Source: Syntrophus aciditrophicus SB (GTDB lineage Bacteria; Desulfobacterota; Syntrophia; Syntrophales; Syntrophaceae). From it: a stretch of DNA of 64,000 nucleotides. The translations under genes and the position numbers were made by a program. The notes under the pieces are model-generated. The model was given only the letters and a program-made list of their open reading frames with translations, made no database searches and was not told where the DNA came from. Of this stretch, positions 1-64,000 are shown one piece after another. The stretch covers positions 1-64,000 of the forward strand of contig NC_007759.1 in NCBI RefSeq assembly GCF_000013405.1. Reading direction: 5' to 3'. How positions within the stretch are numbered: the first letter of the stretch is position 1; the number at the start of each line of letters is the position of its first letter.

Positions 1-2
1 AG

Positions 3-74
3 ATTCAATATACCTCTCATGAGGAGCGGGACCGTCTGCTTGCCCTGTTAAACCCGCCTGAAGAATCCCGATGA
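3..74 (+). CDS. C-terminal end of an unidentified gene, cut by the window start
   Basis: The third frame is open from the window edge to a TGA at 72-74. It encodes a charged, helix-like 23-residue tail ending in LLNPPEESR. The composition looks like coding sequence but is too short to assign to a family. It reads toward dnaA and stops about 100 bases before it. It could be a chance open stretch. Confidence 0.35.
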   Translation: MQYTSHEERDRLLALLNPPEESR

Positions 75-130
75 AGGCAGCATTTGGTACTTCATCTTTT
101 CAATCAATAGATGGTTAATTTTTTCAATAG

Positions 131-181
131 TTATTAACAATTGTTGATAACCTTGTGGACAGGTATTGTATAGTGGATAAT
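131..181. promoter_or_regulatory. DnaA-box-like cluster upstream of dnaA
   Basis: Three 9-mers close to the DnaA box TTATCCACA lie here: TTATTAACA at 131-139, TGTTGATAA at 142-150 (reverse strand TTATCAACA), and AGTGGATAA at 172-180 (reverse strand TTATCCACT, overlapping the likely dnaA start). Such a cluster is usual for dnaA autoregulation or for one half of a bipartite origin. The boxes are seen directly; their function is inferred. Confidence 0.5.
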
Positions 182-1528
182 CTCTGGGAAGAAAGTATTA
201 AAATCATTAAGGAAAAAATTAGCCCACAGAATTTTGAAACCTGGATTCGTCCGCTTAAAGTGGTCTCTCTCGAAGGGAATCATGCCAGCCTGTCGGTACC
301 GAACAAGTTTTTTAAAGACTGGTTGACTGAAAACTATCGGGATGTCATTTCCGACGCCGTATCCTCATCGGCTGGAAAAGACTATGCGATTGATTTTGTT
401 ATCCTTCAGGAATCTGAAAAAAATTCCCGCTCCGCTCACCCGGCGAGAAAGAAAAAAATCATCGAGCAGATCCCCCAAGAAAAAATTCGTCCCAAAATTC
501 ATCCCACGTTAAACCCAAATTACAGTTTTGAACGTTTCGTTGTGGGCTCATCCAATCAGTTCGCCCATGCGGCAGCGGTTGCCGTTGCCGAACAGCCGGC
601 CAAAAATTACAATCCTCTGTTCATCTACGGAGGCGTGGGGCTGGGTAAGACGCATCTCCTGAATGCCATCGGACTGCTGAGCATGTCCATCTATCCCGAT
701 ATGAACGTGGTCTACGTCTCCGCGGAAGAGTTCATGAACGAACTGATTCTCTCCATCCGCTACGACAAGATGCCTCAGTTCCGGGAAAAGTTCCGCAACA
801 TCGACTGCCTTTTGATGGATGATATTCAGTTTATTGCCGGAAAGGAGCGAACACAGGAAGAATTCTTTCACACCTTCAACACGCTTCATGATTCCGGAAA
901 ACAGATCGTCGTCACAAGCGACAAATTTCCCAAGGACATCCCGAACCTGGAAGGCCGCCTCCGTTCCCGTTTTGAGTGGGGTCTGATCGCCGATATCCAG
1001 CCGCCGGAAATTGAAACCAAAATTGCCATCCTGGAAAAAAAGGCCCAGGAAAACAATATTCATATCCCGACCAATGTGGCCTATTACATCTCTTCCCATG
1101 CCGAATCCAACATCCGCGAGCTGGAAGGTTTTCTCGTCCGTATTGCCGCCTATTCCTCGGTTACGGGAAGAAACATCGATCTGGATCTGGTCAAGGAAGT
1201 TCTGAAAGACATCATCAAGCATCGGGAATCCGACGAAATTTCCTTCGAAGAAATTCTCAAGGCGGTCGCTGCCCGATATAACCTGAAAATCGCTGATATC
1301 AAGTCGCAGAGCAAAAACAAGAACATCGCCATGGCGAGGCAGGTAACGATGTACATGGCCCGGAAACTGACCGGAAGCTCTTTTCCGGACATCGGAGAAA
1401 AAATCGGGGGAAGGGATCATTCCACAGTTATCTACGCCAACAATAAAATCCGTAAACTTCTGGAGACAGATTCCAGGTTGAAAGCCACGCTCCAGGAAAT
1501 CGAAGATCAACTCCTCAAGAAAAACTAA
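173..1528 (+). CDS. dnaA: Chromosomal replication initiator protein DnaA
   Basis: DnaA is the AAA+ initiator that binds DnaA boxes, melts oriC and loads DnaB. All domains are visible: an N-terminal domain with the motif NFETWIRPLK; an AAA+ core with Walker A GGVGLGKTHLL and Walker B LLMDDIQF; and a C-terminal DNA-binding helix-turn-helix with the DnaA signature GGRDHSTV. The preferred start is GTG 173 (MDNLWEES), which has an AGG-type ribosome site 9 bases upstream. An in-frame GTG at 155 would add six residues but has no ribosome site. The 451-residue length is normal for the family. DnaA-box-like sequences flank the gene on both sides. Confidence 0.97.
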   Translation: MDNLWEESIKIIKEKISPQNFETWIRPLKVVSLEGNHASLSVPNKFFKDWLTENYRDVISDAVSSSAGKDYAIDFVILQESEKNSRSAHPARKKKIIEQIPQEKIRPKIHPTLNPNYSFERFVVGSSNQFAHAAAVAVAEQPAKNYNPLFIYGGVGLGKTHLLNAIGLLSMSIYPDMNVVYVSAEEFMNELILSIRYDKMPQFREKFRNIDCLLMDDIQFIAGKERTQEEFFHTFNTLHDSGKQIVVTSDKFPKDIPNLEGRLRSRFEWGLIADIQPPEIETKIAILEKKAQENNIHIPTNVAYYISSHAESNIRELEGFLVRIAAYSSVTGRNIDLDLVKEVLKDIIKHRESDEISFEEILKAVAARYNLKIADIKSQSKNKNIAMARQVTMYMARKLTGSSFPDIGEKIGGRDHSTVIYANNKIRKLLETDSRLKATLQEIEDQLLKKN

Positions 1529-1698
1529 CAGAGCAACAAGGGACTTATCAACAGCCTGTTTTTGTGGTAACATATTAAAAATTTAAAGAATTTATGTTTA
1601 TAAAGACTTATCCACAGGTCTTATTACTAAAACTAATTTAAATAAATAAACAAAGAATAAAAAATAAAATATAAGATCGAAAGGAATGGGTCAGGATC
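1529..1698. other. Candidate oriC (dnaA-dnaN intergenic region)
   Basis: This 170-base gap holds a perfect DnaA box TTATCCACA at 1608-1616 and a one-mismatch box TTATCAACA at 1545-1553. An AT-rich stretch from about 1571 to 1680 could act as the unwinding element. The dnaA-dnaN gap is a frequent oriC location in bacteria. With the boxes upstream of dnaA it could form a bipartite origin. GC-skew over the whole chromosome would be needed to confirm it. Confidence 0.6.
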
Positions 1699-2817
1699 AT
1701 GGAATTTGATATTCAGCGACAGGTTTTTCTGGATGGCGTTCAAAAAACCCTCGGAATTGTGGAAAGAAAAAGTACCATGCCCATTCTCGGAAATCTGCTG
1801 CTCAAAACGGAAGACAACCAGATCAAGATTGTCGCCACGGATCGGGAACTGGGTCTGGTTGCCGATTACGAGGCGCAGATCATCAGCAGCGGGGCAATCA
1901 CCCTTTCCGCGAAAAAGCTGTTTGAAATGATCCGGGAAATCCAGGGGGACAGCATTCATTTCTCCTGCGATGATCATGATCAGATTACCCTGAGCAGTCA
2001 GAAAGCGGTCTACCGGATACCCGGCATTTCCGCTGATGAGTTTCCCGCTGTGGCATATGATGAAAACTTGCCGCTGTATCCGGTTCCGGCATCCCTTTTA
2101 AAGGAATTGATTTCCAAAATCTCCTTTGCCATTTCGAATGATGAGACGAGAAAAAATCTGACCGGCGCCCTGATGGAGGCAGAGCCGGGGGAACAGGGGA
2201 CCATTCTCCGAATGGTCGCGACGGATGGACATCGCCTGGCCAGGAGTTACGAAGTTATAGAAGGTAATTCTCCCTTCACTCTGGAAAAAGGGATTATTCT
2301 TCCCCGAAAGGGAATTTCCGAGATCCGCAAGCTGATCGATGCCGAGCAGGGGGAAATCCTGATCGGGTCGGAACGCGGGATGTTTGTTCTGAAAACAGCC
2401 AATACCCTGTTGAAGGTGAGTCTCATTGATGAAACCTACCCGGATTACACGAGGGTCATTCCCAGCCAGCAGGGAGTCCGGGTGATTTTCAATCACGATC
2501 TTCTTTTGCATGGCCTCCGGCGGATGAAGGTCATCTCGACTGAACAGTACAGCGGCGTCGTGCTCACCTTGAATAATAACAGAATGATTATGAATTCGAC
2601 GAACCCTGATGTGGGAGAAGCCAACGACGAACTGGAGGTTGCCTACCAGGGAGAGGAGGTCAAGGTCGGCTTCAACGTGGATTATCTGATTGACGCCATA
2701 GAGGTCATCCGGGAAGAAGAAGTGCTGTTTGATATCGGATCGTTCATGAAACCCAGCATGATCATGCCTGTTCACAACGACCGCTTTCTGTGCGTGGTCA
2801 TGCCTTTAAAGCTTTAA
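1699..2817 (+). CDS. dnaN: DNA polymerase III subunit beta (sliding clamp)
   Basis: DnaN is the ring-shaped processivity clamp that tethers DNA polymerase III to DNA. The 372-residue product has the family length. It carries expected sequence features such as the N-terminal RKSTMPILGNLLL segment, VATDGHRLA in the middle domain, and the C-terminal end VMPLKL, typical of clamps (usually MPxRL). The ATG at 1699 follows an AT-rich leader that includes the candidate oriC. A short CCGGTT/AACCGG hairpin at 2820-2840 follows the gene, without a clear T run. Confidence 0.97.
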   Translation: MEFDIQRQVFLDGVQKTLGIVERKSTMPILGNLLLKTEDNQIKIVATDRELGLVADYEAQIISSGAITLSAKKLFEMIREIQGDSIHFSCDDHDQITLSSQKAVYRIPGISADEFPAVAYDENLPLYPVPASLLKELISKISFAISNDETRKNLTGALMEAEPGEQGTILRMVATDGHRLARSYEVIEGNSPFTLEKGIILPRKGISEIRKLIDAEQGEILIGSERGMFVLKTANTLLKVSLIDETYPDYTRVIPSQQGVRVIFNHDLLLHGLRRMKVISTEQYSGVVLTLNNNRMIMNSTNPDVGEANDELEVAYQGEEVKVGFNVDYLIDAIEVIREEEVLFDIGSFMKPSMIMPVHNDRFLCVVMPLKL

Positions 2818-2827
2818 AACCGGTTGA

Positions 2828-5329
<2,502 letters not shown>

Positions 5330-5346
5330 AAGGAAGGAATAAAAGA

Positions 5347-7848
5347 ATGGATGCATTGTCAATTCCAAGAAACATTCTTGTAAATATAGAAGATGAAATG
5401 AAAAAGTCCTACATGGACTATGCTATGAGCGTTATTATCGGCCGGGCTATTCCCGATGTGCGCGATGGCCTGAAGCCGGTTCACCGCCGTGTTCTTTTTG
5501 CCATGAGCGAGATGGGGAACCGCTGGAACAAGCCCTACAAGAAATCCGCCCGCATCGTCGGGGATATTATCGGTAAATACCATCCCCACGGGGATGCGGC
5601 TGCCTACGACACCATTGTCCGTCTAGCGCAGGATTTTTCCATGCGCTATCCCCTTATTGATGGTCAGGGCAATTTCGGTTCCATTGACGACGATCCTCCG
5701 GCGGCCATGAGGTACACGGAAGTTCGCATGGCCCGGATCACGGAGGAGATTCTGGCGGATCTGGAGAAGGATACCGTCGATTTCGTGCCGAATTACGACG
5801 AGTCCCTGATGGAACCGTCCATTCTTCCTTCGCGTATTCCAACACTTCTGCTGAACGGCACGGCAGGTATTGCCGTCGGTGTGGCGACGAACATACCACC
5901 TCACAATGTTACGGAAGTCCTGAGTGGAACCATTGCACTGATTCGGAATCCGGAAATGACTCTGGAAGAAATCATGCAGTTCATTCCCGGACCGGATTTT
6001 CCAACGGCTGGTTTTATTAATGGCCGCGAGGGGATTATCTCCGCTTATCGGACGGGACGCGGCATCATCCGTTTGCGGGCCAAAGTCGTCATCGAGAAAA
6101 ATGAGCGGAACGACAGGGAGAGCATCGTAGTAACCGAAATTCCCTACCAGGTCAACAAGGCGGCTCTGATCGAAAAGATCTCCGAGCTGGTCAAGGAAAA
6201 GAAAATTACCGGAATTTCCGATCTCCGCGATGAATCCGATCGCGAGGGAATCCGGATCGTCATCGATCTGAAGCGCGACGAAAACTCCAATGTAATCCTG
6301 AATCAGTTGTACAAGCACACACAGATGGAGTCGACCTTCGGGATCATTATGCTGGCCATCGAAAACGGTCAGCCTCATGTCTTCAATCTTATTGAAATCC
6401 TGAAGAGTTTTATCGAATTTCGCAAAGTCGTCATCGTCCGGCGCACGACTTTCGAGGTCAACAAGGCGCGGGAACGGGCCCATATCCTGGAAGGCCTCAT
6501 CATTGCCCTCGACAACATCGATGAAGTGGTCGCCGTCATCAAGGCTTCCAAGAGCCCTCAGGAGGCGGCTTCCGCTTTGTGCAGCCGTTTTTCTCTGACA
6601 GACATTCAGGCCCGGGCGATTCTGGATATGAGACTGCAACGGCTGACCGGGCTGGAACAGAGTAAGATAAAGGAAGAATTTGATGCACTGTTGAAGGAGA
6701 TCGAACGGCTGCAGGGCATTCTGGACGATCCCCGGAAAGTGCTTGAAGTGATCATTTCCGAGATGGAGGAGATCATCGATCGCTACGGCGATGAACGGCG
6801 CACGGAAATCGTGGCCAGTTCGGAAGACATCGACATAGAGGATATGATCGCCGAGGAAGAAATGGTGGTTACCTACTCGCAGGGAGGGTACATCAAACGC
6901 AATCCCTCCAGTCTTTACAGGACGCAGCGCCGGGGCGGACGCGGCAAGGTCGGGATGATGACCAAGGAAGAGGACGTGGTGGAACGTCTCTTTATTGCTT
7001 CCACCCATGACTATGTCCTGATTTTTACCAATGCCGGCCGGCTTTACTGGCTGAAGGTGTACCAGATCCCGCAGGCGGGGAGGATGGCCAAAGGCAAGCC
7101 CATCGTCAATCTGATCAATATCGGACCGGATGAACGGGTGGCGGCGGTTCTTCCCGTCCGGTCTTTCGAAGAGGGACAGGCGGTGATTATGGCCACCAGG
7201 GCGGGCATCGTCAAGAAGACCGATTTAACCGCTTATTCCAATCCCCGATCGGGAGGGATCATCGCCTTGAGTATCGACGAAGGCGATGAACTGGTCGATG
7301 TGAAACTGACGGGCGGCGATCAGGATGTTTTTCTCGCCACGCGTAAAGGGAAGGCGATCCGTTTCAAGGAGGATGACATCCGCACCATGGGCAGGACGGC
7401 CCGGGGTGTACGCGGCATCTCCATGGATTCGGATGACGCCGTCATCGGCATGGATATTCCGAGAGAAGGCAATGCGATCGTTACCGTTTCCGAAAAAGGT
7501 TGCGGCAAGCGGACGGCGGTATCGGAATATCGTCTCCAGAAACGCGGTGGCAAGGGAATGATCAACCTGCGCATCGTGCCCAAGGGAGGACTGGTCGCCG
7601 ACATCCTGCAGGTTACCGGTGAGGAAGACCTGCTTCTCATGAGCAACAGCGGAAAGATCATCCGGATGAAGGTTGAGGATGTCCCTCTGATTCATCGGGT
7701 GACCCAGGGCGTCAAGCTGATCGAACTTGATGCTGAAGAGCAGTTGGTGGGAATGACCAGTGCGGAGCGGGAGGTCCGTGAAGAAGAGGATAATATTCCG
7801 GAAGACGATCCGCAGACGGATACGTCCCTGTCCGGAGAGGATGAATAA
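5347..7848 (+). CDS. gyrA: DNA gyrase subunit A
   Basis: GyrA is the breakage-reunion subunit of gyrase. The catalytic tyrosine lies in AAMRYTEVRM (about residue 123). The GyrA-box QRRGGRG, near residue 523, marks it as gyrase rather than topoisomerase IV, and C-terminal beta-pinwheel repeats follow. The acidic tail (EEEDNIPEDD region) is common. In the quinolone-resistance-determining region the sequence HPHGDAAAYD has Ala at the position of E. coli Ser83, with the Asp87 equivalent kept. The archease gene starts two bases after the stop, which implies a shared transcript. Confidence 0.97.
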   Translation: MDALSIPRNILVNIEDEMKKSYMDYAMSVIIGRAIPDVRDGLKPVHRRVLFAMSEMGNRWNKPYKKSARIVGDIIGKYHPHGDAAAYDTIVRLAQDFSMRYPLIDGQGNFGSIDDDPPAAMRYTEVRMARITEEILADLEKDTVDFVPNYDESLMEPSILPSRIPTLLLNGTAGIAVGVATNIPPHNVTEVLSGTIALIRNPEMTLEEIMQFIPGPDFPTAGFINGREGIISAYRTGRGIIRLRAKVVIEKNERNDRESIVVTEIPYQVNKAALIEKISELVKEKKITGISDLRDESDREGIRIVIDLKRDENSNVILNQLYKHTQMESTFGIIMLAIENGQPHVFNLIEILKSFIEFRKVVIVRRTTFEVNKARERAHILEGLIIALDNIDEVVAVIKASKSPQEAASALCSRFSLTDIQARAILDMRLQRLTGLEQSKIKEEFDALLKEIERLQGILDDPRKVLEVIISEMEEIIDRYGDERRTEIVASSEDIDIEDMIAEEEMVVTYSQGGYIKRNPSSLYRTQRRGGRGKVGMMTKEEDVVERLFIASTHDYVLIFTNAGRLYWLKVYQIPQAGRMAKGKPIVNLINIGPDERVAAVLPVRSFEEGQAVIMATRAGIVKKTDLTAYSNPRSGGIIALSIDEGDELVDVKLTGGDQDVFLATRKGKAIRFKEDDIRTMGRTARGVRGISMDSDDAVIGMDIPREGNAIVTVSEKGCGKRTAVSEYRLQKRGGKGMINLRIVPKGGLVADILQVTGEEDLLLMSNSGKIIRMKVEDVPLIHRVTQGVKLIELDAEEQLVGMTSAEREVREEEDNIPEDDPQTDTSLSGEDE

Positions 7849-7850
7849 CC

Positions 7851-8270
7851 GTGAACGAGTTCTGGCGTCTTCTGGATCATACGGCGGATCTCGGCATTGA
7901 GGTGGAAGGCCCTTCTCTGGAAGAGCTTTTTGCCCATGCGGGGGAGGCCATTTTTGAACTGATGGTGGAACTGGACACGGTGGAGACCGCGGTGAGCCGC
8001 CATCTGGTTATTGAGGGCGCCGATCTTGCCGATCTCTGGGTCAATTATCTCCGGGAAGTGCTCTATCTCTGGGGCGGGGAGAGCCTGCTCATGAAAAAGG
8101 TCCAAATCATTAACCTGACTGAAACCTCGCTGGAGGCAACCCTGTACGGTGAACCCTACAATTCCCGCAAACATGAGCTGATGATGGAAATCAAGGCGGT
8201 GACCTACCACCAGGCGGAAGTCGTCCGTACCCCGGAAGGGTGGAAAGGACGGGTGATCTTCGATGTCTAA
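7851..8270 (+). CDS. Archease (RtcB ligase activator)
   Basis: Archease is a small protein that helps the RNA ligase RtcB form its guanylated intermediate and reach multiple turnover. The 139-residue product shows the family features DHTADLGIEVEG near the N-terminus and the C-terminal EIKAVTYHQAEV, where acidic metal-site residues sit. The start is a GTG two bases after the gyrA stop, with a purine-rich GGAGAGG ribosome site inside the end of gyrA. Its last 8 bases overlap rtcB, so translation of the pair is probably coupled. Confidence 0.9.
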   Translation: MNEFWRLLDHTADLGIEVEGPSLEELFAHAGEAIFELMVELDTVETAVSRHLVIEGADLADLWVNYLREVLYLWGGESLLMKKVQIINLTETSLEATLYGEPYNSRKHELMMEIKAVTYHQAEVVRTPEGWKGRVIFDV

Positions 8271-9711
8271 AATCAGTGTGACGCTGAACAAGCTGGATCT
8301 CTGCCGCTGGATGATCCCGAAAACCGGGGGAATGCGGGTTCCCGGCATCATTTACACCAGCGAGGAGATGCTGCGGGAAATGGGGGATGATCAAAGTCCC
8401 CAGCAGGTCATGAATGTGGCCTATCTTCCTGGAATCGTGAAGTATTCTCTGGCTATGCCGGACATGCACTGGGGATATGGGTTTCCCATCGGCGGTGTGG
8501 CGGCTTTTGATTTGAAAAACGGAGTGATTTCCCCCGGTGGGGTGGGGTACGACATCAACTGCGGCTGCCGGATGATGACCACGAAGCTGAACTTCGAGGA
8601 TATCCGCGATCATGTGCGTGAGCTGGTGGTTGCCCTTTTTCAGAACATTCCTACCGGAGTCGGGTCCACTGGCGTGCTCAAGCTGGCCCAGAAGGAAGAG
8701 CGCCAGGTGCTGACGCAGGGTTCCCGCTGGGCGGTGAGCCAGGGATACGGTACGGATGAGGATGTCGAGACGACGGAAGATTACGGCGTGATGACCGGCG
8801 CCGACCCGGATAAGGTGAGCCCCCGGGCCATGGAACGGGGGAGGGATCAACTGGGAACACTGGGATCGGGAAATCACTTTCTGGAAATCGAGGTGGTGGA
8901 AGAAATCTTCGATCCGGATGTGGCGGCTGTCTTCGGCCTGTCCGTCGGTCAGGTGGCCGTGTTGATACATAGCGGCTCACGGGGGCTGGGATATCAGATC
9001 TGCGATGATTACCTGGCCCGGATGGTCAAAAAAATGGGTGAACTGGGTTTTGACCTTCCCGACCGGCAGCTTGCCTGCTCCTGGCTGGAATCTACGGCGG
9101 GTAAGGATTACCTGGCCGCCATGGCCTGTGCAGCGAATTACGCCTGGGCAAACCGGCAGATGCTGATGCACTGGACACGAGAAACCTTCGAGAAAACGCT
9201 GCAGAAAGCTCCCCGGGAACTCGGCATGAAACTGCTGTACGACGTCTGCCATAATATCGCCAAACTGGAAACTTTTCCCGTGGACGGCGAGATGATGAAA
9301 CTCTGCGTGCACCGGAAGGGCGCCACCCGCTCTTTTCCTCCCGGACATCCCGCACTGCCCGAGCGCTACCGGAAAGTCGGCCAGCCCGTGCTGATCCCCG
9401 GCGATATGGGAACCGGCTCTTACGTGATGGTCGGTACAGAAAAAGCCTATCAGGAGACCTTCGGCAGCACCTGCCACGGCGCCGGACGGGTCATGAGCCG
9501 GGCTCAGGCGACGCGCGCCAGCGCGGGCCGGTCGGTTGCAAAGGAAATGGCCGACCGGGGAGTAATTGTCATGGCCTCCGGCAAGGGCACCCTGAAAGAA
9601 GAAATCCCCGAAGCTTACAAAAGGCTGGACGACGTAGTCGATGTGGTTCACCGCGCCGGCATCTCCCGCAAAGTCGCCCGCCTGCGGGCTGTGGGATGCA
9701 TCAAGGGGTAG
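8263..9711 (+). CDS. rtcB: RNA-splicing ligase RtcB
   Basis: RtcB joins RNA 2',3'-cyclic phosphate (or 3'-phosphate) and 5'-hydroxyl ends using GTP and Mn2+; in bacteria it serves RNA repair. The 482-residue protein has the expected metal-binding pattern: PDMHWGYGFPIGG, GGVGYDINCGCRM (Cys ligand), GSGNHFLEIE, and HSGSRGLGYQ. The guanylated histidine region appears as STCHGAGR near the C-terminus. The start overlaps archease by 8 bases. No RtcA or RtcR is present nearby, so regulation probably follows the gyrA transcript or an internal promoter. Confidence 0.95.
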   Translation: MSKISVTLNKLDLCRWMIPKTGGMRVPGIIYTSEEMLREMGDDQSPQQVMNVAYLPGIVKYSLAMPDMHWGYGFPIGGVAAFDLKNGVISPGGVGYDINCGCRMMTTKLNFEDIRDHVRELVVALFQNIPTGVGSTGVLKLAQKEERQVLTQGSRWAVSQGYGTDEDVETTEDYGVMTGADPDKVSPRAMERGRDQLGTLGSGNHFLEIEVVEEIFDPDVAAVFGLSVGQVAVLIHSGSRGLGYQICDDYLARMVKKMGELGFDLPDRQLACSWLESTAGKDYLAAMACAANYAWANRQMLMHWTRETFEKTLQKAPRELGMKLLYDVCHNIAKLETFPVDGEMMKLCVHRKGATRSFPPGHPALPERYRKVGQPVLIPGDMGTGSYVMVGTEKAYQETFGSTCHGAGRVMSRAQATRASAGRSVAKEMADRGVIVMASGKGTLKEEIPEAYKRLDDVVDVVHRAGISRKVARLRAVGCIKG

Positions 9712-10037
9712 TCAGGAACGACGTTATTCGGACAGACCAGACCCCCCCTTCCGGTGCGTAAACTGCTCATCGAATTTCGACTGCCATGCAGAAGGGATTG
9801 CCAACCTGTGGAGATATCCATCTTCGCAATTATCTTAATTTTGACATGATATCCGGAAGTAAAAAAGATATGGTTCTATAATTTCTTTCCAGAGATTCAT
9901 AAGCAACTTACCGAATTTAAAATGGAATACGGAAAAACGGGCAGGCCATGAGAGCAAAGGGAAACCCCATGAGTCTTGTCTCGTTTCCTGAAGATTCAAG
10001 GTCAAAGTGGAGATATCCAGAAACTTTAGAATAACTT
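9712..10037. other. Non-coding boundary upstream of the cassette array, with a 13-bp direct repeat
   Basis: No gene is visible between rtcB and the first cassette. The 13-mer GTGGAGATATCCA occurs twice in the same orientation, at 9808-9820 and 10007-10019, about 199 bases apart. The second copy ends 18 bases before the first cassette boundary. In an integron this position would hold attI, with repeated integrase-binding boxes, so the repeat is a candidate remnant of such a site. No integrase reading frame is present. Base composition drops toward AT-rich here. Confidence 0.4.
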
Positions 10038-10077
10038 GTTGTGCGGCAACAAGCTCATGGCAGAGTGACGAGGGTAG

Positions 10078-10836
10078 ATGATGAAATGGGCATTCCAAAT
10101 CGAGCGGACAACATTAGACCAGAGAAACTTATTAGACTTGCTTGATAGGATAGGATATCAACAAGCGGATGTTCCAGGGCTTGATTTAGTTTTTTGCTCG
10201 AAGACACTGGAAGCTTGTGTGACCGCTGGCGAGGTCTGGGAAGAGGCAAAAAGGATTCGAGATTTGATATCAGAGGTCACAGAAATTGATCCTGAATTTA
10301 CCCTTGGGCCAGTAATCGATTTGTCCTCAGGAGAGCCAAAACGGCACCACTTTCTGGAGGTAAAATCTGGCATCATCGTTACAACAGGGGTTGATGCGAT
10401 TTTGACCGTGTCTCCTCCGGACAATCTCTCTGCAGAACAGCTTATCGAGTACAATAGACGCCGTACTGAACAGGAATATAAGGCTAAGTTGGAAGTGCAG
10501 CTATCGAAGCTGGAACCCGCATTTCGTGAGCCTCGCGCAGTCAAAGTGCAACAGCTACTCAAGCGAGATTCACACAACGGTGAATCGTTGTACAAGATCT
10601 ACGAGTTATTAGAGGGGCATCCATCCCACCGCAAGGAGTTCCATGAACGATTTGGGATTTCCAAAGTTGAGTTCCAACGATTTTCCGATGCTGTCCACAA
10701 TCCAGTTGTCTCGGGTGAGTTGGCACGTCACGCCTATGAGGACAAACCGAAAACCGATAATCCTATGACTTTCGCAGAGGCGAAATCTTTTGTTTTGGGC
10801 ATTGCCAAGCATTGGCTAGCTTCTCTTCGGACCTAA
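10078..10836 (+). CDS. Cassette 1 protein of unknown function
   Basis: I do not recognise this 252-residue soluble protein. It has no signal peptide or membrane segment. Near residues 95-115 it has VID, then a short loop and the strand FLEVKSG. That arrangement (acidic residue, then E-x-K) is shared by PD-(D/E)xK nuclease folds but is weak evidence by itself. The middle (about 125-155) is a charged helix rich in Glu, Lys and Arg. The start is ATG 10078 or the adjacent ATG 10081, preceded by GAGGG. It is the only gene in the first cassette (10039-10988), and its codon use is more AT-rich than rtcB upstream. Confidence 0.65.
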   Translation: MMKWAFQIERTTLDQRNLLDLLDRIGYQQADVPGLDLVFCSKTLEACVTAGEVWEEAKRIRDLISEVTEIDPEFTLGPVIDLSSGEPKRHHFLEVKSGIIVTTGVDAILTVSPPDNLSAEQLIEYNRRRTEQEYKAKLEVQLSKLEPAFREPRAVKVQQLLKRDSHNGESLYKIYELLEGHPSHRKEFHERFGISKVEFQRFSDAVHNPVVSGELARHAYEDKPKTDNPMTFAEAKSFVLGIAKHWLASLRT

Positions 10837-10883
10837 ACGGACATCCTCGCAGGAGATGGCGTGACTGACATAAAGAGGATATC

Positions 10884-10994
10884 GCACAACAAGTGCATGC
10901 ACGCGGACACCGAACCACGCGGCGCACATTCGGTGGCTTTTCTCTGTAGTCTCTTGGCTGCGTGGTTCGGTGCCGGTGATGCCCGCCGTTACAC
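10884..10994 (+). repeat. attC-like recombination site 1 (end of cassette 1)
   Basis: This is a 111-base imperfect palindrome. The outer ends are GCACAAC and GTTACAC. The inner stem pairs CACCGAACCACGCGGC (10908-10923) with GCTGCGTGGTTCGGTG (10957-10972) with a single mismatch. GCACAAC is the reverse complement of GTTGTGC at 10038-10044, the left end of the same cassette. It is longer than the other two sites. Confidence 0.75.
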
Positions 10995-11019
10995 CATAGA
11001 ATATAAAAGAGGTGATAAT

Positions 11020-11616
11020 ATGGCTGCTCCAAAAACGCAAACGTTACAACAACGATTTGGTTTTCAAGATAAAGATTTGACAACGCCAAAACATGATGAA
11101 ATCTTGCAATGGTTAGATTCTGATCTTTTGAATGTTTTAAAATCGATTGGCATCATAAACATTATTAAACACAGACAACAAAGTGCGATAGAAAATGGTG
11201 TCAAAGCAGCATGCAGTGATGAAATAATCAAATCAGCACCTGTCCTTTCTGAAGATTATGATATTTCCATGATAAAAATAACGAAGATTTGGGAAGTACC
11301 TATCCGAAATAAATCTTATGTTATTGGTTTTGTGGATTTTAGAGCAATTATAAAATTCCCTATTACTTGTGTAGTTGAGTCTTTAAGTGGCAATTTTTAT
11401 GGTTCTGATCGATATAAATGGAGTTTACATGATGGTGAAATAATAGTTAATTTTGAGGTAAAATCAACAATACCCTCTCTCGGTGAACTATTCCGACAAA
11501 TTCAAATGTATAAAGTGTACGACAAAAATCCCTTTGTCATTGTCTGCCCAGACGACAGATTTCGTGATCAAATCGAATCGCAGGGGTTAAAATTTGTAAA
11601 ATATAACGACGTGTAA
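11020..11616 (+). CDS. Cassette 2 protein, possible PD-(D/E)xK-type fold
   Basis: This 198-residue protein is not one I can name. An open frame reaches back to a GTG at 10861, but that would run through the attC site, so the start is set at ATG 11020, which has AGAGGTG just upstream. Around residues 145-165 the strand VNFEVKSTIPS is followed by a helix LFRQIQMYK and then a strand FVIVCPDD. This order (ExK strand, helix, strand) is compatible with restriction-endonuclease-like folds, but that is inference. The stop codon lies inside the R'' end of the next attC site. AT content is high, unlike the core genes. Confidence 0.7.
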   Translation: MAAPKTQTLQQRFGFQDKDLTTPKHDEILQWLDSDLLNVLKSIGIINIIKHRQQSAIENGVKAACSDEIIKSAPVLSEDYDISMIKITKIWEVPIRNKSYVIGFVDFRAIIKFPITCVVESLSGNFYGSDRYKWSLHDGEIIVNFEVKSTIPSLGELFRQIQMYKVYDKNPFVIVCPDDRFRDQIESQGLKFVKYNDV

Positions 11617-11683
11617 CCCGTCACCCCGTCATTACAGCCGATCGCAACCCGCTGGGTTGCTCCGGCTGAGCTTTTCGTTATGT
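11611..11683 (+). repeat. attC-like recombination site 2 (end of cassette 2)
   Basis: This 73-base site runs from GTGTAAC (11611-11617) to GTTATGT (11677-11683). The stem pairs CAGCCG with CGGCTG and GCAACCC with GGGTTGC around a short loop, and extra unpaired bases sit on one arm as in attC sites. GTGTAAC is the reverse complement of GTTACAC at 10988, the left end of cassette 2. Confidence 0.8.
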
Positions 11684-11703
11684 GGGAAAGGTAAGAATTT
11701 AGG

Positions 11704-12480
11704 ATGGATTTATCTCCGGCTATAAATCAAGTCGTAGGCAAGTTATGGTATTTGATTCCAATCATTATCTTAATAATTTTAATAAAATCTGCCTGGTTCA
11801 AAGGGGTGATGGGAGAATTCATTGTAAACGTCTTTGCAAGGATACTATTAGATAAAAATGTGTATCATCTCATCAAGAATGTGACATTACCAACCGAAGA
11901 CGGAACGACACAGATTGATCATATCATCGTTTCAAGATATGGCATATTTGTAGTTGAAACAAAATATATGAAAGGGTGGATTTTTGGTAGCCCCAATCAG
12001 AAGACATGGACTCAAAAAATATACAAGCATTCAAACAATTTCCAAAACCCTCTGCACCAAAATTACAAACACGTAAAAACTCTTGAATCCCTGCTTGATC
12101 TGAGTGATCAGCAGGTTTATCCGTTGGTTGTTTTTGTCGGAGATAGTACTTTCAAAACAGAAATGCCTGAAAATGTTACACATGGCCGTGGTTATGTTCG
12201 ATATATCAAATCAAAAAGACAGCTTGTCCTCTCTGAAGCAGAGGTTGACGCAATCTTAAACAAAATCAGTGCCGGCATGTTGACGCGCTCATTTAAAACC
12301 AACAGGGAGCATGTAAAACATGTCAACCATATCAGAAGCGAAAAGAGGAAGAAAAATACCTGTCCAAAGTGTGGTAGCCCCATGGTGCTGAGAGAAGCAA
12401 AAAATGGTCAAAATGCTGGAAAGCAATTTTGGGGATGTTCAAATTTTCCAAAATGCAAAGGTATTCTAAATGTCACATAA
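11704..12480 (+). CDS. NERD-domain protein with C-terminal topoisomerase-type zinc finger (cassette 3)
   Basis: The 258-residue protein begins with a hydrophobic membrane segment (about residues 13-30). A NERD domain follows (about 38-150), with the nuclease-like pattern QIDHIIVSRYGIFVVETK, where the Asp and the E-x-K could form a PD-(D/E)xK site. The C-terminus (about 218-258) carries a C4 zinc finger of the topoisomerase I type: CPKCGSPMVLREAKNG, then GCSNFPKC. NERD plus this finger is a known combination, often linked to DNA processing or defence, but its role is unknown. It is the sole gene of cassette 3, and its stop codon lies within the next attC site. Confidence 0.85.
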   Translation: MDLSPAINQVVGKLWYLIPIIILIILIKSAWFKGVMGEFIVNVFARILLDKNVYHLIKNVTLPTEDGTTQIDHIIVSRYGIFVVETKYMKGWIFGSPNQKTWTQKIYKHSNNFQNPLHQNYKHVKTLESLLDLSDQQVYPLVVFVGDSTFKTEMPENVTHGRGYVRYIKSKRQLVLSEAEVDAILNKISAGMLTRSFKTNREHVKHVNHIRSEKRKKNTCPKCGSPMVLREAKNGQNAGKQFWGCSNFPKCKGILNVT

Positions 12481-12539
12481 CGAGACGCCAGAGCCGATCG
12501 CAGCCCGCGGGACTGCTCCGGCTCAGCTTTTCATTAGAC
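12475..12539 (+). repeat. attC-like recombination site 3 (end of cassette 3)
   Basis: This 65-base site runs from ACATAAC (12475-12481) to ATTAGAC (12533-12539). The stem pairs GAGCCG with CGGCTC and GCAGCCC with a GGGACTGC arm. It is closely similar to site 2. ACATAAC is the reverse complement of GTTATGT at 11677. The last GTT core is altered to ATT, which may have lowered its activity. Confidence 0.78.
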
Positions 12540-12575
12540 GTATGGTGAAAACACTTTTATATTAAGCGAGATCAA

Positions 12576-13454
12576 ATGGAAGTAACTACAGATATATATC
12601 TTGGGGATAGCAGGGAACAACTAAAACTGCTTCCAGATGATTCTGTCGACCTGATAGTGACGTCTCCGCCTTACGCAGATCAGCGTAAAAATACATATGG
12701 CGGCATCCATCCTGATAAATACGTTAATTGGTTCTTGCCTATTTCAGTACAGCTTTTACGTGTTCTCAAGCCGACGGGAACCTTTATTTTAAACATCAAA
12801 GAAAAAGTAGTCGAGGGCGAGCGCAGCACTTACGTAATGGAGCTCATATTAGAAATGCGCAAACAGGGATGGCTATGGACGGAAGAGTTTATTTGGCATA
12901 AGAAAAATTGCTACCCAGGAAAATGGCCTAATCGTTTTCGCGATGCCTGGGAGAGACTTCTTCAGTTTAATAAAAATCGAAAATTTCATATGTATCAGGA
13001 AGAAGTAATGGTTCAAATGGGCGAATGGGCAAACTCAAGACTGAAAAACCTTTCTGAGACAGACAAAATCCGTGACAACTCAAAAGTAGGAAGCGGATTT
13101 GGTAAAAATATTTCAAACTGGCTTGAAAGAGATAAGGCATATCCCACAAATGTTTTGCACTTGGCTACCGAATGTAACAACAAAAACCATAGCGCGGCTT
13201 TTCCTGAAGGGTTGCCTGAATGGTTTATTAAACTTTTTACAAAAGAAAAAGATACGGTTCTTGATCCCTTTATGGGTTCAGGGACAACACTGATTGTCGC
13301 TAACAGAATGAGGCGAAATTCAATAGGAATCGACATCGTTCCAGAGTATTGTGAAATGGTAAAAAAGCAATTGAAAGCGGTAGAGTTATATCTATTGGAA
13401 CCAAAGGCGGAATATGAAAAAACTAGGGTTGAAAAGCGTATCACAATACGTTGA
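12576..13454 (+). CDS. Type II DNA methyltransferase (N4-cytosine/N6-adenine type)
   Basis: This 292-residue amino-methyltransferase has the catalytic motif TSPPY at about residues 28-32 and the SAM-binding motif DPFMGSGTT near residues 228-236. The order (catalytic motif first, FxGxG last) fits the beta group of exocyclic amino methyltransferases. It probably protects host DNA from the nuclease encoded next. The last 41 bases overlap the nuclease gene in another frame, so the two are likely co-translated. It begins the fourth cassette, 37 bases after the third attC site. The target base and recognition sequence cannot be told from the sequence. Confidence 0.88.
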   Translation: MEVTTDIYLGDSREQLKLLPDDSVDLIVTSPPYADQRKNTYGGIHPDKYVNWFLPISVQLLRVLKPTGTFILNIKEKVVEGERSTYVMELILEMRKQGWLWTEEFIWHKKNCYPGKWPNRFRDAWERLLQFNKNRKFHMYQEEVMVQMGEWANSRLKNLSETDKIRDNSKVGSGFGKNISNWLERDKAYPTNVLHLATECNNKNHSAAFPEGLPEWFIKLFTKEKDTVLDPFMGSGTTLIVANRMRRNSIGIDIVPEYCEMVKKQLKAVELYLLEPKAEYEKTRVEKRITIR

Positions 13455-14166
13455 ACAAAACATAGGGACTTTTCATCAAAAGCGCATTCAAAGCCTTGAT
13501 GGATTAAAGTTGTCGAATGTTCTTAAACGAAAAAATCCATACTTATTTAAAGCAAAATATGTATTAACCGCTGAACAGATTATCAAGGGGTTAGTGGATG
13601 CGCACGTATCATCAAATGAAGAAACCATTTTTGGTGATTGGTTGGAAGGACTTGCCATTTTTATTAATGACAAGGTCTACGGTGGACGCAAATCGGGCAT
13701 TACTGGTATTGATCTTGAGTTTGACACCAACGGAACAAGAAATATTGTAACAATCAAATCGGGGCCGAATTGGGGTAATAGTTCGCAAGTAGCTAAAATG
13801 ATAGCGGACTTCAAAACCGCCAAAAAAACGTTGAGAACCAGTAATTCAGGATTGCACATCGTAGCTGTAAATGGTTGCTGTTACGGCAGGGACAACAAAC
13901 CAGACAAAGGAGACTATTTTAAATATTGTGGCCAGCGTTTTTGGGAGTTTATATCCGGTGATAGTGAACTGTTTACAGAAATTATCGAACCACTCGGCCA
14001 CAAAGCCAAAGAGAAGAATGATGAATTCGTGAAATCGTATTCGCAGATGATTAACAAATTTACCAAAGAATTTGCGAATATATTTTGTGATGATGATGGA
14101 GAAATTGATTGGGACAAATTGGTGCGTTTTAACTCTGCAGCAGTGGTGCCAAAGGAAAGGAAATAA
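13414..14166 (+). CDS. Type II restriction endonuclease, PmeII-like family
   Basis: The 250-residue product resembles, from memory, the PmeII family of type II restriction endonucleases. Characteristic stretches are TIFGDWLEGLAIFIN, VYGGRKSGITGIDLEF, VTIKSGPNWGNSSQ and GHKAKEKNDEFV. The ID-x-EF strand followed by VTIKSG may form the metal site (PD-(D/E)xK-like). It overlaps the methyltransferase by 41 bases, the expected arrangement for a restriction-modification pair. It appears full length. Codon use is AT-rich, like the rest of the array. I see no control (C) protein gene. Confidence 0.82.
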   Translation: MKKLGLKSVSQYVEQNIGTFHQKRIQSLDGLKLSNVLKRKNPYLFKAKYVLTAEQIIKGLVDAHVSSNEETIFGDWLEGLAIFINDKVYGGRKSGITGIDLEFDTNGTRNIVTIKSGPNWGNSSQVAKMIADFKTAKKTLRTSNSGLHIVAVNGCCYGRDNKPDKGDYFKYCGQRFWEFISGDSELFTEIIEPLGHKAKEKNDEFVKSYSQMINKFTKEFANIFCDDDGEIDWDKLVRFNSAAVVPKERK

Positions 14167-14323
14167 AATACCATTTAATCACCCGCATCATAGGACTGTC
14201 AGTCGCGAGCACACGCATTGCCCGATCAGATGTACGCTGATTTTCGTGATTGAACCAATCGTTTGCTCGACTTCTGCCAGCCTTGGTACGCAAATTTGTT
14301 ACCTTTCCAGAAGAAAGAGTTTT

Positions 14324-14501
14324 ATGGAAGCCATCGTTTTTGTTGGTTTACAGGAAAGCGGTAAATCAACGTATTATAAAAAAATATTATTTCAATTCCC
14401 ATTTGAGAATCAGTAATGATTTGTTGAAAACAAAAAACCGTGAAAAGAATCTCATGGAATTTTGCAAAAACACAAATATGCTGTTCGTCATTTACAATTG
14501 A
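14324..14501 (+). pseudogene. Frameshifted and truncated P-loop kinase/ATPase remnant
   Basis: The frame from ATG 14324 starts with MEAIVFVGLQESGKSTYYKK, a P-loop (GLQESGKST) typical of small AAA_33-like kinases. It goes out of frame in a run of seven A at 14378-14384. One base over, the sequence resumes as HLRISNDLLKTKNREKN and ends at FVIYN, where intact relatives would read on through a VDNTN motif. So there is both a frameshift and a 3' truncation. It lies just after the decayed end of the cassette array and may mark the far boundary of foreign DNA. Confidence 0.75.
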
Positions 14502-14821
14502 GCTCCTGCCCCCCCGATCATATCATTTCACCTCAATAATAGATGAACATTACCGATCATTATCCTTTTCAGCTCTGTGGCTTCCGCGATATTTCTGATT
14601 TCCTGTTCATCAATGTAACTGGGAACAAGAAGCGTGCTTGCCGTAAGAAGCGGAGGGCGGAAATTCTCGAACTCCTCGACGAGTCTATCATTGCGCGGAT
14701 CGTGACGGCGGTTGCGGGGTTCAGCTTTCAGTCTCCAGAGTAATTCAAAAGGGGCTTGTGGTGATAGCCATTGGAGGGACTTTCGGAAAACCTCATCAAG
14801 TACGGCAAGCGGGGAAATGCT
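14502..14821. other. Gene-poor stretch with a possible minus-strand gene remnant
   Basis: No confident gene is present. On the minus strand an open frame without an obvious start runs from about 14810 down to a stop near 14540, ending in YIDEQEIRNIAEATELKR. Its composition looks protein-like, so it could be the C-terminal remnant of a gene whose beginning was lost. It could equally be chance. The plus-strand frame at 14543-14743 is Arg/Cys-rich and looks like its shadow. Confidence 0.3.
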
Positions 14822-15532
14822 ATGAACATGATCGGGATCGTGGAGGCTGTGGGCGGCAGGTTCTCCCGGGAACTGGGCATCGACCTCGAAGGGGGGCGGT
14901 CAGGCGAAATCTTCAAATGGTTCCTCGCCTCGGTTCTTTTCGGCGCCCGGATCTCCGAGACCATCGTGAAACACACGTTCCGGGCCTTCGAACAGGCAGG
15001 CGTCACGACACCGGAGAAGATCGAGCGCACCGGGTGGGACGGCCTGGTGTCGATCCTGGACCGCGGCGGCTATGTCCGGTATGATTTCAAGACCGCAACC
15101 AAGCTGCTCGAACTCTGCAGGACGCTCCGGGAGCGCTATCAGAACGACCTCGGCCGGCTGCATGCGGAAGCATCGGACCCCCGGGACTTGGAGGAGCGGC
15201 TCAAGGCATTGACGAAGGGCATCGGCAACGTGACCGTGACCATCTTTCTACGCGAGCTGCGCGGAATCTGGAAGAAGGCACGGCCACTGCCCTCGGACCT
15301 GGTCATGCTGGCTGCCGGAAACCTTGGTCTCATTTCCAGTACCGATGAACGCGAGCAGGCCCTTGCTCTGTTGCAGGAGCGGTGGATGGAAAGCGGGGGA
15401 AGGGAAAAGGACTTTCCCGATTGTGAATCCGCCCTGCTGCGCGTCGGGAAGAACTACTGCCGGAAAAAGATATGCGATGCGTGCCCTGCCCGGACTGCAT
15501 GCAGGTCGGCAGCGACAACCGGCAGATATTAA
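14822..15532 (+). CDS. HhH-GPD family DNA glycosylase-like protein with 4Fe-4S motif
   Basis: The 236-residue protein resembles the endonuclease III/HhH-GPD superfamily, which removes damaged bases in base excision repair. The HhH region is LTKGIGNVTVTIFLREL (about residues 124-140). The following LPSDLV may carry the catalytic Asp, but the usual catalytic Lys is not obvious. The C-terminus has four cysteines, CRKKICDACPARTAC, spaced C-x4-C-x2-C-x5-C; classical endonuclease III has C-x6-C-x2-C-x5-C. The start is ATG 14822, with GGGGA upstream. It is a single gene, and GC content returns to the core level here. Confidence 0.75.
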   Translation: MNMIGIVEAVGGRFSRELGIDLEGGRSGEIFKWFLASVLFGARISETIVKHTFRAFEQAGVTTPEKIERTGWDGLVSILDRGGYVRYDFKTATKLLELCRTLRERYQNDLGRLHAEASDPRDLEERLKALTKGIGNVTVTIFLRELRGIWKKARPLPSDLVMLAAGNLGLISSTDEREQALALLQERWMESGGREKDFPDCESALLRVGKNYCRKKICDACPARTACRSAATTGRY

Positions 15533-15580
15533 AGCCGTGGCACCGACAGCAGTCACAGCCGCTTCAATCCTTAAAATAAA

Positions 15581-15610
15581 GAAGGGAGGCATAAAAGATG
15601 CCCCCCCTTC
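15581..15610. terminator. Hairpin terminator between convergent genes
   Basis: GAAGGGAGGCAT (15581-15592) pairs with ATGCCCCCCCTTC (15598-15610) around a short loop. It lies between the ends of the plus-strand glycosylase gene and the minus-strand cyclophilin gene. T runs are weak, so efficiency is uncertain. Confidence 0.55.
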
Positions 15611-15646
15611 TTACATGTTTTGCCGCAATCAAAAATCCCTGAAAAA

Positions 15647-16162
15647 TTATTTCACCGTGACGGATTCGATCACCACGTCGTCAATGGGCCAGTCCTGAAA
15701 AGGACCCCGGGAACCGGTTCTGACTTTAGCCATGACATCCACGATATCCATTCCTTCTGTGACTTTGCCGAAAACCGCATAGCCGAAATTGTTCTTTCCG
15801 GCGTAGTTCAGAAAATCGTTGTCCGTGAAATTGATGAAAAACTGGGAGGTGGCGGAGTCGACCACCATGGTCCGGGCCATGGCCAGTGTGCCGCGCTCGT
15901 TTTTCAAACCGTTTTCCGCTTCATTCTTGATCGGGGCGCGGGTGGGTTTCTGCCGGCAGTCTTTATCGAATCCTCCTCCCTGGGCCATGAATCCCGGGAT
16001 AATCCGGTGGAACAGGGTTCCATCAAAAAAATGATCCTTCACATATTGCAGAAAATTATCCACGGTAATGGGGGCTTTGTCTTTGTAAAGAATCGCCTCG
16101 AAAGTGCCCATACTGGTTTTGATGATGACGGTGGGATTCTGACTTTTGTCCTGATTTTCCAT
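15647..16162 (-). CDS. Peptidyl-prolyl cis-trans isomerase, cyclophilin type
   Basis: A cyclophilin that speeds proline isomerisation during protein folding. The 171-residue product has the core motifs [13 protein letters not shown] (catalytic Arg), SQFFIN and FGYAVFGKV. No signal peptide is present, so it should be cytoplasmic, like PpiB. It is a single-gene unit with a good sigma-70 promoter at 16237-16266 and a shared hairpin terminator after the stop. Confidence 0.92.
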
Positions 16163-16236
16163 AGTGCTTTCGTCTCCTTGGGGTCGTTCTGATCGGCCTT
16201 CGGAATTTGCCGTCGGATACCCTGAAATTTTGCGGG

Positions 16237-16266
16237 AGTATAGAGGGAAAACATCGGGATTGTCAA
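16237..16266 (-). promoter_or_regulatory. Sigma-70 promoter for the cyclophilin gene
   Basis: On the minus strand a perfect -35 TTGACA (16261-16266) is followed after 18 bases by -10 TATACT (16237-16242). The start codon is about 75 bases downstream. Confidence 0.65.
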
Positions 16267-16356
16267 GGCGGGATCAGGAAATACCCATCCCATCGGAGAG
16301 CTGTCCGATCCAGTTGAGAAATCCGCCAGGTTGAATGCAGCCTGATGGGCTCCACT

Positions 16357-17508
16357 TCAGGGCTTCCGGAGAATTTCGATTCGGATTTCAACGGTTCCCT
16401 GTTTCGCATCGGCCGTGCCGACAGAAACGCTTGTCCCGGTATCATCCCGGGCTTCCAGCTTCTGGAGAAAGGTTTTGACTTGCCGGGAAGGCAGGATTGC
16501 CGTCAGGATTTCTTTTTCTCCGGAAACCGAGGACTCGATTTTTTGGGCATCATACTGACGCAAAAGGATACGGATTTCCTCGACTTTCTTATGTCTGTCG
16601 CGCACCTGTGCCGTTTCAGTTGCAGCGGATTCCGCTTTGCTGTCCCGGTTCCCGATCCCGGTGGATGGGGCCGATTGACGCAACGGGAACGTGGCGCCGC
16701 CTTCCACGTCCCTTTCCATTGATCGAGAGGCGACGGAAAATTCGTGAGGCTGTGCCTTTAATTGCGCCTCATCGATTTTGTGCTCCTGGAGTCCCGGCTT
16801 GGCAGAATCCTGATCGCCCGCTAAGCGTTTTTCTTTTCTTTTTTCCCGTTTTTCCCACTCTTCCGCTTCCGGAGGAAATTCTTTCTTCAGGGCGACAACA
16901 GCACCATCGGCAGGCTGTGCGGGCTGGACTGATTCCGGCCTGATTTCTTCCCGAAGCGGGCTTTTCTGAGGTGGCGGAGCAGGTTCCCGGCGGGTGTATC
17001 GGGAAGGGGCCGCGACGGATTTATCGCTTTTTTCGAGACTCTCCATTTGAGTTGACGCGGATTGAGCAGGAGCCATCCGAAAGGGTTCACGTTTTTCGGA
17101 ACTCTGCTGTTGTTGTAAAATTGCCGCAGGCGGGACGATGTCGACCCCCTCTTTCTTCAGCTCCGGCCCTTCTCCCCGGTAAAGATAAAAGGCCAGAACG
17201 GTGATGACCAGCAGGGCCACGGTCTGAAGAGGAATCTTGAAATAGACAGGGTTAAAGAGTTTTTTGAAGAATCCCTTTTCCGCATGCACTCCTTCCTTCA
17301 CCTGGGCCAGAATCTTCTGCTTCAGCCAGGGCGGCGGCGTCACCTCTTCCAGATTCTGAAGAAGAAGTTCCATTCTTTGCAGATCTTCAAGGGCTTTTCC
17401 GCACTTCCGGCAAGAGGCGAGGTGCTCCCGGATCAGGTCCTTTTCTTCTTCGGGAAGAAGGTCCTCCAGGTAGGCGGGCAGATTTTGTTCGATATCCCGG
17501 CAAGTCAT
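16357..17508 (-). CDS. Anti-sigma factor with zf-HC2 and DUF2275-like region
   Basis: The N-terminus carries a zinc-binding anti-sigma domain (zf-HC2) with CRDIEQNLPAYLEDLL and HLASCRKCGKAL, giving the HxxxCxxC pattern. A single membrane segment (about 95-112, LQTVALLVITVLAFYLY) places the rest outside the cytoplasmic membrane. A long Pro/Gln/Glu-rich linker and a C-terminal domain (about 300-383) follow, resembling DUF2275 proteins. It overlaps the sigma-factor gene by 4 bases (ATGA). It probably holds the ECF sigma factor inactive until an envelope signal is sensed. Confidence 0.85.
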   Translation of the reverse strand: MTCRDIEQNLPAYLEDLLPEEEKDLIREHLASCRKCGKALEDLQRMELLLQNLEEVTPPPWLKQKILAQVKEGVHAEKGFFKKLFNPVYFKIPLQTVALLVITVLAFYLYRGEGPELKKEGVDIVPPAAILQQQQSSEKREPFRMAPAQSASTQMESLEKSDKSVAAPSRYTRREPAPPPQKSPLREEIRPESVQPAQPADGAVVALKKEFPPEAEEWEKREKRKEKRLAGDQDSAKPGLQEHKIDEAQLKAQPHEFSVASRSMERDVEGGATFPLRQSAPSTGIGNRDSKAESAATETAQVRDRHKKVEEIRILLRQYDAQKIESSVSGEKEILTAILPSRQVKTFLQKLEARDDTGTSVSVGTADAKQGTVEIRIEILRKP

Positions 17509-18158
17509 GAGAACTCTCCAATCCTGGCAAGCAGCAGATCCTTCAGGGCGATCCGTGCCCGGAACAGCCGTGATCTGACCGTCCCCGGCGGTATCTTGAG
17601 AATCGTTACGATCTCATCATAGGATAAGCCCTGAATGTCCCGGAGAATCAGGATTTCCCGGTGGTCGCTCTCCAGCAGGCCGATGCATTTCTGCACCCCG
17701 GCCTCCAGTTCCTTTTTTTCAAGATGTTCGAGAAGGGATTCCTGTTGGCCTGATCCGGATGCCGCCAGGCAATCGAAACCGTCTATTGCGCCATCGCCGG
17801 GATCGCCGGGGTTGTCGCCTGCATGCCAAAAGCGGCTCTTATCCCTCTTCAGTTGCTTCAGTCGATTTTTTGTGGAATTAATTACAATTCCATAGAGCCA
17901 GGTGGAAAATCGCGCTTCTCCGCGGAACTTTTTAATCGTCCGGAATGCGGCGAGAAAGGCATCCTGAACGACCTCGCAGGATTCCTCGTAATCGCCGGTC
18001 ATCCGGTAGGCCACATTCAGCATCTTCTTCTGGTACCGTTCCACCAGAATCCCGAACGCCTCGACATCCCCTTTCTGACACAGCAGCACCCATTTGAGGT
18101 CATTGTCCTCAACGGTCGCAATTTTATTCTCTGCCAAACCAGAACGTTCCATCCACAT
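17505..18158 (-). CDS. RNA polymerase ECF sigma factor
   Basis: A 217-residue sigma-70 family factor of the ECF (RpoE-like) group. Region 2 is visible at AFGILVERYQKKMLNVAYRM through STWLYGIVIN, and region 4 at SYDEIVTILKIPPGTVRSRL, with a helix-turn-helix for -35 recognition. A 40-residue low-complexity linker separates the regions. Translation is coupled to the anti-sigma gene downstream. The VIT/VWA gene upstream on the same strand may belong to its regulon, which is inferred from position only. Confidence 0.92.
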   Translation of the reverse strand: MWMERSGLAENKIATVEDNDLKWVLLCQKGDVEAFGILVERYQKKMLNVAYRMTGDYEESCEVVQDAFLAAFRTIKKFRGEARFSTWLYGIVINSTKNRLKQLKRDKSRFWHAGDNPGDPGDGAIDGFDCLAASGSGQQESLLEHLEKKELEAGVQKCIGLLESDHREILILRDIQGLSYDEIVTILKIPPGTVRSRLFRARIALKDLLLARIGEFS

Positions 18159-18301
18159 GATTTCCGCGACTGTCCTTTTCGAGGGCGAAAAGGACAGAAG
18201 ATCGAGGCCTGTTTTTCAAAACGATAGAGCGCTGCGTCTTCAATGATGAAGACGGGTTGCATTTTTATCCCGCTGCATGCAACCCGGCAAACTGCTGTAA
18301 G

Positions 18302-18343
18302 AAGGCAGGCCGGCTGTCAGATAAAGCTGTCCCGGCCTGCCTT
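18302..18343. terminator. Strong hairpin after the VIT/VWA gene
   Basis: AAGGCAGGCCGG (18302-18313) pairs perfectly with CCGGCCTGCCTT (18332-18343) around an 18-base loop. It lies 12 bases past the stop of the minus-strand gene at 18355. It probably ends that transcript before the sigma-factor gene. Confidence 0.6.
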
Positions 18344-18354
18344 TTCAGTTTTAC

Positions 18355-20712
18355 CTATGATCCCGCCTGTTTCAGCGTGATCGTGATCGTCAGGGCAGCT
18401 TTTCTGCCGTCTCCTGTGGCGGGAAATCGCCACTTTTTCACCCGGTCCACGACACATGACTTCAGGGAGACGCTTTTCAGCTTGCCGGAAGGTTCCGCGA
18501 CCTCTCTGACCGTGCCGTCCGGGTTGAGAATCAGCTTCAGGAGCAGTTTTTCCGGCAGCGGCTTTCCCGCAAAACAGGGCTTCAGTTCGGAGAGATGCGC
18601 CTGGACTGTTTTCTCGATGCTTTCTTTCACCAGACTCCCGGAAACGACGATTTTTTCCAGATTCAGGGAGACCTCGGTTGTCCCGGCTTCTTTCTTCCCG
18701 TCTTTTTCCCGTTTCGGCTCCTTCCGGAGGGACTGGTCGTAAACGGCCCTGCCGGATTCTTCCATGACAGGCGCCGCCATCGAGGGCATAAGCATGGCTT
18801 TGGTGCTCATTCCACCCACGGCATAGTCCGAAACCCCTTCAGGAAGGGGAAGCGGCTGTTTGACCGTGGTGGGTTTGCCGTCGGTGCGGACCTCGATGTC
18901 CACCGCCACAAAGGAGGTATACGCCGTTAACAGGTTATAGGTCAATCCCAGATTCGTCACTTCCTGAATCCGCTGATCATCCGAGTGGAGTCGGTTGTAA
19001 TCGGAAAGGATCGCGATCCGGTGCCGCGCCCAGAGATAACGCAGAGCCGCGTTGCCCGGCAGCGGAGAGGCGTTCGCCACGGAAAGAGTCTCGCTGTAGG
19101 GGCCCTTGCCGGAAATTCCGTTCAGGGTCACGGTGCCCCGGGCTTTTCCCCGCCACTTGCCGAACAGAATGACGGGTCGTTCGGCCAGTACGTCAGGGAT
19201 AGAAAGGGGCTCCATATCGTAGGCGGAAAATCCCTTGAAGTCCACCTTCACCCGGGTCAGGACCGGGGCGGCGATCATCCGGCGAAAACGGTCCGCTCTG
19301 GCGTCCGCCGCTTCAGGCTTTTCGATAATCAGGGGCTCTCCCATGCCGACGCGGGCCATCCCCTCGATGAGATGACGGTTTACGCTCGTCCCGATTCCGA
19401 AGGCGAACATGTTGGCATTTCCCAGGTTTTTCCGGATCAGATCGAACACCTCTTCCTCTACGGTGACATAACCGTCCGTGACGATGACGACCGTCCGTGA
19501 ATCGTTTTCCCGCTTCTTGAGGGAAAGGGCGCGTTTCAATGCAGGCAGGATTTCCGTTCCGCCGCCACCTCGCTGCTGCTCAATGACCGAGATCGCCTTC
19601 CGGACATTTTCCGGGGTGGCGGGCAGGGATTCCTCAGACATCAGGGATGAGCCCCCGGAGAAGAGCAGGACGTTGAAGCGGTCCGTGGGACGCAGACTGC
19701 CGATCAGGTTGGCCAGCAGTTTCTTTGAGATGTCCAGGGGAAACCCGTGCATCGATCCCGACACATCGACGATGAAAATATATTCGCGGCCGGGGATCTC
19801 CCCCTGAGTGATCCGCCGGGGAGGCTGCATCATCAGGAGAAAGAAGTTTTCTTTCCCGCCTTCGCAGAGCAGAAGGCCTGACTGAATTTTGTCGCCGTCA
19901 AGACGGTAACGGAGGATGTAATCACGGTTTCCGCCCGATTTTTCCGCCGGATCGAGCATAACCCGGGCTTGGGCGGGACCTTGAAAACTTGTCTTCACCT
20001 TGTGAGAGGGGCTGGAGAGGTCACGGACAGGCAGACCGGTTGCCAGATTGACCTGGATGTCGAAAGCATAGGACGGGGATTCTCCTGAATGAAGGTAGGG
20101 ATTTGCGCTCCATTGTTCCGAAGGGGGGGCCTGCTCCGCCGGCGTGTTGGAGTAGCGGGGGCCGACGACGGTGGGATACACGAATTCGTACACGCGGTCT
20201 TCCGGCACGAGCAGTTCCGTGTATTTCAATTCCACAACGATCTCATCCCCGGGAAGGATGTTGGCCACGTTCATCTGGAAGACGTTGGGCCGCTGCTGTT
20301 CCAGAAGCGAGGCACTCCGTCCCTCGTCCCGGGCCTGTTCGTAATCACGGCGCGCTTCTTCACGCTTCTTGATTTTCGCCTCGATGACCCGCTTGCCGAT
20401 GGTCATCTTCATGCCGTAAACGGCGGCCCGTGTGGAGGCAGGAAAGACATAGATCGCCTCCAGCGGCTTTTGGCCTTCGTTGCGGTAGCGCTGGGTGACC
20501 CGCACATCGGCGATCACCCCGGAGATGTTCACCGCAGCGGAAGTGGCTTTCAAGGGAAGCCGGTCCACGGAAGGGTCATCACTTTTCACAAGAAAATAGG
20601 GAGACAGTGTCCGGTCTCCCGCTGATTCGTCCGGCTGCGACTGGGCGGCATTCCAGGAAAACATGCCGACCAGCACAATCAGGACGGCCAACAGGGTGCT
20701 CAATCTTTTCAT
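18355..20712 (-). CDS. VIT and von Willebrand factor A domain protein with TonB/AgmX-like C-terminus
   Basis: This 785-residue exported protein starts with a signal peptide (MKRLSTLLAVLIVLVGMFSW). A VIT domain (about 40-165) includes the YRNEGQKPLEAIYVFP stretch. A VWA domain (about 305-480) has the metal-ion-dependent adhesion site FIVDVSGSMHG. The last 90 residues (LKPCFAGKPLPEKL through WRFPATGDG) resemble the TonB-like AgmX/PglI C-terminal domain. VIT/VWA proteins occur at cell surfaces; their exact function is unknown. Next to an ECF sigma/anti-sigma pair, it may be an envelope stress effector or signal protein. A hairpin terminator follows. Confidence 0.85.
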   Translation of the reverse strand: MKRLSTLLAVLIVLVGMFSWNAAQSQPDESAGDRTLSPYFLVKSDDPSVDRLPLKATSAAVNISGVIADVRVTQRYRNEGQKPLEAIYVFPASTRAAVYGMKMTIGKRVIEAKIKKREEARRDYEQARDEGRSASLLEQQRPNVFQMNVANILPGDEIVVELKYTELLVPEDRVYEFVYPTVVGPRYSNTPAEQAPPSEQWSANPYLHSGESPSYAFDIQVNLATGLPVRDLSSPSHKVKTSFQGPAQARVMLDPAEKSGGNRDYILRYRLDGDKIQSGLLLCEGGKENFFLLMMQPPRRITQGEIPGREYIFIVDVSGSMHGFPLDISKKLLANLIGSLRPTDRFNVLLFSGGSSLMSEESLPATPENVRKAISVIEQQRGGGGTEILPALKRALSLKKRENDSRTVVIVTDGYVTVEEEVFDLIRKNLGNANMFAFGIGTSVNRHLIEGMARVGMGEPLIIEKPEAADARADRFRRMIAAPVLTRVKVDFKGFSAYDMEPLSIPDVLAERPVILFGKWRGKARGTVTLNGISGKGPYSETLSVANASPLPGNAALRYLWARHRIAILSDYNRLHSDDQRIQEVTNLGLTYNLLTAYTSFVAVDIEVRTDGKPTTVKQPLPLPEGVSDYAVGGMSTKAMLMPSMAAPVMEESGRAVYDQSLRKEPKREKDGKKEAGTTEVSLNLEKIVVSGSLVKESIEKTVQAHLSELKPCFAGKPLPEKLLLKLILNPDGTVREVAEPSGKLKSVSLKSCVVDRVKKWRFPATGDGRKAALTITITLKQAGS

Positions 20713-21042
20713 GACGTCCTCCTTTGATGCGTTAAAATGCGTTATTAATCCGATAATAACTTAGACAATGAAGGTTCCCGAAAAGTTCCCGAAAAAAACA
20801 GGGCGGGGGCTTTACCCTTGTTTTCTCGATATTTCATGCATATAGGGCGATATCGTATTGACGGCGCGGAGAAATGCGGGTATTTTTCCGGACGTGTTGG
20901 GGAATTTTTCCGGTCTTGTGCAAAAATTGCATCAGCTCCATGAGTAACGCTTTTTTTCCCGGAACGACAAGCGCTGATCTTTTCCTTTGCGGAACAAACT
21001 TCCGCAAATCAGAATGCATCGCATTCCCCTCATAATGGAGTA
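20713..21042. other. Intergenic region between divergent genes, with a short tandem repeat
   Basis: No gene is evident. It should hold the promoters of the VIT/VWA gene (minus) and the hydrolase gene (plus). A tandem GTTCCCGAAAA repeat starts near 20771. Minus-strand frames here read through low-complexity Arg/Pro-rich sequence and look like shadows. Confidence 0.4.
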
Positions 21043-21930
21043 ATGGCCTTGAAGTTATATCGATTAAGAAAGATGAAACTGTTCGGTCTGCCGCTCCTGC
21101 CCGACAGACTGCCCCTTTTTTTCCTGCGTCTGTCGGCGATCCTGCTGCTTCCCGCTGGTTTCCTCTATTCTTATCAGCACAAACTGCTCCATCACCCCGA
21201 GTACGTCTCCAGGAGTGAACTTTCCGAACAACTGGCAAGCAAAAACTTGCAGGCCTGGCCTTCCCTGGATACCTACCGGGGCATTCTGGCAGACTTTGAT
21301 TCCATCTCATCTGTTCCGGCGAAAGGAACGGTCGTTCTGTTTCACGGAAACTCCGGATCGGCGATCAGCCGGACCAACTTTGCGGATCATTTGCGGGTGC
21401 TGGGCTACCGGACAATCCTGCTGGAATATCCCGGATACGGGGCGCGGAAAGGGGGGCTCGATGAGGAAACTCTGATCGCCGACGGAGCGGAATCGGTAAA
21501 GCGGGCTATTCAGCAATTTGGAAAACCGGTCTACATCATGGGGGAATCGCTGGGCTGTGGTGTTGCCGCCGGCGTAATTTCCCGGGTGGCCGGACAGGTG
21601 AGCGGCGCCCTCCTGATCACGCCCTGGGACAACCTGCCCAATGTCGCTCAGTTTACTTACTGGTATCTGCCTGCAAAATTATTGACGCGGGAAACCTATG
21701 ACAGCATCGCCAACCTTAAATCCTTTGCCGGCCCCCTGGTGGTTGTGATGTCGGAAAAGGATGAAATCGTCCCGACAACGTCCACTTTGAACCTGTACCG
21801 TTCCTTTGCCGGTAAAAAGAAGCTCTATGTCATGCCCGGGGCGACGCATCGAAGCTGGTACGGACATACAGATCAGAAGTGGTGGAAAGAAACCCTGGCC
21901 TTTCTGGAATCCGGTTCAGAAACGCCCTGA
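21043..21930 (+). CDS. Alpha/beta hydrolase with N-terminal membrane anchor
   Basis: The 295-residue protein has a single N-terminal hydrophobic segment (about residues 22-44, FLRLSAILLLPAGFLYSY) and then an alpha/beta hydrolase fold. The nucleophile elbow is GESLG (Ser near residue 168). The oxyanion region HGNSGSAISR and a catalytic His in GATHRSWYG are also seen. It resembles the BEM46/ABHD13-like membrane-anchored serine hydrolases; the substrate is unknown. The start at ATG 21043 is preceded by GGAG; ATG 21073 is an alternative. The terminator at 21974-22003 separates it from the convergent gntR gene. Confidence 0.85.
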   Translation: MALKLYRLRKMKLFGLPLLPDRLPLFFLRLSAILLLPAGFLYSYQHKLLHHPEYVSRSELSEQLASKNLQAWPSLDTYRGILADFDSISSVPAKGTVVLFHGNSGSAISRTNFADHLRVLGYRTILLEYPGYGARKGGLDEETLIADGAESVKRAIQQFGKPVYIMGESLGCGVAAGVISRVAGQVSGALLITPWDNLPNVAQFTYWYLPAKLLTRETYDSIANLKSFAGPLVVVMSEKDEIVPTTSTLNLYRSFAGKKKLYVMPGATHRSWYGHTDQKWWKETLAFLESGSETP

Positions 21931-21973
21931 GCGACGGGATCGGCGTGTTGCGCTCCGTTGCAATCCCTGGCAC

Positions 21974-22003
21974 AAAAAAAGCAGGGCCATCTTCGACCCT
22001 GCT
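21974..22003. terminator. Bidirectional intrinsic terminator
   Basis: AGCAGGG (21980-21986) pairs with CCCTGCT (21997-22003). On the minus strand the stem is followed by a run of seven T, so it is a good terminator for the gntR gene; it also lies between convergent genes. Confidence 0.75.
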
Positions 22004-22063
22004 TCGATTGTAACACTCTTCATGTTTTACAGCTTAAATCCCTTTGCTGCACAAAGTCCTTCT

Positions 22064-22765
22064 TCAGAAATCCTTTCGTTCCTGCTCTGCCAGGATCTTC
22101 TTGATGCTGGTCATGACCTGGATTTTCACGTTGGTCAGATGGTTCTTGAGCACGGACTGCGCCCTTTCGAGGCTGCGCATCGCGACGGCGTCGTAGATCT
22201 CCTGATGTGCCTGATCAGTGGCTGACAGCGATGAAATGGGGAAGTAGTTGCCGCCGTACTTCAGGAACAGCATATCAAAGACATTTTCAAGGATGCGGAC
22301 CTGAGTGGTCTTGCCGGAAAGAGAGGCGAGGGTCATATGAAAGTCCCTGTTTTTGAACAGCCTTTCCTTAAGATAGGATTCTCTGTCCGCGGCGAGGTGG
22401 GCCTCCAGCGCCGCCTTGAGTTCATCGAGGCCATTCTTGTCGATCTTTTCTATGGCGGTGGGGACGAGGGACGGTTCGATCAGCTCCCTGATTTCGTAAA
22501 GTTCCTCCAGTTCTTTCAGGCTGAAAGGCGCCATGGAATAGCCGCGGCGCGGTTCATGCTGAACGAATCCCTGTAATTCCAGCCATTTCAAAGCCTGAAT
22601 GACAGGGGTTGGGCTGAGTTCGAGCTTTTCCGCCAGGTCTCTGTAGAGAATCCGCTGTCCGGGAACAAGTTCCTTGGTGTAAAGCATGTGCCTGATGCCC
22701 TGATAGGCGATCTGGGCACTGACTTCCGGTTGTTTTTTTATTTTTTTTTCTGTGTCTTTTTTCAT
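22064..22765 (-). CDS. GntR family transcriptional regulator (FCD subfamily)
   Basis: The 233-residue regulator has an N-terminal winged helix (about 20-80) with DLAEKLELSPTPVIQALKWL as the helix-turn-helix, and a C-terminal FCD ligand-binding domain (about 85-215), with EIRELIEPSLV and the metal-site-like His pattern (FHMTLAS and HQEIYDA). It lies divergent to sucC with a 194-base AT-rich gap, so it is a likely regulator of the sucCD operon, with a carboxylic acid as the probable inducer. This is inferred from position. Strong terminator after its stop. Confidence 0.9.
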   Translation of the reverse strand: MKKDTEKKIKKQPEVSAQIAYQGIRHMLYTKELVPGQRILYRDLAEKLELSPTPVIQALKWLELQGFVQHEPRRGYSMAPFSLKELEELYEIRELIEPSLVPTAIEKIDKNGLDELKAALEAHLAADRESYLKERLFKNRDFHMTLASLSGKTTQVRILENVFDMLFLKYGGNYFPISSLSATDQAHQEIYDAVAMRSLERAQSVLKNHLTNVKIQVMTSIKKILAEQERKDF

Positions 22766-22868
22766 GCGGGCATATCTATATTAATTAAATTTTATTTGCA
22801 ATCAGATTTTTGTTTTCAGTAAAAAATATAATTTATAAAAAATAGTGTTCAAAATGTGATTATTTCCA

Positions 22869-22897
22869 TTGACATATCAGCACAGCAATTTTATGTA
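22869..22897 (+). promoter_or_regulatory. Candidate promoter for sucC
   Basis: A perfect -35 TTGACA (22869-22874) is followed after 17 bases by -10 TATGTA (22892-22897), 63 bases before the sucC start. It sits between gntR and sucC, where a GntR operator would be expected, but no clear palindrome was found. Confidence 0.5.
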
Positions 22898-22959
22898 TGG
22901 CGCACCGTGCACCGAAGATGTTTTCCTGAATCACTATTTATTTAAAGGAATAAACCGCT

Positions 22960-24102
22960 ATGAGACTTCATGAATACGAGGCTTTGGATATTTTTGAACG
23001 GAACGGCATTCCCGTTCCCCGACGCGGTGTCGCCTCCACCATGCACGAAGCCCTTCGTGTGGCAGGCGAAATCGGGTATCCCGTTATACTGAAGGCCCAG
23101 GTCCTTGTCGGGGGCCGTGGCCTCGCCGGCGGAATCAAAACCGCTTCTTCGCCGGATGAGTTGAAGGAGGTCGCCGAAGCCCTGCTGTCCTCCGACGTCA
23201 AGGGACTGCCTGTCCTCAAGCTTCTTGTCTGCGAGAAGGTGGAGGTTGCCAAGGAACTCTACGTGGGCATTACAATCGATGGATATTCAGGCAAACCGGT
23301 TATCGTGGCGAGCACCGAAGGCGGCATGCTGATTGAAGAGACGGCGAGGACCTCGCCTGAAAAGATTGCCGCGATTCATGTCGACTCGTCCCTGGAATTT
23401 TACCCCTATCAGGCCCGTACCATGCTGGGGCGGCTCAGCGGCATCAATCAGCAGCTTCTCACTTCCTGGACGGATGTCATCGGCCAGCTGTACAACGTTG
23501 TGATGCGTTACGAGCCCCTGATCTGTGAAATCAATCCCCTGGTCGTCCTTCCCAACGGAGGACTGATCGCCGTCGATGCCGTGCTGGAGGTAGACGATTC
23601 GGCCATATCGCGGGTGCGTTTTCCCCTGCCGGATCGTGTCGAAAGGATCGAGAATCCGCTGGAACGCAGAGGGAGAGAGATCGGTGTCACCTACGTGGAC
23701 CTTGATGGGGATATCGGATTGATCTCTTCGGGCGCCGGACTGGGCATGGCCTCTACGGACATTATCGGCGAAAGAATGAAACCCGCCAACTTCCTGGAGA
23801 CGGGCGGCGGCATTACCGCGGACCTGCTCTATAAGTGCATGGAGCTCATCATGATGAAACCGGGACTCCGGGCCGTGTTCATCAATGTTTACGGCGGCAT
23901 CAATCCCATCCACGAAGGAGCTAAGGGCGTTGTGCGTTACATACAGGAGCACAATGTCAAGATACCCATTGTCGCCAAGGCACTCGGAAACCGTCAGGAG
24001 GAGACCTGGGAGATCTTCCGGTCCGCCGGGGTGCATGTCGTCACGGAAGCGGCAACTGAAAAAGCGATCGATCGCTTATATGAACTGGTAGGACGAGGTT
24101 AA
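22960..24102 (+). CDS. sucC: Succinate-CoA ligase (ADP-forming) beta subunit-like
   Basis: The beta subunit of succinyl-CoA synthetase binds nucleotide through an ATP-grasp fold and couples CoA-thioester cleavage to ATP formation. The 380-residue protein begins [20 protein letters not shown]. It has the glycine-rich loop [13 protein letters not shown], the metal/nucleotide region [10 protein letters not shown], and the C-terminal CoA ligase domain with [13 protein letters not shown] and INVYGGINP. Related malate-CoA and citrate-type ligases share this fold, so the acid used is not proved. A two-base gap leads to sucD. AAGGA lies 10 bases before the start. Confidence 0.88.
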
Positions 24103-24104
24103 GC

Positions 24105-24978
24105 ATGAGCATACTGATGAACGATTCAACACGTGTTATCGTGCAGGGCATTACGGGCCGCATCGGAAAGGCGCAGGCCCACTGGATGCTTGAATACGGA
24201 ACAAAGGTCGTCGGCGGCGTCACGCCAGGCAAAGGCGGAACCACCGTCGAGGGTCTCCCTGTATTTAACAGCGTGCAGGAGGCCGTGAAAGAGACAGGGG
24301 CTAACGCTTCGGTATTTTTTGTCCCCGCTGCCTTTGTCCTTGACGCCTTCATGGAGACCATCGATGCTGGGATCAAACTCATTGTCATCGTGCCGGAGCA
24401 CATCCCTGTCCGGGATGTGATGAAGATGCGCAGCTATGCCATGGAAAACGGCGTCTTTGCCCTGGGGCCGACAACACCGGGGCATTCTTGTTCCGGGCAA
24501 AGGCAAGATGGGCATCATGCCGGCATCCATGTTCGCTCCGGGACGGGTCGGCATCATTTCCCGAAGCGGGACGCTCTCCTATGAATTCGCCGGAATTCTT
24601 TCGGAGAACAACGTGGGGCAGAGCACCGTTGTCGGCATGGGCGCGGATCCGGTCGTGCTGAGAAACCTTACGGATATTCTGGAACTCTTTGAGGAAGACG
24701 AAGGAACGGACGCGGTGATCGTGGTCGGAGAGGTCGGCGGGGAACAGGAAGAGAAGGCCGCCGGGTTCATCAAAAGGAGGATGACCAAGCCGGTGGCGGC
24801 CTACATCGCCGGACGTTATTCGCCGCAGGGAAAACGGATGGGCCATGCGGGCGCGATCGTGCGCGGCGCCTCGGGAACGGTTGCAGGCAAGCAGGAGGCG
24901 TTGAGAGACGCCGGAGTAACCATCCTCGACTCCCCCATCCATGTTGCCGATTGGGCCGTTAAACATAAATTGAGTTAG
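24105..24978 (+). pseudogene. sucD: Succinate-CoA ligase alpha subunit, broken by a single-base frameshift
   Basis: The N-terminal frame (24105 onward) encodes the CoA-binding domain ([29 protein letters not shown]) up to GPTTPG. The protein then continues one base over as [15 protein letters not shown] through [15 protein letters not shown] and the phospho-His region GHAGAIV to the end at 24978. The switch is in the GGGG run at 24479-24482: removing one G restores one frame with the expected PGILVPG sequence. Joined, it would be about 290 residues, the family length. Either the gene is inactive or there is a sequencing error in the G run. If real, the neighbouring SucC would lack its partner. 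Confidence 0.85.
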
Positions 24979-25343
24979 AGTTTCTCTGAAAAAAAATACG
25001 GCGAACATTTTTGCCGGTAGTCCGATAGATTAAAACCATCCTTTCCGTTTTTCGGATCGATAAGCTGCCTCACCTCCGCAGCCCTGGCAAAACCCCCTGG
25101 CCCCTTCACCAGCGACGGCCAGGGGGCCGCTATGGAATCATGTCGTTTTTCAGCCATTTCCTGCTGTGGTCTCCCGCCTGACGTATCATCTCGCATTCCG
25201 CTTCTGCCTTGAAAAATATAAGAGCCAGAGGGTTAATCAGTTTACCACGTGCCCGCTGACCAGGGTCGGGTCGTCCGGGCTTTCTGCTGCATGGCTTCCT
25301 TCCACGAAAAGTTGTATAAGTAAGAAAAAACAGGAGAAAAACC
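24979..25343. other. Intergenic region with a GC-rich hairpin
   Basis: CCCCCTGGCC (25093-25102) pairs with GGCCAGGGGG (25117-25126). It is probably a transcription stop after sucD, though the T run is on the minus-strand side. No gene is seen in the remainder. Confidence 0.5.
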
Positions 25344-25601
25344 GTGGACTGGAGGGAAGTGATCGGATTTATCGGCGGGTTTCTGACGACCATGGGAATG
25401 ATCCCTCAGGTATGGCGACTTTTCAGGATGAAGAGCGCCCACGAGATCAGCATCTCATTCAGTCTGCTGTTGAACACCGGTATTGCCTTCTGGCTGATCT
25501 ATGGAATTCTGCATGGACGGATCGCGTTGATCCTCTGGAACGGCATCGCGCTGATCCTGGGCCTGGCCATGTTCTATGCCAAGATGAAATGGGGCCGATA
25601 G
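25344..25601 (+). CDS. SemiSWEET-type small sugar transporter
   Basis: This 85-residue membrane protein has three transmembrane helices: about residues 5-25 with FIGGFLTTMGMIPQVWRLF, 38-57, and 62-80. The N-terminal helix with its conserved PQ pair, followed by KSAHEIS, fits SemiSWEET (PQ-loop/MtN3) proteins, which work as dimers to move sugars by facilitated diffusion. The substrate is unknown. The start is GTG 25344, with AGGAG upstream. It stands alone between sucD and the DUF533 gene. Confidence 0.88.
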   Translation: MDWREVIGFIGGFLTTMGMIPQVWRLFRMKSAHEISISFSLLLNTGIAFWLIYGILHGRIALILWNGIALILGLAMFYAKMKWGR

Positions 25602-25707
25602 GTCGTCACGCATCAGTCAGACCGTTTTCAGGATATTTTCCGGTATCATCTTGATATCATTAACGAATCAGGACGTTTTCAGGATAAACTGCTTCTGCAA
25701 ATATGGA

Positions 25708-25737
25708 TTGACAAGCAAAAAAGCCTTCACCTATACT
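25708..25737 (+). promoter_or_regulatory. Sigma-70 promoter for the DUF533 gene
   Basis: A perfect -35 TTGACA (25708-25713), an 18-base spacer and -10 TATACT (25732-25737), 89 bases before the start codon. Confidence 0.65.
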
Positions 25738-25826
25738 TCGTTAGAATAAGGAGATTTTTTTCATCGCTCAAACAGATCTGAAACGTAAACATTAATTTAA
25801 ACAACCAGACAACAGAGGGCAATGAC

Positions 25827-26654
25827 ATGAAGATCACGGAGCTTCTTGGAGCAATGGTGCAGGCCGGGATGGCGCCTTCGTCCAATGATCGGATGAAGAA
25901 TTCCCTGGGAGGCGGCAATGTGCTGGACAATCTGGCGGGAATGATGGGAGGTTCCACCAGGCAGCCAGGCGGTGGAGGACTCGGGGATATCCTGTCAGGC
26001 GTTCTGGGCGGTGGCAAAAGTGGCGGTGGCGGGATCGGAGATTTGCTTTCGAACATGCTGGGTGACGCGGGGAAAGAGATCGGCAGCAACAAAAATATTG
26101 CTATCGGCGGCTTGGGCGCGCTTATCGGTTCCCTGCTGGGCGGCGGTGGAAAATCCCTGGGCGGCGCTGTCGGCGGCGGCTTGATGGCCCTGCTTGGAAC
26201 ACTGGCTTTCAACGCCCTTAAAGGAAGCGGTCAATCAAAGCCTCAGCTTCCGGTCGGTCTGCTGGAGCCACAGACGGACGAAGAGCAGCAGGCGCTGGAG
26301 CAGACTTCTGAACTCGTCCTGAGAGCCATGATCAACGCCACCAAGGCGGATGGTGAAATCGACCAGGATGAAATCAACCGGATTGTGGGTAAATTCGAGG
26401 AAATCGGGGTTGACGAGGAAGGCCGGCGCTATGTCATGAATCAACTGCGGCAGCCGATGGAAACGGAAGAACTGATTGCCGCCGCGAAAGGACAGCCTGA
26501 ACTGGCCGTGCAGATTTACGCGGCTTCCCTGCTGGCCGTTGAAGTGGACACACAGGCGGAAAAAGATTACCTGGATCAACTCGCTGCCGGACTGGGTTTA
26601 ACGCCCCAGCTTACCGAACGCATTCAACAGATGATTGGGCTGCAGCAGGCATGA
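25827..26654 (+). CDS. DUF533/TerB-like protein with glycine-rich N-terminus
   Basis: The 275-residue protein resembles the DUF533 (YebE-like) family. The N-terminal half is very glycine-rich (for example GGGGLGDILSGVLGGG), followed by a Gly/Ala/Leu hydrophobic stretch (about 90-130, GALIGSLLGGG and GGLMALLGTLAF) that may sit in the membrane. The C-terminal half (about 155-275) is an all-helical TerB-like domain with the acidic motif MINATKADGEIDQDE, a likely metal site. Function is unknown; the E. coli relative YebE is an envelope-stress gene. Driven by its own promoter. Confidence 0.8.
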   Translation: MKITELLGAMVQAGMAPSSNDRMKNSLGGGNVLDNLAGMMGGSTRQPGGGGLGDILSGVLGGGKSGGGGIGDLLSNMLGDAGKEIGSNKNIAIGGLGALIGSLLGGGGKSLGGAVGGGLMALLGTLAFNALKGSGQSKPQLPVGLLEPQTDEEQQALEQTSELVLRAMINATKADGEIDQDEINRIVGKFEEIGVDEEGRRYVMNQLRQPMETEELIAAAKGQPELAVQIYAASLLAVEVDTQAEKDYLDQLAAGLGLTPQLTERIQQMIGLQQA

Positions 26655-26705
26655 AAACATCAAGGTGGATAAAACAGCGGCTGTTTCCGGTTGCAGGCAG
26701 CGGTA

Positions 26706-28385
26706 TCACAGCAGGTCGGCCGCCTCACTGATTCCCCGCGCTTCCTCTGCAAGCGAAGAAATTCGAGAGGTTTCTTCGTCGAGGAGAGCCAGGGGTTCTT
26801 TCAGGTCGTGCTGTATCTCAAGAAACAGGCGTTCGAAAATCTGTGTGATCTCCTGATCCAGCCGGCCCCGGAACTCATCCCGTGATTTATCCATCTTCTG
26901 CGAGAAGTCTTTCATAATGGCGCTGCGTTTCCAGAGCAGGGTCACCGCGACCAGCCCGGCGCCCACCGCGGCCAGGATGCCTCCGGTGATGTCAAAGGCA
27001 ATGAGATGCGTCGCCATGGCGATGACGGCCCCAAGAGCGGCGATGCCCCCGCCGGTCAGCGTGAGTTTGCCGAGCTCAGAACCCTGAATGCCTTTTTCGT
27101 CAACAATGTCGGAAATGCGGAGATCCCGGAGCTGGCTCCTCAGCCGTTCGAGGATATCCAGCCGGTCCGCGGCGACAGGGTGGCTCCCCTGCTGTTGACG
27201 CTCCTGCCGATGGGCGATCGCCAGGGACAGATCATCGAGCATGGCCTTCATTTCATCGGAGAGGTCTTTCGAAACGCGTGAGGACTCGGCCTCGATCTCT
27301 TCCTTTGCCGTTTTCTCAAATTTATCCTGGGTTTCCCTGATCCAGGTTTTTACATCCTTATCGCGAAGATAGGGGATGGAGCGGCTCAGGATCGTCCCGA
27401 TCTGCAATCCTTCCCTGAAATCCTCCTCGAGCCGGGAAGCAAGGCGATCGTAGGAAACGCCGAGGCTGTCCACGACCAGGCGCCGGAGCGAATGCGCCTT
27501 TTCCCGACGCCCTTCCACCCTGGCCAGCAGGTCCTGATAAAATGCCTTGTCCTCCGCTATGGCGGCCTCCTCCCGACGCAGTTTCGCGAGGAGGTCGTTG
27601 ACGATCTTGCGGACCGTATCCCGACATCCCTCCAGTTTCATGCGCCAGACCTCGCCGCTCTCGACGGCGTCGCGCAGATATTCCCGAAACTCCGCAAAAC
27701 CGCTGTCCGAGGCTCCGTCAAGTTCCCGCTTCGCGGACACCGTGAACAGAACAGGATTCTGAACGTTCCGTTCATGGGCGTACTGCTTCACCCGCTCCTG
27801 ATTGACGGCAAGCTCCCGCTGGGTGGCCAGATCGGCCTGCTGCAGAACAAAAACGGTTTTCCGGTGCCAGTCCTTGCGTACGAGCGACAGGAGTTCCCAC
27901 GCCGTGGCGGTATGGGGATTCTTGGCCGGAAAAACGAAAATAACCAGGTCGCTCTTCGGGATATAATTCTCCGTAATGGTCTGGTGATTGCGGATGATCG
28001 AGTTCGTGCCCGGCGTGTCCACAATCGTGATATCCCGCAGCACCGTTTTGGGCAGGGTCAGTCTCTCCCAGTAATCCCCCAGGACCGTCTTCGACCGTTC
28101 CTCGCCGTAGGCCAGTTCCTGAATGACGGCCGTGCAGGGGTCCGGAGCGACTTCGCATACATCCTCGCCAAGAAGCGCATTGACGAAGCTGCTCTTTCCG
28201 GACTTGACCTCGCCCACGACAACGAAAAGAGCCACCGACTGCAGAAGCGCCAGACGGTTCTTCAGGATTGCCGACGCCTCGGTTTCCGAACACTTGTCAG
28301 TCAGCGACAGGCATCGCTGGAGAACATCCCGCAGAAAATCATACTTCTGCTTCAGTTCCTGACTGAGGACACGTTGTGCCGCCAT
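26706..28385 (-). CDS. Dynamin-family GTPase
   Basis: A 559-residue bacterial dynamin-like GTPase. The N-terminal G domain has Walker A GEVKSGKSSFVNALLG (about residues 58-73), the switch region TAVIQEL, and DTPGTNS (G3). The middle and C-terminal helices include long coiled coils. Two hydrophobic segments at about 430-480 (LGAVIAMATHLIAFDITGG and LAAVGAGLVAVTLLW) could act as a membrane paddle. Such proteins remodel or repair membranes, and some protect cells during phage lysis. It is a single gene that ends 51 bases from the convergent DUF533 gene. Confidence 0.88.
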   Translation of the reverse strand: MAAQRVLSQELKQKYDFLRDVLQRCLSLTDKCSETEASAILKNRLALLQSVALFVVVGEVKSGKSSFVNALLGEDVCEVAPDPCTAVIQELAYGEERSKTVLGDYWERLTLPKTVLRDITIVDTPGTNSIIRNHQTITENYIPKSDLVIFVFPAKNPHTATAWELLSLVRKDWHRKTVFVLQQADLATQRELAVNQERVKQYAHERNVQNPVLFTVSAKRELDGASDSGFAEFREYLRDAVESGEVWRMKLEGCRDTVRKIVNDLLAKLRREEAAIAEDKAFYQDLLARVEGRREKAHSLRRLVVDSLGVSYDRLASRLEEDFREGLQIGTILSRSIPYLRDKDVKTWIRETQDKFEKTAKEEIEAESSRVSKDLSDEMKAMLDDLSLAIAHRQERQQQGSHPVAADRLDILERLRSQLRDLRISDIVDEKGIQGSELGKLTLTGGGIAALGAVIAMATHLIAFDITGGILAAVGAGLVAVTLLWKRSAIMKDFSQKMDKSRDEFRGRLDQEITQIFERLFLEIQHDLKEPLALLDEETSRISSLAEEARGISEAADLL

Positions 28386-28879
28386 TCAGTTCTCCTTCTC
28401 CGCATGGGGGTGAGTGTATTTTGTTAACCGGCGCTTGGAGAGCGCAGCGGAATCATCGGAATAGGGAATTGCTTCAGTCCTTCAAAATCCAAAGGACAGT
28501 ACCATATTCAAATTACTCTATTTAAAGCAGTGAAACAAATTAATTATAAGGAAAAATTATCTATACTGCCGTTCCCGATGCAGGGTATTGTGTCGCCGGG
28601 TACCGGGATTCCGCAGACCGCCCGCAGACAGGCGCTGGTGAGAATGTGTTGCCCTGCGGATGCGCATCGCAGCCCAATGCCGGCATGTCCGGCAGAGACG
28701 AAGTGGAAGATGTTTCCGCCGAGTGACCTGAAGGGCGGGCATCGGCTGATCCGGATCCGGCTCCCGACTTAACGATTACGGCGGATCGATTAACGATAAG
28801 TTTACGAATACAGCATCCCTTCCATCTTTGCCGCTTTGTCCAGGCGGTTTACAATTCGCGGATTCCGCTTTACGATTGC
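28386..28879. other. Intergenic region with a repeated TTWACGAWT motif
   Basis: No confident gene is present. Toward the right side, six near-copies of a 9-base motif occur in 120 bases: TTAACGATT at 28769, TTAACGATA at 28790, TTTACGAAT at 28801, TTTACAATT at 28848, TTTACGATT at 28869 and TTAACGATT at 28880, which overlaps the stop of the next gene. This may be an operator or iteron-like array, or a chance repeat in a decayed 3' end. The left part holds the promoter region of the dynamin gene, with no clear -35/-10. Confidence 0.4.
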
Positions 28880-30421
28880 TTAACGATTCTCCCGGGCTTT
28901 GAGGCGGTAGCGGGTGGAACGGCCGGCCCCCAGTTTTTCCGCCAGACCCAGGTCAACCAGCAATCCGAAATCTCCGGCCGTAATCGGGCGGGAAACGCCG
29001 AATTCCGCCTCACACTGCCGGCTCGTCAACTCCTGCCCTTCGGCAAGCCATTGCAGCATTGTCCTTTGCCTTTCATTCAAACGCGCCTCCACTGCCGGGG
29101 TTACAGAGAGACGCTTCTCCGGCGTCCGCAGGAGATCGATATTCTCGCCGGGACCGGGAAAGGTGACTTGAAAATAACCCATCTCCGTGTTCAGAATCGG
29201 CAGATCGAGCCCGTGGTTGAGCATGTGGTCGCGCATCCGCCGGAAGCCGCTGCCGCGCTCCTCGATGCGGTGGAAATAGGATAGACACTGGGCCAGAACG
29301 GGATTGCGCGAACAGGGCCGATAATTTCCTCTTCTCAGGCCGGCCAGGGTGATCGGCCGGGGAGGCAGTCCCGGGCTGGAGATGACTATGCGGTCGGCGA
29401 AGACTTCGAGGATGATCTTGCGGCCGGCGTCTTCATACTGACGGTGGGCCACGGCGTTCACCAGGGCCTCGCGCAGGCCGTCGACAGGGTATTCGTCAAG
29501 GCGCACGCGGTTGAGGCCGACAATGCGCATCGGGTGGCGGGTGTTCCGGTCGATAAAGTCGATGGCGCGCTCGATGGCCAGCGGCATCGGACCCCGGATG
29601 TCTTCATGGTCGCGCGGGTCCCCGTCGGGTAACGTGCTCCGGTAGGAATCAGCGAGAATCCGGCATTGAGGAAAGACCGCCGACGGGTCTTTCGCCAGCA
29701 GGACGATCCCGGCGGCGGTGGCGTAATGTTCCCGCAAGGCCGGGTCATACCAGACCAGTCCGCGCAGGACGGCGCCAGCGAGGAGGTCGTCATTGGACAG
29801 CTCATCCGGATTGCAACGCTCGGCAGAGGCGATCAATGTGCGGGCGACGTCCAGGTCGAGGTCGCGCCAGCGGATCCTGTCGAGAGGACGGGATTCGAAG
29901 GCGGAAGTGGCCTCGATGGTCGATTCGGCGATGGAATTTTCGTCATTCGTCGGCGAGATCTCGAACCGCTCCTCCAGCAGGGCGACCAGCGCCTCCCGGA
30001 CTTCCTTCTGGAGTTCGATAACGTTGCCGAAACGTTGATATGTGGGGCCGTCCACATTCAGTTCGTCAAGAAGCCGTACCGTTTCCTCTTCCCGCTTTAC
30101 GCTGCGGTCTCCCCTGATGAAGGCCAGAACGGGAATATCTCTTTCCTTCGCGCGGCGATATTCTGTGTGGGGTAGAGACAGTCCGTCCACAGGCATGCCG
30201 TATTCGGTTCCCACGATGAGCAGATAAACCTGGCATTCGTCGAGAGCTTGCAGGCATCCCTCCAGCGATTCTTGCGGAGAGGCAGGCTCAGTTTCGGAAA
30301 GGACGGGCGTGCAGTTCGCCGACAGGAAAGCGTCGGTATTCAAAAGGTTCTGGACGACCAGCCGCTCGTCTTCCAGTTCCTTCCGGACAGAGCTGATAAA
30401 AACGTTGAGTTTCGTGGTCAT
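28880..30421 (-). CDS. DUF4062 protein with RecG-like/HATPase_c_4 C-terminal region
   Basis: The 513-residue protein starts with a DUF4062 domain (about 1-85): KLNVFISSVRKELEDER, then CQVYLLIVGTEYG. This fold is related to TIR/SLOG-type nucleotide-sensing domains. The middle (about 270-400) resembles the ATP-binding region of RecG-related transcriptional regulators (HATPase_c_4), with LREALVNAVAHRQYED and RIVISSPGLPP and the RNPVLAQCL segment. A C-terminal winged helix ends the protein. The start at 30421 (MTTKLNVF) has AGGAG upstream; a longer frame to 30457 lacks this. Similar proteins occur in defence islands. Its role here is unknown. Confidence 0.78.
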   Translation of the reverse strand: MTTKLNVFISSVRKELEDERLVVQNLLNTDAFLSANCTPVLSETEPASPQESLEGCLQALDECQVYLLIVGTEYGMPVDGLSLPHTEYRRAKERDIPVLAFIRGDRSVKREEETVRLLDELNVDGPTYQRFGNVIELQKEVREALVALLEERFEISPTNDENSIAESTIEATSAFESRPLDRIRWRDLDLDVARTLIASAERCNPDELSNDDLLAGAVLRGLVWYDPALREHYATAAGIVLLAKDPSAVFPQCRILADSYRSTLPDGDPRDHEDIRGPMPLAIERAIDFIDRNTRHPMRIVGLNRVRLDEYPVDGLREALVNAVAHRQYEDAGRKIILEVFADRIVISSPGLPPRPITLAGLRRGNYRPCSRNPVLAQCLSYFHRIEERGSGFRRMRDHMLNHGLDLPILNTEMGYFQVTFPGPGENIDLLRTPEKRLSVTPAVEARLNERQRTMLQWLAEGQELTSRQCEAEFGVSRPITAGDFGLLVDLGLAEKLGAGRSTRYRLKARENR

Positions 30422-30696
30422 TGGGGTGAATCTCCTGCCATGAAAAGCCTCTTCCATAAATATTGTAGTGGGGCATCAAGACGAAATATGGAGATATATT
30501 TATCCTTCATGGAAGGAGAGTTTCAATGATAAATCTCCTTTTTAGAGGAGAATATTGTCTATAAGTCTTCAAGTGTCAGTAATCGGATGATTGCACTTTC
30601 ACTTACCGGGGCTCAACGGAGAACTCCTGCTCTCTTTACGATGTTCAGATCCGTAATCAACCGAATCCTGAGGGGTTGGAAAATCCAGAGGATTAC

Positions 30697-30888
30697 TTAC
30701 ATACCTCGTTGAACGAAAAGCTTGCAGCCCACATCAACGACTTCTGGCGGTATTTCTTTGTCTTTCTCGCGTTTGTGTTTTGAAAACCACGTGCATTTGC
30801 CAAGGAATGTATCACCGGCTAGCTGCTGATATTTGCAATTCCAACAACTATTTCTACTTGCGGAAACTGTACTCTTATGCGCGGTCAT
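30697..30888 (-). CDS. Small cysteine-rich protein, probable zinc-binding
   Basis: The 63-residue product has cysteines at about positions 15, 18, 32 and 55 (CWNC, GKC, VGC), which suggests a zinc site. It ends with PPEVVDVGCKLFV, a pattern I have seen in small hypothetical proteins, though I cannot name the family. It lies 29 bases after the DUF499 gene on the same strand and may be the last gene of that operon. Confidence 0.6.
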   Translation of the reverse strand: MTAHKSTVSASRNSCWNCKYQQLAGDTFLGKCTWFSKHKREKDKEIPPEVVDVGCKLFVQRGM

Positions 30889-30917
30889 CTCAGTTGCACC
30901 CCAAGATATCTTCTCTT

Positions 30918-33900
30918 CTATTCCGTCTCAAATCCCTGACTTGTAAATTTCAGCGTCCGGCTGTTTTCAGTCACAGTGCGGACCACATGATCCGGGGCGC
31001 CCGAGGGAATATCTGCTTCAACCTCCAAGGTCACCGTTACTTTCGCACCGACCAAACCGGAAAGATGTGCAATCACTTCATCGGCAATAAGGCTGGCGTC
31101 ACGTCCGACACGGGTGGCATCAAGGGTGACTGTACCATGAAATCGTTTCGGTTTCAGTGTGCCTGGCGTATCCGACGTTCCTGCTGGACTCCCGTCAGGT
31201 TCTGTTGTTGTCGATTCCCGGCCTCCTGTTGTTCCGGCGATGGTGAGATTGACAGGTTGTTTACTTTTCTCCTCGTCCATCTGTTTGCAGGCGATATCTG
31301 ATTTCACGAGCAGGCCCTGCATTTCACCATCGGCAATTGCAACCTCTTCCCCACAGCGCAACCCCCGGTACCGACCGGTACTTTCATCGTAACTGTCTGC
31401 GAAGGCAAAGGAATCCTGGATCCATAATAATAAGGCTAATCCACTGCGGATCGCACCGATAAGGACGGATGAATCCTTCAGCCGCGGGAGGTAAATAAAG
31501 CTTGCAAAGTCCTCGGCAAGCTGTTTGATCGCCACATGATTATTGTCACGCCAGAGTGGAATCCCGTCCAGCTCCATCCGAAGTCTTGTAGCCGCAAAGC
31601 TCGTAATCAGCAATTCGTCATTCTTCAGTTTTTTGCTCGCCCGCACCGCCAGCGCGTCTTGTCCTGAAAGACGCATGGCCTGCCATTCGATGGGCACTTG
31701 CGGATTTTTCTGTACGGGAACCAGAAGCCACTGATACGTTTCCGGCAGGCGCGCAGTTACAGCGCTGTCTGCCGCAGCCTTCTGGGTTTCGGCCTGCTTC
31801 ACCTGTTGGGGATCAAGATTCAGTCCTTTTTCACCCTTTTCGGCGAGAATAGATTCCCAGGCAAGATACTTCCGGGTCGCCTCATCGAGGTCCTGCATCC
31901 GCGACTTGTCAGCAGCAAGAAAAACAAGGGTGTTGCGATAGCGGCGTGGCGTACTTCCGCGGGACTCAAGAATCGCTTTGGCGACAAGCTCGGCAGCGCT
32001 TCCTGCCCCCTTGCTGTAGGGGTGATTGATTCCAAGAACAACTAAGCGCGAGTCAAGATCATCGGACACGTCCTGTCCCGACTGCGGCAAGGCATGGATG
32101 CGGCTGAAGTCGCCCCTGCGTTCCAGATCTTTGCGCAGGCGTCCATCAAGCTCCAGCAGCACCTTGTCAGGGTCGCGCTTGAGTTGTTCAGCCCTGTCTT
32201 CTGCCAGTTTCGTTACAGTGGGCTGGGTCGAATACCAGAAGCGTGGTCCATCCTGGTATAGGTACGGTGGCTGCACCAGCCAGCCTCCGCAGGGCGTCTC
32301 CGAAAACAGAGGGGGACTCACCCGGCATCACACAGCCGAGTTTCACCTGCCGATCCTCGATACCGCGATGCGCGGCCTGCAGGAGAGGCGCAGAACCCAT
32401 GTAAATGGTGCGTGCAACGCGCCGACAGGCCGCAAATTTGCCGAGATTCGGAACTTCGCCGTCAATCCTGAGCGGCAGAGAATTTGGTCCATCCACATCC
32501 TTTTCAATGATCGGCGCCCAGTTATCGGAAAGGTAGCGTGTCAGCTCAAATTGCACACGCGGATCATCAGTCGCGATATTGGCCGGCATGATGAGTGGGT
32601 TTCTGTCACCCTTTTCCCAAAGACTGTGAATGACGGCTGCCATCAGCCGCAGGACGCCCCGTGTACGTTGGAACTTCACCAGTGTGGACCAGTCGGTGTA
32701 GAGTCGGTCGAAGATCTCCGGATGAATGGGGTAGGCCGCCTTGATACGCTTTTCATAGTCCGCGTCGTGGCAATCCGGAGGAAATTCAGCCTGCTGTGTT
32801 CGGTAAAAGTCTGCAAACCCCCGTGCTACAACATCGCGATCCTTGAACTGGGCAGGATCGGAAAGAGGTTCAAAGAGCCGCCGCCGCACAATTTCAAAGC
32901 CTTCCTCAGCGCTTGCCGGACGCCATGACGACTCTACCCGCCCGACGACATTCCTCAACCTGTCCAGTGCTTCCCGTCCGCGCTGACCTCCCACTTCAGC
33001 GTCATCGGTCTGTGCGTGAGGCGATCCTGTCGTATCCGAAGCGGGAAGGCTGATGACCAGAAGGCAATTTTGGGCCAGTTTGGCCGACTCTGTAAGCACC
33101 TGCGCAAAGGTAAATTGTGTTTCGAAACTGCCTGCAGGCAAATCGCTCTGGTCATGGAGCTGGCGGGCATAGGCCACCCATTCGTCGATCAGGATCAGGC
33201 ATGGTCCATATTCTACAAACAGTTCGCGCAGGACATCGCCGGGGCTTGTTGCCCTCTCATCATCTGCGGCCAGTCGATTGAAAGCTCGCTTAGCCTCGTT
33301 TTCGCCTCCGGCAGCGTATCCCAACTGCCATGCCAGCTCGCCCCAGAGGGTTCGAACGATGGTGCCATCATGCTTGGTCGTCGGATTACCTGGAGAGATC
33401 TTGTTGCCGACAAGGACTACTCGCCGGGCTGCCGGCAGTTGTGTTTTTCCCGCCTCCCGCATGACCGCGTCTATGCCGGGGAGTTCCGTGGGAGCAATGC
33501 CGGAAAACAGGTGGTAGAGCGCCAGCATCGAATGAGTCTTTCCACCGCCGAAGTTGGTTTGAAGCTGTACCACCGGGTCTCCACCCTGACCTGAGAGTCT
33601 CTGCACCGCTCCGACGAGCATTCTTTTCAAGCTGTCCGTAATATAGGTGCGGCGGAAAAATTCCACCGGGTCCCGGTACTCGGCGGTACCTTCGCCCATG
33701 CGCACCTGCCAGAGATCTGCGGCGAACTCGGCTTGCTGATAGTGACCGCTTGCCACATCCCTGTGCGGTATAACCACCTCACGCCACGGTTTGAGATTAC
33801 CGGATACCGTGCTTTCGATGGCCGCCCCGGCACTTTTGCGTTTCTCACTACGCACCTGCTCGTCATAACGCAGGCGCATAAGCTCCATTTTCATCTTTTC

Positions 33901-34290
33901 GATTTCATCGGTTTGTGATGCGGAGATGGCGGACAAAAGCCTTCCTGCGGAATCAAGGATTCGATAGATATCGTCTCCGGAGAAAGACTCCTGATGAGCC
34001 CATTTGTTGCGGTAGTCCCGCAGTTCACTCACCAGACTCCGCTCCGTGTGTCCCAGAGTCTGACGGAAAACTTCATTCCAGGATTCCCACATCAGTTTAA
34101 GTAGAGGGGCGACGTCCCAGTCCGCAATCGGTTTCCTGGCATTCAGGCGATCATCACCAATAAAGCGCTCTATTTTGGCGGATGCTCCATCCCGGTAACT
34201 GTTTTTGAATTCACGTGCGATAAAAGGGCTAAGACCGCTCTTCAGAAGTTCCAGTGCTTTACGGGCACGTTCATGGTTTGTTATGGCCAT
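30918..34290 (-). pseudogene. DUF499 ATPase with Swt1-like HEPN N-terminus, frameshifted
   Basis: From ATG 34290 (AGGAG 7 bases upstream) the first frame has an N-terminal Swt1-like HEPN domain (about 1-125), including RNKWAH (R-x4-H, the HEPN RNase motif). A P-loop NTPase follows, with NFGGGKTHS (about 246-254) and ILIDEWVAYARQL (Walker B). After GDALRRLAGAAT the protein continues in another frame as YLYQDGPRFWYSTQPTVTK and runs to 30918. The switch lies near 32264-32267 and is explained by one extra base. Joined, it is about 1120 residues. DUF499 ATPases accompany DUF1156 methylases in defence operons. Here it would be inactive unless the shift is an error. Confidence 0.85.
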
Positions 34291-34294
34291 AAAT

Positions 34295-34897
34295 TCACTC
34301 CTGCCTCATGGCACTATGACGAGCTTTCTTTCGTATTTCCATATTATTGATAACCTGATGCACTCCTTTGATGAAAAATTGGAAACTTATTGAAAAATTC
34401 TCCGTTTCCCGAAGCGGCATGGCCGTGCCCATCTGACGGGTGCCTTCTATTTTTCTGAATTCGGGTATTAGTTTCACAAGTTCGGAAGAAGGACTACCGA
34501 GACGATCCGGATTTCTGTATTTAGCCTTTCGATTAAGTCCGGTCAGCCTTGGGCGGTTATAGACATCTGCTAGGACATCCATTACACCAAGGTACCATGA
34601 CTCCAACTCTTGGCAGACTATGCGAATCAGGACATCCGATTGCCCTCCTCCTTTGCAAAGATCCATAAGTCTTTTTTTGACAAAATAGCAATCGGCACCA
34701 TCATTATCGCGGACAATGACGAATACCCCCCGACGAAATGCCTTGAGCTTTCGAGGAATGCTCTTCTCCAGATCCTGTTTGCCTTCATGGGTGATGCAGA
34801 GATATTCAAGATCGGGCAGGAACCGCGGCAAGAATTCCTCGAGAAAGACCTTCATTGAAGGTTCTTCCAGAAGGAAAATAATCTTTTCCATCGACAT
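34295..34897 (-). CDS. DUF4276 family protein, TOPRIM-like
   Basis: The 200-residue protein begins IIFLLEEPSMKVFLEEFLP, followed by FVIVRDNDGADC and CQELESWYLG. The early Glu and the D-x-D pair resemble the metal site of TOPRIM folds, consistent with DUF4276. The start is set at ATG 34897 (or 34906), overlapping the end of the AAA ATPase gene upstream. DUF4276 proteins are often the partners of AAA_21 ATPases, and such ATPase/TOPRIM pairs (PARIS, AbiL and RloAB type) act as abortive defence. Which of these it resembles most cannot be decided by eye. The DUF499 gene starts 4 bases after. Confidence 0.75.
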   Translation of the reverse strand: MSMEKIIFLLEEPSMKVFLEEFLPRFLPDLEYLCITHEGKQDLEKSIPRKLKAFRRGVFVIVRDNDGADCYFVKKRLMDLCKGGGQSDVLIRIVCQELESWYLGVMDVLADVYNRPRLTGLNRKAKYRNPDRLGSPSSELVKLIPEFRKIEGTRQMGTAMPLRETENFSISFQFFIKGVHQVINNMEIRKKARHSAMRQE

Positions 34898-34899
34898 AG

Positions 34900-36093
34900 T
34901 TACCATGCCCCTTTGAAAACGCCTTGACGCCAGAGGGCTCCTGGGTGATCGCCTTCGGCAACCAGTCGCTTGAGAACTTCACTGTCCGCACCGCGATAAA
35001 TGGTCGAATAACCGTCTTTCTTGGATAACCAGTATATTTCGTCCAGATACAATCCATTCATAAACTCAGGAGAATGAGTCGATATGAACACCTGGCCGCC
35101 CCTTCTCGCATAATCACGAAATTCTTCAGCCAGCTCCTGCAAAAGTTCCGGGTAAAGTTGGTTTTCCGGTTCTTCTACTGCCAGAAGCGGAAAGGGGTTG
35201 GGGTCGTGCAGCAGCACCAAATAAGCAAACATTTTGATGGTTCCATCGGATACATACCGGGCAATGAAGGGATCTTTAAATGCCCCGTCTTGAAAACGTA
35301 GCACCAGTCTCCCGTCTTCCGTAGGTTTTGCTTCCACTTTTTCCACTCCGGGGATGCGTCTTTTCATGGCATCGAGGATGTTGTTGAAACGATCAGGGTG
35401 ATGATCGTAGAGGAATTGTGCCACTTGGGCAACATTATCTCCCCGCGTGGAAAGATGTTCGGCATATCCCTCCTCGGCGCTGGGCCGGGCGTCGGCTATA
35501 TGAAAATCGGTGATATGCCAGTTTTCAATGAGATTGCGGAATTCGGAGACCACACGGAACTCTTTAAACTGTCCCAATCCCTTGATCGCGAGTACCGTAG
35601 GCTCATCCAGAATGTATTCCTTCCTTTCCACCTTCACCCCAGGCTTCCCATACATGGCTTCGTTGGTGACGGCCGTTCCTCTGCCTCTTGAAAAATCGAC
35701 GAAATGCCAAGGTTGACCGCGCTGCCCCCTGCGGAACTTGAGCACTTCTCGGTCCACAACGACTCTGCCACCTTCAAAAGCCACGGATAGTTCGTAAGTA
35801 GCCAGTCTTCCCCCGGTTTCGCGAAACTTCAGTGTAATGGAGATGGGCCCCTCGGTTCCCCTACTGACCAGTTCCTTGAAACCTCCCCGCCTGGCGACGG
35901 CCTTTGCCGCATTCTGGGCAAGGGAGTCTTTCAAAAATGAAAAAACATCGAAAATTGTTGATTTTCCCGCGCCATTCTCGCCAACAAACACAGCGAGTCG
36001 CGATAATTTGTTCAGTGAGGCCTGCTTAAATAAACGATAATTCTGAATATCAATACTCTCAATCTGCATACCCTGTATTTGCATTCCAGCCAT
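34900..36093 (-). CDS. AAA family (AAA_21/RecF-like) ATPase
   Basis: The 397-residue ATPase has Walker A VGENGAGKSTIFDV (about residues 37-50) and, near the C-terminus, an ABC-like signature region with LLAVEEPENQLYPELLQEL (Walker B, Glu pair) and FISTHSPEFMNGL (H-loop). This layout fits OLD/RecF-type AAA_21 proteins found with TOPRIM-like partners. The AGGAG ribosome site 9 bases upstream supports the start at 36093. The gene lies between the DUF1156 remnant (22 bases away) and the DUF4276 gene (overlapping). It probably senses or loads the partner nuclease. Confidence 0.85.
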   Translation of the reverse strand: MAGMQIQGMQIESIDIQNYRLFKQASLNKLSRLAVFVGENGAGKSTIFDVFSFLKDSLAQNAAKAVARRGGFKELVSRGTEGPISITLKFRETGGRLATYELSVAFEGGRVVVDREVLKFRRGQRGQPWHFVDFSRGRGTAVTNEAMYGKPGVKVERKEYILDEPTVLAIKGLGQFKEFRVVSEFRNLIENWHITDFHIADARPSAEEGYAEHLSTRGDNVAQVAQFLYDHHPDRFNNILDAMKRRIPGVEKVEAKPTEDGRLVLRFQDGAFKDPFIARYVSDGTIKMFAYLVLLHDPNPFPLLAVEEPENQLYPELLQELAEEFRDYARRGGQVFISTHSPEFMNGLYLDEIYWLSKKDGYSTIYRGADSEVLKRLVAEGDHPGALWRQGVFKGAW

Positions 36094-36115
36094 AACTGCT
36101 TACTCCTGATGGTCT

Positions 36116-37190
36116 TTACGCGATTTGTATGTCATCAGTTTCGAAGATGCCTACTTGTGTTACTTTTTGCTCTTTTCTTCCTGTCGACAATCGTATGATC
36201 TCCGGCCAACTTAGTACCAGGCTGTTATAGGAAAGTGCCTCCGCCGCCCGTTTTTTTCGTTCGCACAGGGTGTAGAGGCGATAGGCCAACTCACGGGCGA
36301 TTTCAGCTTTCGATCCCAGTTTGGCTGCAAGCGCAGCAGCAGCACTTTCACCATCGGATTCGAGGGCACGAATCAGTTGATGTGCCATCTCCCAAGCTGT
36401 CAATCGTTGGTCTTTCTCTGGATCCCAGTTATCCTTCAATTCATCAGGGCGAATTAGATGCACTTTGCCGGCTTTTGCGGCAAGGATACCATCCTGGACC
36501 ATGCCTTGGATACTCGTGTTTTTGGCCTTCGAAAGAATTTCGGCCACACCATAGTCTCCCTCACTAAAGCCTGCCTGTTCAAACCACGCCAATGCCCAGC
36601 GGCTGTCGGCGTCAAAGTCACCCTCTTGCTGGGCCAGCGCCTCGTCGAGGATTTGGTTGATGAGTGCCAAAGCATCCCTTACGGTAAGTGGTTTACCTTC
36701 TGCATCAAGCACGTTAGCATACCCGGTATATACCGCCATCCCCGGACCAATAACTGCCTGGGCCAAATCCACGGGTGCAATATTGCTATGCTGCAAATGT
36801 GAAAGTGCTTTGGGTAGTTCGTTTTTGAGCATGTTGACGAACTCTCGGCGTGTGGCGGGGGACGCATCGGCATTACGTTTGCGGCAGACTAGGATTATGC
36901 TGGAGGCAAGTGCATTGGAATTGTTCTCTCTCATTATCCTCGATGATTTTGAAGAGGCGTTTCCGTTCCTTGTCCTGTTCCTTTTCAGTAGGGTATAAAT
37001 CAGGATGTTCCGAGGGGTCGTCCACCATCTGGGCAAAAATCACCGCCCGAGCCGTTGCCAGGGGCCGTCTTGCCCACCAGAGGTGCAGAGTGCTTGGATG
37101 CCCGTGACGGATAGACTTCTCCCGCGCCGATGCCTTATTGATGGCATCGAGAGGCAAGGCGACTTCGATGAGTTTCTTCTTTATTTTCAT
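36116..37190 (-). pseudogene. DUF1156 adenine-specific DNA methylase with deleted catalytic core
   Basis: From ATG 37190 the N-terminal DUF1156 motif is clear: [19 protein letters not shown] and [16 protein letters not shown]. After about 87 residues (RLFKIIED) the frame becomes unrelated. One frame over, the sequence resumes as [19 protein letters not shown] and runs to 36116, matching the C-terminal part of these proteins (FVNMLKNELPKALSHLQ, GPGMAVYTGYA, EGDFDADSRWALAWF). The whole middle, with the SAM-binding and catalytic DPPY motifs (several hundred residues in intact relatives), is missing. The gene begins with a TAATG overlap with the PLD-like gene. Confidence 0.82.
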
Positions 37191-38851
37191 TATGATCCCT
37201 TATTTTTGATAGTCTCATCGATCGTTTTGAGCGAATCGCCGTTTAGAATTCGATACACCAGTTCACACCTGTCTCGCGATTCAAGAGAGGCTTTTTCTAT
37301 TATAGAAAGAAGATTGAGTTCATGTCTGCAGCGATCTTTTAAACCACGACTCCGAAGGTCGCGGCATATGGCGTCGTCCGCCACATTCATGGCTTCGATG
37401 AGGTCGTCTTCAGGCACTTTTAAACCACGCAGATAAAAGCTGTCTGTCATGGCTTTGCGGGGAAAAGCGACAATATCCGAGAGCAGAGAAAAAGCCTGTC
37501 CCCATGGAGAAACCATGGTATTGTCCGTATACGTAAAGCTGATCTTGGAAAAAGAGAGTTTCGGCATGAAGCTGGCGGATTGTACCTTGAGCAGTCGTTC
37601 TTTCAGGTTATCAGTGACCCGAACGATGACATCCTTCCCAACCTGACCCGTTCCCCCGAGTTCTTGGTACATGGCGTTGATGTCCCTGACTAGTGCGGGT
37701 AATTTTTCTTTACTGAAAGCTTCAATGTCACCTTTCAGTAAATCAGAAATGAGCTTCTGCCCTTCCTCATTAATTCGTTTCAACTCTGACTCGAATAACT
37801 TGTAAGCCGTGTCCGGCATCCAACGCATGTTGTCTGCGAGCCCGAAGGTAAATTTTGTGAGAAGTGTGCGCATGCCTTGGCGTCGCTTATCAATCTCTTT
37901 AAGTGTCTTCTCATCAATAATCGATACCCTCATACTGACCTTACGTTTGACGTTACCCTTTTGAAGTTCTGCGGTGTCACCAAAAACACTGGGATCGAGA
38001 GGCGCATCCAAGGGTGGGATACGGCTGAGCTTATCGATGCTGACCAAGGAACCTTTTTCGTAAAGGCGCGCCACAAATTCGGCGAGGTGATCCAGCTTCT
38101 TGAGGCCACCATCTTCTGTAGGCAGTGGAATATCCTTGCCATCTTTGTCTTTGATTTTGATGTCACCGGTCTCAGCATCGACCTCTCCATACGTATCTCC
38201 CGATGCCTGGGAATTAGCGCAGTCATTCATGTAATCCTGCCATAACCTCAGCCCCTCTTCGGACCCTTCCGGAAGAATGAGATCCGGGATTAGTGTCACC
38301 CCCTTGGCAGAGATCTCTCTTGATTTGATCCATAGCAGGTTGAAATAACGACTGAAGCCTTCAACCAGTACAGGATCACCCCGGAATACAAAATTGATAT
38401 GCCCGTCATTCTTTTGCGCCAGGCCGAAATCTTCGCTTGGTCCTGTAAAGATGTAAACTATATCCTTATTCTGTGCCAGACAACAGAGTGTATTCGTTGT
38501 GCGATCAGTAACCGACTTTAGAGGATGGACATGAACTGACAACTGCGGCGAAAACCGTTCGACAAGATCCAGAAGCCGGGAGAGATCCCTCTGCTTGGTG
38601 GCACATGCCGGATAGACCATTACAATGAGATAAACTTTTAGATCGTTATTGCATTCCATCCAAGCCTTGAGGACATCAATGCCCCGCGTAGTCAAAGCAG
38701 ATATGATTCCGAACATGAAAGGTGATTCCAGCACTAAGTCGCCAAAGGGAGGTTGGTGCTTGTATATTCTGTTTCCCTCTGTTACTCGCGGTTCTGGCCA
38801 AAGGAAGGGTATTTGAGGTTCAAGCTCATTAATGAGATTCAGTTGATTCAT
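37190..38851 (-). CDS. PLD-like protein of a helicase-methylase-ATPase operon
   Basis: The 553-residue protein has an N-terminal region (about 40-190) whose strand/helix pattern ([43 protein letters not shown]) resembles a phospholipase D-like fold, but no HxK catalytic motif is seen. The C-terminal half is helical and charged. Proteins of this type occur between the helicase and DUF1156 methylase genes in such operons. It may have a structural or DNA-binding role. Start at 38851 with AGGAA upstream. It overlaps the DUF1156 start by one base. Confidence 0.6.
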
Positions 38852-39017
38852 AAGGGTTTCCTAAAAGTGCGCCACTGCCTTGATGATTTGATCCGGCAGG
38901 AGGGCGACTGCGGTGAGTTTGATACAGATCATGCACTGTTTTTAATTGGGATTATGTAGTCCGACAATTTCGTTAAATCTGCCTGCGATTATCCGACGGT
39001 TCTTCGAATCTCCTTTT

Positions 39018-39464
39018 TTATTCCTTTCTTTTCGTACGAGTGTTTTTAAGAGGAATTTTAAGTGCTTGCTGTTGGCTTTCTTCATACAAGGCAACAAAAT
39101 TTAGAGGCGGTAAGTTCAGTGGCGTCATATTTGCCCGCCTCGTCAAGTCCGCAATGGTTTCACGTACATAAGGAAAGATAATAGATGCACAATTGATACG
39201 CGCGATACGTTCCAATTCCTCATCTGAAGGCATCTCATCAAAAGCAAACGCGCCTTCCCAGGCAACGGAAAATCGGAAGGGGAGATTCTCTGAATCGGAT
39301 GAAATCAGGACAAGCACACGGAGAACTTTGTCTGCATGCTTGTATCCAACTTCTATGCTGTGAGTAAGATCGATGACCTTGTTTTTTTCTCTTTTATACT
39401 GATTGTTTATGGCAAAATGAGCTTCATTGAGCTGAATGCCCACGATCTTGAAACTATGATCCAT
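39018..39464 (-). CDS. SecB-like chaperone of a toxin-antitoxin-chaperone module
   Basis: The 148-residue protein matches the SecB fold. It has the C-terminal motif RINCASIIFPYVRETIADL followed by NLPPLNFVALYEE, very like SecB. In toxin-antitoxin-chaperone (TAC) modules a SecB-like protein stabilises the antitoxin. The start is set at ATG 39464 (MDHSFKIV), overlapping the mqsA-like gene by 11 bases. A longer frame to 39539 would overlap more. Together with MqsR and MqsA it forms a three-gene unit, known in part from Geobacter. It is likely not the cell's general SecB. Confidence 0.85.
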   Translation of the reverse strand: MDHSFKIVGIQLNEAHFAINNQYKREKNKVIDLTHSIEVGYKHADKVLRVLVLISSDSENLPFRFSVAWEGAFAFDEMPSDEELERIARINCASIIFPYVRETIADLTRRANMTPLNLPPLNFVALYEESQQQALKIPLKNTRTKRKE

Positions 39465-39981
39465 ATGTCGCCTCTTTGGTATCGGGAGAATAGATTGTAT
39501 CTTTGAATCGATAGCCTTTTCTTGCTCTTGCGTCCTCAATGTAGGTAACTTTTGCTGACAGCTTTACAGTTTGTTCTCTTCTCTGAATGATTTTCAAGGT
39601 CTGCGGATATGCATCCAGAATGCGAAGCAGGTTGTCCATGCCCTTACTTTGGCATACCTGGCCGGATTCATAGCGGGCCACGCTTTTCAAACCACCGCCA
39701 ATGATATTGGCCAACTGTTCCTGCGTGAGTCCCAGCTTGATGCGAATAGCCTTGATCTGTGGTCCCGTGAGAAGGCCATCCACCTCACGCTGGAAATCTT
39801 TCAGAATTTTTCCCGATTCTTTCAATGTTGCACTGTCAACGATGGCCTCACCGCATTCGGAACATTCATAGGTAACATAATTGGGGATTTCCTTCTTTTT
39901 TCCTTTATATTCGAAGGATTCGGTTCCGACTTTTCGTGTTAACGATTCAGCGCCGCAAATTGAACATTTCTGCGCTTTCAT
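39454..39981 (-). CDS. mqsA: MqsA-family antitoxin (zinc finger plus HTH)
   Basis: The 175-residue product has an N-terminal zinc domain with CSICG and CSECG (C-x2-C twice), which should bind MqsR. A C-terminal Xre-type helix-turn-helix (LTQEQLANIIGGGLKSVARYESG) should bind DNA and autoregulate the module. A C-terminal extension of about 45 residues follows the HTH. Such tails are the chaperone-addiction region in other TAC antitoxins; here that is inferred. The preferred start, ATG 39981, lies one base after the mqsR stop, with GGGAG upstream. Confidence 0.88.
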   Translation of the reverse strand: MKAQKCSICGAESLTRKVGTESFEYKGKKKEIPNYVTYECSECGEAIVDSATLKESGKILKDFQREVDGLLTGPQIKAIRIKLGLTQEQLANIIGGGLKSVARYESGQVCQSKGMDNLLRILDAYPQTLKIIQRREQTVKLSAKVTYIEDARARKGYRFKDTIYSPDTKEATYGS

Positions 39982-39982
39982 T

Positions 39983-40324
39983 TTATTCATCGCTCCCTTC
40001 ATCTCTTTTCATCTGGATTAAGACAGCCTTGTCCCTGTCAACGGACAATTGGATCTTGATATAGAGTTTCTTATCACCGTCTTGATAATGGTAAACATCC
40101 TGCCAGATTTCGTGACTATGATATGTGGTCATGGACTTGTAAAAATGTTTTGAGCCGAGCTGTTCTATGACGTTCTCAATATCTTCAACAGTCATATACC
40201 CTTCCGATGCCGCACCTTTATGTGCTATCTGTGTGATTTGTCGAGTTTTTGCGTTAGAGAACAATTCCTTAAACAGGCTGAGCTCGTAATGGGGCCTGCG
40301 TTTTTCACTGATTTTTTGTATCAT
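39983..40324 (-). CDS. mqsR: MqsR-family toxin (mRNA interferase)
   Basis: The 113-residue protein carries the MqsR signature FYKSMTTYHSHEIWQDVYHY and then LYIKIQL, so the residues matching E. coli MqsR Lys56, Gln68 and Tyr81 appear conserved. MqsR cleaves mRNA. It precedes mqsA, as in E. coli mqsRA. The ATG at 40324 has AGGAAG upstream. A 57-base gap separates it from the helicase gene. An imperfect GAAATATTTTC inverted repeat at 40361-40371 might be an operator, but the E. coli MqsA palindrome is not present. Confidence 0.9.
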   Translation of the reverse strand: MIQKISEKRRPHYELSLFKELFSNAKTRQITQIAHKGAASEGYMTVEDIENVIEQLGSKHFYKSMTTYHSHEIWQDVYHYQDGDKKLYIKIQLSVDRDKAVLIQMKRDEGSDE

Positions 40325-40381
40325 TATGATACTTCCTGGCTGGTTGTCAATCTCTTCTTTGAAATATTTTCTCGGTTGAGA

Positions 40382-43300
40382 TCATGAAGGAGCCACTGCA
40401 CGATCCAGAAGTTCCTGAAAGTCGTAGTTGACGCTTGTGACTCCGAAGTCCGGTTCACGCTGGAAAGGTTGCCGTAAATAATGGACTCGATGTGAATCAC
40501 TATCGAGGAATTCCACGATGGCAAGGATAAAATCTTCCGGCTTATTGAGCGAATAAAGGATCTCATTGCGAGTTACGGTGATCGTGGGTGAGCCGGATAT
40601 ACGACCCTTCACCTCGATAAAACGCAGCTTGCCGGTGCCCGGTATTCTGCTCTCAACATCGTAACCGAGTTTCTCGACCTCTCGATCGGTTGGTTCGAAG
40701 CCGAGGCTGCGTTCAATCTCCATGACAATAGCCCGTGCCCGTGCTGCACTGGCCTGTGTATCGGCAGAAGCTGTTAAAGAAACCATTGTTTGACCTTTCA
40801 TGGCCATAAGCAGGCCTTGGGGCACCACCAGCATGCCACCCAGCACCACGGGCGGGAGCGGTGGGATTTGAGCTTCCAGCTTCAGATCTTCAAGCCGTTT
40901 TTGCAGCCGTCCCTGAAGCAGATCGGCTCGCTTCCGGGCCTCTCCGGAATTGAGACGGGCGCCAATCTTGCCGGCCTGCTCCTGGAGTTTGAGCTGCTCT
41001 GCGCGATGATCCCAGTAAGTGATCTCCTTGGTAAGTCTCTCTTTTACCGCTGCCTCGGTCTTGGCAATCAGTTTAAGCCGGTGATCGCGGACTTCTGCCA
41101 GGTGCTCAGGTACGACATGCGCAACTGCATGTGCCTGTGCCCTATTTTCCAGTTCTCGGGTAATCCAGACGCACTCAGGGCGGTCAAGAATTGTTCCCAC
41201 ACCTGGTTCGTCCTTAATAAGCGGTCGATAATCCAGATAGGGTGCGTAATGCACATGGTGAGCTTTGCCGTTGGCATCGAGTTCCACGTAAATCATTCGC
41301 TTGGAAATAATTCGGCGCTCTACTGATCGTGTCAGGCTTGCATCCTGAATCGCATGCTCGAGATAGAATACCACACGCGGCTGGATGCCCATGTCACGGT
41401 CATCCACTAAAACAGCGCCGCGTTTCAAGAGATCACGGTGACGTTCAAGGGTTAAGTCGATAACCGCATCGAGCAGAGGATGACCCGGACAAACAAATGC
41501 AGCGAGTGGCTGCCCCGGCGAATTAACCAGTGCCTTCTCGAAAGAAATGCGTTCATAACGCGGCAGCACCGGTTCGCCGATCCCGATCAGGCGGTCGCGA
41601 TTGCGCACCGGAGCCGGTACATGGGTTACTTCATAGCGGCGTGGCTCACGTTGTCGGACTGATCCGCCAAGATTGCGGAAAGATTCCAGGAAAAAGGACT
41701 CAATATAGTGTGGTTGCAGGCGGCGGGCCTCCGCCCGTTCCATGTCTTCTCGAATACGTTGGACTCGTCTTGCATCCATGGCATCGCGGGCCAAGGCATG
41801 GTCCTCAAGCAGATCCTGAAAATGGTTCCGGTCAAGTGCTTGTTCTACAACCGTCGTAAGGCGGGCGCGTACCTCAGGTTGATCACCGTAGCGAATAGCT
41901 TCAATAAGAAGATCGCGCAACAGTTTACCTTCGAACTGAAGTTTTCCGAGCACATCGAATACCTGGCCACCCAAGGCTTGACGGGCTTGTTCCAGTTTAT
42001 CCAACAATTTACGATAAACGTCGCCTTCGCGGGTTTCATCGGCTACCAGATTCCAGAGATGGCATACCTCGGTCTGGCCGATACGATGAATGCGACCAAA
42101 ACGTTGCTCTATACGATTTGGGTTCCAAGGCAAGTCGTAATTCACCATCAGGTGTGCACGCTGGAGGTTGATACCTTCACCTGCGGCATCCGTAGCCAGC
42201 AGAACCTGCACCTCCGGATCATGCTTGAATGCCTCCTGTGCCTTCATGCGGTCCTCACGTCCCATGCCCCCATGAATCGTCATCACGGCTTCCTTGCGGC
42301 CAAGCAGGGTTGTGATGCGGGTTGCAAGATAGTTTAAAGTATCGCGGTGCTCGGTAAAGATAACGAGTTTCTGGTGCGGTGAAGGGGTGGGTTTAGGAAT
42401 CGCTCCCGCTCCATATGGAAGAGTCGGGTCGGCCACGTTACCGGTGATAGCTGCGGCAGTGAATATCTCCCCCAGAAGGGAAGAAAGTTCACGCCACTTG
42501 GTATCCAGTCCGTTGTGTCGGACTCTGAGTGCAAGCGCTTCCAGGTCTTTCAAGGTCTCAATCTCTGCCTTCAATTCAGCGATAGATCGCGCTGCGGTCG
42601 CCTGATCGAGGATCTCTTCCTCTGCGACCTGGACCTCGTTATCCGGTGCCTCGTCAAGATCCTCAACGTCCTCTGTGTCAAGTATTGGGATGCTGTTTGT
42701 CAGGATTGAAACGGTTTGGCCTCCTCGCTGAAGCAGTTCCATTTCCCGAAGTTTGCTTTCCAGCCGTTCGCGCCGCCGCCGCAGGGATTGATATATCGCC
42801 TCAGGTGAGGAAGCGAGTCTGCGTTGCAGTATGGTCAACGCAAAGCCGACGGTTCCCGCACGCTTATCATTAGCCAGTGCCTCCGCACGATTGAATTCCT
42901 CTCGTACGTAATCAGTAACCGCCTTGTAGAGTTGGGCTTCGAGATCAGAGAGCTTATAGGGAATGGTGTAAGCAATGCGTTCAGGAAACAGTGGTGTACC
43001 ATCGAACTTGAGCAGACTCTCTTTTACCATTCGACGCATCAAATCTGAAATATCGGTCACATGCACGCCATCGCGGAAACGTCCCTCGAAACGGTCGCCA
43101 TCGAGAAGCGCCATAAAAAGCTGAAAATCCGTCTCTTTTCCGTTGTGAGGCGTTGCAGTCATCAGCAGGAAATGTCGCGCCAGTGTCGAAAGAAGCTGTC
43201 CCAGCCTGTAACGTTTTGTGTACTTCGTCTCTCCGCCGAAAACTGTGGCCGACATCTTGTGTGCCTCGTCACAGACCACAAGATCCCAGCGGCAATCAGG

Positions 43301-43963
43301 TGTCTGGAGCTTTCGCTGTACGTCTTCATTTCGGGAAAGCTTGTCAAGACGGGCAATGACAAGGTTCGTCTCCAGGAACCAGTTGCCGGTGTGCGCGGAT
43401 TCAAGTTTATCATTGGTAAGAATCTCAAAGGGGAGATGAAAACGACGGTACAGTTCATCCTGCCATTGTTCGGCAAGGTTGCCGGGGCAGACGATAAGGC
43501 AACGCTGTAAATCACCCCTGGCAATGAGCTCTTTAATAAACAAGCCCGCCATAATGGTTTTGCCTGCGCCGGGATCGTCGGCGAGCAGGAAACGGAGCGG
43601 TTGCCTCGGCAGCATGGCTTCATAGACCGCCGTAATCTGGTGGGGTAGAGGATCAACAATTGAAGTGTGGACGGCAAGTACCGGATCAAAAAGGTGAGCG
43701 AGGCGGATACGATGCGCTTCCGACACCAGGCGGAACATGGTGCCGTCGCCGTCGAAGCTCCACGGGCGGCCATGTTCCACAAGATCAAGACGCGGTTCGT
43801 CATGACGATAAAGCAGTTCATTTGCCAACCTGCCGGTGGGGGTCTTGTAGGTAAGTTCGAGAGCCTCGGAGCCAAACCACTGAACGCTTATGACCGTAAC
43901 GAGGCAGTCCGGGAGAAGGCCGCGTATTGCGGCATGCGGTTGAAGGTCTTCCAGTCGAATCAT
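40382..43963 (-). CDS. SNF2/DEAD-type helicase with C-terminal DUF3883-like domain
   Basis: This 1193-residue helicase appears intact. Motif I is DDPGAGKTIMAG (about 129-140), motif II DEAH (about 232-235), motif III LLMTATPHNGK. The second RecA domain has LATDAAGEGINLQRA and IEQRFGRIHRIGQ (motifs V and VI), the SNF2-like type. A coiled insert (about 375-500) separates the lobes. The C-terminus (about 1060-1165) resembles DUF3883, with KLGYDVES and FIEVKGR, a nuclease-like E-x-K. It is the first gene of the minus-strand defence operon and, in Hma-like systems, is the translocating component. The start has GAGGA upstream. Confidence 0.9.
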   Translation of the reverse strand: MIRLEDLQPHAAIRGLLPDCLVTVISVQWFGSEALELTYKTPTGRLANELLYRHDEPRLDLVEHGRPWSFDGDGTMFRLVSEAHRIRLAHLFDPVLAVHTSIVDPLPHQITAVYEAMLPRQPLRFLLADDPGAGKTIMAGLFIKELIARGDLQRCLIVCPGNLAEQWQDELYRRFHLPFEILTNDKLESAHTGNWFLETNLVIARLDKLSRNEDVQRKLQTPDCRWDLVVCDEAHKMSATVFGGETKYTKRYRLGQLLSTLARHFLLMTATPHNGKETDFQLFMALLDGDRFEGRFRDGVHVTDISDLMRRMVKESLLKFDGTPLFPERIAYTIPYKLSDLEAQLYKAVTDYVREEFNRAEALANDKRAGTVGFALTILQRRLASSPEAIYQSLRRRRERLESKLREMELLQRGGQTVSILTNSIPILDTEDVEDLDEAPDNEVQVAEEEILDQATAARSIAELKAEIETLKDLEALALRVRHNGLDTKWRELSSLLGEIFTAAAITGNVADPTLPYGAGAIPKPTPSPHQKLVIFTEHRDTLNYLATRITTLLGRKEAVMTIHGGMGREDRMKAQEAFKHDPEVQVLLATDAAGEGINLQRAHLMVNYDLPWNPNRIEQRFGRIHRIGQTEVCHLWNLVADETREGDVYRKLLDKLEQARQALGGQVFDVLGKLQFEGKLLRDLLIEAIRYGDQPEVRARLTTVVEQALDRNHFQDLLEDHALARDAMDARRVQRIREDMERAEARRLQPHYIESFFLESFRNLGGSVRQREPRRYEVTHVPAPVRNRDRLIGIGEPVLPRYERISFEKALVNSPGQPLAAFVCPGHPLLDAVIDLTLERHRDLLKRGAVLVDDRDMGIQPRVVFYLEHAIQDASLTRSVERRIISKRMIYVELDANGKAHHVHYAPYLDYRPLIKDEPGVGTILDRPECVWITRELENRAQAHAVAHVVPEHLAEVRDHRLKLIAKTEAAVKERLTKEITYWDHRAEQLKLQEQAGKIGARLNSGEARKRADLLQGRLQKRLEDLKLEAQIPPLPPVVLGGMLVVPQGLLMAMKGQTMVSLTASADTQASAARARAIVMEIERSLGFEPTDREVEKLGYDVESRIPGTGKLRFIEVKGRISGSPTITVTRNEILYSLNKPEDFILAIVEFLDSDSHRVHYLRQPFQREPDFGVTSVNYDFQELLDRAVAPS

Positions 43964-44428
43964 TTATGTCCTCAACGTGGATCATCGCAGGTACATCTCA
44001 CAATAGGAAGGTGTACGTTCAGGCAACAAGGATTATTAAAGACCAAAGAAAAAAGATCAAAGTCCTGAATGGAACTTTATAATTCACCCCTTCTTATATA
44101 CAAAACGTGAAGTTAAGAACTAATGGCGCGTTCCATATCATAAATCTGAAGAAGAAACATCAATTATTTCCATTAAATGTCTTTTGAAATCATTATTTAA
44201 GGATCGTCCGCTGTCCTGGATTTCCGGCGGATTTTGAGCCGAGATCTCGCTGCCGATGAGTCCTTCCCCGAATTCAGTCCCACCGTCCTCCACCCCATTT
44301 CCAATCTCCTTTCCTCACCACAATTCCTGCGTTTCTTTCACGTTCCAATGTGCTAAAATGTATACAAATATCGCAACTGGTTTCCTTGAAGAAATTAATG
44401 TTCTCAACAAAGATTAAGGAGGCAGACG
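43964..44428. other. Intergenic region between the defence island and the hibernation-factor gene
   Basis: No gene is seen. It marks the right border of the defence island and should contain the helicase promoter (minus) and the hpf-like promoter (plus). A TAAAAT -10-like sequence lies near 44354, without a clear -35. No tRNA gene or obvious flanking repeat was found that would mark an integration site. Confidence 0.4.
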
Positions 44429-44959
44429 ATGATCATTCCACTCCAGATCACAGCCCAGGGCGTAGAACTCAGTGACGAGATAAGGGACGAAATCACTGAA
44501 AGGGCTAACAAGCTCGATAAGTTCTACGACCGGATAATGCGCTGCAGAGTTGTCGTGGAGGAGCCGAAACGGCATCCCAATGAGGGGAAGTTATACAGCG
44601 TGCACATCATCATGACCGTTCCCGGGGGGGAGATCGTGACCAAGAGGGAGCGGAATGAGGATCTCTGGGTGGCGATGCGGGATTCCTTCCAGGCCGCCCA
44701 GCGGAAACTCGAGGATTTCTCCCGAGAGCAGCGGGGCGATGTGAAGACTCACGAAAAGCAGCCGCGGGGGCGCATCAGCGTGATTTTCCCGGATCAGGGA
44801 TATGGATTTCTCGTCCATCCCGAAGGATACGATGTCTATTTTCACGCCAACAGTGTATTAAACAGGGATTTCGATAAACTTGCCGTGGGGATGGAAGTCC
44901 GGTTTAACGAAGAGATGGGCGACAAGGGACCGCAGGCAAGTTCCGTGATCGTCTTGTAG
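44429..44959 (+). CDS. Ribosome hibernation factor (HPF/RaiA) fused to a cold-shock domain
   Basis: The 176-residue product joins two modules. The N-terminal HPF/RaiA (S30AE) domain (about 5-100) has the family pattern (IRDEITERANKLDKFYDRI, VVVEEP, DLWVAMRDSFQAAQRKL). The C-terminal cold-shock-like domain (about 108-175) has the RNP-like stretch YGFLVHPEGYDVYFHANSV. The first would bind the 30S subunit to silence ribosomes; the second could bind RNA. A strong AGGAGG ribosome site precedes ATG 44429. Likely stress-regulated, though no regulatory site was identified. Confidence 0.88.
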   Translation: MIIPLQITAQGVELSDEIRDEITERANKLDKFYDRIMRCRVVVEEPKRHPNEGKLYSVHIIMTVPGGEIVTKRERNEDLWVAMRDSFQAAQRKLEDFSREQRGDVKTHEKQPRGRISVIFPDQGYGFLVHPEGYDVYFHANSVLNRDFDKLAVGMEVRFNEEMGDKGPQASSVIVL

Positions 44960-45021
44960 GTGATTTTGAGGAAGCTTTCCCGGCCATGAAAACATCCGGC
45001 CTGCCATTGCCCTGCTGATCG

Positions 45022-45063
45022 CCTCCAGGGGGGACGGTGTATCGCCTTCCCCCCCCTGGAAGG
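45022..45063. terminator. GC-rich hairpin between convergent genes
   Basis: CCTCCAGGGGGG pairs with CCCCCCTGGAAGG around a loop. It lies between the ends of the plus-strand hibernation gene and the minus-strand MORN gene. No T run follows, so it is a weaker terminator. Confidence 0.5.
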
Positions 45064-45132
45064 CTCTCCATGTACTTGAATCTCATCGACCCGCCGCTTC
45101 GGAATCATGCCTGCCGGCCATCTGCAGGGGCT

Positions 45133-46065
45133 CTACCCATCCTTTTGAAATAGGTCTTTTTCCCCGAAAAACTGGCCTTTCCGAAATTTACCCGTGTACG
45201 TCCTGCCATCGGGAAATGTCATGATTCCATGGCCGTGAGGAAGGCCTTCCTCCATTTCGCCTGTATACGTTCGTCCGTCGATCAGGGTCAGCGTTCCCTC
45301 CCCGTGATACTTGTTATTCCTGAATTCTCCTTCGTACCGGTCACCGTTGGGATATCGCAGAATGCCCCTGCCGCAGGACAGCCCCTTTGCAAATTTTCCC
45401 GTATATCGGGTTCCGTCGGCCAGGGTCAGTGTTCCCTGTCCCTCGTAACGTCCTTCTTTGAATTCCCCTTCATAGGTTTTTCCATCGTGATAAACATCCA
45501 TGCCGCGCCCGTGGAAGAGATCGCTTGCCCATTCCCCGGTGTATTTTTGCGCGTCGGGCAGAGTCAGAGTTCCCAGTCCGTTTCGTTTCCCCTCCCGCCA
45601 CTCGCCGGCATAGTATCCGCCGTCGGGGAAGGCCATGATTCCCAGTCCCTCGGGGAGATCCCCTTTTACTTCACCCAGATACCTTCTCCCATCGGAATAG
45701 ACCCTGGTCCGGAATTCCTGAGGAAGGAGCCGCTCTGTTTCGGGGGGAGCGGGGCTCTCCTGTGCGGAAGGGCTTTTTTGCTCCGTTTCGGCGGCACGCT
45801 GTTCGAGAAAAGAGATGGCGTTTCTCAGCTCGGCCTTGAACAGGCCCACCTCCTGTTCAAGGCCTTGAATTTTCTCTTCCGCCTGGATTTTTTCCGCCTC
45901 CAGGGTTCTGCATCGGGCCTCGGCGTCGGCGGCAGCGAGGGATGCCCTGCGGGCGATGGCAATTTGCTGTTCGAGCCGGGCTTGAAGCTCGGCTCGAGTT
46001 GCCTGCTGGTTGTCCACGGGGTTTTCCTGTTCGGCCGTTAATCCACCGGTTTTTTCCTCAGCCAT
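45133..46065 (-). CDS. MORN-repeat protein with N-terminal coiled coil
   Basis: The 310-residue protein has a coiled-coil region (about 20-95, rich in Glu, Ala and Gln), a Pro/Ser/Glu linker, and eight 23-residue MORN repeats (about 128-305), each near YxGEFxxGxxxGxGxL. MORN repeats form long beta-hairpin scaffolds that bind lipids or proteins. The start is ATG 46065 (MAEEKTGG), with GGGAG four bases upstream; the frame extends to 46134 without support. No signal peptide. The function is unknown; it ends close to the hibernation-factor gene. Confidence 0.8.
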   Translation of the reverse strand: MAEEKTGGLTAEQENPVDNQQATRAELQARLEQQIAIARRASLAAADAEARCRTLEAEKIQAEEKIQGLEQEVGLFKAELRNAISFLEQRAAETEQKSPSAQESPAPPETERLLPQEFRTRVYSDGRRYLGEVKGDLPEGLGIMAFPDGGYYAGEWREGKRNGLGTLTLPDAQKYTGEWASDLFHGRGMDVYHDGKTYEGEFKEGRYEGQGTLTLADGTRYTGKFAKGLSCGRGILRYPNGDRYEGEFRNNKYHGEGTLTLIDGRTYTGEMEEGLPHGHGIMTFPDGRTYTGKFRKGQFFGEKDLFQKDG

Positions 46066-46153
46066 ATTCTCCCATTCATGAGGCCGTGCCTTTGAATCCT
46101 CAGCCTGCAGGCGGATGAAAGCTCTGCTTTGCATGCGGCGGAGCGGGGTCAGC

Positions 46154-48505
<2,352 letters not shown>

Positions 48506-48509
<4 letters not shown>

Positions 48510-49663
48510 GCGATCCTCCTCAGTCCTTCCGCGATGCGGATGCCGATGGCCCGGGAGAGCGGGATCAGGGCGGCCACGACGCCCACCAGGAACGCGGCGG
48601 CCAGATCCAGATAGATCGTATGCGCATCCACGTTGAAAATGGGGAAGTAGGTCCCAAGCTTTTCTTTGATCAGCGCCGCGGCGGGATAGGTCAGGGCGAT
48701 GCCCAGGGCGCAGCCCAGCAGGGTGATGACCAGGGATTCCCCCAGGATCAGGGCGGCGAGGTGTTTTCCCCTGAACCCCAGAGTCTTCATCACGGCATAT
48801 TCCCCGAAGCGCTCCCTCGTCGTCATGGCCATGGTGTTGGCCACGACGGCCATGATGATGAAGATGACCACAAAGGACACAATCTGGATCGCCGTGACAA
48901 TCGCCCCGGTCATGGCGATAAACCCGAGCTGAAAGGCCTTTTCCGTTTCCGTCAGGGTTTCCGCCATGGAATTTTTGAACATCCGGTCGATGGCAGCGGC
49001 CACTTCCCCGGCCACATCAGGGTGCTCGACGCCGATCATGTAGAAGCCCACCTGATCCGCGCGGGCTGGGGCCGTTTTTTTCAGGGTTTCGTTGAGATAG
49101 CTCCAGTGAAAAATGAACTGGCTCTCGTCGACGTTTTCATCCCGTCCCCGATAGATGCCCCTCAGCACAAAATCCCAGTTTCCCGGAAAAATCGTGCCCC
49201 GCAGCGTCACAGTGTCCCCCGGTTGCCAGCGGTATTTGTCCGCGAGCTTTCTACCGGCGAGAAATCCTTTCCGGTCCCGGAGAAAGACGGCTTTGTCGGC
49301 GGGTGAGAGAATAAATTCGGGATAAAGGCTCAGATAGGTCTCCGGATCGACGGCATAATTGGCGAAGAAGTTTTTTTCATCGATATAGATCCCGCCGAAC
49401 CAGTTGCCCCAGGAGACCGATTTGACGCCGCTCACCTGACGGATTTTTTCCTTATAGGAAAAGGGCAGGGGAAAGATCAGGGAAACGGCGTTGCGCGTCA
49501 CGAGCCGGGTGGCCGACGAGGCCTCGACACCGGCATACCAGGCGCCGATGAGGGTGCGCAGCAGCCCGAAGGCCAGGATGGCGACGGTGACGCCGAGGAT
49601 CGTCAGCGCGCTGCGCAGGCGGTTGCGGAAGGCGTTTCTAAAGAGGAGCCGAAAGAGCGTCAT
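48506..49663 (-). CDS. ABC transporter permease (FtsX/MacB type), first copy
   Basis: A 385-residue paralogue of the following permease, with the same layout: an N-terminal helix after RNRLRSALTILGVTVAIL, a periplasmic domain, and a C-terminal FtsX domain with FGEYAVMKTLGFRGKHL. It overlaps the ATPase gene by 26 bases and the next permease by 4, so translation is coupled. The two permeases should form a heterodimer. Confidence 0.88.
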
Positions 49664-50357
49664 CCGTCAGGGTTCCCTTCTCCAGGTGTCGGACAATCCT
49701 GGCCTTTTCCGCTGCCCGGGGGTCATGAGTCACCATGATAATGGTCTTGCCGGACTCTTCGTTGAGGCGTTCCATAAGGTTCAGGATCTCCGCAGCGGAT
49801 CGCCGGTCCAGATCCCCGGTGGGTTCATCGGCAACGAGGATCGATGGATCGGTGATCACCGCCCTGGCGATGGCGACCCGCTGCTGTTCTCCTCCCGAGA
49901 GCTGGCGCGGATAGTGATCGCTCCGGTCGGACAGATTCACGACCCGCAGGGCCATCTCCACATGTTCCCGACGTTCCTTCCGGGACAGGGACGTGAGGTG
50001 AAGGGGAAGCTCCACGTTTTCGTAAGCGGTGAGCACGGGAATGAGATTGTAGAACTGAAAGATGAATCCCACATGGGTCGCCCTCCAGCGGGCGAGTTCC
50101 GTTTCCGAAAGGGTCGTGATATCCAGACCGCCCACGAGGATCGTCCCGCTGTCCACGGTGTCGATGCCGGCGATGAGATTGAGGAGGGTGCTCTTTCCCG
50201 ATCCCGAGGGGCCCATGAGGGCGAGAAATTCCCCTTCGGCAATATCGAAGGTAATATTCTCCAGCACGGGGACAGGGCGGGTTCCCCGCCAGTAGGATTT
50301 GCTGACGCCTCGAATGGAAACCATGGCCGTTGCCGCAGGGCTGTCTTCATTCTTCAT
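49638..50357 (-). CDS. ABC transporter ATP-binding protein (MacB/LolD type)
   Basis: A 239-residue ATPase with Walker [13 protein letters not shown], the Q-loop region [19 protein letters not shown], signature [14 protein letters not shown], and Walker [13 protein letters not shown] followed by the H-loop MVTHD. The features are those of the LolD/MacB family, which works with FtsX-type permeases in mechanotransmission. It sits 15 bases after the adaptor gene. Confidence 0.93.
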
Positions 50358-50372
50358 GGAGGCTTTCCCGTT

Positions 50373-51593
50373 TCATTTTTCATTGATTTTGATTCGCGAA
50401 CCATCCCGCAGACGGGTTGAAGGGGTCAGGACAACCCGATCTCCCGTCTTGAGACCGGCGGTCACCTCGACAAGATCGCCGAAGGTCTCGCCTTTTTCCA
50501 CCGGGGTTTCCCGGACCCGGTCGCCCTCGATTTTAAACGCCACGAACAGTCCGGCCCGCTTCACCAGAGCAGAGGCATTGACGGCGGTTCGCAGGCGCTG
50601 TTCTTCCGGTTTTGGCAGACGGGAGAGGAAGGCGACCTTGGCGCTCATTTCGGGAAGTATCCGGGGATCCAAATCCACAAAGCGGACTTTGACCAGAATG
50701 GTCGCCTTGGTCCGATCCGCCGTTGGCACAATCATGTGGACTACACCGCGGAAGCGGAGATCGGGCAGGGCATCCAGTTGAATTTCGCAGGGCTGCCCCG
50801 TCTTCACGAGAGCGAGACTGGATTCGGAAACATCTGCTTCCACCTGCAGGGAATTCAGGTCGGCGATGGTCACCACGGCCGCCTTGGCGTTGGCCGCAGC
50901 GCCCAGGGGGGTGACGATGTCGCCGATGTCGGCATTTTTCGTCAGAACGACGGCATCAAAAGGGGCGCGAATCAGGGCGTAACCCAGCGATGTTTCCGCG
51001 CCCTTCAAGGCAGCTTCCGCAGACTTTTCTCTGGCTTCGGCGGCGGCAACCGCGGCCCTGGCCCGCAGATAGCGCGCCTCGGCCGTATCGTATTCCGCCC
51101 GGGAAATCACATCCCGCTGCAGCAACTGTTTTTTTCTCGAATAATTCAGGTCGGCGTCCTGCAATTCCGCGCGCATCTGAGCCGTATCGGCCCGGGCGCT
51201 CTTCAGATTGGCAGCTGCCTGATCGCGAGCCGCCCTGGCATCCTCATCCTCCAGGCGGGCGATGACTTCACCGGCCTTAACCCGGCTTCCCTCCTCCACG
51301 GAAAGCGAAATAAGGCGGCCTGTAATCTTGGAAGCCACCGCGGCTTTCCGCTGGGCCGCGACATAACCGCTGGCATTCAAGAGAGAAAAAGTCTGGGAGG
51401 GATAGATTCGGGAAACGGCGGCGGTGTCCACGGCTATGGCCGGAACCAGCCGTCCGGTGAGATAGAGCGACACAAGAAGAATAACCAGCAGCAGGCCCGC
51501 GGCGGTCCAGTAGAGCGGTTGAAGCCGCCGTCTTTTTCGCACCGTCCGGTCCGATTTATCGATGGTCAGCCTGGAAAGATCTTCTGGGGCCAT
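50373..51593 (-). CDS. Periplasmic adaptor (membrane fusion protein) of the ABC exporter
   Basis: The 406-residue protein is a HlyD/RND-type adaptor. It has one membrane helix (about 28-48, LYWTAAGLLLVILLVSLYL), a biotinyl-lipoyl domain (SVEEGSRVKAGEVIARLED), a long helical hairpin rich in Ala and Arg, and beta-barrel domains. The start at ATG 51593 (MAPEDLS) has AGGAG eight bases before it; the frame extends to 51617. It begins the operon with the ATPase and two permeases. No outer-membrane TolC-type gene is in the window. Confidence 0.88.
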   Translation of the reverse strand: MAPEDLSRLTIDKSDRTVRKRRRLQPLYWTAAGLLLVILLVSLYLTGRLVPAIAVDTAAVSRIYPSQTFSLLNASGYVAAQRKAAVASKITGRLISLSVEEGSRVKAGEVIARLEDEDARAARDQAAANLKSARADTAQMRAELQDADLNYSRKKQLLQRDVISRAEYDTAEARYLRARAAVAAAEAREKSAEAALKGAETSLGYALIRAPFDAVVLTKNADIGDIVTPLGAAANAKAAVVTIADLNSLQVEADVSESSLALVKTGQPCEIQLDALPDLRFRGVVHMIVPTADRTKATILVKVRFVDLDPRILPEMSAKVAFLSRLPKPEEQRLRTAVNASALVKRAGLFVAFKIEGDRVRETPVEKGETFGDLVEVTAGLKTGDRVVLTPSTRLRDGSRIKINEK

Positions 51594-51635
51594 GAGAGAT
51601 TCTCCTGGTGTTCGCATGCAGCGAGGATAACATTT

Positions 51636-52757
51636 TCATGGATCAAATATGCGGCATATGCGGAACCGCCCGTACAGTTTCTGGAAAAAACCGGGAGAAG
51701 GATTTTTTCCATGTCCGGATATCCGGTCGAATTGCCTGAGGAGGCGCTTTTGAAAAAGAGTGAGTTTCCGGGGGATGATGACGCGGATCCGGACAATTAG
51801 ATCCCCGCGGCCGGCGCTTTGAAGGATCGGCATCCCCTTGCCGGGAATTTTGAAGATATCTCCATACTGAGTCCCTGGAGGAATCGTCAGATTGATGTCT
51901 CCCCAGAGCGTCGGAACGGAAATCTTTGCGCCCAGGGCCGCCTGGGTCATACGGATCGGGAGCTGGCAGAGAAGATCGTCGCCGTCCCGCTCAAACAGGG
52001 GATGGCCTTCAACTGCAACTTTTACGTAGAGATTGCCGGCCGGTCCTCCCCGTCGGCCGGGCTGTCCCGCGCCGGCAAGAAAGAGCTGGGAACCGCTCCG
52101 GACCCCCGGCGGTATTTTCAGAGAAATCGTGGTGGGGGCCTGAATTTTTCCACTGCCGTGACAGCTGCCACAAGGGGATTCCAGGCGCTGGCCCTGACCC
52201 TTACACTCCGGACAGGTGACGGAAAACCGGAACAGGTGGCCGCCATGGGAGAGTGTACCGCTGCCATGACAGACGGGGCATGTGATCCAGCCGGTACCCG
52301 GCTTTGCGCCTGAGCCTTTGCAGTTCGGACAGATCTTGGTCCGGGGGAGCTCCAGCCCGACCTCTTTTCCATGGGCGGCTTCTTCCAAGGTGATGGTTAC
52401 GGAGGCGACGAGATCCTCGCCGGCCTCTTCCTCGGGCTGCCCCCTCCTCCCGAAGGAGAAATTCAGAAATTCGTCGAATATCCCGCCGAAAGCCCGGAAG
52501 ATATCCTCAGGCCTGGTGAAGCCCTGATAGCCGCTGCGCCGAAGACCTTCGTGGCCGAACTGGTCGTAAATGCTTCGTTTATCCGGGTTGCTCAGCGCTT
52601 CATAGGCTTCAGCGGCTTCACGGAAGCGGGCTTCCGCTTCTTTGTCCCCGGGATTGCGGTCCGGGTGGTATTTCAGGGCCAGTTGCCGATAGGCCTTTTT
52701 GATCTCTTCGGGTGAGGCCTTTCTGCTGACACCCAATATCTCGTAATAGTCACGCAC
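51636..52757 (-). CDS. dnaJ: Chaperone DnaJ
   Basis: DnaJ recruits substrates to DnaK and stimulates its ATPase. The 373-residue product has a J domain with the HPD motif ([10 protein letters not shown]), a short Gly/Phe region, four CxxCxGxG zinc repeats ([32 protein letters not shown]) and the C-terminal substrate-binding domain ([14 protein letters not shown]). The tail after FQKRLLRQF is longer than usual. It lies downstream of groEL on the same strand, separated by a terminator. DnaK and GrpE are not in the window. Confidence 0.93.
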
Positions 52758-52849
52758 GGCCGTATTCCTCCCGGCTGCGAAAAGCGCTGACTTGATTTCA
52801 GTGGCAGGTTAAAAGATATCGTTTTTTTCTTTCATAAGCAATGACTTAT

Positions 52850-52896
52850 AAAAAAACCCCCCTGCCGTTGCGACAGAGAGGTTTTTTGAGGGGGGT
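52850..52896 (-). terminator. Intrinsic terminator after groEL
   Basis: On the minus strand a GC-rich hairpin, with CCCCCC facing GGGGGG and AAAACC facing GGTTTT options, is followed by a run of seven T (52850-52856). It starts 20 bases after the groEL stop. Confidence 0.7.
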
Positions 52897-52915
52897 GAGG
52901 TATCTGTTCGTTGTC

Positions 52916-54550
52916 TCAGTATTCCATATCGCCCATGTCGGGAGGCATGCCACCGGGCATCCCGGCTCCCTTTTTCTTGGGCGCTTCGGCGATCATGGCC
53001 TCGGTCGTCAGGAGCAGAGATGCCACGGACGCCGCGTTCTGAAGGGCAAAACGGACAACCTTGGTGGGATCGATGATGCCGGCTTCCATCATGTCCACGT
53101 ATTTTTCGGTATCGGCATTGAAACCGAAATTCCCGGTGTTCTCCTTCACCTTCTCGACGACGATGGATCCTTCGAAACCGGCATTTGCGGCAATCTGGCG
53201 CATGGGTTCCTCGACGGCCCGTTTGACGATATTCAGGCCAGGCCGCTCATCATCGGGAAGATCCATGCCTGCAAGGGCCGGAAGGGTCCGCAGCAGGGCG
53301 ACACCGCCTCCGGGGACGATGCCTTCTTCCACCGCCGCCCGCGTGGCATGGAGGGCGTCTTCCACCCGCGCCTTTTTCTCCTTCATTTCAATTTCCGTTG
53401 CCGCACCGACTTTGATCACGGCGACACCGCCCACCAGTTTGGCCAGCCGCTCCTGAAGCTTTTCCCGATCGTAATCGGATGTCGTTTCCTCGATCTGTGT
53501 GCGAATCTGCTTGACCCGCCCTTCGATGTCGGCCTGACTGCCCGCGCCATCCACAATCGTGGTGTTGTCCTTGGTGATATGCAGCCGTTTGCAGGTCCCC
53601 AGATCGGTCAGTGTAATGCTGTCCAGTTTGATGCCCAGTTCTTCAGAGACGACCTTGCCGCCGGTGAGAATGGCGATATCTTCCAGCATGGCCTTTCGCC
53701 GATCACCGAACCCCGGCGCCTTGACGGCCGCGCACTTGAGGGTGCCCCGGATGTTGTTCACCACCAGCGTGGCCAGGGCTTCTCCTTCAAGATCTTCGGA
53801 CACGATGAGCATGGGCCTTCCGGAACGGGCGATCTGTTCCAGAATGGGCACCAGGTCCTGCATGACGCTGATTTTCTTATCATAAAGCAGAATGTAGGGA
53901 TCCTCCATGACGACTTCCATCTTTTCCGGATCCGTCACGAAATATGGGGAAACATAACCGCGGTCGAACTGCATGCCTTCCACGATTTCCAGTGTGGTCT
54001 CCATGCCTTTGGCTTCTTCGACGGTGATGACGCCTTCCTTGCCGACCTTTTCCATGGCTTCGGAAATGATCTCACCGATTGTATTATCGTTGTTTGCGGA
54101 AATGGTCCCGACCTGGGTGATCTCCTTTTTGTCCCGGATGTCCTTGGAGATCTTTTTCAATTCGTCGATGACGAGTTGCACGCTCTTGTCAATGCCCCTC
54201 TTGAGCGACATGGGATTCATGCCGGCGGCGGCGAGTTTGGTTCCTTCACGGTAAATCGCCTGGGCGAGGATGGTGGCCGTGGTGGTTCCATCGCCGGCCA
54301 TATCCGAGGTTTTGGACGCCACTTCTCGGACCATCTGAGCGCCCATGTTTTCAAATTTGTCTTCCAGTTCGATTTCCTTGGCTACCGTGACCCCGTCCTT
54401 GGTAATGGTCGGACCTCCCCAGGCTTTTTCAATCACGACATTCCGTCCCCGGGGACCAAGAGTGACCTTCACCGCATTGGCCAGGGTATCCACGCCCTTC
54501 ATGACTTTATCCCGGGCGACCGAATCATATTTGATCTCTTTTGCTGCCAT
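52916..54550 (-). CDS. groEL: 60 kDa chaperonin GroEL
   Basis: GroEL forms the double-ring chaperonin that folds proteins with GroES and ATP. The 544-residue product has [18 protein letters not shown], the ATP-site motif [15 protein letters not shown], the signature [12 protein letters not shown], and the Gly/Met-rich tail [12 protein letters not shown]. It is 15 bases after groES. A terminator follows. No CIRCE element was found, so HrcA control is not indicated. Confidence 0.98.
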
Positions 54551-54565
54551 TTCGTTGCCCTCCCT

Positions 54566-54856
54566 TTAAGATTCAATGACGCCCAGAATATCGTCTTCCC
54601 GCATGATCAGGTGTTCGACGCCGTCGATCTTGACCTCCGTTCCGGCATAGCGACCGAACAGAATCCGATCCCCTTCCCTGACATTCAGAGGAATGCGATT
54701 GCCTTTATCATCCCGCTTGCCCGGTCCCGCGGCAATAACCTTTCCCTCCTGGGGTTTTTCCTTCGCTGTGTCGGGGATGATGATGCCACCCGCTGTCTTT
54801 TCCGTGTTTTCGGTCCGTAAAACCAGAACGCGATCATGTAATGGTACGATCTTCAT
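54566..54856 (-). CDS. groES: 10 kDa co-chaperonin GroES
   Basis: GroES caps the GroEL cavity. The 96-residue protein has the expected PLHDRVLVL start and the mobile loop with [16 protein letters not shown]. It is the first gene of the groESL operon, with GGAGG before the start and a promoter at 54977-55004. Confidence 0.97.
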
Positions 54857-54976
54857 TTCTTACCTCCTTGCAAAATTCTTACAAAATGACTTTTCACAGG
54901 ATAAGCATGCCGGGCATGCCTGATTCTTTTGAAACAGCAGATTTTGTCCGCTTAAAAAAGCGGCACAACTGCGCAT

Positions 54977-55004
54977 AAAATAATCACGCAATGGCGCTTG
55001 TCAA
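54977..55004 (-). promoter_or_regulatory. Candidate groESL promoter
   Basis: On the minus strand, TTGACA (54999-55004), a 16-base spacer and TATTTT (54977-54982) form a sigma-70-like promoter about 120 bases before groES. Confidence 0.5.
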
Positions 55005-55078
55005 TGAAACAGGAAGGGTTTTTTTGTCAGGCTGGCAGAAGCAGCTGACGGAGGGAATGAAGAAAAGCGGCCATTGCC

Positions 55079-55107
55079 GGCCCTGATCCCTATGGAGGAC
55101 CAGGGCC
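55079..55107. terminator. Hairpin after the last Hsp20 gene
   Basis: GGCCCTGATCC (55079-55089) pairs with GGACCAGGGCC (55097-55107) with one mismatch. It lies about 75 bases past the stop of the minus-strand Hsp20 gene and probably separates it from groESL. Confidence 0.55.
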
Positions 55108-55181
55108 TTGGAGGTCGCTTCCATCATCAACTGAAGCTGATAAGAATCAGCCTGTGATCGTGCCGCTTCGGCCGGGTTCGA

Positions 55182-55688
55182 TCATTCCGTGGAGATGGGG
55201 ATCTTCTTGCTTTTGGTCTGGGCTTCCTCGGTCTTGGGAAGTTTTATGGAAAGAAGACCATTTTTAAAGGTCGCCTCCACCTTTTCCAGGTTAATGCCCT
55301 TGGGCAGAGGAATCACCCGGTGGAAGGAACCGTAAGTCCTCTCCAGGCGGTAATAGTCCTTTCCTTTATCCTCCTGTTCCTCCTTCTTCTCCCCTTTAAT
55401 GGTAACGCTGTCATCGGAAACAAGCACTTCCACATCTTTTTCATCGATTCCGGGAATTTCGGCCTTGATGGTTAAGGCGTCATCATTTTCCCGCACATCG
55501 ATGGAAGGGGTAAAACCGGCATATCGATCTTCCATCGTCGCAAAAGGCTCGAGGTCAAAGCCACGGAAGAAATCATCAAAAAGCCGGTTCATTTCCCTCT
55601 GCAGAGAGTAAAAGGGATGCTCCTCTTCTCGCTTTGAAGGTGTTTCCCCCTTCTTCCAGAGCGAGGGCAAAAGACTTTTCATTGCCAT
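55182..55688 (-). CDS. Hsp20 family small heat-shock protein (third of three)
   Basis: The 168-residue protein has an alpha-crystallin domain (about 55-150) with the motif FKNGLLSIKLPK (GxLxIxLPK) and an I-x-I-like tail (KKIPIS). Small heat-shock proteins hold unfolding proteins for later refolding by DnaK. The N-terminus (MNRLFDDFFRGFDL) matches class A bacterial Hsp20. It starts 27 bases after the second Hsp20 gene. Confidence 0.92.
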   Translation of the reverse strand: MAMKSLLPSLWKKGETPSKREEEHPFYSLQREMNRLFDDFFRGFDLEPFATMEDRYAGFTPSIDVRENDDALTIKAEIPGIDEKDVEVLVSDDSVTIKGEKKEEQEDKGKDYYRLERTYGSFHRVIPLPKGINLEKVEATFKNGLLSIKLPKTEEAQTKSKKIPISTE

Positions 55689-55715
55689 GATTTTTTCCTC
55701 CTTCCCTGTTTCTTC

Positions 55716-56120
55716 TTATCCCGCCTTGATGGCTATTTTTTTTGCTTTGACGGGTTCAACTTTGCGCAGGACTACCCGAAGCACGCCGTTCTTCACCGTC
55801 GCTTCAATCTTTTCCCTGTCCACGTCTTCAGACAGGGTAAAGGTCCGCTGGTAATCACCGACATCGTGTTCCGCGTAGTAGACGCGGCGTCCCTGCACAT
55901 CGGCCGGTTCGACCGATGCGTTGATTTTCAGTACATTCCTGTCCAGGATGACATCGACCGAAGTTTCATCAGCTCCTGGAATATCCGCTGTGAGAACGAT
56001 CGCTTCCCGAGTCTCGTAAATATCCACCTTTGGCGTGTAAACCTTTGTATTTTTTGTTCTTTCCAATTCGATCGGTTCTCGTGCCGGCTGTTTCTCTAAC
56101 GGTTTGTATTCCTGATCCAT
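55716..56120 (-). CDS. Hsp20 family small heat-shock protein (second of three)
   Basis: The 134-residue product has a typical alpha-crystallin domain (about 25-125) with FTLSEDVDREKIEATVKNGV and GVLRVVLRK. It is shorter at the N-terminus than its neighbours. It is 17 bases from the first Hsp20 gene, so all three are probably one transcript. Confidence 0.9.
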   Translation of the reverse strand: MDQEYKPLEKQPAREPIELERTKNTKVYTPKVDIYETREAIVLTADIPGADETSVDVILDRNVLKINASVEPADVQGRRVYYAEHDVGDYQRTFTLSEDVDREKIEATVKNGVLRVVLRKVEPVKAKKIAIKAG

Positions 56121-56137
56121 AGGAATTTCCTCCTCTG

Positions 56138-56581
56138 CTATTCCGATTTGATGACGACCTTACGGGGTTTGTCTTCTTCCGCCCGTGGGAGAAGAATCTG
56201 AAGAATGCCTTTTTCATAACTTGCTTCCACCTTCTCCTGGTCAATGTTAAAAGGCAATTGCAGAGTCCGGCTGAAACGTCCGTAGCCTCTTTCCTGCCGG
56301 TGATAACGGCATCCCTCCCCGGGGGGGTCCGGTTCTCTTGACCCCTTGATATAAAGAAGATCCCCCTTGGTCGTGATCTCGATCTTGTCGGAATCCATGC
56401 CGGGGAGTTCCCCCCTGATCAGCACATCATCATCGCCGATCCATACATTGACGGGCGGATGGTGCTGGTCATACTCCTGAGTCAAACCCGAAAAAAATCG
56501 ATTCATCTCTTTCTGGAATCGCATCATTTCCGGAAACATGTCCACCATGATTCCTCTTCTCAAAATTCCCGGTCCAAACAT
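56138..56581 (-). CDS. Hsp20 family small heat-shock protein (first of three)
   Basis: The 147-residue protein has an N-terminal arm (FPEMMRFQKEMNRFFSGL), an alpha-crystallin domain, and EKGILQILLPRAEE (GxLxIxLP). AGGAGG lies upstream of ATG 56581. It leads the three-gene tandem. The proteins differ enough to suggest hetero-oligomers. Confidence 0.92.
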   Translation of the reverse strand: MFGPGILRRGIMVDMFPEMMRFQKEMNRFFSGLTQEYDQHHPPVNVWIGDDDVLIRGELPGMDSDKIEITTKGDLLYIKGSREPDPPGEGCRYHRQERGYGRFSRTLQLPFNIDQEKVEASYEKGILQILLPRAEEDKPRKVVIKSE

Positions 56582-56815
56582 CTGATCTTCCTCCTTGCCT
56601 CATTGAGAATAGAGTGCATCTTACAGAATATTATCAAACTCGCTCATTCAAAAAAATGAGTTCTCCGAGACCTTTTCTAAGAAAAACGATAACTCTGTCT
56701 CAATCAAAATCCTGATATTGTTATGGATATCCGGATTCGGCATTAATATAGTCACTCAAGTTCGGTTGTCAAGGGAGGAGGGGTTGGTGGTGTTGCAAGT
56801 GAATTCAGAGGACAG
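56582..56815. other. Promoter region of the Hsp20 operon
   Basis: No gene is visible. On the minus strand, CTTGAG near 56757 is followed by TATATT, which could form a heat-shock-type or sigma-70 promoter, but spacing to a -10 of the sigma-32 type (CCCCAT) does not fit. It lies between the Hsp20 operon start and the transpeptidase terminator. Confidence 0.3.
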
Positions 56816-56861
56816 AAAAAAGGGGGGAGCGAAAGCCTTGACCGCGTCGCCCGCTCACCCC
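56816..56861 (-). terminator. Intrinsic terminator after the L,D-transpeptidase gene
   Basis: On the minus strand GGGGTGAGCG (56852-56861) pairs with CGCTCCCCCC (56822-56831), followed by a run of six T (56816-56821). This is a clear rho-independent terminator 37 bases after the stop. Confidence 0.8.
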
Positions 56862-56897
56862 TGCTGTAATGAAATCGAATTTTTGATGGAGTCCCGG

Positions 56898-58616
56898 TTA
56901 TTGGGGGCTGGAAGCGCCGGGGGACTGTTTAAGTGAGGCCAGGACCATCAGTAGATTAGCCGGAATGTTATCGATATCATAAATATCCGGACGGAAGTTG
57001 AGGTTGCCTTCCCGATCGATCCAGACGGTCTGATAAACAATGTGGACCGGAACCCGTTCGTTCAGCGGCAGGGGCAGGTTCTTTCCCTTTCGGATCTCGG
57101 CCTGGATGTTCTGGCTCGACCATCGGTTATTCGGTTGAATCTTCAGCAGATAGGCGGCAAGATCCACAGGTTTTTCGATCCGGACGCAGCCGTGACTGAA
57201 GCTGCGTTTGTCCTGCGTAAAGAGATTGCGCGTGGGAGTGTCATGGATATAAATATCCGCTTCGTTGGAAAAAACGAACTTGACGCGCCCCAGCGGATTA
57301 TCCGATCCAGGTTCCTGTCTCAGAAAGTAGGGGAAATTTTCGGCAGTGACCCGGGACCATTTGATTGAAGTCGGAGAGACGGGATTGGTCTGATAATCTC
57401 CCGCGAAAACTTTAATCTTCTTTCCGAGGTATCGGGGATTTCTCTTGAGCTGCGGCAAAAACTCCTCCACAGCGATGCTCTTGGGGATTTTCCAGTATGG
57501 ATTCAGCTCTATGGCGGTAATCCGGCTGCTTAACAGGTTCGTCCGTTTGTCGGTCTTGCCGACGATGGCGCGGATATGCATCACCACGCGCTTGTCTTCC
57601 ACGATTTCAAGGTTGAAGTCCGGAATATTGATCAGGATATGCCGATCGCCCAGCTCATAGGGCAGCCACCGCAACCGATCCAGATTGACGGCCATCTGGC
57701 AGATGCGGACTTCCACGGGAACGTTCAGCTCCACCAGGGTGGTGCGGCCGACGATGCCGTCTTCCCGAAGACCGTGCTGACGCTGGAATCGACGAACGGC
57801 TGTCTCCAGATCAAGATCGAAATAGGTATCCGTTTTAGCTTGCGACAAGGACGCCATTCCAGTGGAAATCAGTCGTTTCCTTAGTGTTCTGACCCGTTTG
57901 TCGCGCATGCCCTTCATGAGCGGGCGGCCTGCCGGAATCTTGCGCCAGCCGCCGGCTTCCGCGATATCGATGTACTCGTTAAGTCGCTCCCGGAGCTTCA
58001 TATAGCCATAAAACCGGGGAGCCACTTCATTCAGCGTCGCTTCCATCTCACTGCTTTCCAGGGCGCTTGTCAGCGTCTTGATGAGATCGGTTTGTCGCCG
58101 TTTGAAGACCCAGCCGGGATAATGCCGCTGATGATCGGCCCTGCCACCGGAAAAATGAGAGGTATAGGAAAAAAAGGCCTCGGTCAGCAGGAGATCGAGA
58201 TCGGCCAGTTGTTCAACATTGAGAGGCTGACTTCCCTCCCTGTCCAAATTGATTGTCGCTATCAGGGCCTCAATGCGTGCAACGCCATAGTCCTGGGGAC
58301 TCAAACCCTCCCGAGTCGCCCGCTTTAAAATGCGCAGCAGATCGGCGGCCTGCTCATTCGGTCCCTCATTCCCGCTCCAGGCCGGCAAACCGTTTCGGTC
58401 CGTATAAAAGGCTTGCAGCAGGCGGACGGTATCCTGATCGTTGTATGCAAAATTCAGTAGAGATTTCCCGGACCCGTTCACGGTCCTCTGCAGAATACGA
58501 TCGGCAACCTCTTCGGTAAGGGGTCTTGCGTCCAGCATTCCTGTCGTGACAATCCAGGTCAGGGCGATGCCGGCCAGCAGCATGACCCGGAGAATATGGA
58601 CATTCCTCAATCTCAT
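56898..58616 (-). CDS. L,D-transpeptidase (YcbB/LdtD type)
   Basis: This 572-residue enzyme should form 3-3 crosslinks in peptidoglycan. An N-terminal membrane/signal segment (VMLLAGIALTWIVTTGML) is followed by a helical N-terminal domain, a peptidoglycan-binding domain (about 235-285, with AVRRFQRQHGLREDGIVG), and the YkuD catalytic domain with SHGCVRIEKP (Cys nucleophile). The layout matches LdtD (YcbB). The start is set at ATG 58616 (MRLRNVH), with GAGAG upstream; M at 58631 or 58643 is possible, and the open frame reaches 58775 without support. A terminator follows. Confidence 0.88.
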   Translation of the reverse strand: MRLRNVHILRVMLLAGIALTWIVTTGMLDARPLTEEVADRILQRTVNGSGKSLLNFAYNDQDTVRLLQAFYTDRNGLPAWSGNEGPNEQAADLLRILKRATREGLSPQDYGVARIEALIATINLDREGSQPLNVEQLADLDLLLTEAFFSYTSHFSGGRADHQRHYPGWVFKRRQTDLIKTLTSALESSEMEATLNEVAPRFYGYMKLRERLNEYIDIAEAGGWRKIPAGRPLMKGMRDKRVRTLRKRLISTGMASLSQAKTDTYFDLDLETAVRRFQRQHGLREDGIVGRTTLVELNVPVEVRICQMAVNLDRLRWLPYELGDRHILINIPDFNLEIVEDKRVVMHIRAIVGKTDKRTNLLSSRITAIELNPYWKIPKSIAVEEFLPQLKRNPRYLGKKIKVFAGDYQTNPVSPTSIKWSRVTAENFPYFLRQEPGSDNPLGRVKFVFSNEADIYIHDTPTRNLFTQDKRSFSHGCVRIEKPVDLAAYLLKIQPNNRWSSQNIQAEIRKGKNLPLPLNERVPVHIVYQTVWIDREGNLNFRPDIYDIDNIPANLLMVLASLKQSPGASSPQ

Positions 58617-58775
58617 GCAGAATTCTCTCATTTGAATAAACATGCCGTTCTGTGGATTTTTATGGAAGCTTCCGAGGGGATGATTCGGGGTTATTTTTGG
58701 ATGCCGTGCTGCATCTTCGTGCCGATCCCTTCTGACGCTCGACTGTCCATATACCAGAGCATGATAATTGGTCAA

Positions 58776-59438
58776 CTATGTTTTTCTGTAGAAAATTCGA
58801 TGAATCAAAGCGCCGAAAGCAAAGCCGCCGATGTGAGCCCACCAGGCAATACCTGAGGTATGGTCACCAGCCAGTGTGGCATTGAGGAACTGCATGAGAA
58901 ACCAGAGGGCGAGGAATAGAATGGCGGGGATTTCGATGAACCACGGGATAAAGAGCAGAGGAACGAGGGTCACAATCCTGGCGCGGGGATAGAGAAGGAA
59001 ATACGCGCCCATAACCCCGGCGACGGCGCCACTGGCCCCGATCGTCGGCACCGGAGAGTGCGGATTGAGAAGGATATGCGTGAAACCCGAAGCGAGGCCG
59101 CAAAGCAGATAAAAAAGGAGATAGGATAAAGAACCGAGGCGATCCTCGACATTGTCGCCAAAGATATAAAGAAACCACATATTGCCGAGGAGATGCCAGA
59201 AACTGCCATGGATAAACATGAAGGTGAACAGGGCCGGAATCGCCTGCCCGCTGCCGAAGTCAGCGACCCCTCCAGGATCGGTGTAGCGGGCGGGGACCAG
59301 GGCATAACGGATCATAAAGGTATCGGCTTCCCCGCCAAGAGAAAGCTGTATCCCGTAAAAAAACACGTTAAGCAGGATAAGGACGATATTGACGAAAGGA
59401 AAATGGCGGGATTGAATCGTATCGCGAACTGGAATCAT
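58776..59438 (-). CDS. Rhomboid family intramembrane serine protease
   Basis: The 220-residue membrane protein has six helices. The catalytic Ser is in GASGAVAG and the His in WWAHIGGFAFG, with the HGSFWHLLGNMWFLYIFG loop also typical. Rhomboids cut transmembrane segments of substrate proteins. A loop with Asp/Gly-rich sequence follows the first helix (about 40-65). A single gene, close to the transpeptidase gene upstream region. Substrate unknown. Confidence 0.9.
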   Translation of the reverse strand: MIPVRDTIQSRHFPFVNIVLILLNVFFYGIQLSLGGEADTFMIRYALVPARYTDPGGVADFGSGQAIPALFTFMFIHGSFWHLLGNMWFLYIFGDNVEDRLGSLSYLLFYLLCGLASGFTHILLNPHSPVPTIGASGAVAGVMGAYFLLYPRARIVTLVPLLFIPWFIEIPAILFLALWFLMQFLNATLAGDHTSGIAWWAHIGGFAFGALIHRIFYRKT

Positions 59439-59593
59439 GAGGAGATAACCTCTGCACCGCTGAACGGTCCGCTTCCCGGTATTTCCAGGGTGAACAATTC
59501 AGGCGCATGCTGAAAAAACCCTGCATTTCGTGAGGTGGTCGCCAATCAGCAATACGGTCGGGATTTGAACACTAAGCGGTTTTCGGGAAACCG

Positions 59594-59953
59594 TTATCCT
59601 GATTCGAACGCGGGTTGAATATTCCTGAGGACGGCATGCAGATCATCCAGCTTGAAGGGCTTTCTGAAAAAGGTGTCCGCGCCGGCCTCCTCGAATTTGC
59701 GAAAATCCAGAGAGCCGGTGATTCCGATAATGAACATATGAGGAAATCGGGAGCGGACGGTCCGGCATAGATCAAAACCACTCATCCCCGGCATCTCCGC
59801 GTCGGTGATCAGGATATCGTAAGAATTCCGGTTCAGCAGTTCCAGGGCGTCATCGGCACGGCCGGCCTTGCCGGGGTAATAGCCCCACAGGGAGGTGCTG
59901 ATTTCCAGAAGATCGGTTGTTCCGGGGTCGTCGTCGACAATCAGAATTTTCAT
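59594..59953 (-). CDS. Single-domain response regulator (CheY-like receiver)
   Basis: The 119-residue protein is a receiver domain alone. It has the acidic pair in ILIVDDD, the phospho-acceptor Asp in ILITDAEMPG, the Thr/Ser in GITGS and the Lys in FFRKPF. The start at ATG 59953 (MKILIVDD) has GGGAG upstream; the frame extends to 60037. No output domain or nearby kinase is present. It may act in phosphorelay or protein binding. Confidence 0.9.
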   Translation of the reverse strand: MKILIVDDDPGTTDLLEISTSLWGYYPGKAGRADDALELLNRNSYDILITDAEMPGMSGFDLCRTVRSRFPHMFIIGITGSLDFRKFEEAGADTFFRKPFKLDDLHAVLRNIQPAFESG

Positions 59954-60183
59954 GCTGATCTCCCTTTTATTTAAATTTAAAGGGTTCCGGTCCTCAATGC
60001 CGAGGTTCCAATTTCCCCTTGAAGGGAGGATTCCCAAGGAGGGTTTCCAGGGCTTTTACCGGTCGTTTAGTGTATGATGTCATCAGGAATTTTCCCATCA
60101 TGGGGAGGACTGATTTTAGTGGGGATAAGTACTTATTTTTCTCTCAGGAAAAGGATGAGAAACAGAGAATCTGAGGCCGGGCT

Positions 60184-61059
60184 GTGTCCGTTTTGAGTTT
60201 TTTTCTTTCCTTGGCGGCCGCCGCGGGGTTGGCGACTTCCGATGCCCTGACGAAGCGGTTTTTCAGTGACCGCTCCGCTTATGAGATGGGGCTGATCCGT
60301 CTGGCTTATACTGTTCCCTGGCTGCTTGCCGCGTCTCTTTTTATCTCTCCGGCGAAAACGGACGGGGTGTTCTGGTCCTGCGTCCTGGTTGGGCTGCCTT
60401 TAGAGGTGCTGTCCTTTCTGTGCTACATGAAAGCCCTCAAGGTGTCGCCGCTTTCCCTGTCGCTTCCTTTTCTGGCCTTCACCCCCGGCTTCATTATTCT
60501 GACCGGATGGCTTATCCTGGGAGAAAGGCTCAGCGCCGGAGGGCTGGCCGGCATCATGCTGATTATTGCCGGTTCCTACTGCCTTAATATTTCTTCCTTG
60601 AAACAGGGGGCTCTTCAGCCGTTCCGGGCTATCATCCGGGAGCCGGGCTCAAGGTTGATGCTGCTGGTTTCCTTTATTTATGCCTTTACGTCCACTGTGG
60701 GGAAACTGGCGATTCTGCACTCCAGTCCGGCTTACTTCGGCATTGTATATTACCTGCTCTTCACAGGCCTCATGTTTGCCGGTCTGGCCTTTATCGGGAA
60801 AAGATCCGGGAACATCCTGCGGACGCGGACTCCGGCCATGGCGCTGGCGCTGGGGGCGACGGTGGCCGTGACGATTTTCAGCCACATGCTGGCCATTTCA
60901 TTGACCCAGGCTGCTTACATGATCGCCCTGAAGCGGACCAGCCTGCTGATCGGCGTACTTTACGGGGCCTGGTGGTTCCGGGAGGAAAAGATCATGGAAA
61001 GACTGACGGGGGCCTCGCTCATGGCGACCGGAGCCCTGTTGATCGGTTTGTTGGGATAG
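60184..61059 (+). CDS. EamA/DMT superfamily transporter
   Basis: The 291-residue membrane protein has ten predicted helices in two EamA repeats, with typical stretches (LILGERLSAGGLAGIMLIIAG and WWFREEKIMERLTGASLM). The drug/metabolite transporter superfamily includes exporters of amino acids and other metabolites; the substrate is unknown. The start is GTG 60184. It is convergent with the glycosyltransferase gene. Confidence 0.85.
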   Translation: MSVLSFFLSLAAAAGLATSDALTKRFFSDRSAYEMGLIRLAYTVPWLLAASLFISPAKTDGVFWSCVLVGLPLEVLSFLCYMKALKVSPLSLSLPFLAFTPGFIILTGWLILGERLSAGGLAGIMLIIAGSYCLNISSLKQGALQPFRAIIREPGSRLMLLVSFIYAFTSTVGKLAILHSSPAYFGIVYYLLFTGLMFAGLAFIGKRSGNILRTRTPAMALALGATVAVTIFSHMLAISLTQAAYMIALKRTSLLIGVLYGAWWFREEKIMERLTGASLMATGALLIGLLG

Positions 61060-61109
61060 AAATTCAGAAAGAAGCAGCGCGTCCGGATGTTTACGGCACT
61101 TTGCGCGGG

Positions 61110-62405
61110 TCAGCTCAGATTTTCGTATTCTTCCTGTTTGATCGTCTGGAGGGTGGCTGTCGCCTTTTCGGAAATCAGATCCCATTCCGCCTTCAAGGCG
61201 CGCAACAGACTGTCCCAGGGGGGAAAAACATCGGAATCTCCGTTTTCGGAATGATGATCTGCCAGAATGGCTTCATAAAGACCGGCCATCTTTAACCCAC
61301 ACTGCCGGCGGGAAAAGGCGGGTGCCGTTTCTGCCGCTCCCTGCCGCCACCGGTTCGCCTTCTTCGGGTCCAGGGCGAATTCTTCCATGGCCTGGACGAA
61401 GGCCTCGATGGGAGCATCGGCGGCCAGAAGCCTCCCGTTCCAGTCATCTCGCACCACTTCACGCGTTCCCGGCGCATCCAGACCGATGACCGGTTTTCCC
61501 GCTGCCATGGCTTCGGCAAGCACCATGCCCTGCGTTTCTGATTTCGAGGAAAAAACGAAGAGATCCATCGCTGAATACAGATCCCGCAATGCCTCTCCGG
61601 TTTGACTGCCGGCCAGAAAAAGGCGCGATTCCTGTCCCGCGGACTCGAAGATTTCCCGAATTCGGGATTCACTGGGACCTGAACCCACAACAAGAAAACG
61701 GGCCGAGGGATGGCGATCGAGGAACAGGCAGACGGCCCGGGCCAGATAATCCAGATTTTTCTCCGGCGCCAGTCGGCCCACGTGGCCAATGACCAGTCGG
61801 TCTCTGCTCACACCGCAACGCTCGCGGCCGGCAGACCGGCAGCCTCCTCCGAGTACATCGAGATCCACTCCCGTGGGGATTTCAGAAATGGGACTCTGGA
61901 CCCCCCGGTTTTTAAGCAGTTCACCGATGCTGCGACTCGGCGCTACCACATGGGCGCACAGATTCGCATAGGCTTTGGACAGGCAGACCACAAACCGCTT
62001 CATCGCTTTGGAATCCAAAGGAACATAGTGAGTATAAGCTTCATAAAGGGTATGATGGGTGAAGACGAGGGGCAGATCGCGCCGCCTCGCTTCCCGCAGG
62101 GCGGCATCGCCCAGCAGATAGGGATGGTGGCTGTGAATGAGGTCCGGCTGAAAGGCGTCCAATCGCTCCCGGATGATAAAAGGCAGAGGTATGCACAGGG
62201 AAAAATCACTGCCGTTGAAATTCTGAATCGCCGGCACGCGCATCACCTCCGGTCCTTCGTCATCCTCTCCCTGTGCGGCGTAGGTCGGCGCGACGATCAG
62301 GACCTGGTGCCCCAGGGCCTGCAGATCTTCAGCGAGTGTGAAGACGGATCGGGAAACCCCTCCGATCTGCGGCAGGTAGGTATTCGTGAACATGCAGATT
62401 TTCAT
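61110..62405 (-). CDS. Glycosyltransferase family 4 protein
   Basis: A 431-residue GT-B fold enzyme. The N-terminal domain begins MKICMFTNTYLPQIGGVSRS, with PDLIHSHHPYLLG. The C-terminal domain has GRLAPEKNLDYL (nucleotide-sugar region) and the E-x7-E motif in VFSSKSETQGMVLAEAMAAGKPV. It resembles the diacylglycerol glucosyltransferase/mannosyltransferase branch, but acceptor and sugar are not certain. A single gene. Confidence 0.88.
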   Translation of the reverse strand: MKICMFTNTYLPQIGGVSRSVFTLAEDLQALGHQVLIVAPTYAAQGEDDEGPEVMRVPAIQNFNGSDFSLCIPLPFIIRERLDAFQPDLIHSHHPYLLGDAALREARRRDLPLVFTHHTLYEAYTHYVPLDSKAMKRFVVCLSKAYANLCAHVVAPSRSIGELLKNRGVQSPISEIPTGVDLDVLGGGCRSAGRERCGVSRDRLVIGHVGRLAPEKNLDYLARAVCLFLDRHPSARFLVVGSGPSESRIREIFESAGQESRLFLAGSQTGEALRDLYSAMDLFVFSSKSETQGMVLAEAMAAGKPVIGLDAPGTREVVRDDWNGRLLAADAPIEAFVQAMEEFALDPKKANRWRQGAAETAPAFSRRQCGLKMAGLYEAILADHHSENGDSDVFPPWDSLLRALKAEWDLISEKATATLQTIKQEEYENLS

Positions 62406-62568
62406 GGTTGATTCCGTTGGATTGTTAAAAGTCTCCTGCAGTGTCTGTAAAAAATTCGGGACAGGACGATAGATGCACAGAAATTCTGGATCATATTAAC
62501 ATTTAACCTGAATCCCGTAAACCGCAAGTGTGGAGAAAGCGTTTTTCGCGATCCTGTCTGCACTCCTG

Positions 62569-63063
62569 TTAAAGATCATAAAGCGTTTCATCGACTCGGG
62601 GCTGGGTGCGCCGCTTCGTTCCCTTTGCTGCTTTCTGCCCGGGCAGAAACGGTTCCTCCGATTCCAGCAGGGCACCCATTTCCTGCTCGATCTGTTCCGG
62701 ATCCTCCCCCCGTTCCATGCGGCGAAGGGCTTCTTCCATCCCCTCTCCCAGGTGCAAACCGGTCATGTCGGACAGTTTCCTCATCAGGCGGACAGCCTGA
62801 CGGGGATCCTCTTCATCGATTCCGTCCATCTCGCCGGCCAGCATGGACATCGCCCTTTCCATCCGGTTTTCATCAAGAGGGGGCATATCCTCCCCTGCCG
62901 GGTCCTCCCGGCCGGGGGTAATTTTGGCGAAGACCGACATCTGACGTTTCAAGGGAACCGTTTTGCAGGTGGGGCAGAAGGGGATCTTCTCCGTGTTGAC
63001 CGTTCGAGAAAAAAAATTATAAACCGTATTGCACTGTTCACAGAAAAATTCATAAATCGGCAT
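62569..63063 (-). CDS. FmdB-type zinc ribbon protein
   Basis: The 164-residue protein starts MPIYEFFCEQCNTVYNFF, with a second CPTC knuckle, giving the CxxC...CxxC zinc ribbon of the FmdB/PF09723 type. The remainder is helical and acidic (Met/Glu-rich, about 60-145), with a basic tail. FmdB proteins are putative regulators; no function is proven. The plus-strand frame over the same bases is a shadow. Confidence 0.82.
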   Translation of the reverse strand: MPIYEFFCEQCNTVYNFFSRTVNTEKIPFCPTCKTVPLKRQMSVFAKITPGREDPAGEDMPPLDENRMERAMSMLAGEMDGIDEEDPRQAVRLMRKLSDMTGLHLGEGMEEALRRMERGEDPEQIEQEMGALLESEEPFLPGQKAAKGTKRRTQPRVDETLYDL

Positions 63064-63221
63064 AAAACTTCCTCACGTTACAATTATCATTTGATGATTT
63101 TAATCATTTCCCTCCGGGAAAATCAAGTTTCCGGGGGCCTGTCGAGCAGCCCTCCTTCTTCTCCGGAAAGCGGATGGTCCTTATTTATTCTTTTTATAGA
63201 AATATCGAATCGTTACCGAGC

Positions 63222-64000
63222 TCAAGCCCGGCGGTCCACAAGGCGGCCGATCCGTTCCAGCAGCGGCGGGTGGGAATAGTGAAACCACACATAAAGCGGA
63301 TGGGGAAAGAGGTTGGCGAGGTTGTCCTTTGCCAGGCGTTTCAGGGCCGATATCATGGGGGCTGCCGTTCCGATCAGATTCCGGCTGTAGTCATCCGCTT
63401 CCCGTTCGAACCGGCGGAGCATTGCGGCGCTGAAAGGCTTCAGAAAGAAGAAAAAGGGCCCGGTCAGGATCCCGATAAGCAGCAGGCCGGCATAAGTGAC
63501 GGGTTCCGAAAAGCCGAAGGTCGAATAGAGAAGAGGCCATTTCAGCAGACGGGAAAAGAGGTAAAGTATCCCCAGGGAGGTCAGTTCCGTGAAAATCAGC
63601 TGTTTGAGTATGTGCCTCTTTTTCCAGTGCCCGATTTCATGAGCCAGCACGGCCAGGATTTCCTCCCGGGTCGAAGAAGCAAGGAGGGTGTCGAACAGGA
63701 CGATCCGCCGGGTTTTCCCCAGACCGGTAAAGTACGCATTGGTGTGACGACTCCGTTTCCCTTCATCGACCTGATAAATTCCGGCCACTTCCAGTTCCGC
63801 CCGTCTCGCCAGATCCATCACGGCCCTTTTGAGATCCTGGTCCTGGATCGGTTCGTAGCGGTTGAAAAGGGGGGCGATGACCACCGGATAAAGCCAGAGC
63901 ATCAACAGTTGAAAGGCGGCGAACAGCAGCCAGGACCAGAACCACCAGGATTCCCTGGCGTATTGTATCAGTGCCAGAAAAGCGCTTCCCAGCGCACCCA
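63222..64000 (-). CDS. M48 family (Ste24-type) membrane metalloprotease, cut by the window end
   Basis: The visible C-terminal part of about 259 residues is open to the window edge with no stop, so the start lies beyond 64000. It has the zinc motif HEIGH in LAVLAHEIGHWKKRH and the third ligand in FEREADDYS. Membrane helices lie on both sides, for example LLFAAFQLLMLWLYPVVIAPL. The layout is that of Ste24/CAAX protease 1; in bacteria such enzymes likely degrade misfolded membrane proteins. Confidence 0.9.
   Translation of the reverse strand, partial: GALGSAFLALIQYARESWWFWSWLLFAAFQLLMLWLYPVVIAPLFNRYEPIQDQDLKRAVMDLARRAELEVAGIYQVDEGKRSRHTNAYFTGLGKTRRIVLFDTLLASSTREEILAVLAHEIGHWKKRHILKQLIFTELTSLGILYLFSRLLKWPLLYSTFGFSEPVTYAGLLLIGILTGPFFFFLKPFSAAMLRRFEREADDYSRNLIGTAAPMISALKRLAKDNLANLFPHPLYVWFHYSHPPLLERIGRLVDRRA

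Follow-up and report, generated by a model that had tools for sequence, protein, structure and literature searches.

A toxin-antitoxin-chaperone module of the MqsRAC type as a probable defence cassette in the HmaA/HmaB slot of an Hma operon

Why does an intact toxin-antitoxin-chaperone (TAC) module lie within an operon in which other genes are broken? This question is raised by positions 39018-40324 of the window, i.e., the 64,000-nucleotide stretch of Syntrophus aciditrophicus SB DNA analyzed here (NC_007759.1, positions 1 to 64,000). A sequence-only reading had placed an MqsR-MqsA-SecB module there and proposed that it is an addiction unit that keeps the surrounding island in place. We find all three genes at this location, intact, on the minus strand and with overlapping frames, and we suggest that they are probably a defence cassette carried in the HmaA/HmaB slot of an Hma (helicase-methylase-ATPase) defence operon. 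The cassette has the following features:

39983..40324, minus strand: mqsR, putative RNase toxin, 113 aa (Pfam MqsR_toxin, 4e-31, 107.7 bits; PDB 3hi2 match, 1.6e-11)
39454..40002, minus strand: mqsA, antitoxin with zinc domain and HTH, 182 aa (Pfam MqsA, 2e-25; NCBIfam TIGR03830, 1.7e-40)
39457..39588, minus strand: C-terminal tail of MqsA, residues 139-182, putative chaperone-addiction domain (ChAD), ends -TYGS
39018..39464, minus strand: secB-like chaperone gene (mqsC), 148 aa, ATG start (Pfam SecB, 5e-18; PADLOC PD-T4-9_C, 7e-17)

Judged by these scores, the three family assignments are beyond doubt and chance is excluded; each family has one member across the 3,179,300-bp single-contig genome. 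mqsA overlaps mqsR by 20 nt and, as the earlier reading had noted, also the SecB-like gene, by 11 nt with the start at ATG 39464, which is most likely the secB start rather than the upstream TTG at 39539. The catalytic residues of MqsR, previously described as apparently conserved, are indeed so: K63, Q75, Y88 and K106 correspond to E. coli K56, Q68, Y81 and K96, with no variation among 10 sequences, and the zinc cysteines of MqsA (C13, C16, C47 and C50), also expected to be kept, are invariant in the alignment. In mqsR, the mqsA core and secB, differences are in excess at third codon positions, indicating that all three are under purifying selection. The predicted structure of the SecB-like protein resembles both SecB (1fx3) and the TAC chaperone of M. 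tuberculosis (5mtw). A solitary export SecB was ruled out because the gene overlaps mqsA, has the TAC-type motif FPY[VI]RETIAD.TRRA and does not reach the curated cut-off of any export-SecB model. For an origin of this gene in phages or plasmids, tblastn gave weak matches alone (31-36% identity), labelled export SecB where annotated. Thus, with an MqsR that has its catalytic residues, an MqsA with an extension and an adjacent SecB-like gene, the cassette is, by sequence, an MqsRAC-type TAC module.

The C-terminal tail of MqsA, suspected early on to be chaperone dependent, begins where the match to E. coli MqsA stops, at residue 138, and comprises 44 residues. It is variable, being 21% identical to that of L028, the nearest relative outside Hma operons, versus 65% for the core, and in comparison with L225 it shows hardly any codon-position constraint. 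The tail is also predicted to be disordered, with pLDDT <50 at residues 145-182. These features match the expectation for a ChAD, making the tail a putative domain of this kind. An -AA end is found in 12 of 16 other TAC antitoxins versus two of 17 two-gene MqsA proteins; a ClpX-type degron is usual for TAC antitoxins without being a defining feature. MqsA of the window ends in -TYGS and has no hydrophobic ClpX-type degron (-LAA, -AA, -VA), so that loss through ClpXP may not apply. Its relatives end in -DGV (L225), -YGT (L226) and -YGA (L028), and the -TYGS, -DGV and -YGT ends of the Hma-embedded MqsA proteins suggest that another protease may be involved. We found no description in the literature of embedded MqsA proteins without the -AA end that is frequent in TAC antitoxins.

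The operon around the cassette had been described as a methylase/helicase operon with a broken methylase. The break is confirmed, and the description of the operon is right but incomplete, because this is an Hma defence operon with hmaA, hmaB and hmaC on one strand and with the TAC between hmaA and hmaB, i.e., in the HmaA/HmaB cargo slot. It comprises:

40382..43963, minus strand: hmaA, SNF2-type helicase with C-terminal NOV_C/DUF3883, 1193 aa, intact (PADLOC HmaA, 1711 bits)
37190..38851, minus strand: ORF of 553 aa, second cargo in the HmaA/HmaB slot, between secB and hmaB
36873..37190, minus strand: hmaB remnant, N-terminal 105 aa (88-91% identical to intact HmaB to about residue 86)
36116..37036, minus strand: C-terminal hmaB remnant, from about residue 679 of 963, in another frame (PADLOC HmaB, 1.4e-102 over 702-958)
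34900..36093, minus strand: AAA_21 ATPase, cargo of the HmaB/HmaC slot (PADLOC HEC-01B, 1e-168)
34295..34906, minus strand: DUF4276 protein, partner of the AAA ATPase (Pfam DUF4276, 4e-10)
32188..34290, minus strand: hmaC, 5' part (PADLOC HmaC, 9e-231)
30918..32321, minus strand: hmaC, 3' part, past a single frameshift near 32265; intact HmaC aligns contiguously across the frame change

HmaA is 85% identical to that of G435. Alignment to intact operons places the loss in HmaB at about residues 87-678 (about 590 residues), with a frame change near 36935-36970. With this internal deletion and the HmaC frameshift, the operon is a decayed member of its kind, and because the broken parts of hmaB and hmaC retain a coding-type divergence pattern, the damage is recent or a sequence error. 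The ATPase-DUF4276 pair (HEC-01) of the HmaB/HmaC slot recurs in L142 and L243; such Hma-embedded candidates (HEC) are reportedly the subject of a 2024 preprint by Payne that PMC12255303 cites. The 553-aa ORF has no Pfam, PADLOC or NCBIfam match and no counterpart in 395 genomes or plasmids; the sole relative found is partial and lies at the end of the L244 Hma slot (2e-23). There, at 4271-8752, it is preceded by genes for a 440-aa HATPase and a 965-aa protein, both with matches to the defence protein TmtA, and the ORF of the window may therefore be the leftover of a three-gene cargo. Adjoining hmaC, 26706-30457 encode a dynamin-like GTPase and a DUF4062-HATPase_c_4 protein; a PADLOC match of 28880-30457 to pAgo seems spurious, as this ORF is DUF4062 plus HATPase_c_4. 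The same genome also encodes a second, more distant HmaA-like helicase (615 bits; G000:C1:1730263-1733505).

Is this position of the TAC peculiar to one genome? Genomes with the same position were sought, as the sequence-only reading had recommended, and an MqsRAC module was found in this slot in two, G435 and G521. Among the 149 genomes surveyed from the same order, L225 (G435) has the arrangement HmaA-MqsR-MqsA-SecB-HmaB-HmaC with all genes intact, and L226 (G521), whose contig begins just before mqsR, has MqsR-MqsA-SecB-HmaB-HmaC with hmaB and hmaC intact. The TACs of the window, L225 and L226 form one supported group in the tree (99.9/100). A third genome, G392 from another family of the phylum, has a different TAC in the slot (L200), in which a Gp49/HigB toxin is joined by an HTH antitoxin with a -LAA end and by a SecB-like protein, all above the Pfam cut-offs. 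Besides the window, two of 16 slots contain a TAC if only loci found via HmaA are counted, and most Hma operons examined have none, including all plasmid Hma operons surveyed; the three sampled genomes of the same genus have neither TAC nor HmaA. Elsewhere, the slot contains PDC-S01, SoFic, GmrSD, HATPase/965-aa (TmtA-like) or HigBA-SecB genes, and in close carriers it holds single-gene defence cargo and no TA. One further slot (L146, 4821-8971) has three genes including one for an HSP70-like protein, another chaperone-type protein at this site. Because the HmaA and HmaC trees intermix slots with TAC, PDC-S01 and SoFic, the cargo appears to be exchanged, and the idea of the TAC as a vertically fixed part of Hma is unsupported. 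The GC content of the TAC is about 7-14 points below that of the adjoining hma genes, in the window as well as in L225, L226 and L200. Altogether, cassettes that are either related or acquired independently occupy the same slot, which suggests that phage defences are repeatedly stacked in this manner. In the papers searched, which do not include the 2024 preprint on embedded defences, we found no description of a TAC as Hma cargo.

The order mqsR-mqsA-secB is the same in nine other loci. A genome scan with an alignment of TAC-SecB proteins found such modules at L028-L031, L041 and L042, where no Hma genes are nearby. TACs from the bacterial order of the window were also seen next to an Hma-like operon (L230), a PLD-helicase (L229) and a type III R-M/HKD-Snf2 island (L227). 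Related arrangements were also observed. L021 (1-1883; G072, same phylum) encodes MqsR and an MqsA with a long tail ending in AAAA, has an exact copy of the palindrome described below, but its third gene encodes a 142-aa protein that neither matches Pfam nor resembles SecB; the locus is possibly a TAC with a different partner. L232 (6092-7498) is a TAC in which a DUF4258 toxin is combined with a SecB-like protein and an MqsA-like antitoxin whose end is YALAA. L208 (4164-5297) has a small two-gene pair, BrnT/BrnA-like by eye, of which the second product ends in -PALAA, followed by a SecB-like gene, and would by this inspection be another toxin family joined to a chaperone.

A further feature of the cassette lies at the start of mqsR:

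40318..40332, no strand: palindrome GTATCATAATGATAC covering the mqsR start codon, proposed MqsA operator
40323..40350, minus strand: promoter-like TTGACA-16-CATAAT, 11 of 12 matches, with the -10 inside the palindrome and overlapping the mqsR ATG
40332-40337: Shine-Dalgarno-like AGGAAG

The motif GTATCATNATGATAC is present upstream of or at mqsR in all 10 MqsRAC loci, with a single mismatch in one of them and exactly in the other nine; the 20 two-gene mqsRA loci lack it even if up to two mismatches are allowed. These ten loci are related and thus not ten independent trials, so that the conservation reflects shared descent under constraint. An exact copy occurs once in the genome, and 0.08 hits at ≤2 mismatches were obtained when the window was shuffled; eight viral contigs also have the motif, none of them close to mqsR, and by itself it is therefore not diagnostic. 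The operator of E. coli MqsRA, AACCT(N)AGGTT, differs from it. We infer that the palindrome is the MqsA operator. In the Hma-embedded clade (the window, L225 and L226), it spans the mqsR ATG and the promoter-like -10, with hexamers and spacing in L225 and L226 the same as in the window; outside this group, it lies tens of bases upstream of mqsR. Transcripts from this promoter, if used, would lack the mqsR start, and the toxin would then be made only via read-through from hmaA. Neither the conserved MqsRAC palindrome nor its moved position in the embedded group was found described in the literature.

Published MqsRAC and CmdTAC are anti-phage systems (PMC9519451, PMC10783111, PMC11618068). The module shares its components and their order (MqsR, MqsA and SecB-like MqsC), on which the two were compared, with MqsRAC of E. 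coli C496_10, but differs from it in being embedded in an Hma operon. In the E. coli system, the toxicity of MqsR is rescued only by MqsA together with MqsC, T2 is blocked (PMC9519451), and there is cooperation with restriction (PMC10783111). With Vcho-TAC, the MqsRA-SecB system of V. cholerae RC385, it shares a C-terminal MqsA extension; the need for the chaperone was tested in Vcho-TAC, which is chaperone dependent (PMC5105189). Setting and sequence differ, and ChADs are dissimilar between systems, as they are here. A SecB-like chaperone and an antitoxin with a disordered tail also occur in CmdTAC/PD-T4-9, which is triggered when a capsid protein displaces the chaperone (PMC11618068). However, the CmdTAC toxin is an mRNA ADP-ribosyltransferase and its antitoxin is unrelated and ends in LAA, whereas the toxin here is MqsR, with no PADLOC match for toxin and antitoxin; the module is therefore not CmdTAC. 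E. coli MqsRA (PDB 3hi2, 3gn5) has the same catalytic and zinc residues and core folds but neither chaperone nor tail, while MqsA of the window is tailed and has a SecB-like partner. The operon as a whole resembles Hma operons with HEC in having defence genes within an HmaA-HmaB-HmaC frame (PMC8565338, PMC12988326); by contrast, none of the PADLOC HEC models matched the TAC.

How else could an intact TAC in a decaying operon be explained? TA modules can stabilize DNA, and if the module were chiefly an addiction unit, its loss would kill or stall the cell and the surrounding DNA would be held while Hma decays. This would fit an intact TAC beside a broken HmaB and HmaC, and also lesions in hmaB and hmaC that look recent, with broken parts that have a coding pattern. 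However, the sister TACs in G435 and G521 adjoin an intact hmaB and hmaC, close carriers have other defence cargo and no TA in their slots, the three same-genus genomes are without TAC and HmaA, and the window has no tRNA gene and no integrase among its annotated genes. We therefore regard the main role assigned by the sequence-only reading as unlikely, while the survival of the TAC during decay of HmaB and HmaC is compatible with a possible secondary retention effect. MqsRA was first studied in stress and biofilm settings, and a stress-response TA with no defence role, such as was at one time suggested for E. coli MqsRA, might have reached the Hma slot by an accident of insertion; given that the slot recurs with two unrelated toxin families and that an MqsRAC relative is experimentally anti-phage, this strikes us as very improbable.

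Alternatively, the TAC could be a built-in partner or guard of Hma, in which transcription through hmaA provides MqsR, while MqsA, the chaperone, HmaB and HmaC come from an internal promoter; the toxin would be freed if Hma or its expression were damaged. In support of such wiring, secB directly adjoins or overlaps hmaB in L225 and L226, each of the three embedded loci has a -10 that overlaps the mqsR ATG, E. coli MqsRAC works together with restriction, and other helicase/methylase systems have TACs of this bacterial order as neighbors (L227, L229, L230). But the TAC of the window is intact despite the lost function of HmaB and HmaC, a TAC is absent from most Hma operons, and the internal promoter is a predicted one; we thus hold a guard role to be quite unlikely. 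A related and similarly doubtful conjecture concerns the embedded clade, in which the operator would sit on the mqsR start fused to the internal -10, such that mqsR would be translated only from hmaA read-through and the internal promoter would serve MqsA, the chaperone, HmaB and HmaC. If true, the supply of toxin would be coupled to activation of the defence operon, and the TAC would serve as a dormancy arm by which Hma gains time. The cooperation between E. coli MqsRAC and restriction would here have a wired-in counterpart.

We, therefore, favor the module as a defence cassette in the HmaA/HmaB slot. The parts of this scenario that are seen in the DNA are the three intact genes, the slot, the recurrence in other genomes and the conserved palindrome. 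By analogy to known systems, MqsA would bind MqsR, which would cleave mRNA, and would repress the module via the palindrome, while its tail could neither fold nor persist in the absence of the SecB-like protein. Once phage proteins occupied this chaperone, MqsA would be lost and MqsR would halt translation, thereby blocking phage growth. Because Hma is decaying, the TAC in the window probably acts alone. An anti-phage role is suggested by its relatives and by the defence setting.

TACs are known to be anti-phage and Hma operons are known to carry embedded defences; for a TAC as Hma cargo, we found no earlier description. The palindrome is a concrete candidate operator and could help to locate further MqsRAC modules. 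Two unrelated toxin families in one slot, together with TACs beside other helicase/methylase systems in the same bacterial order, make a link between chaperone-sensing TA modules and DNA-modifying defences testable.
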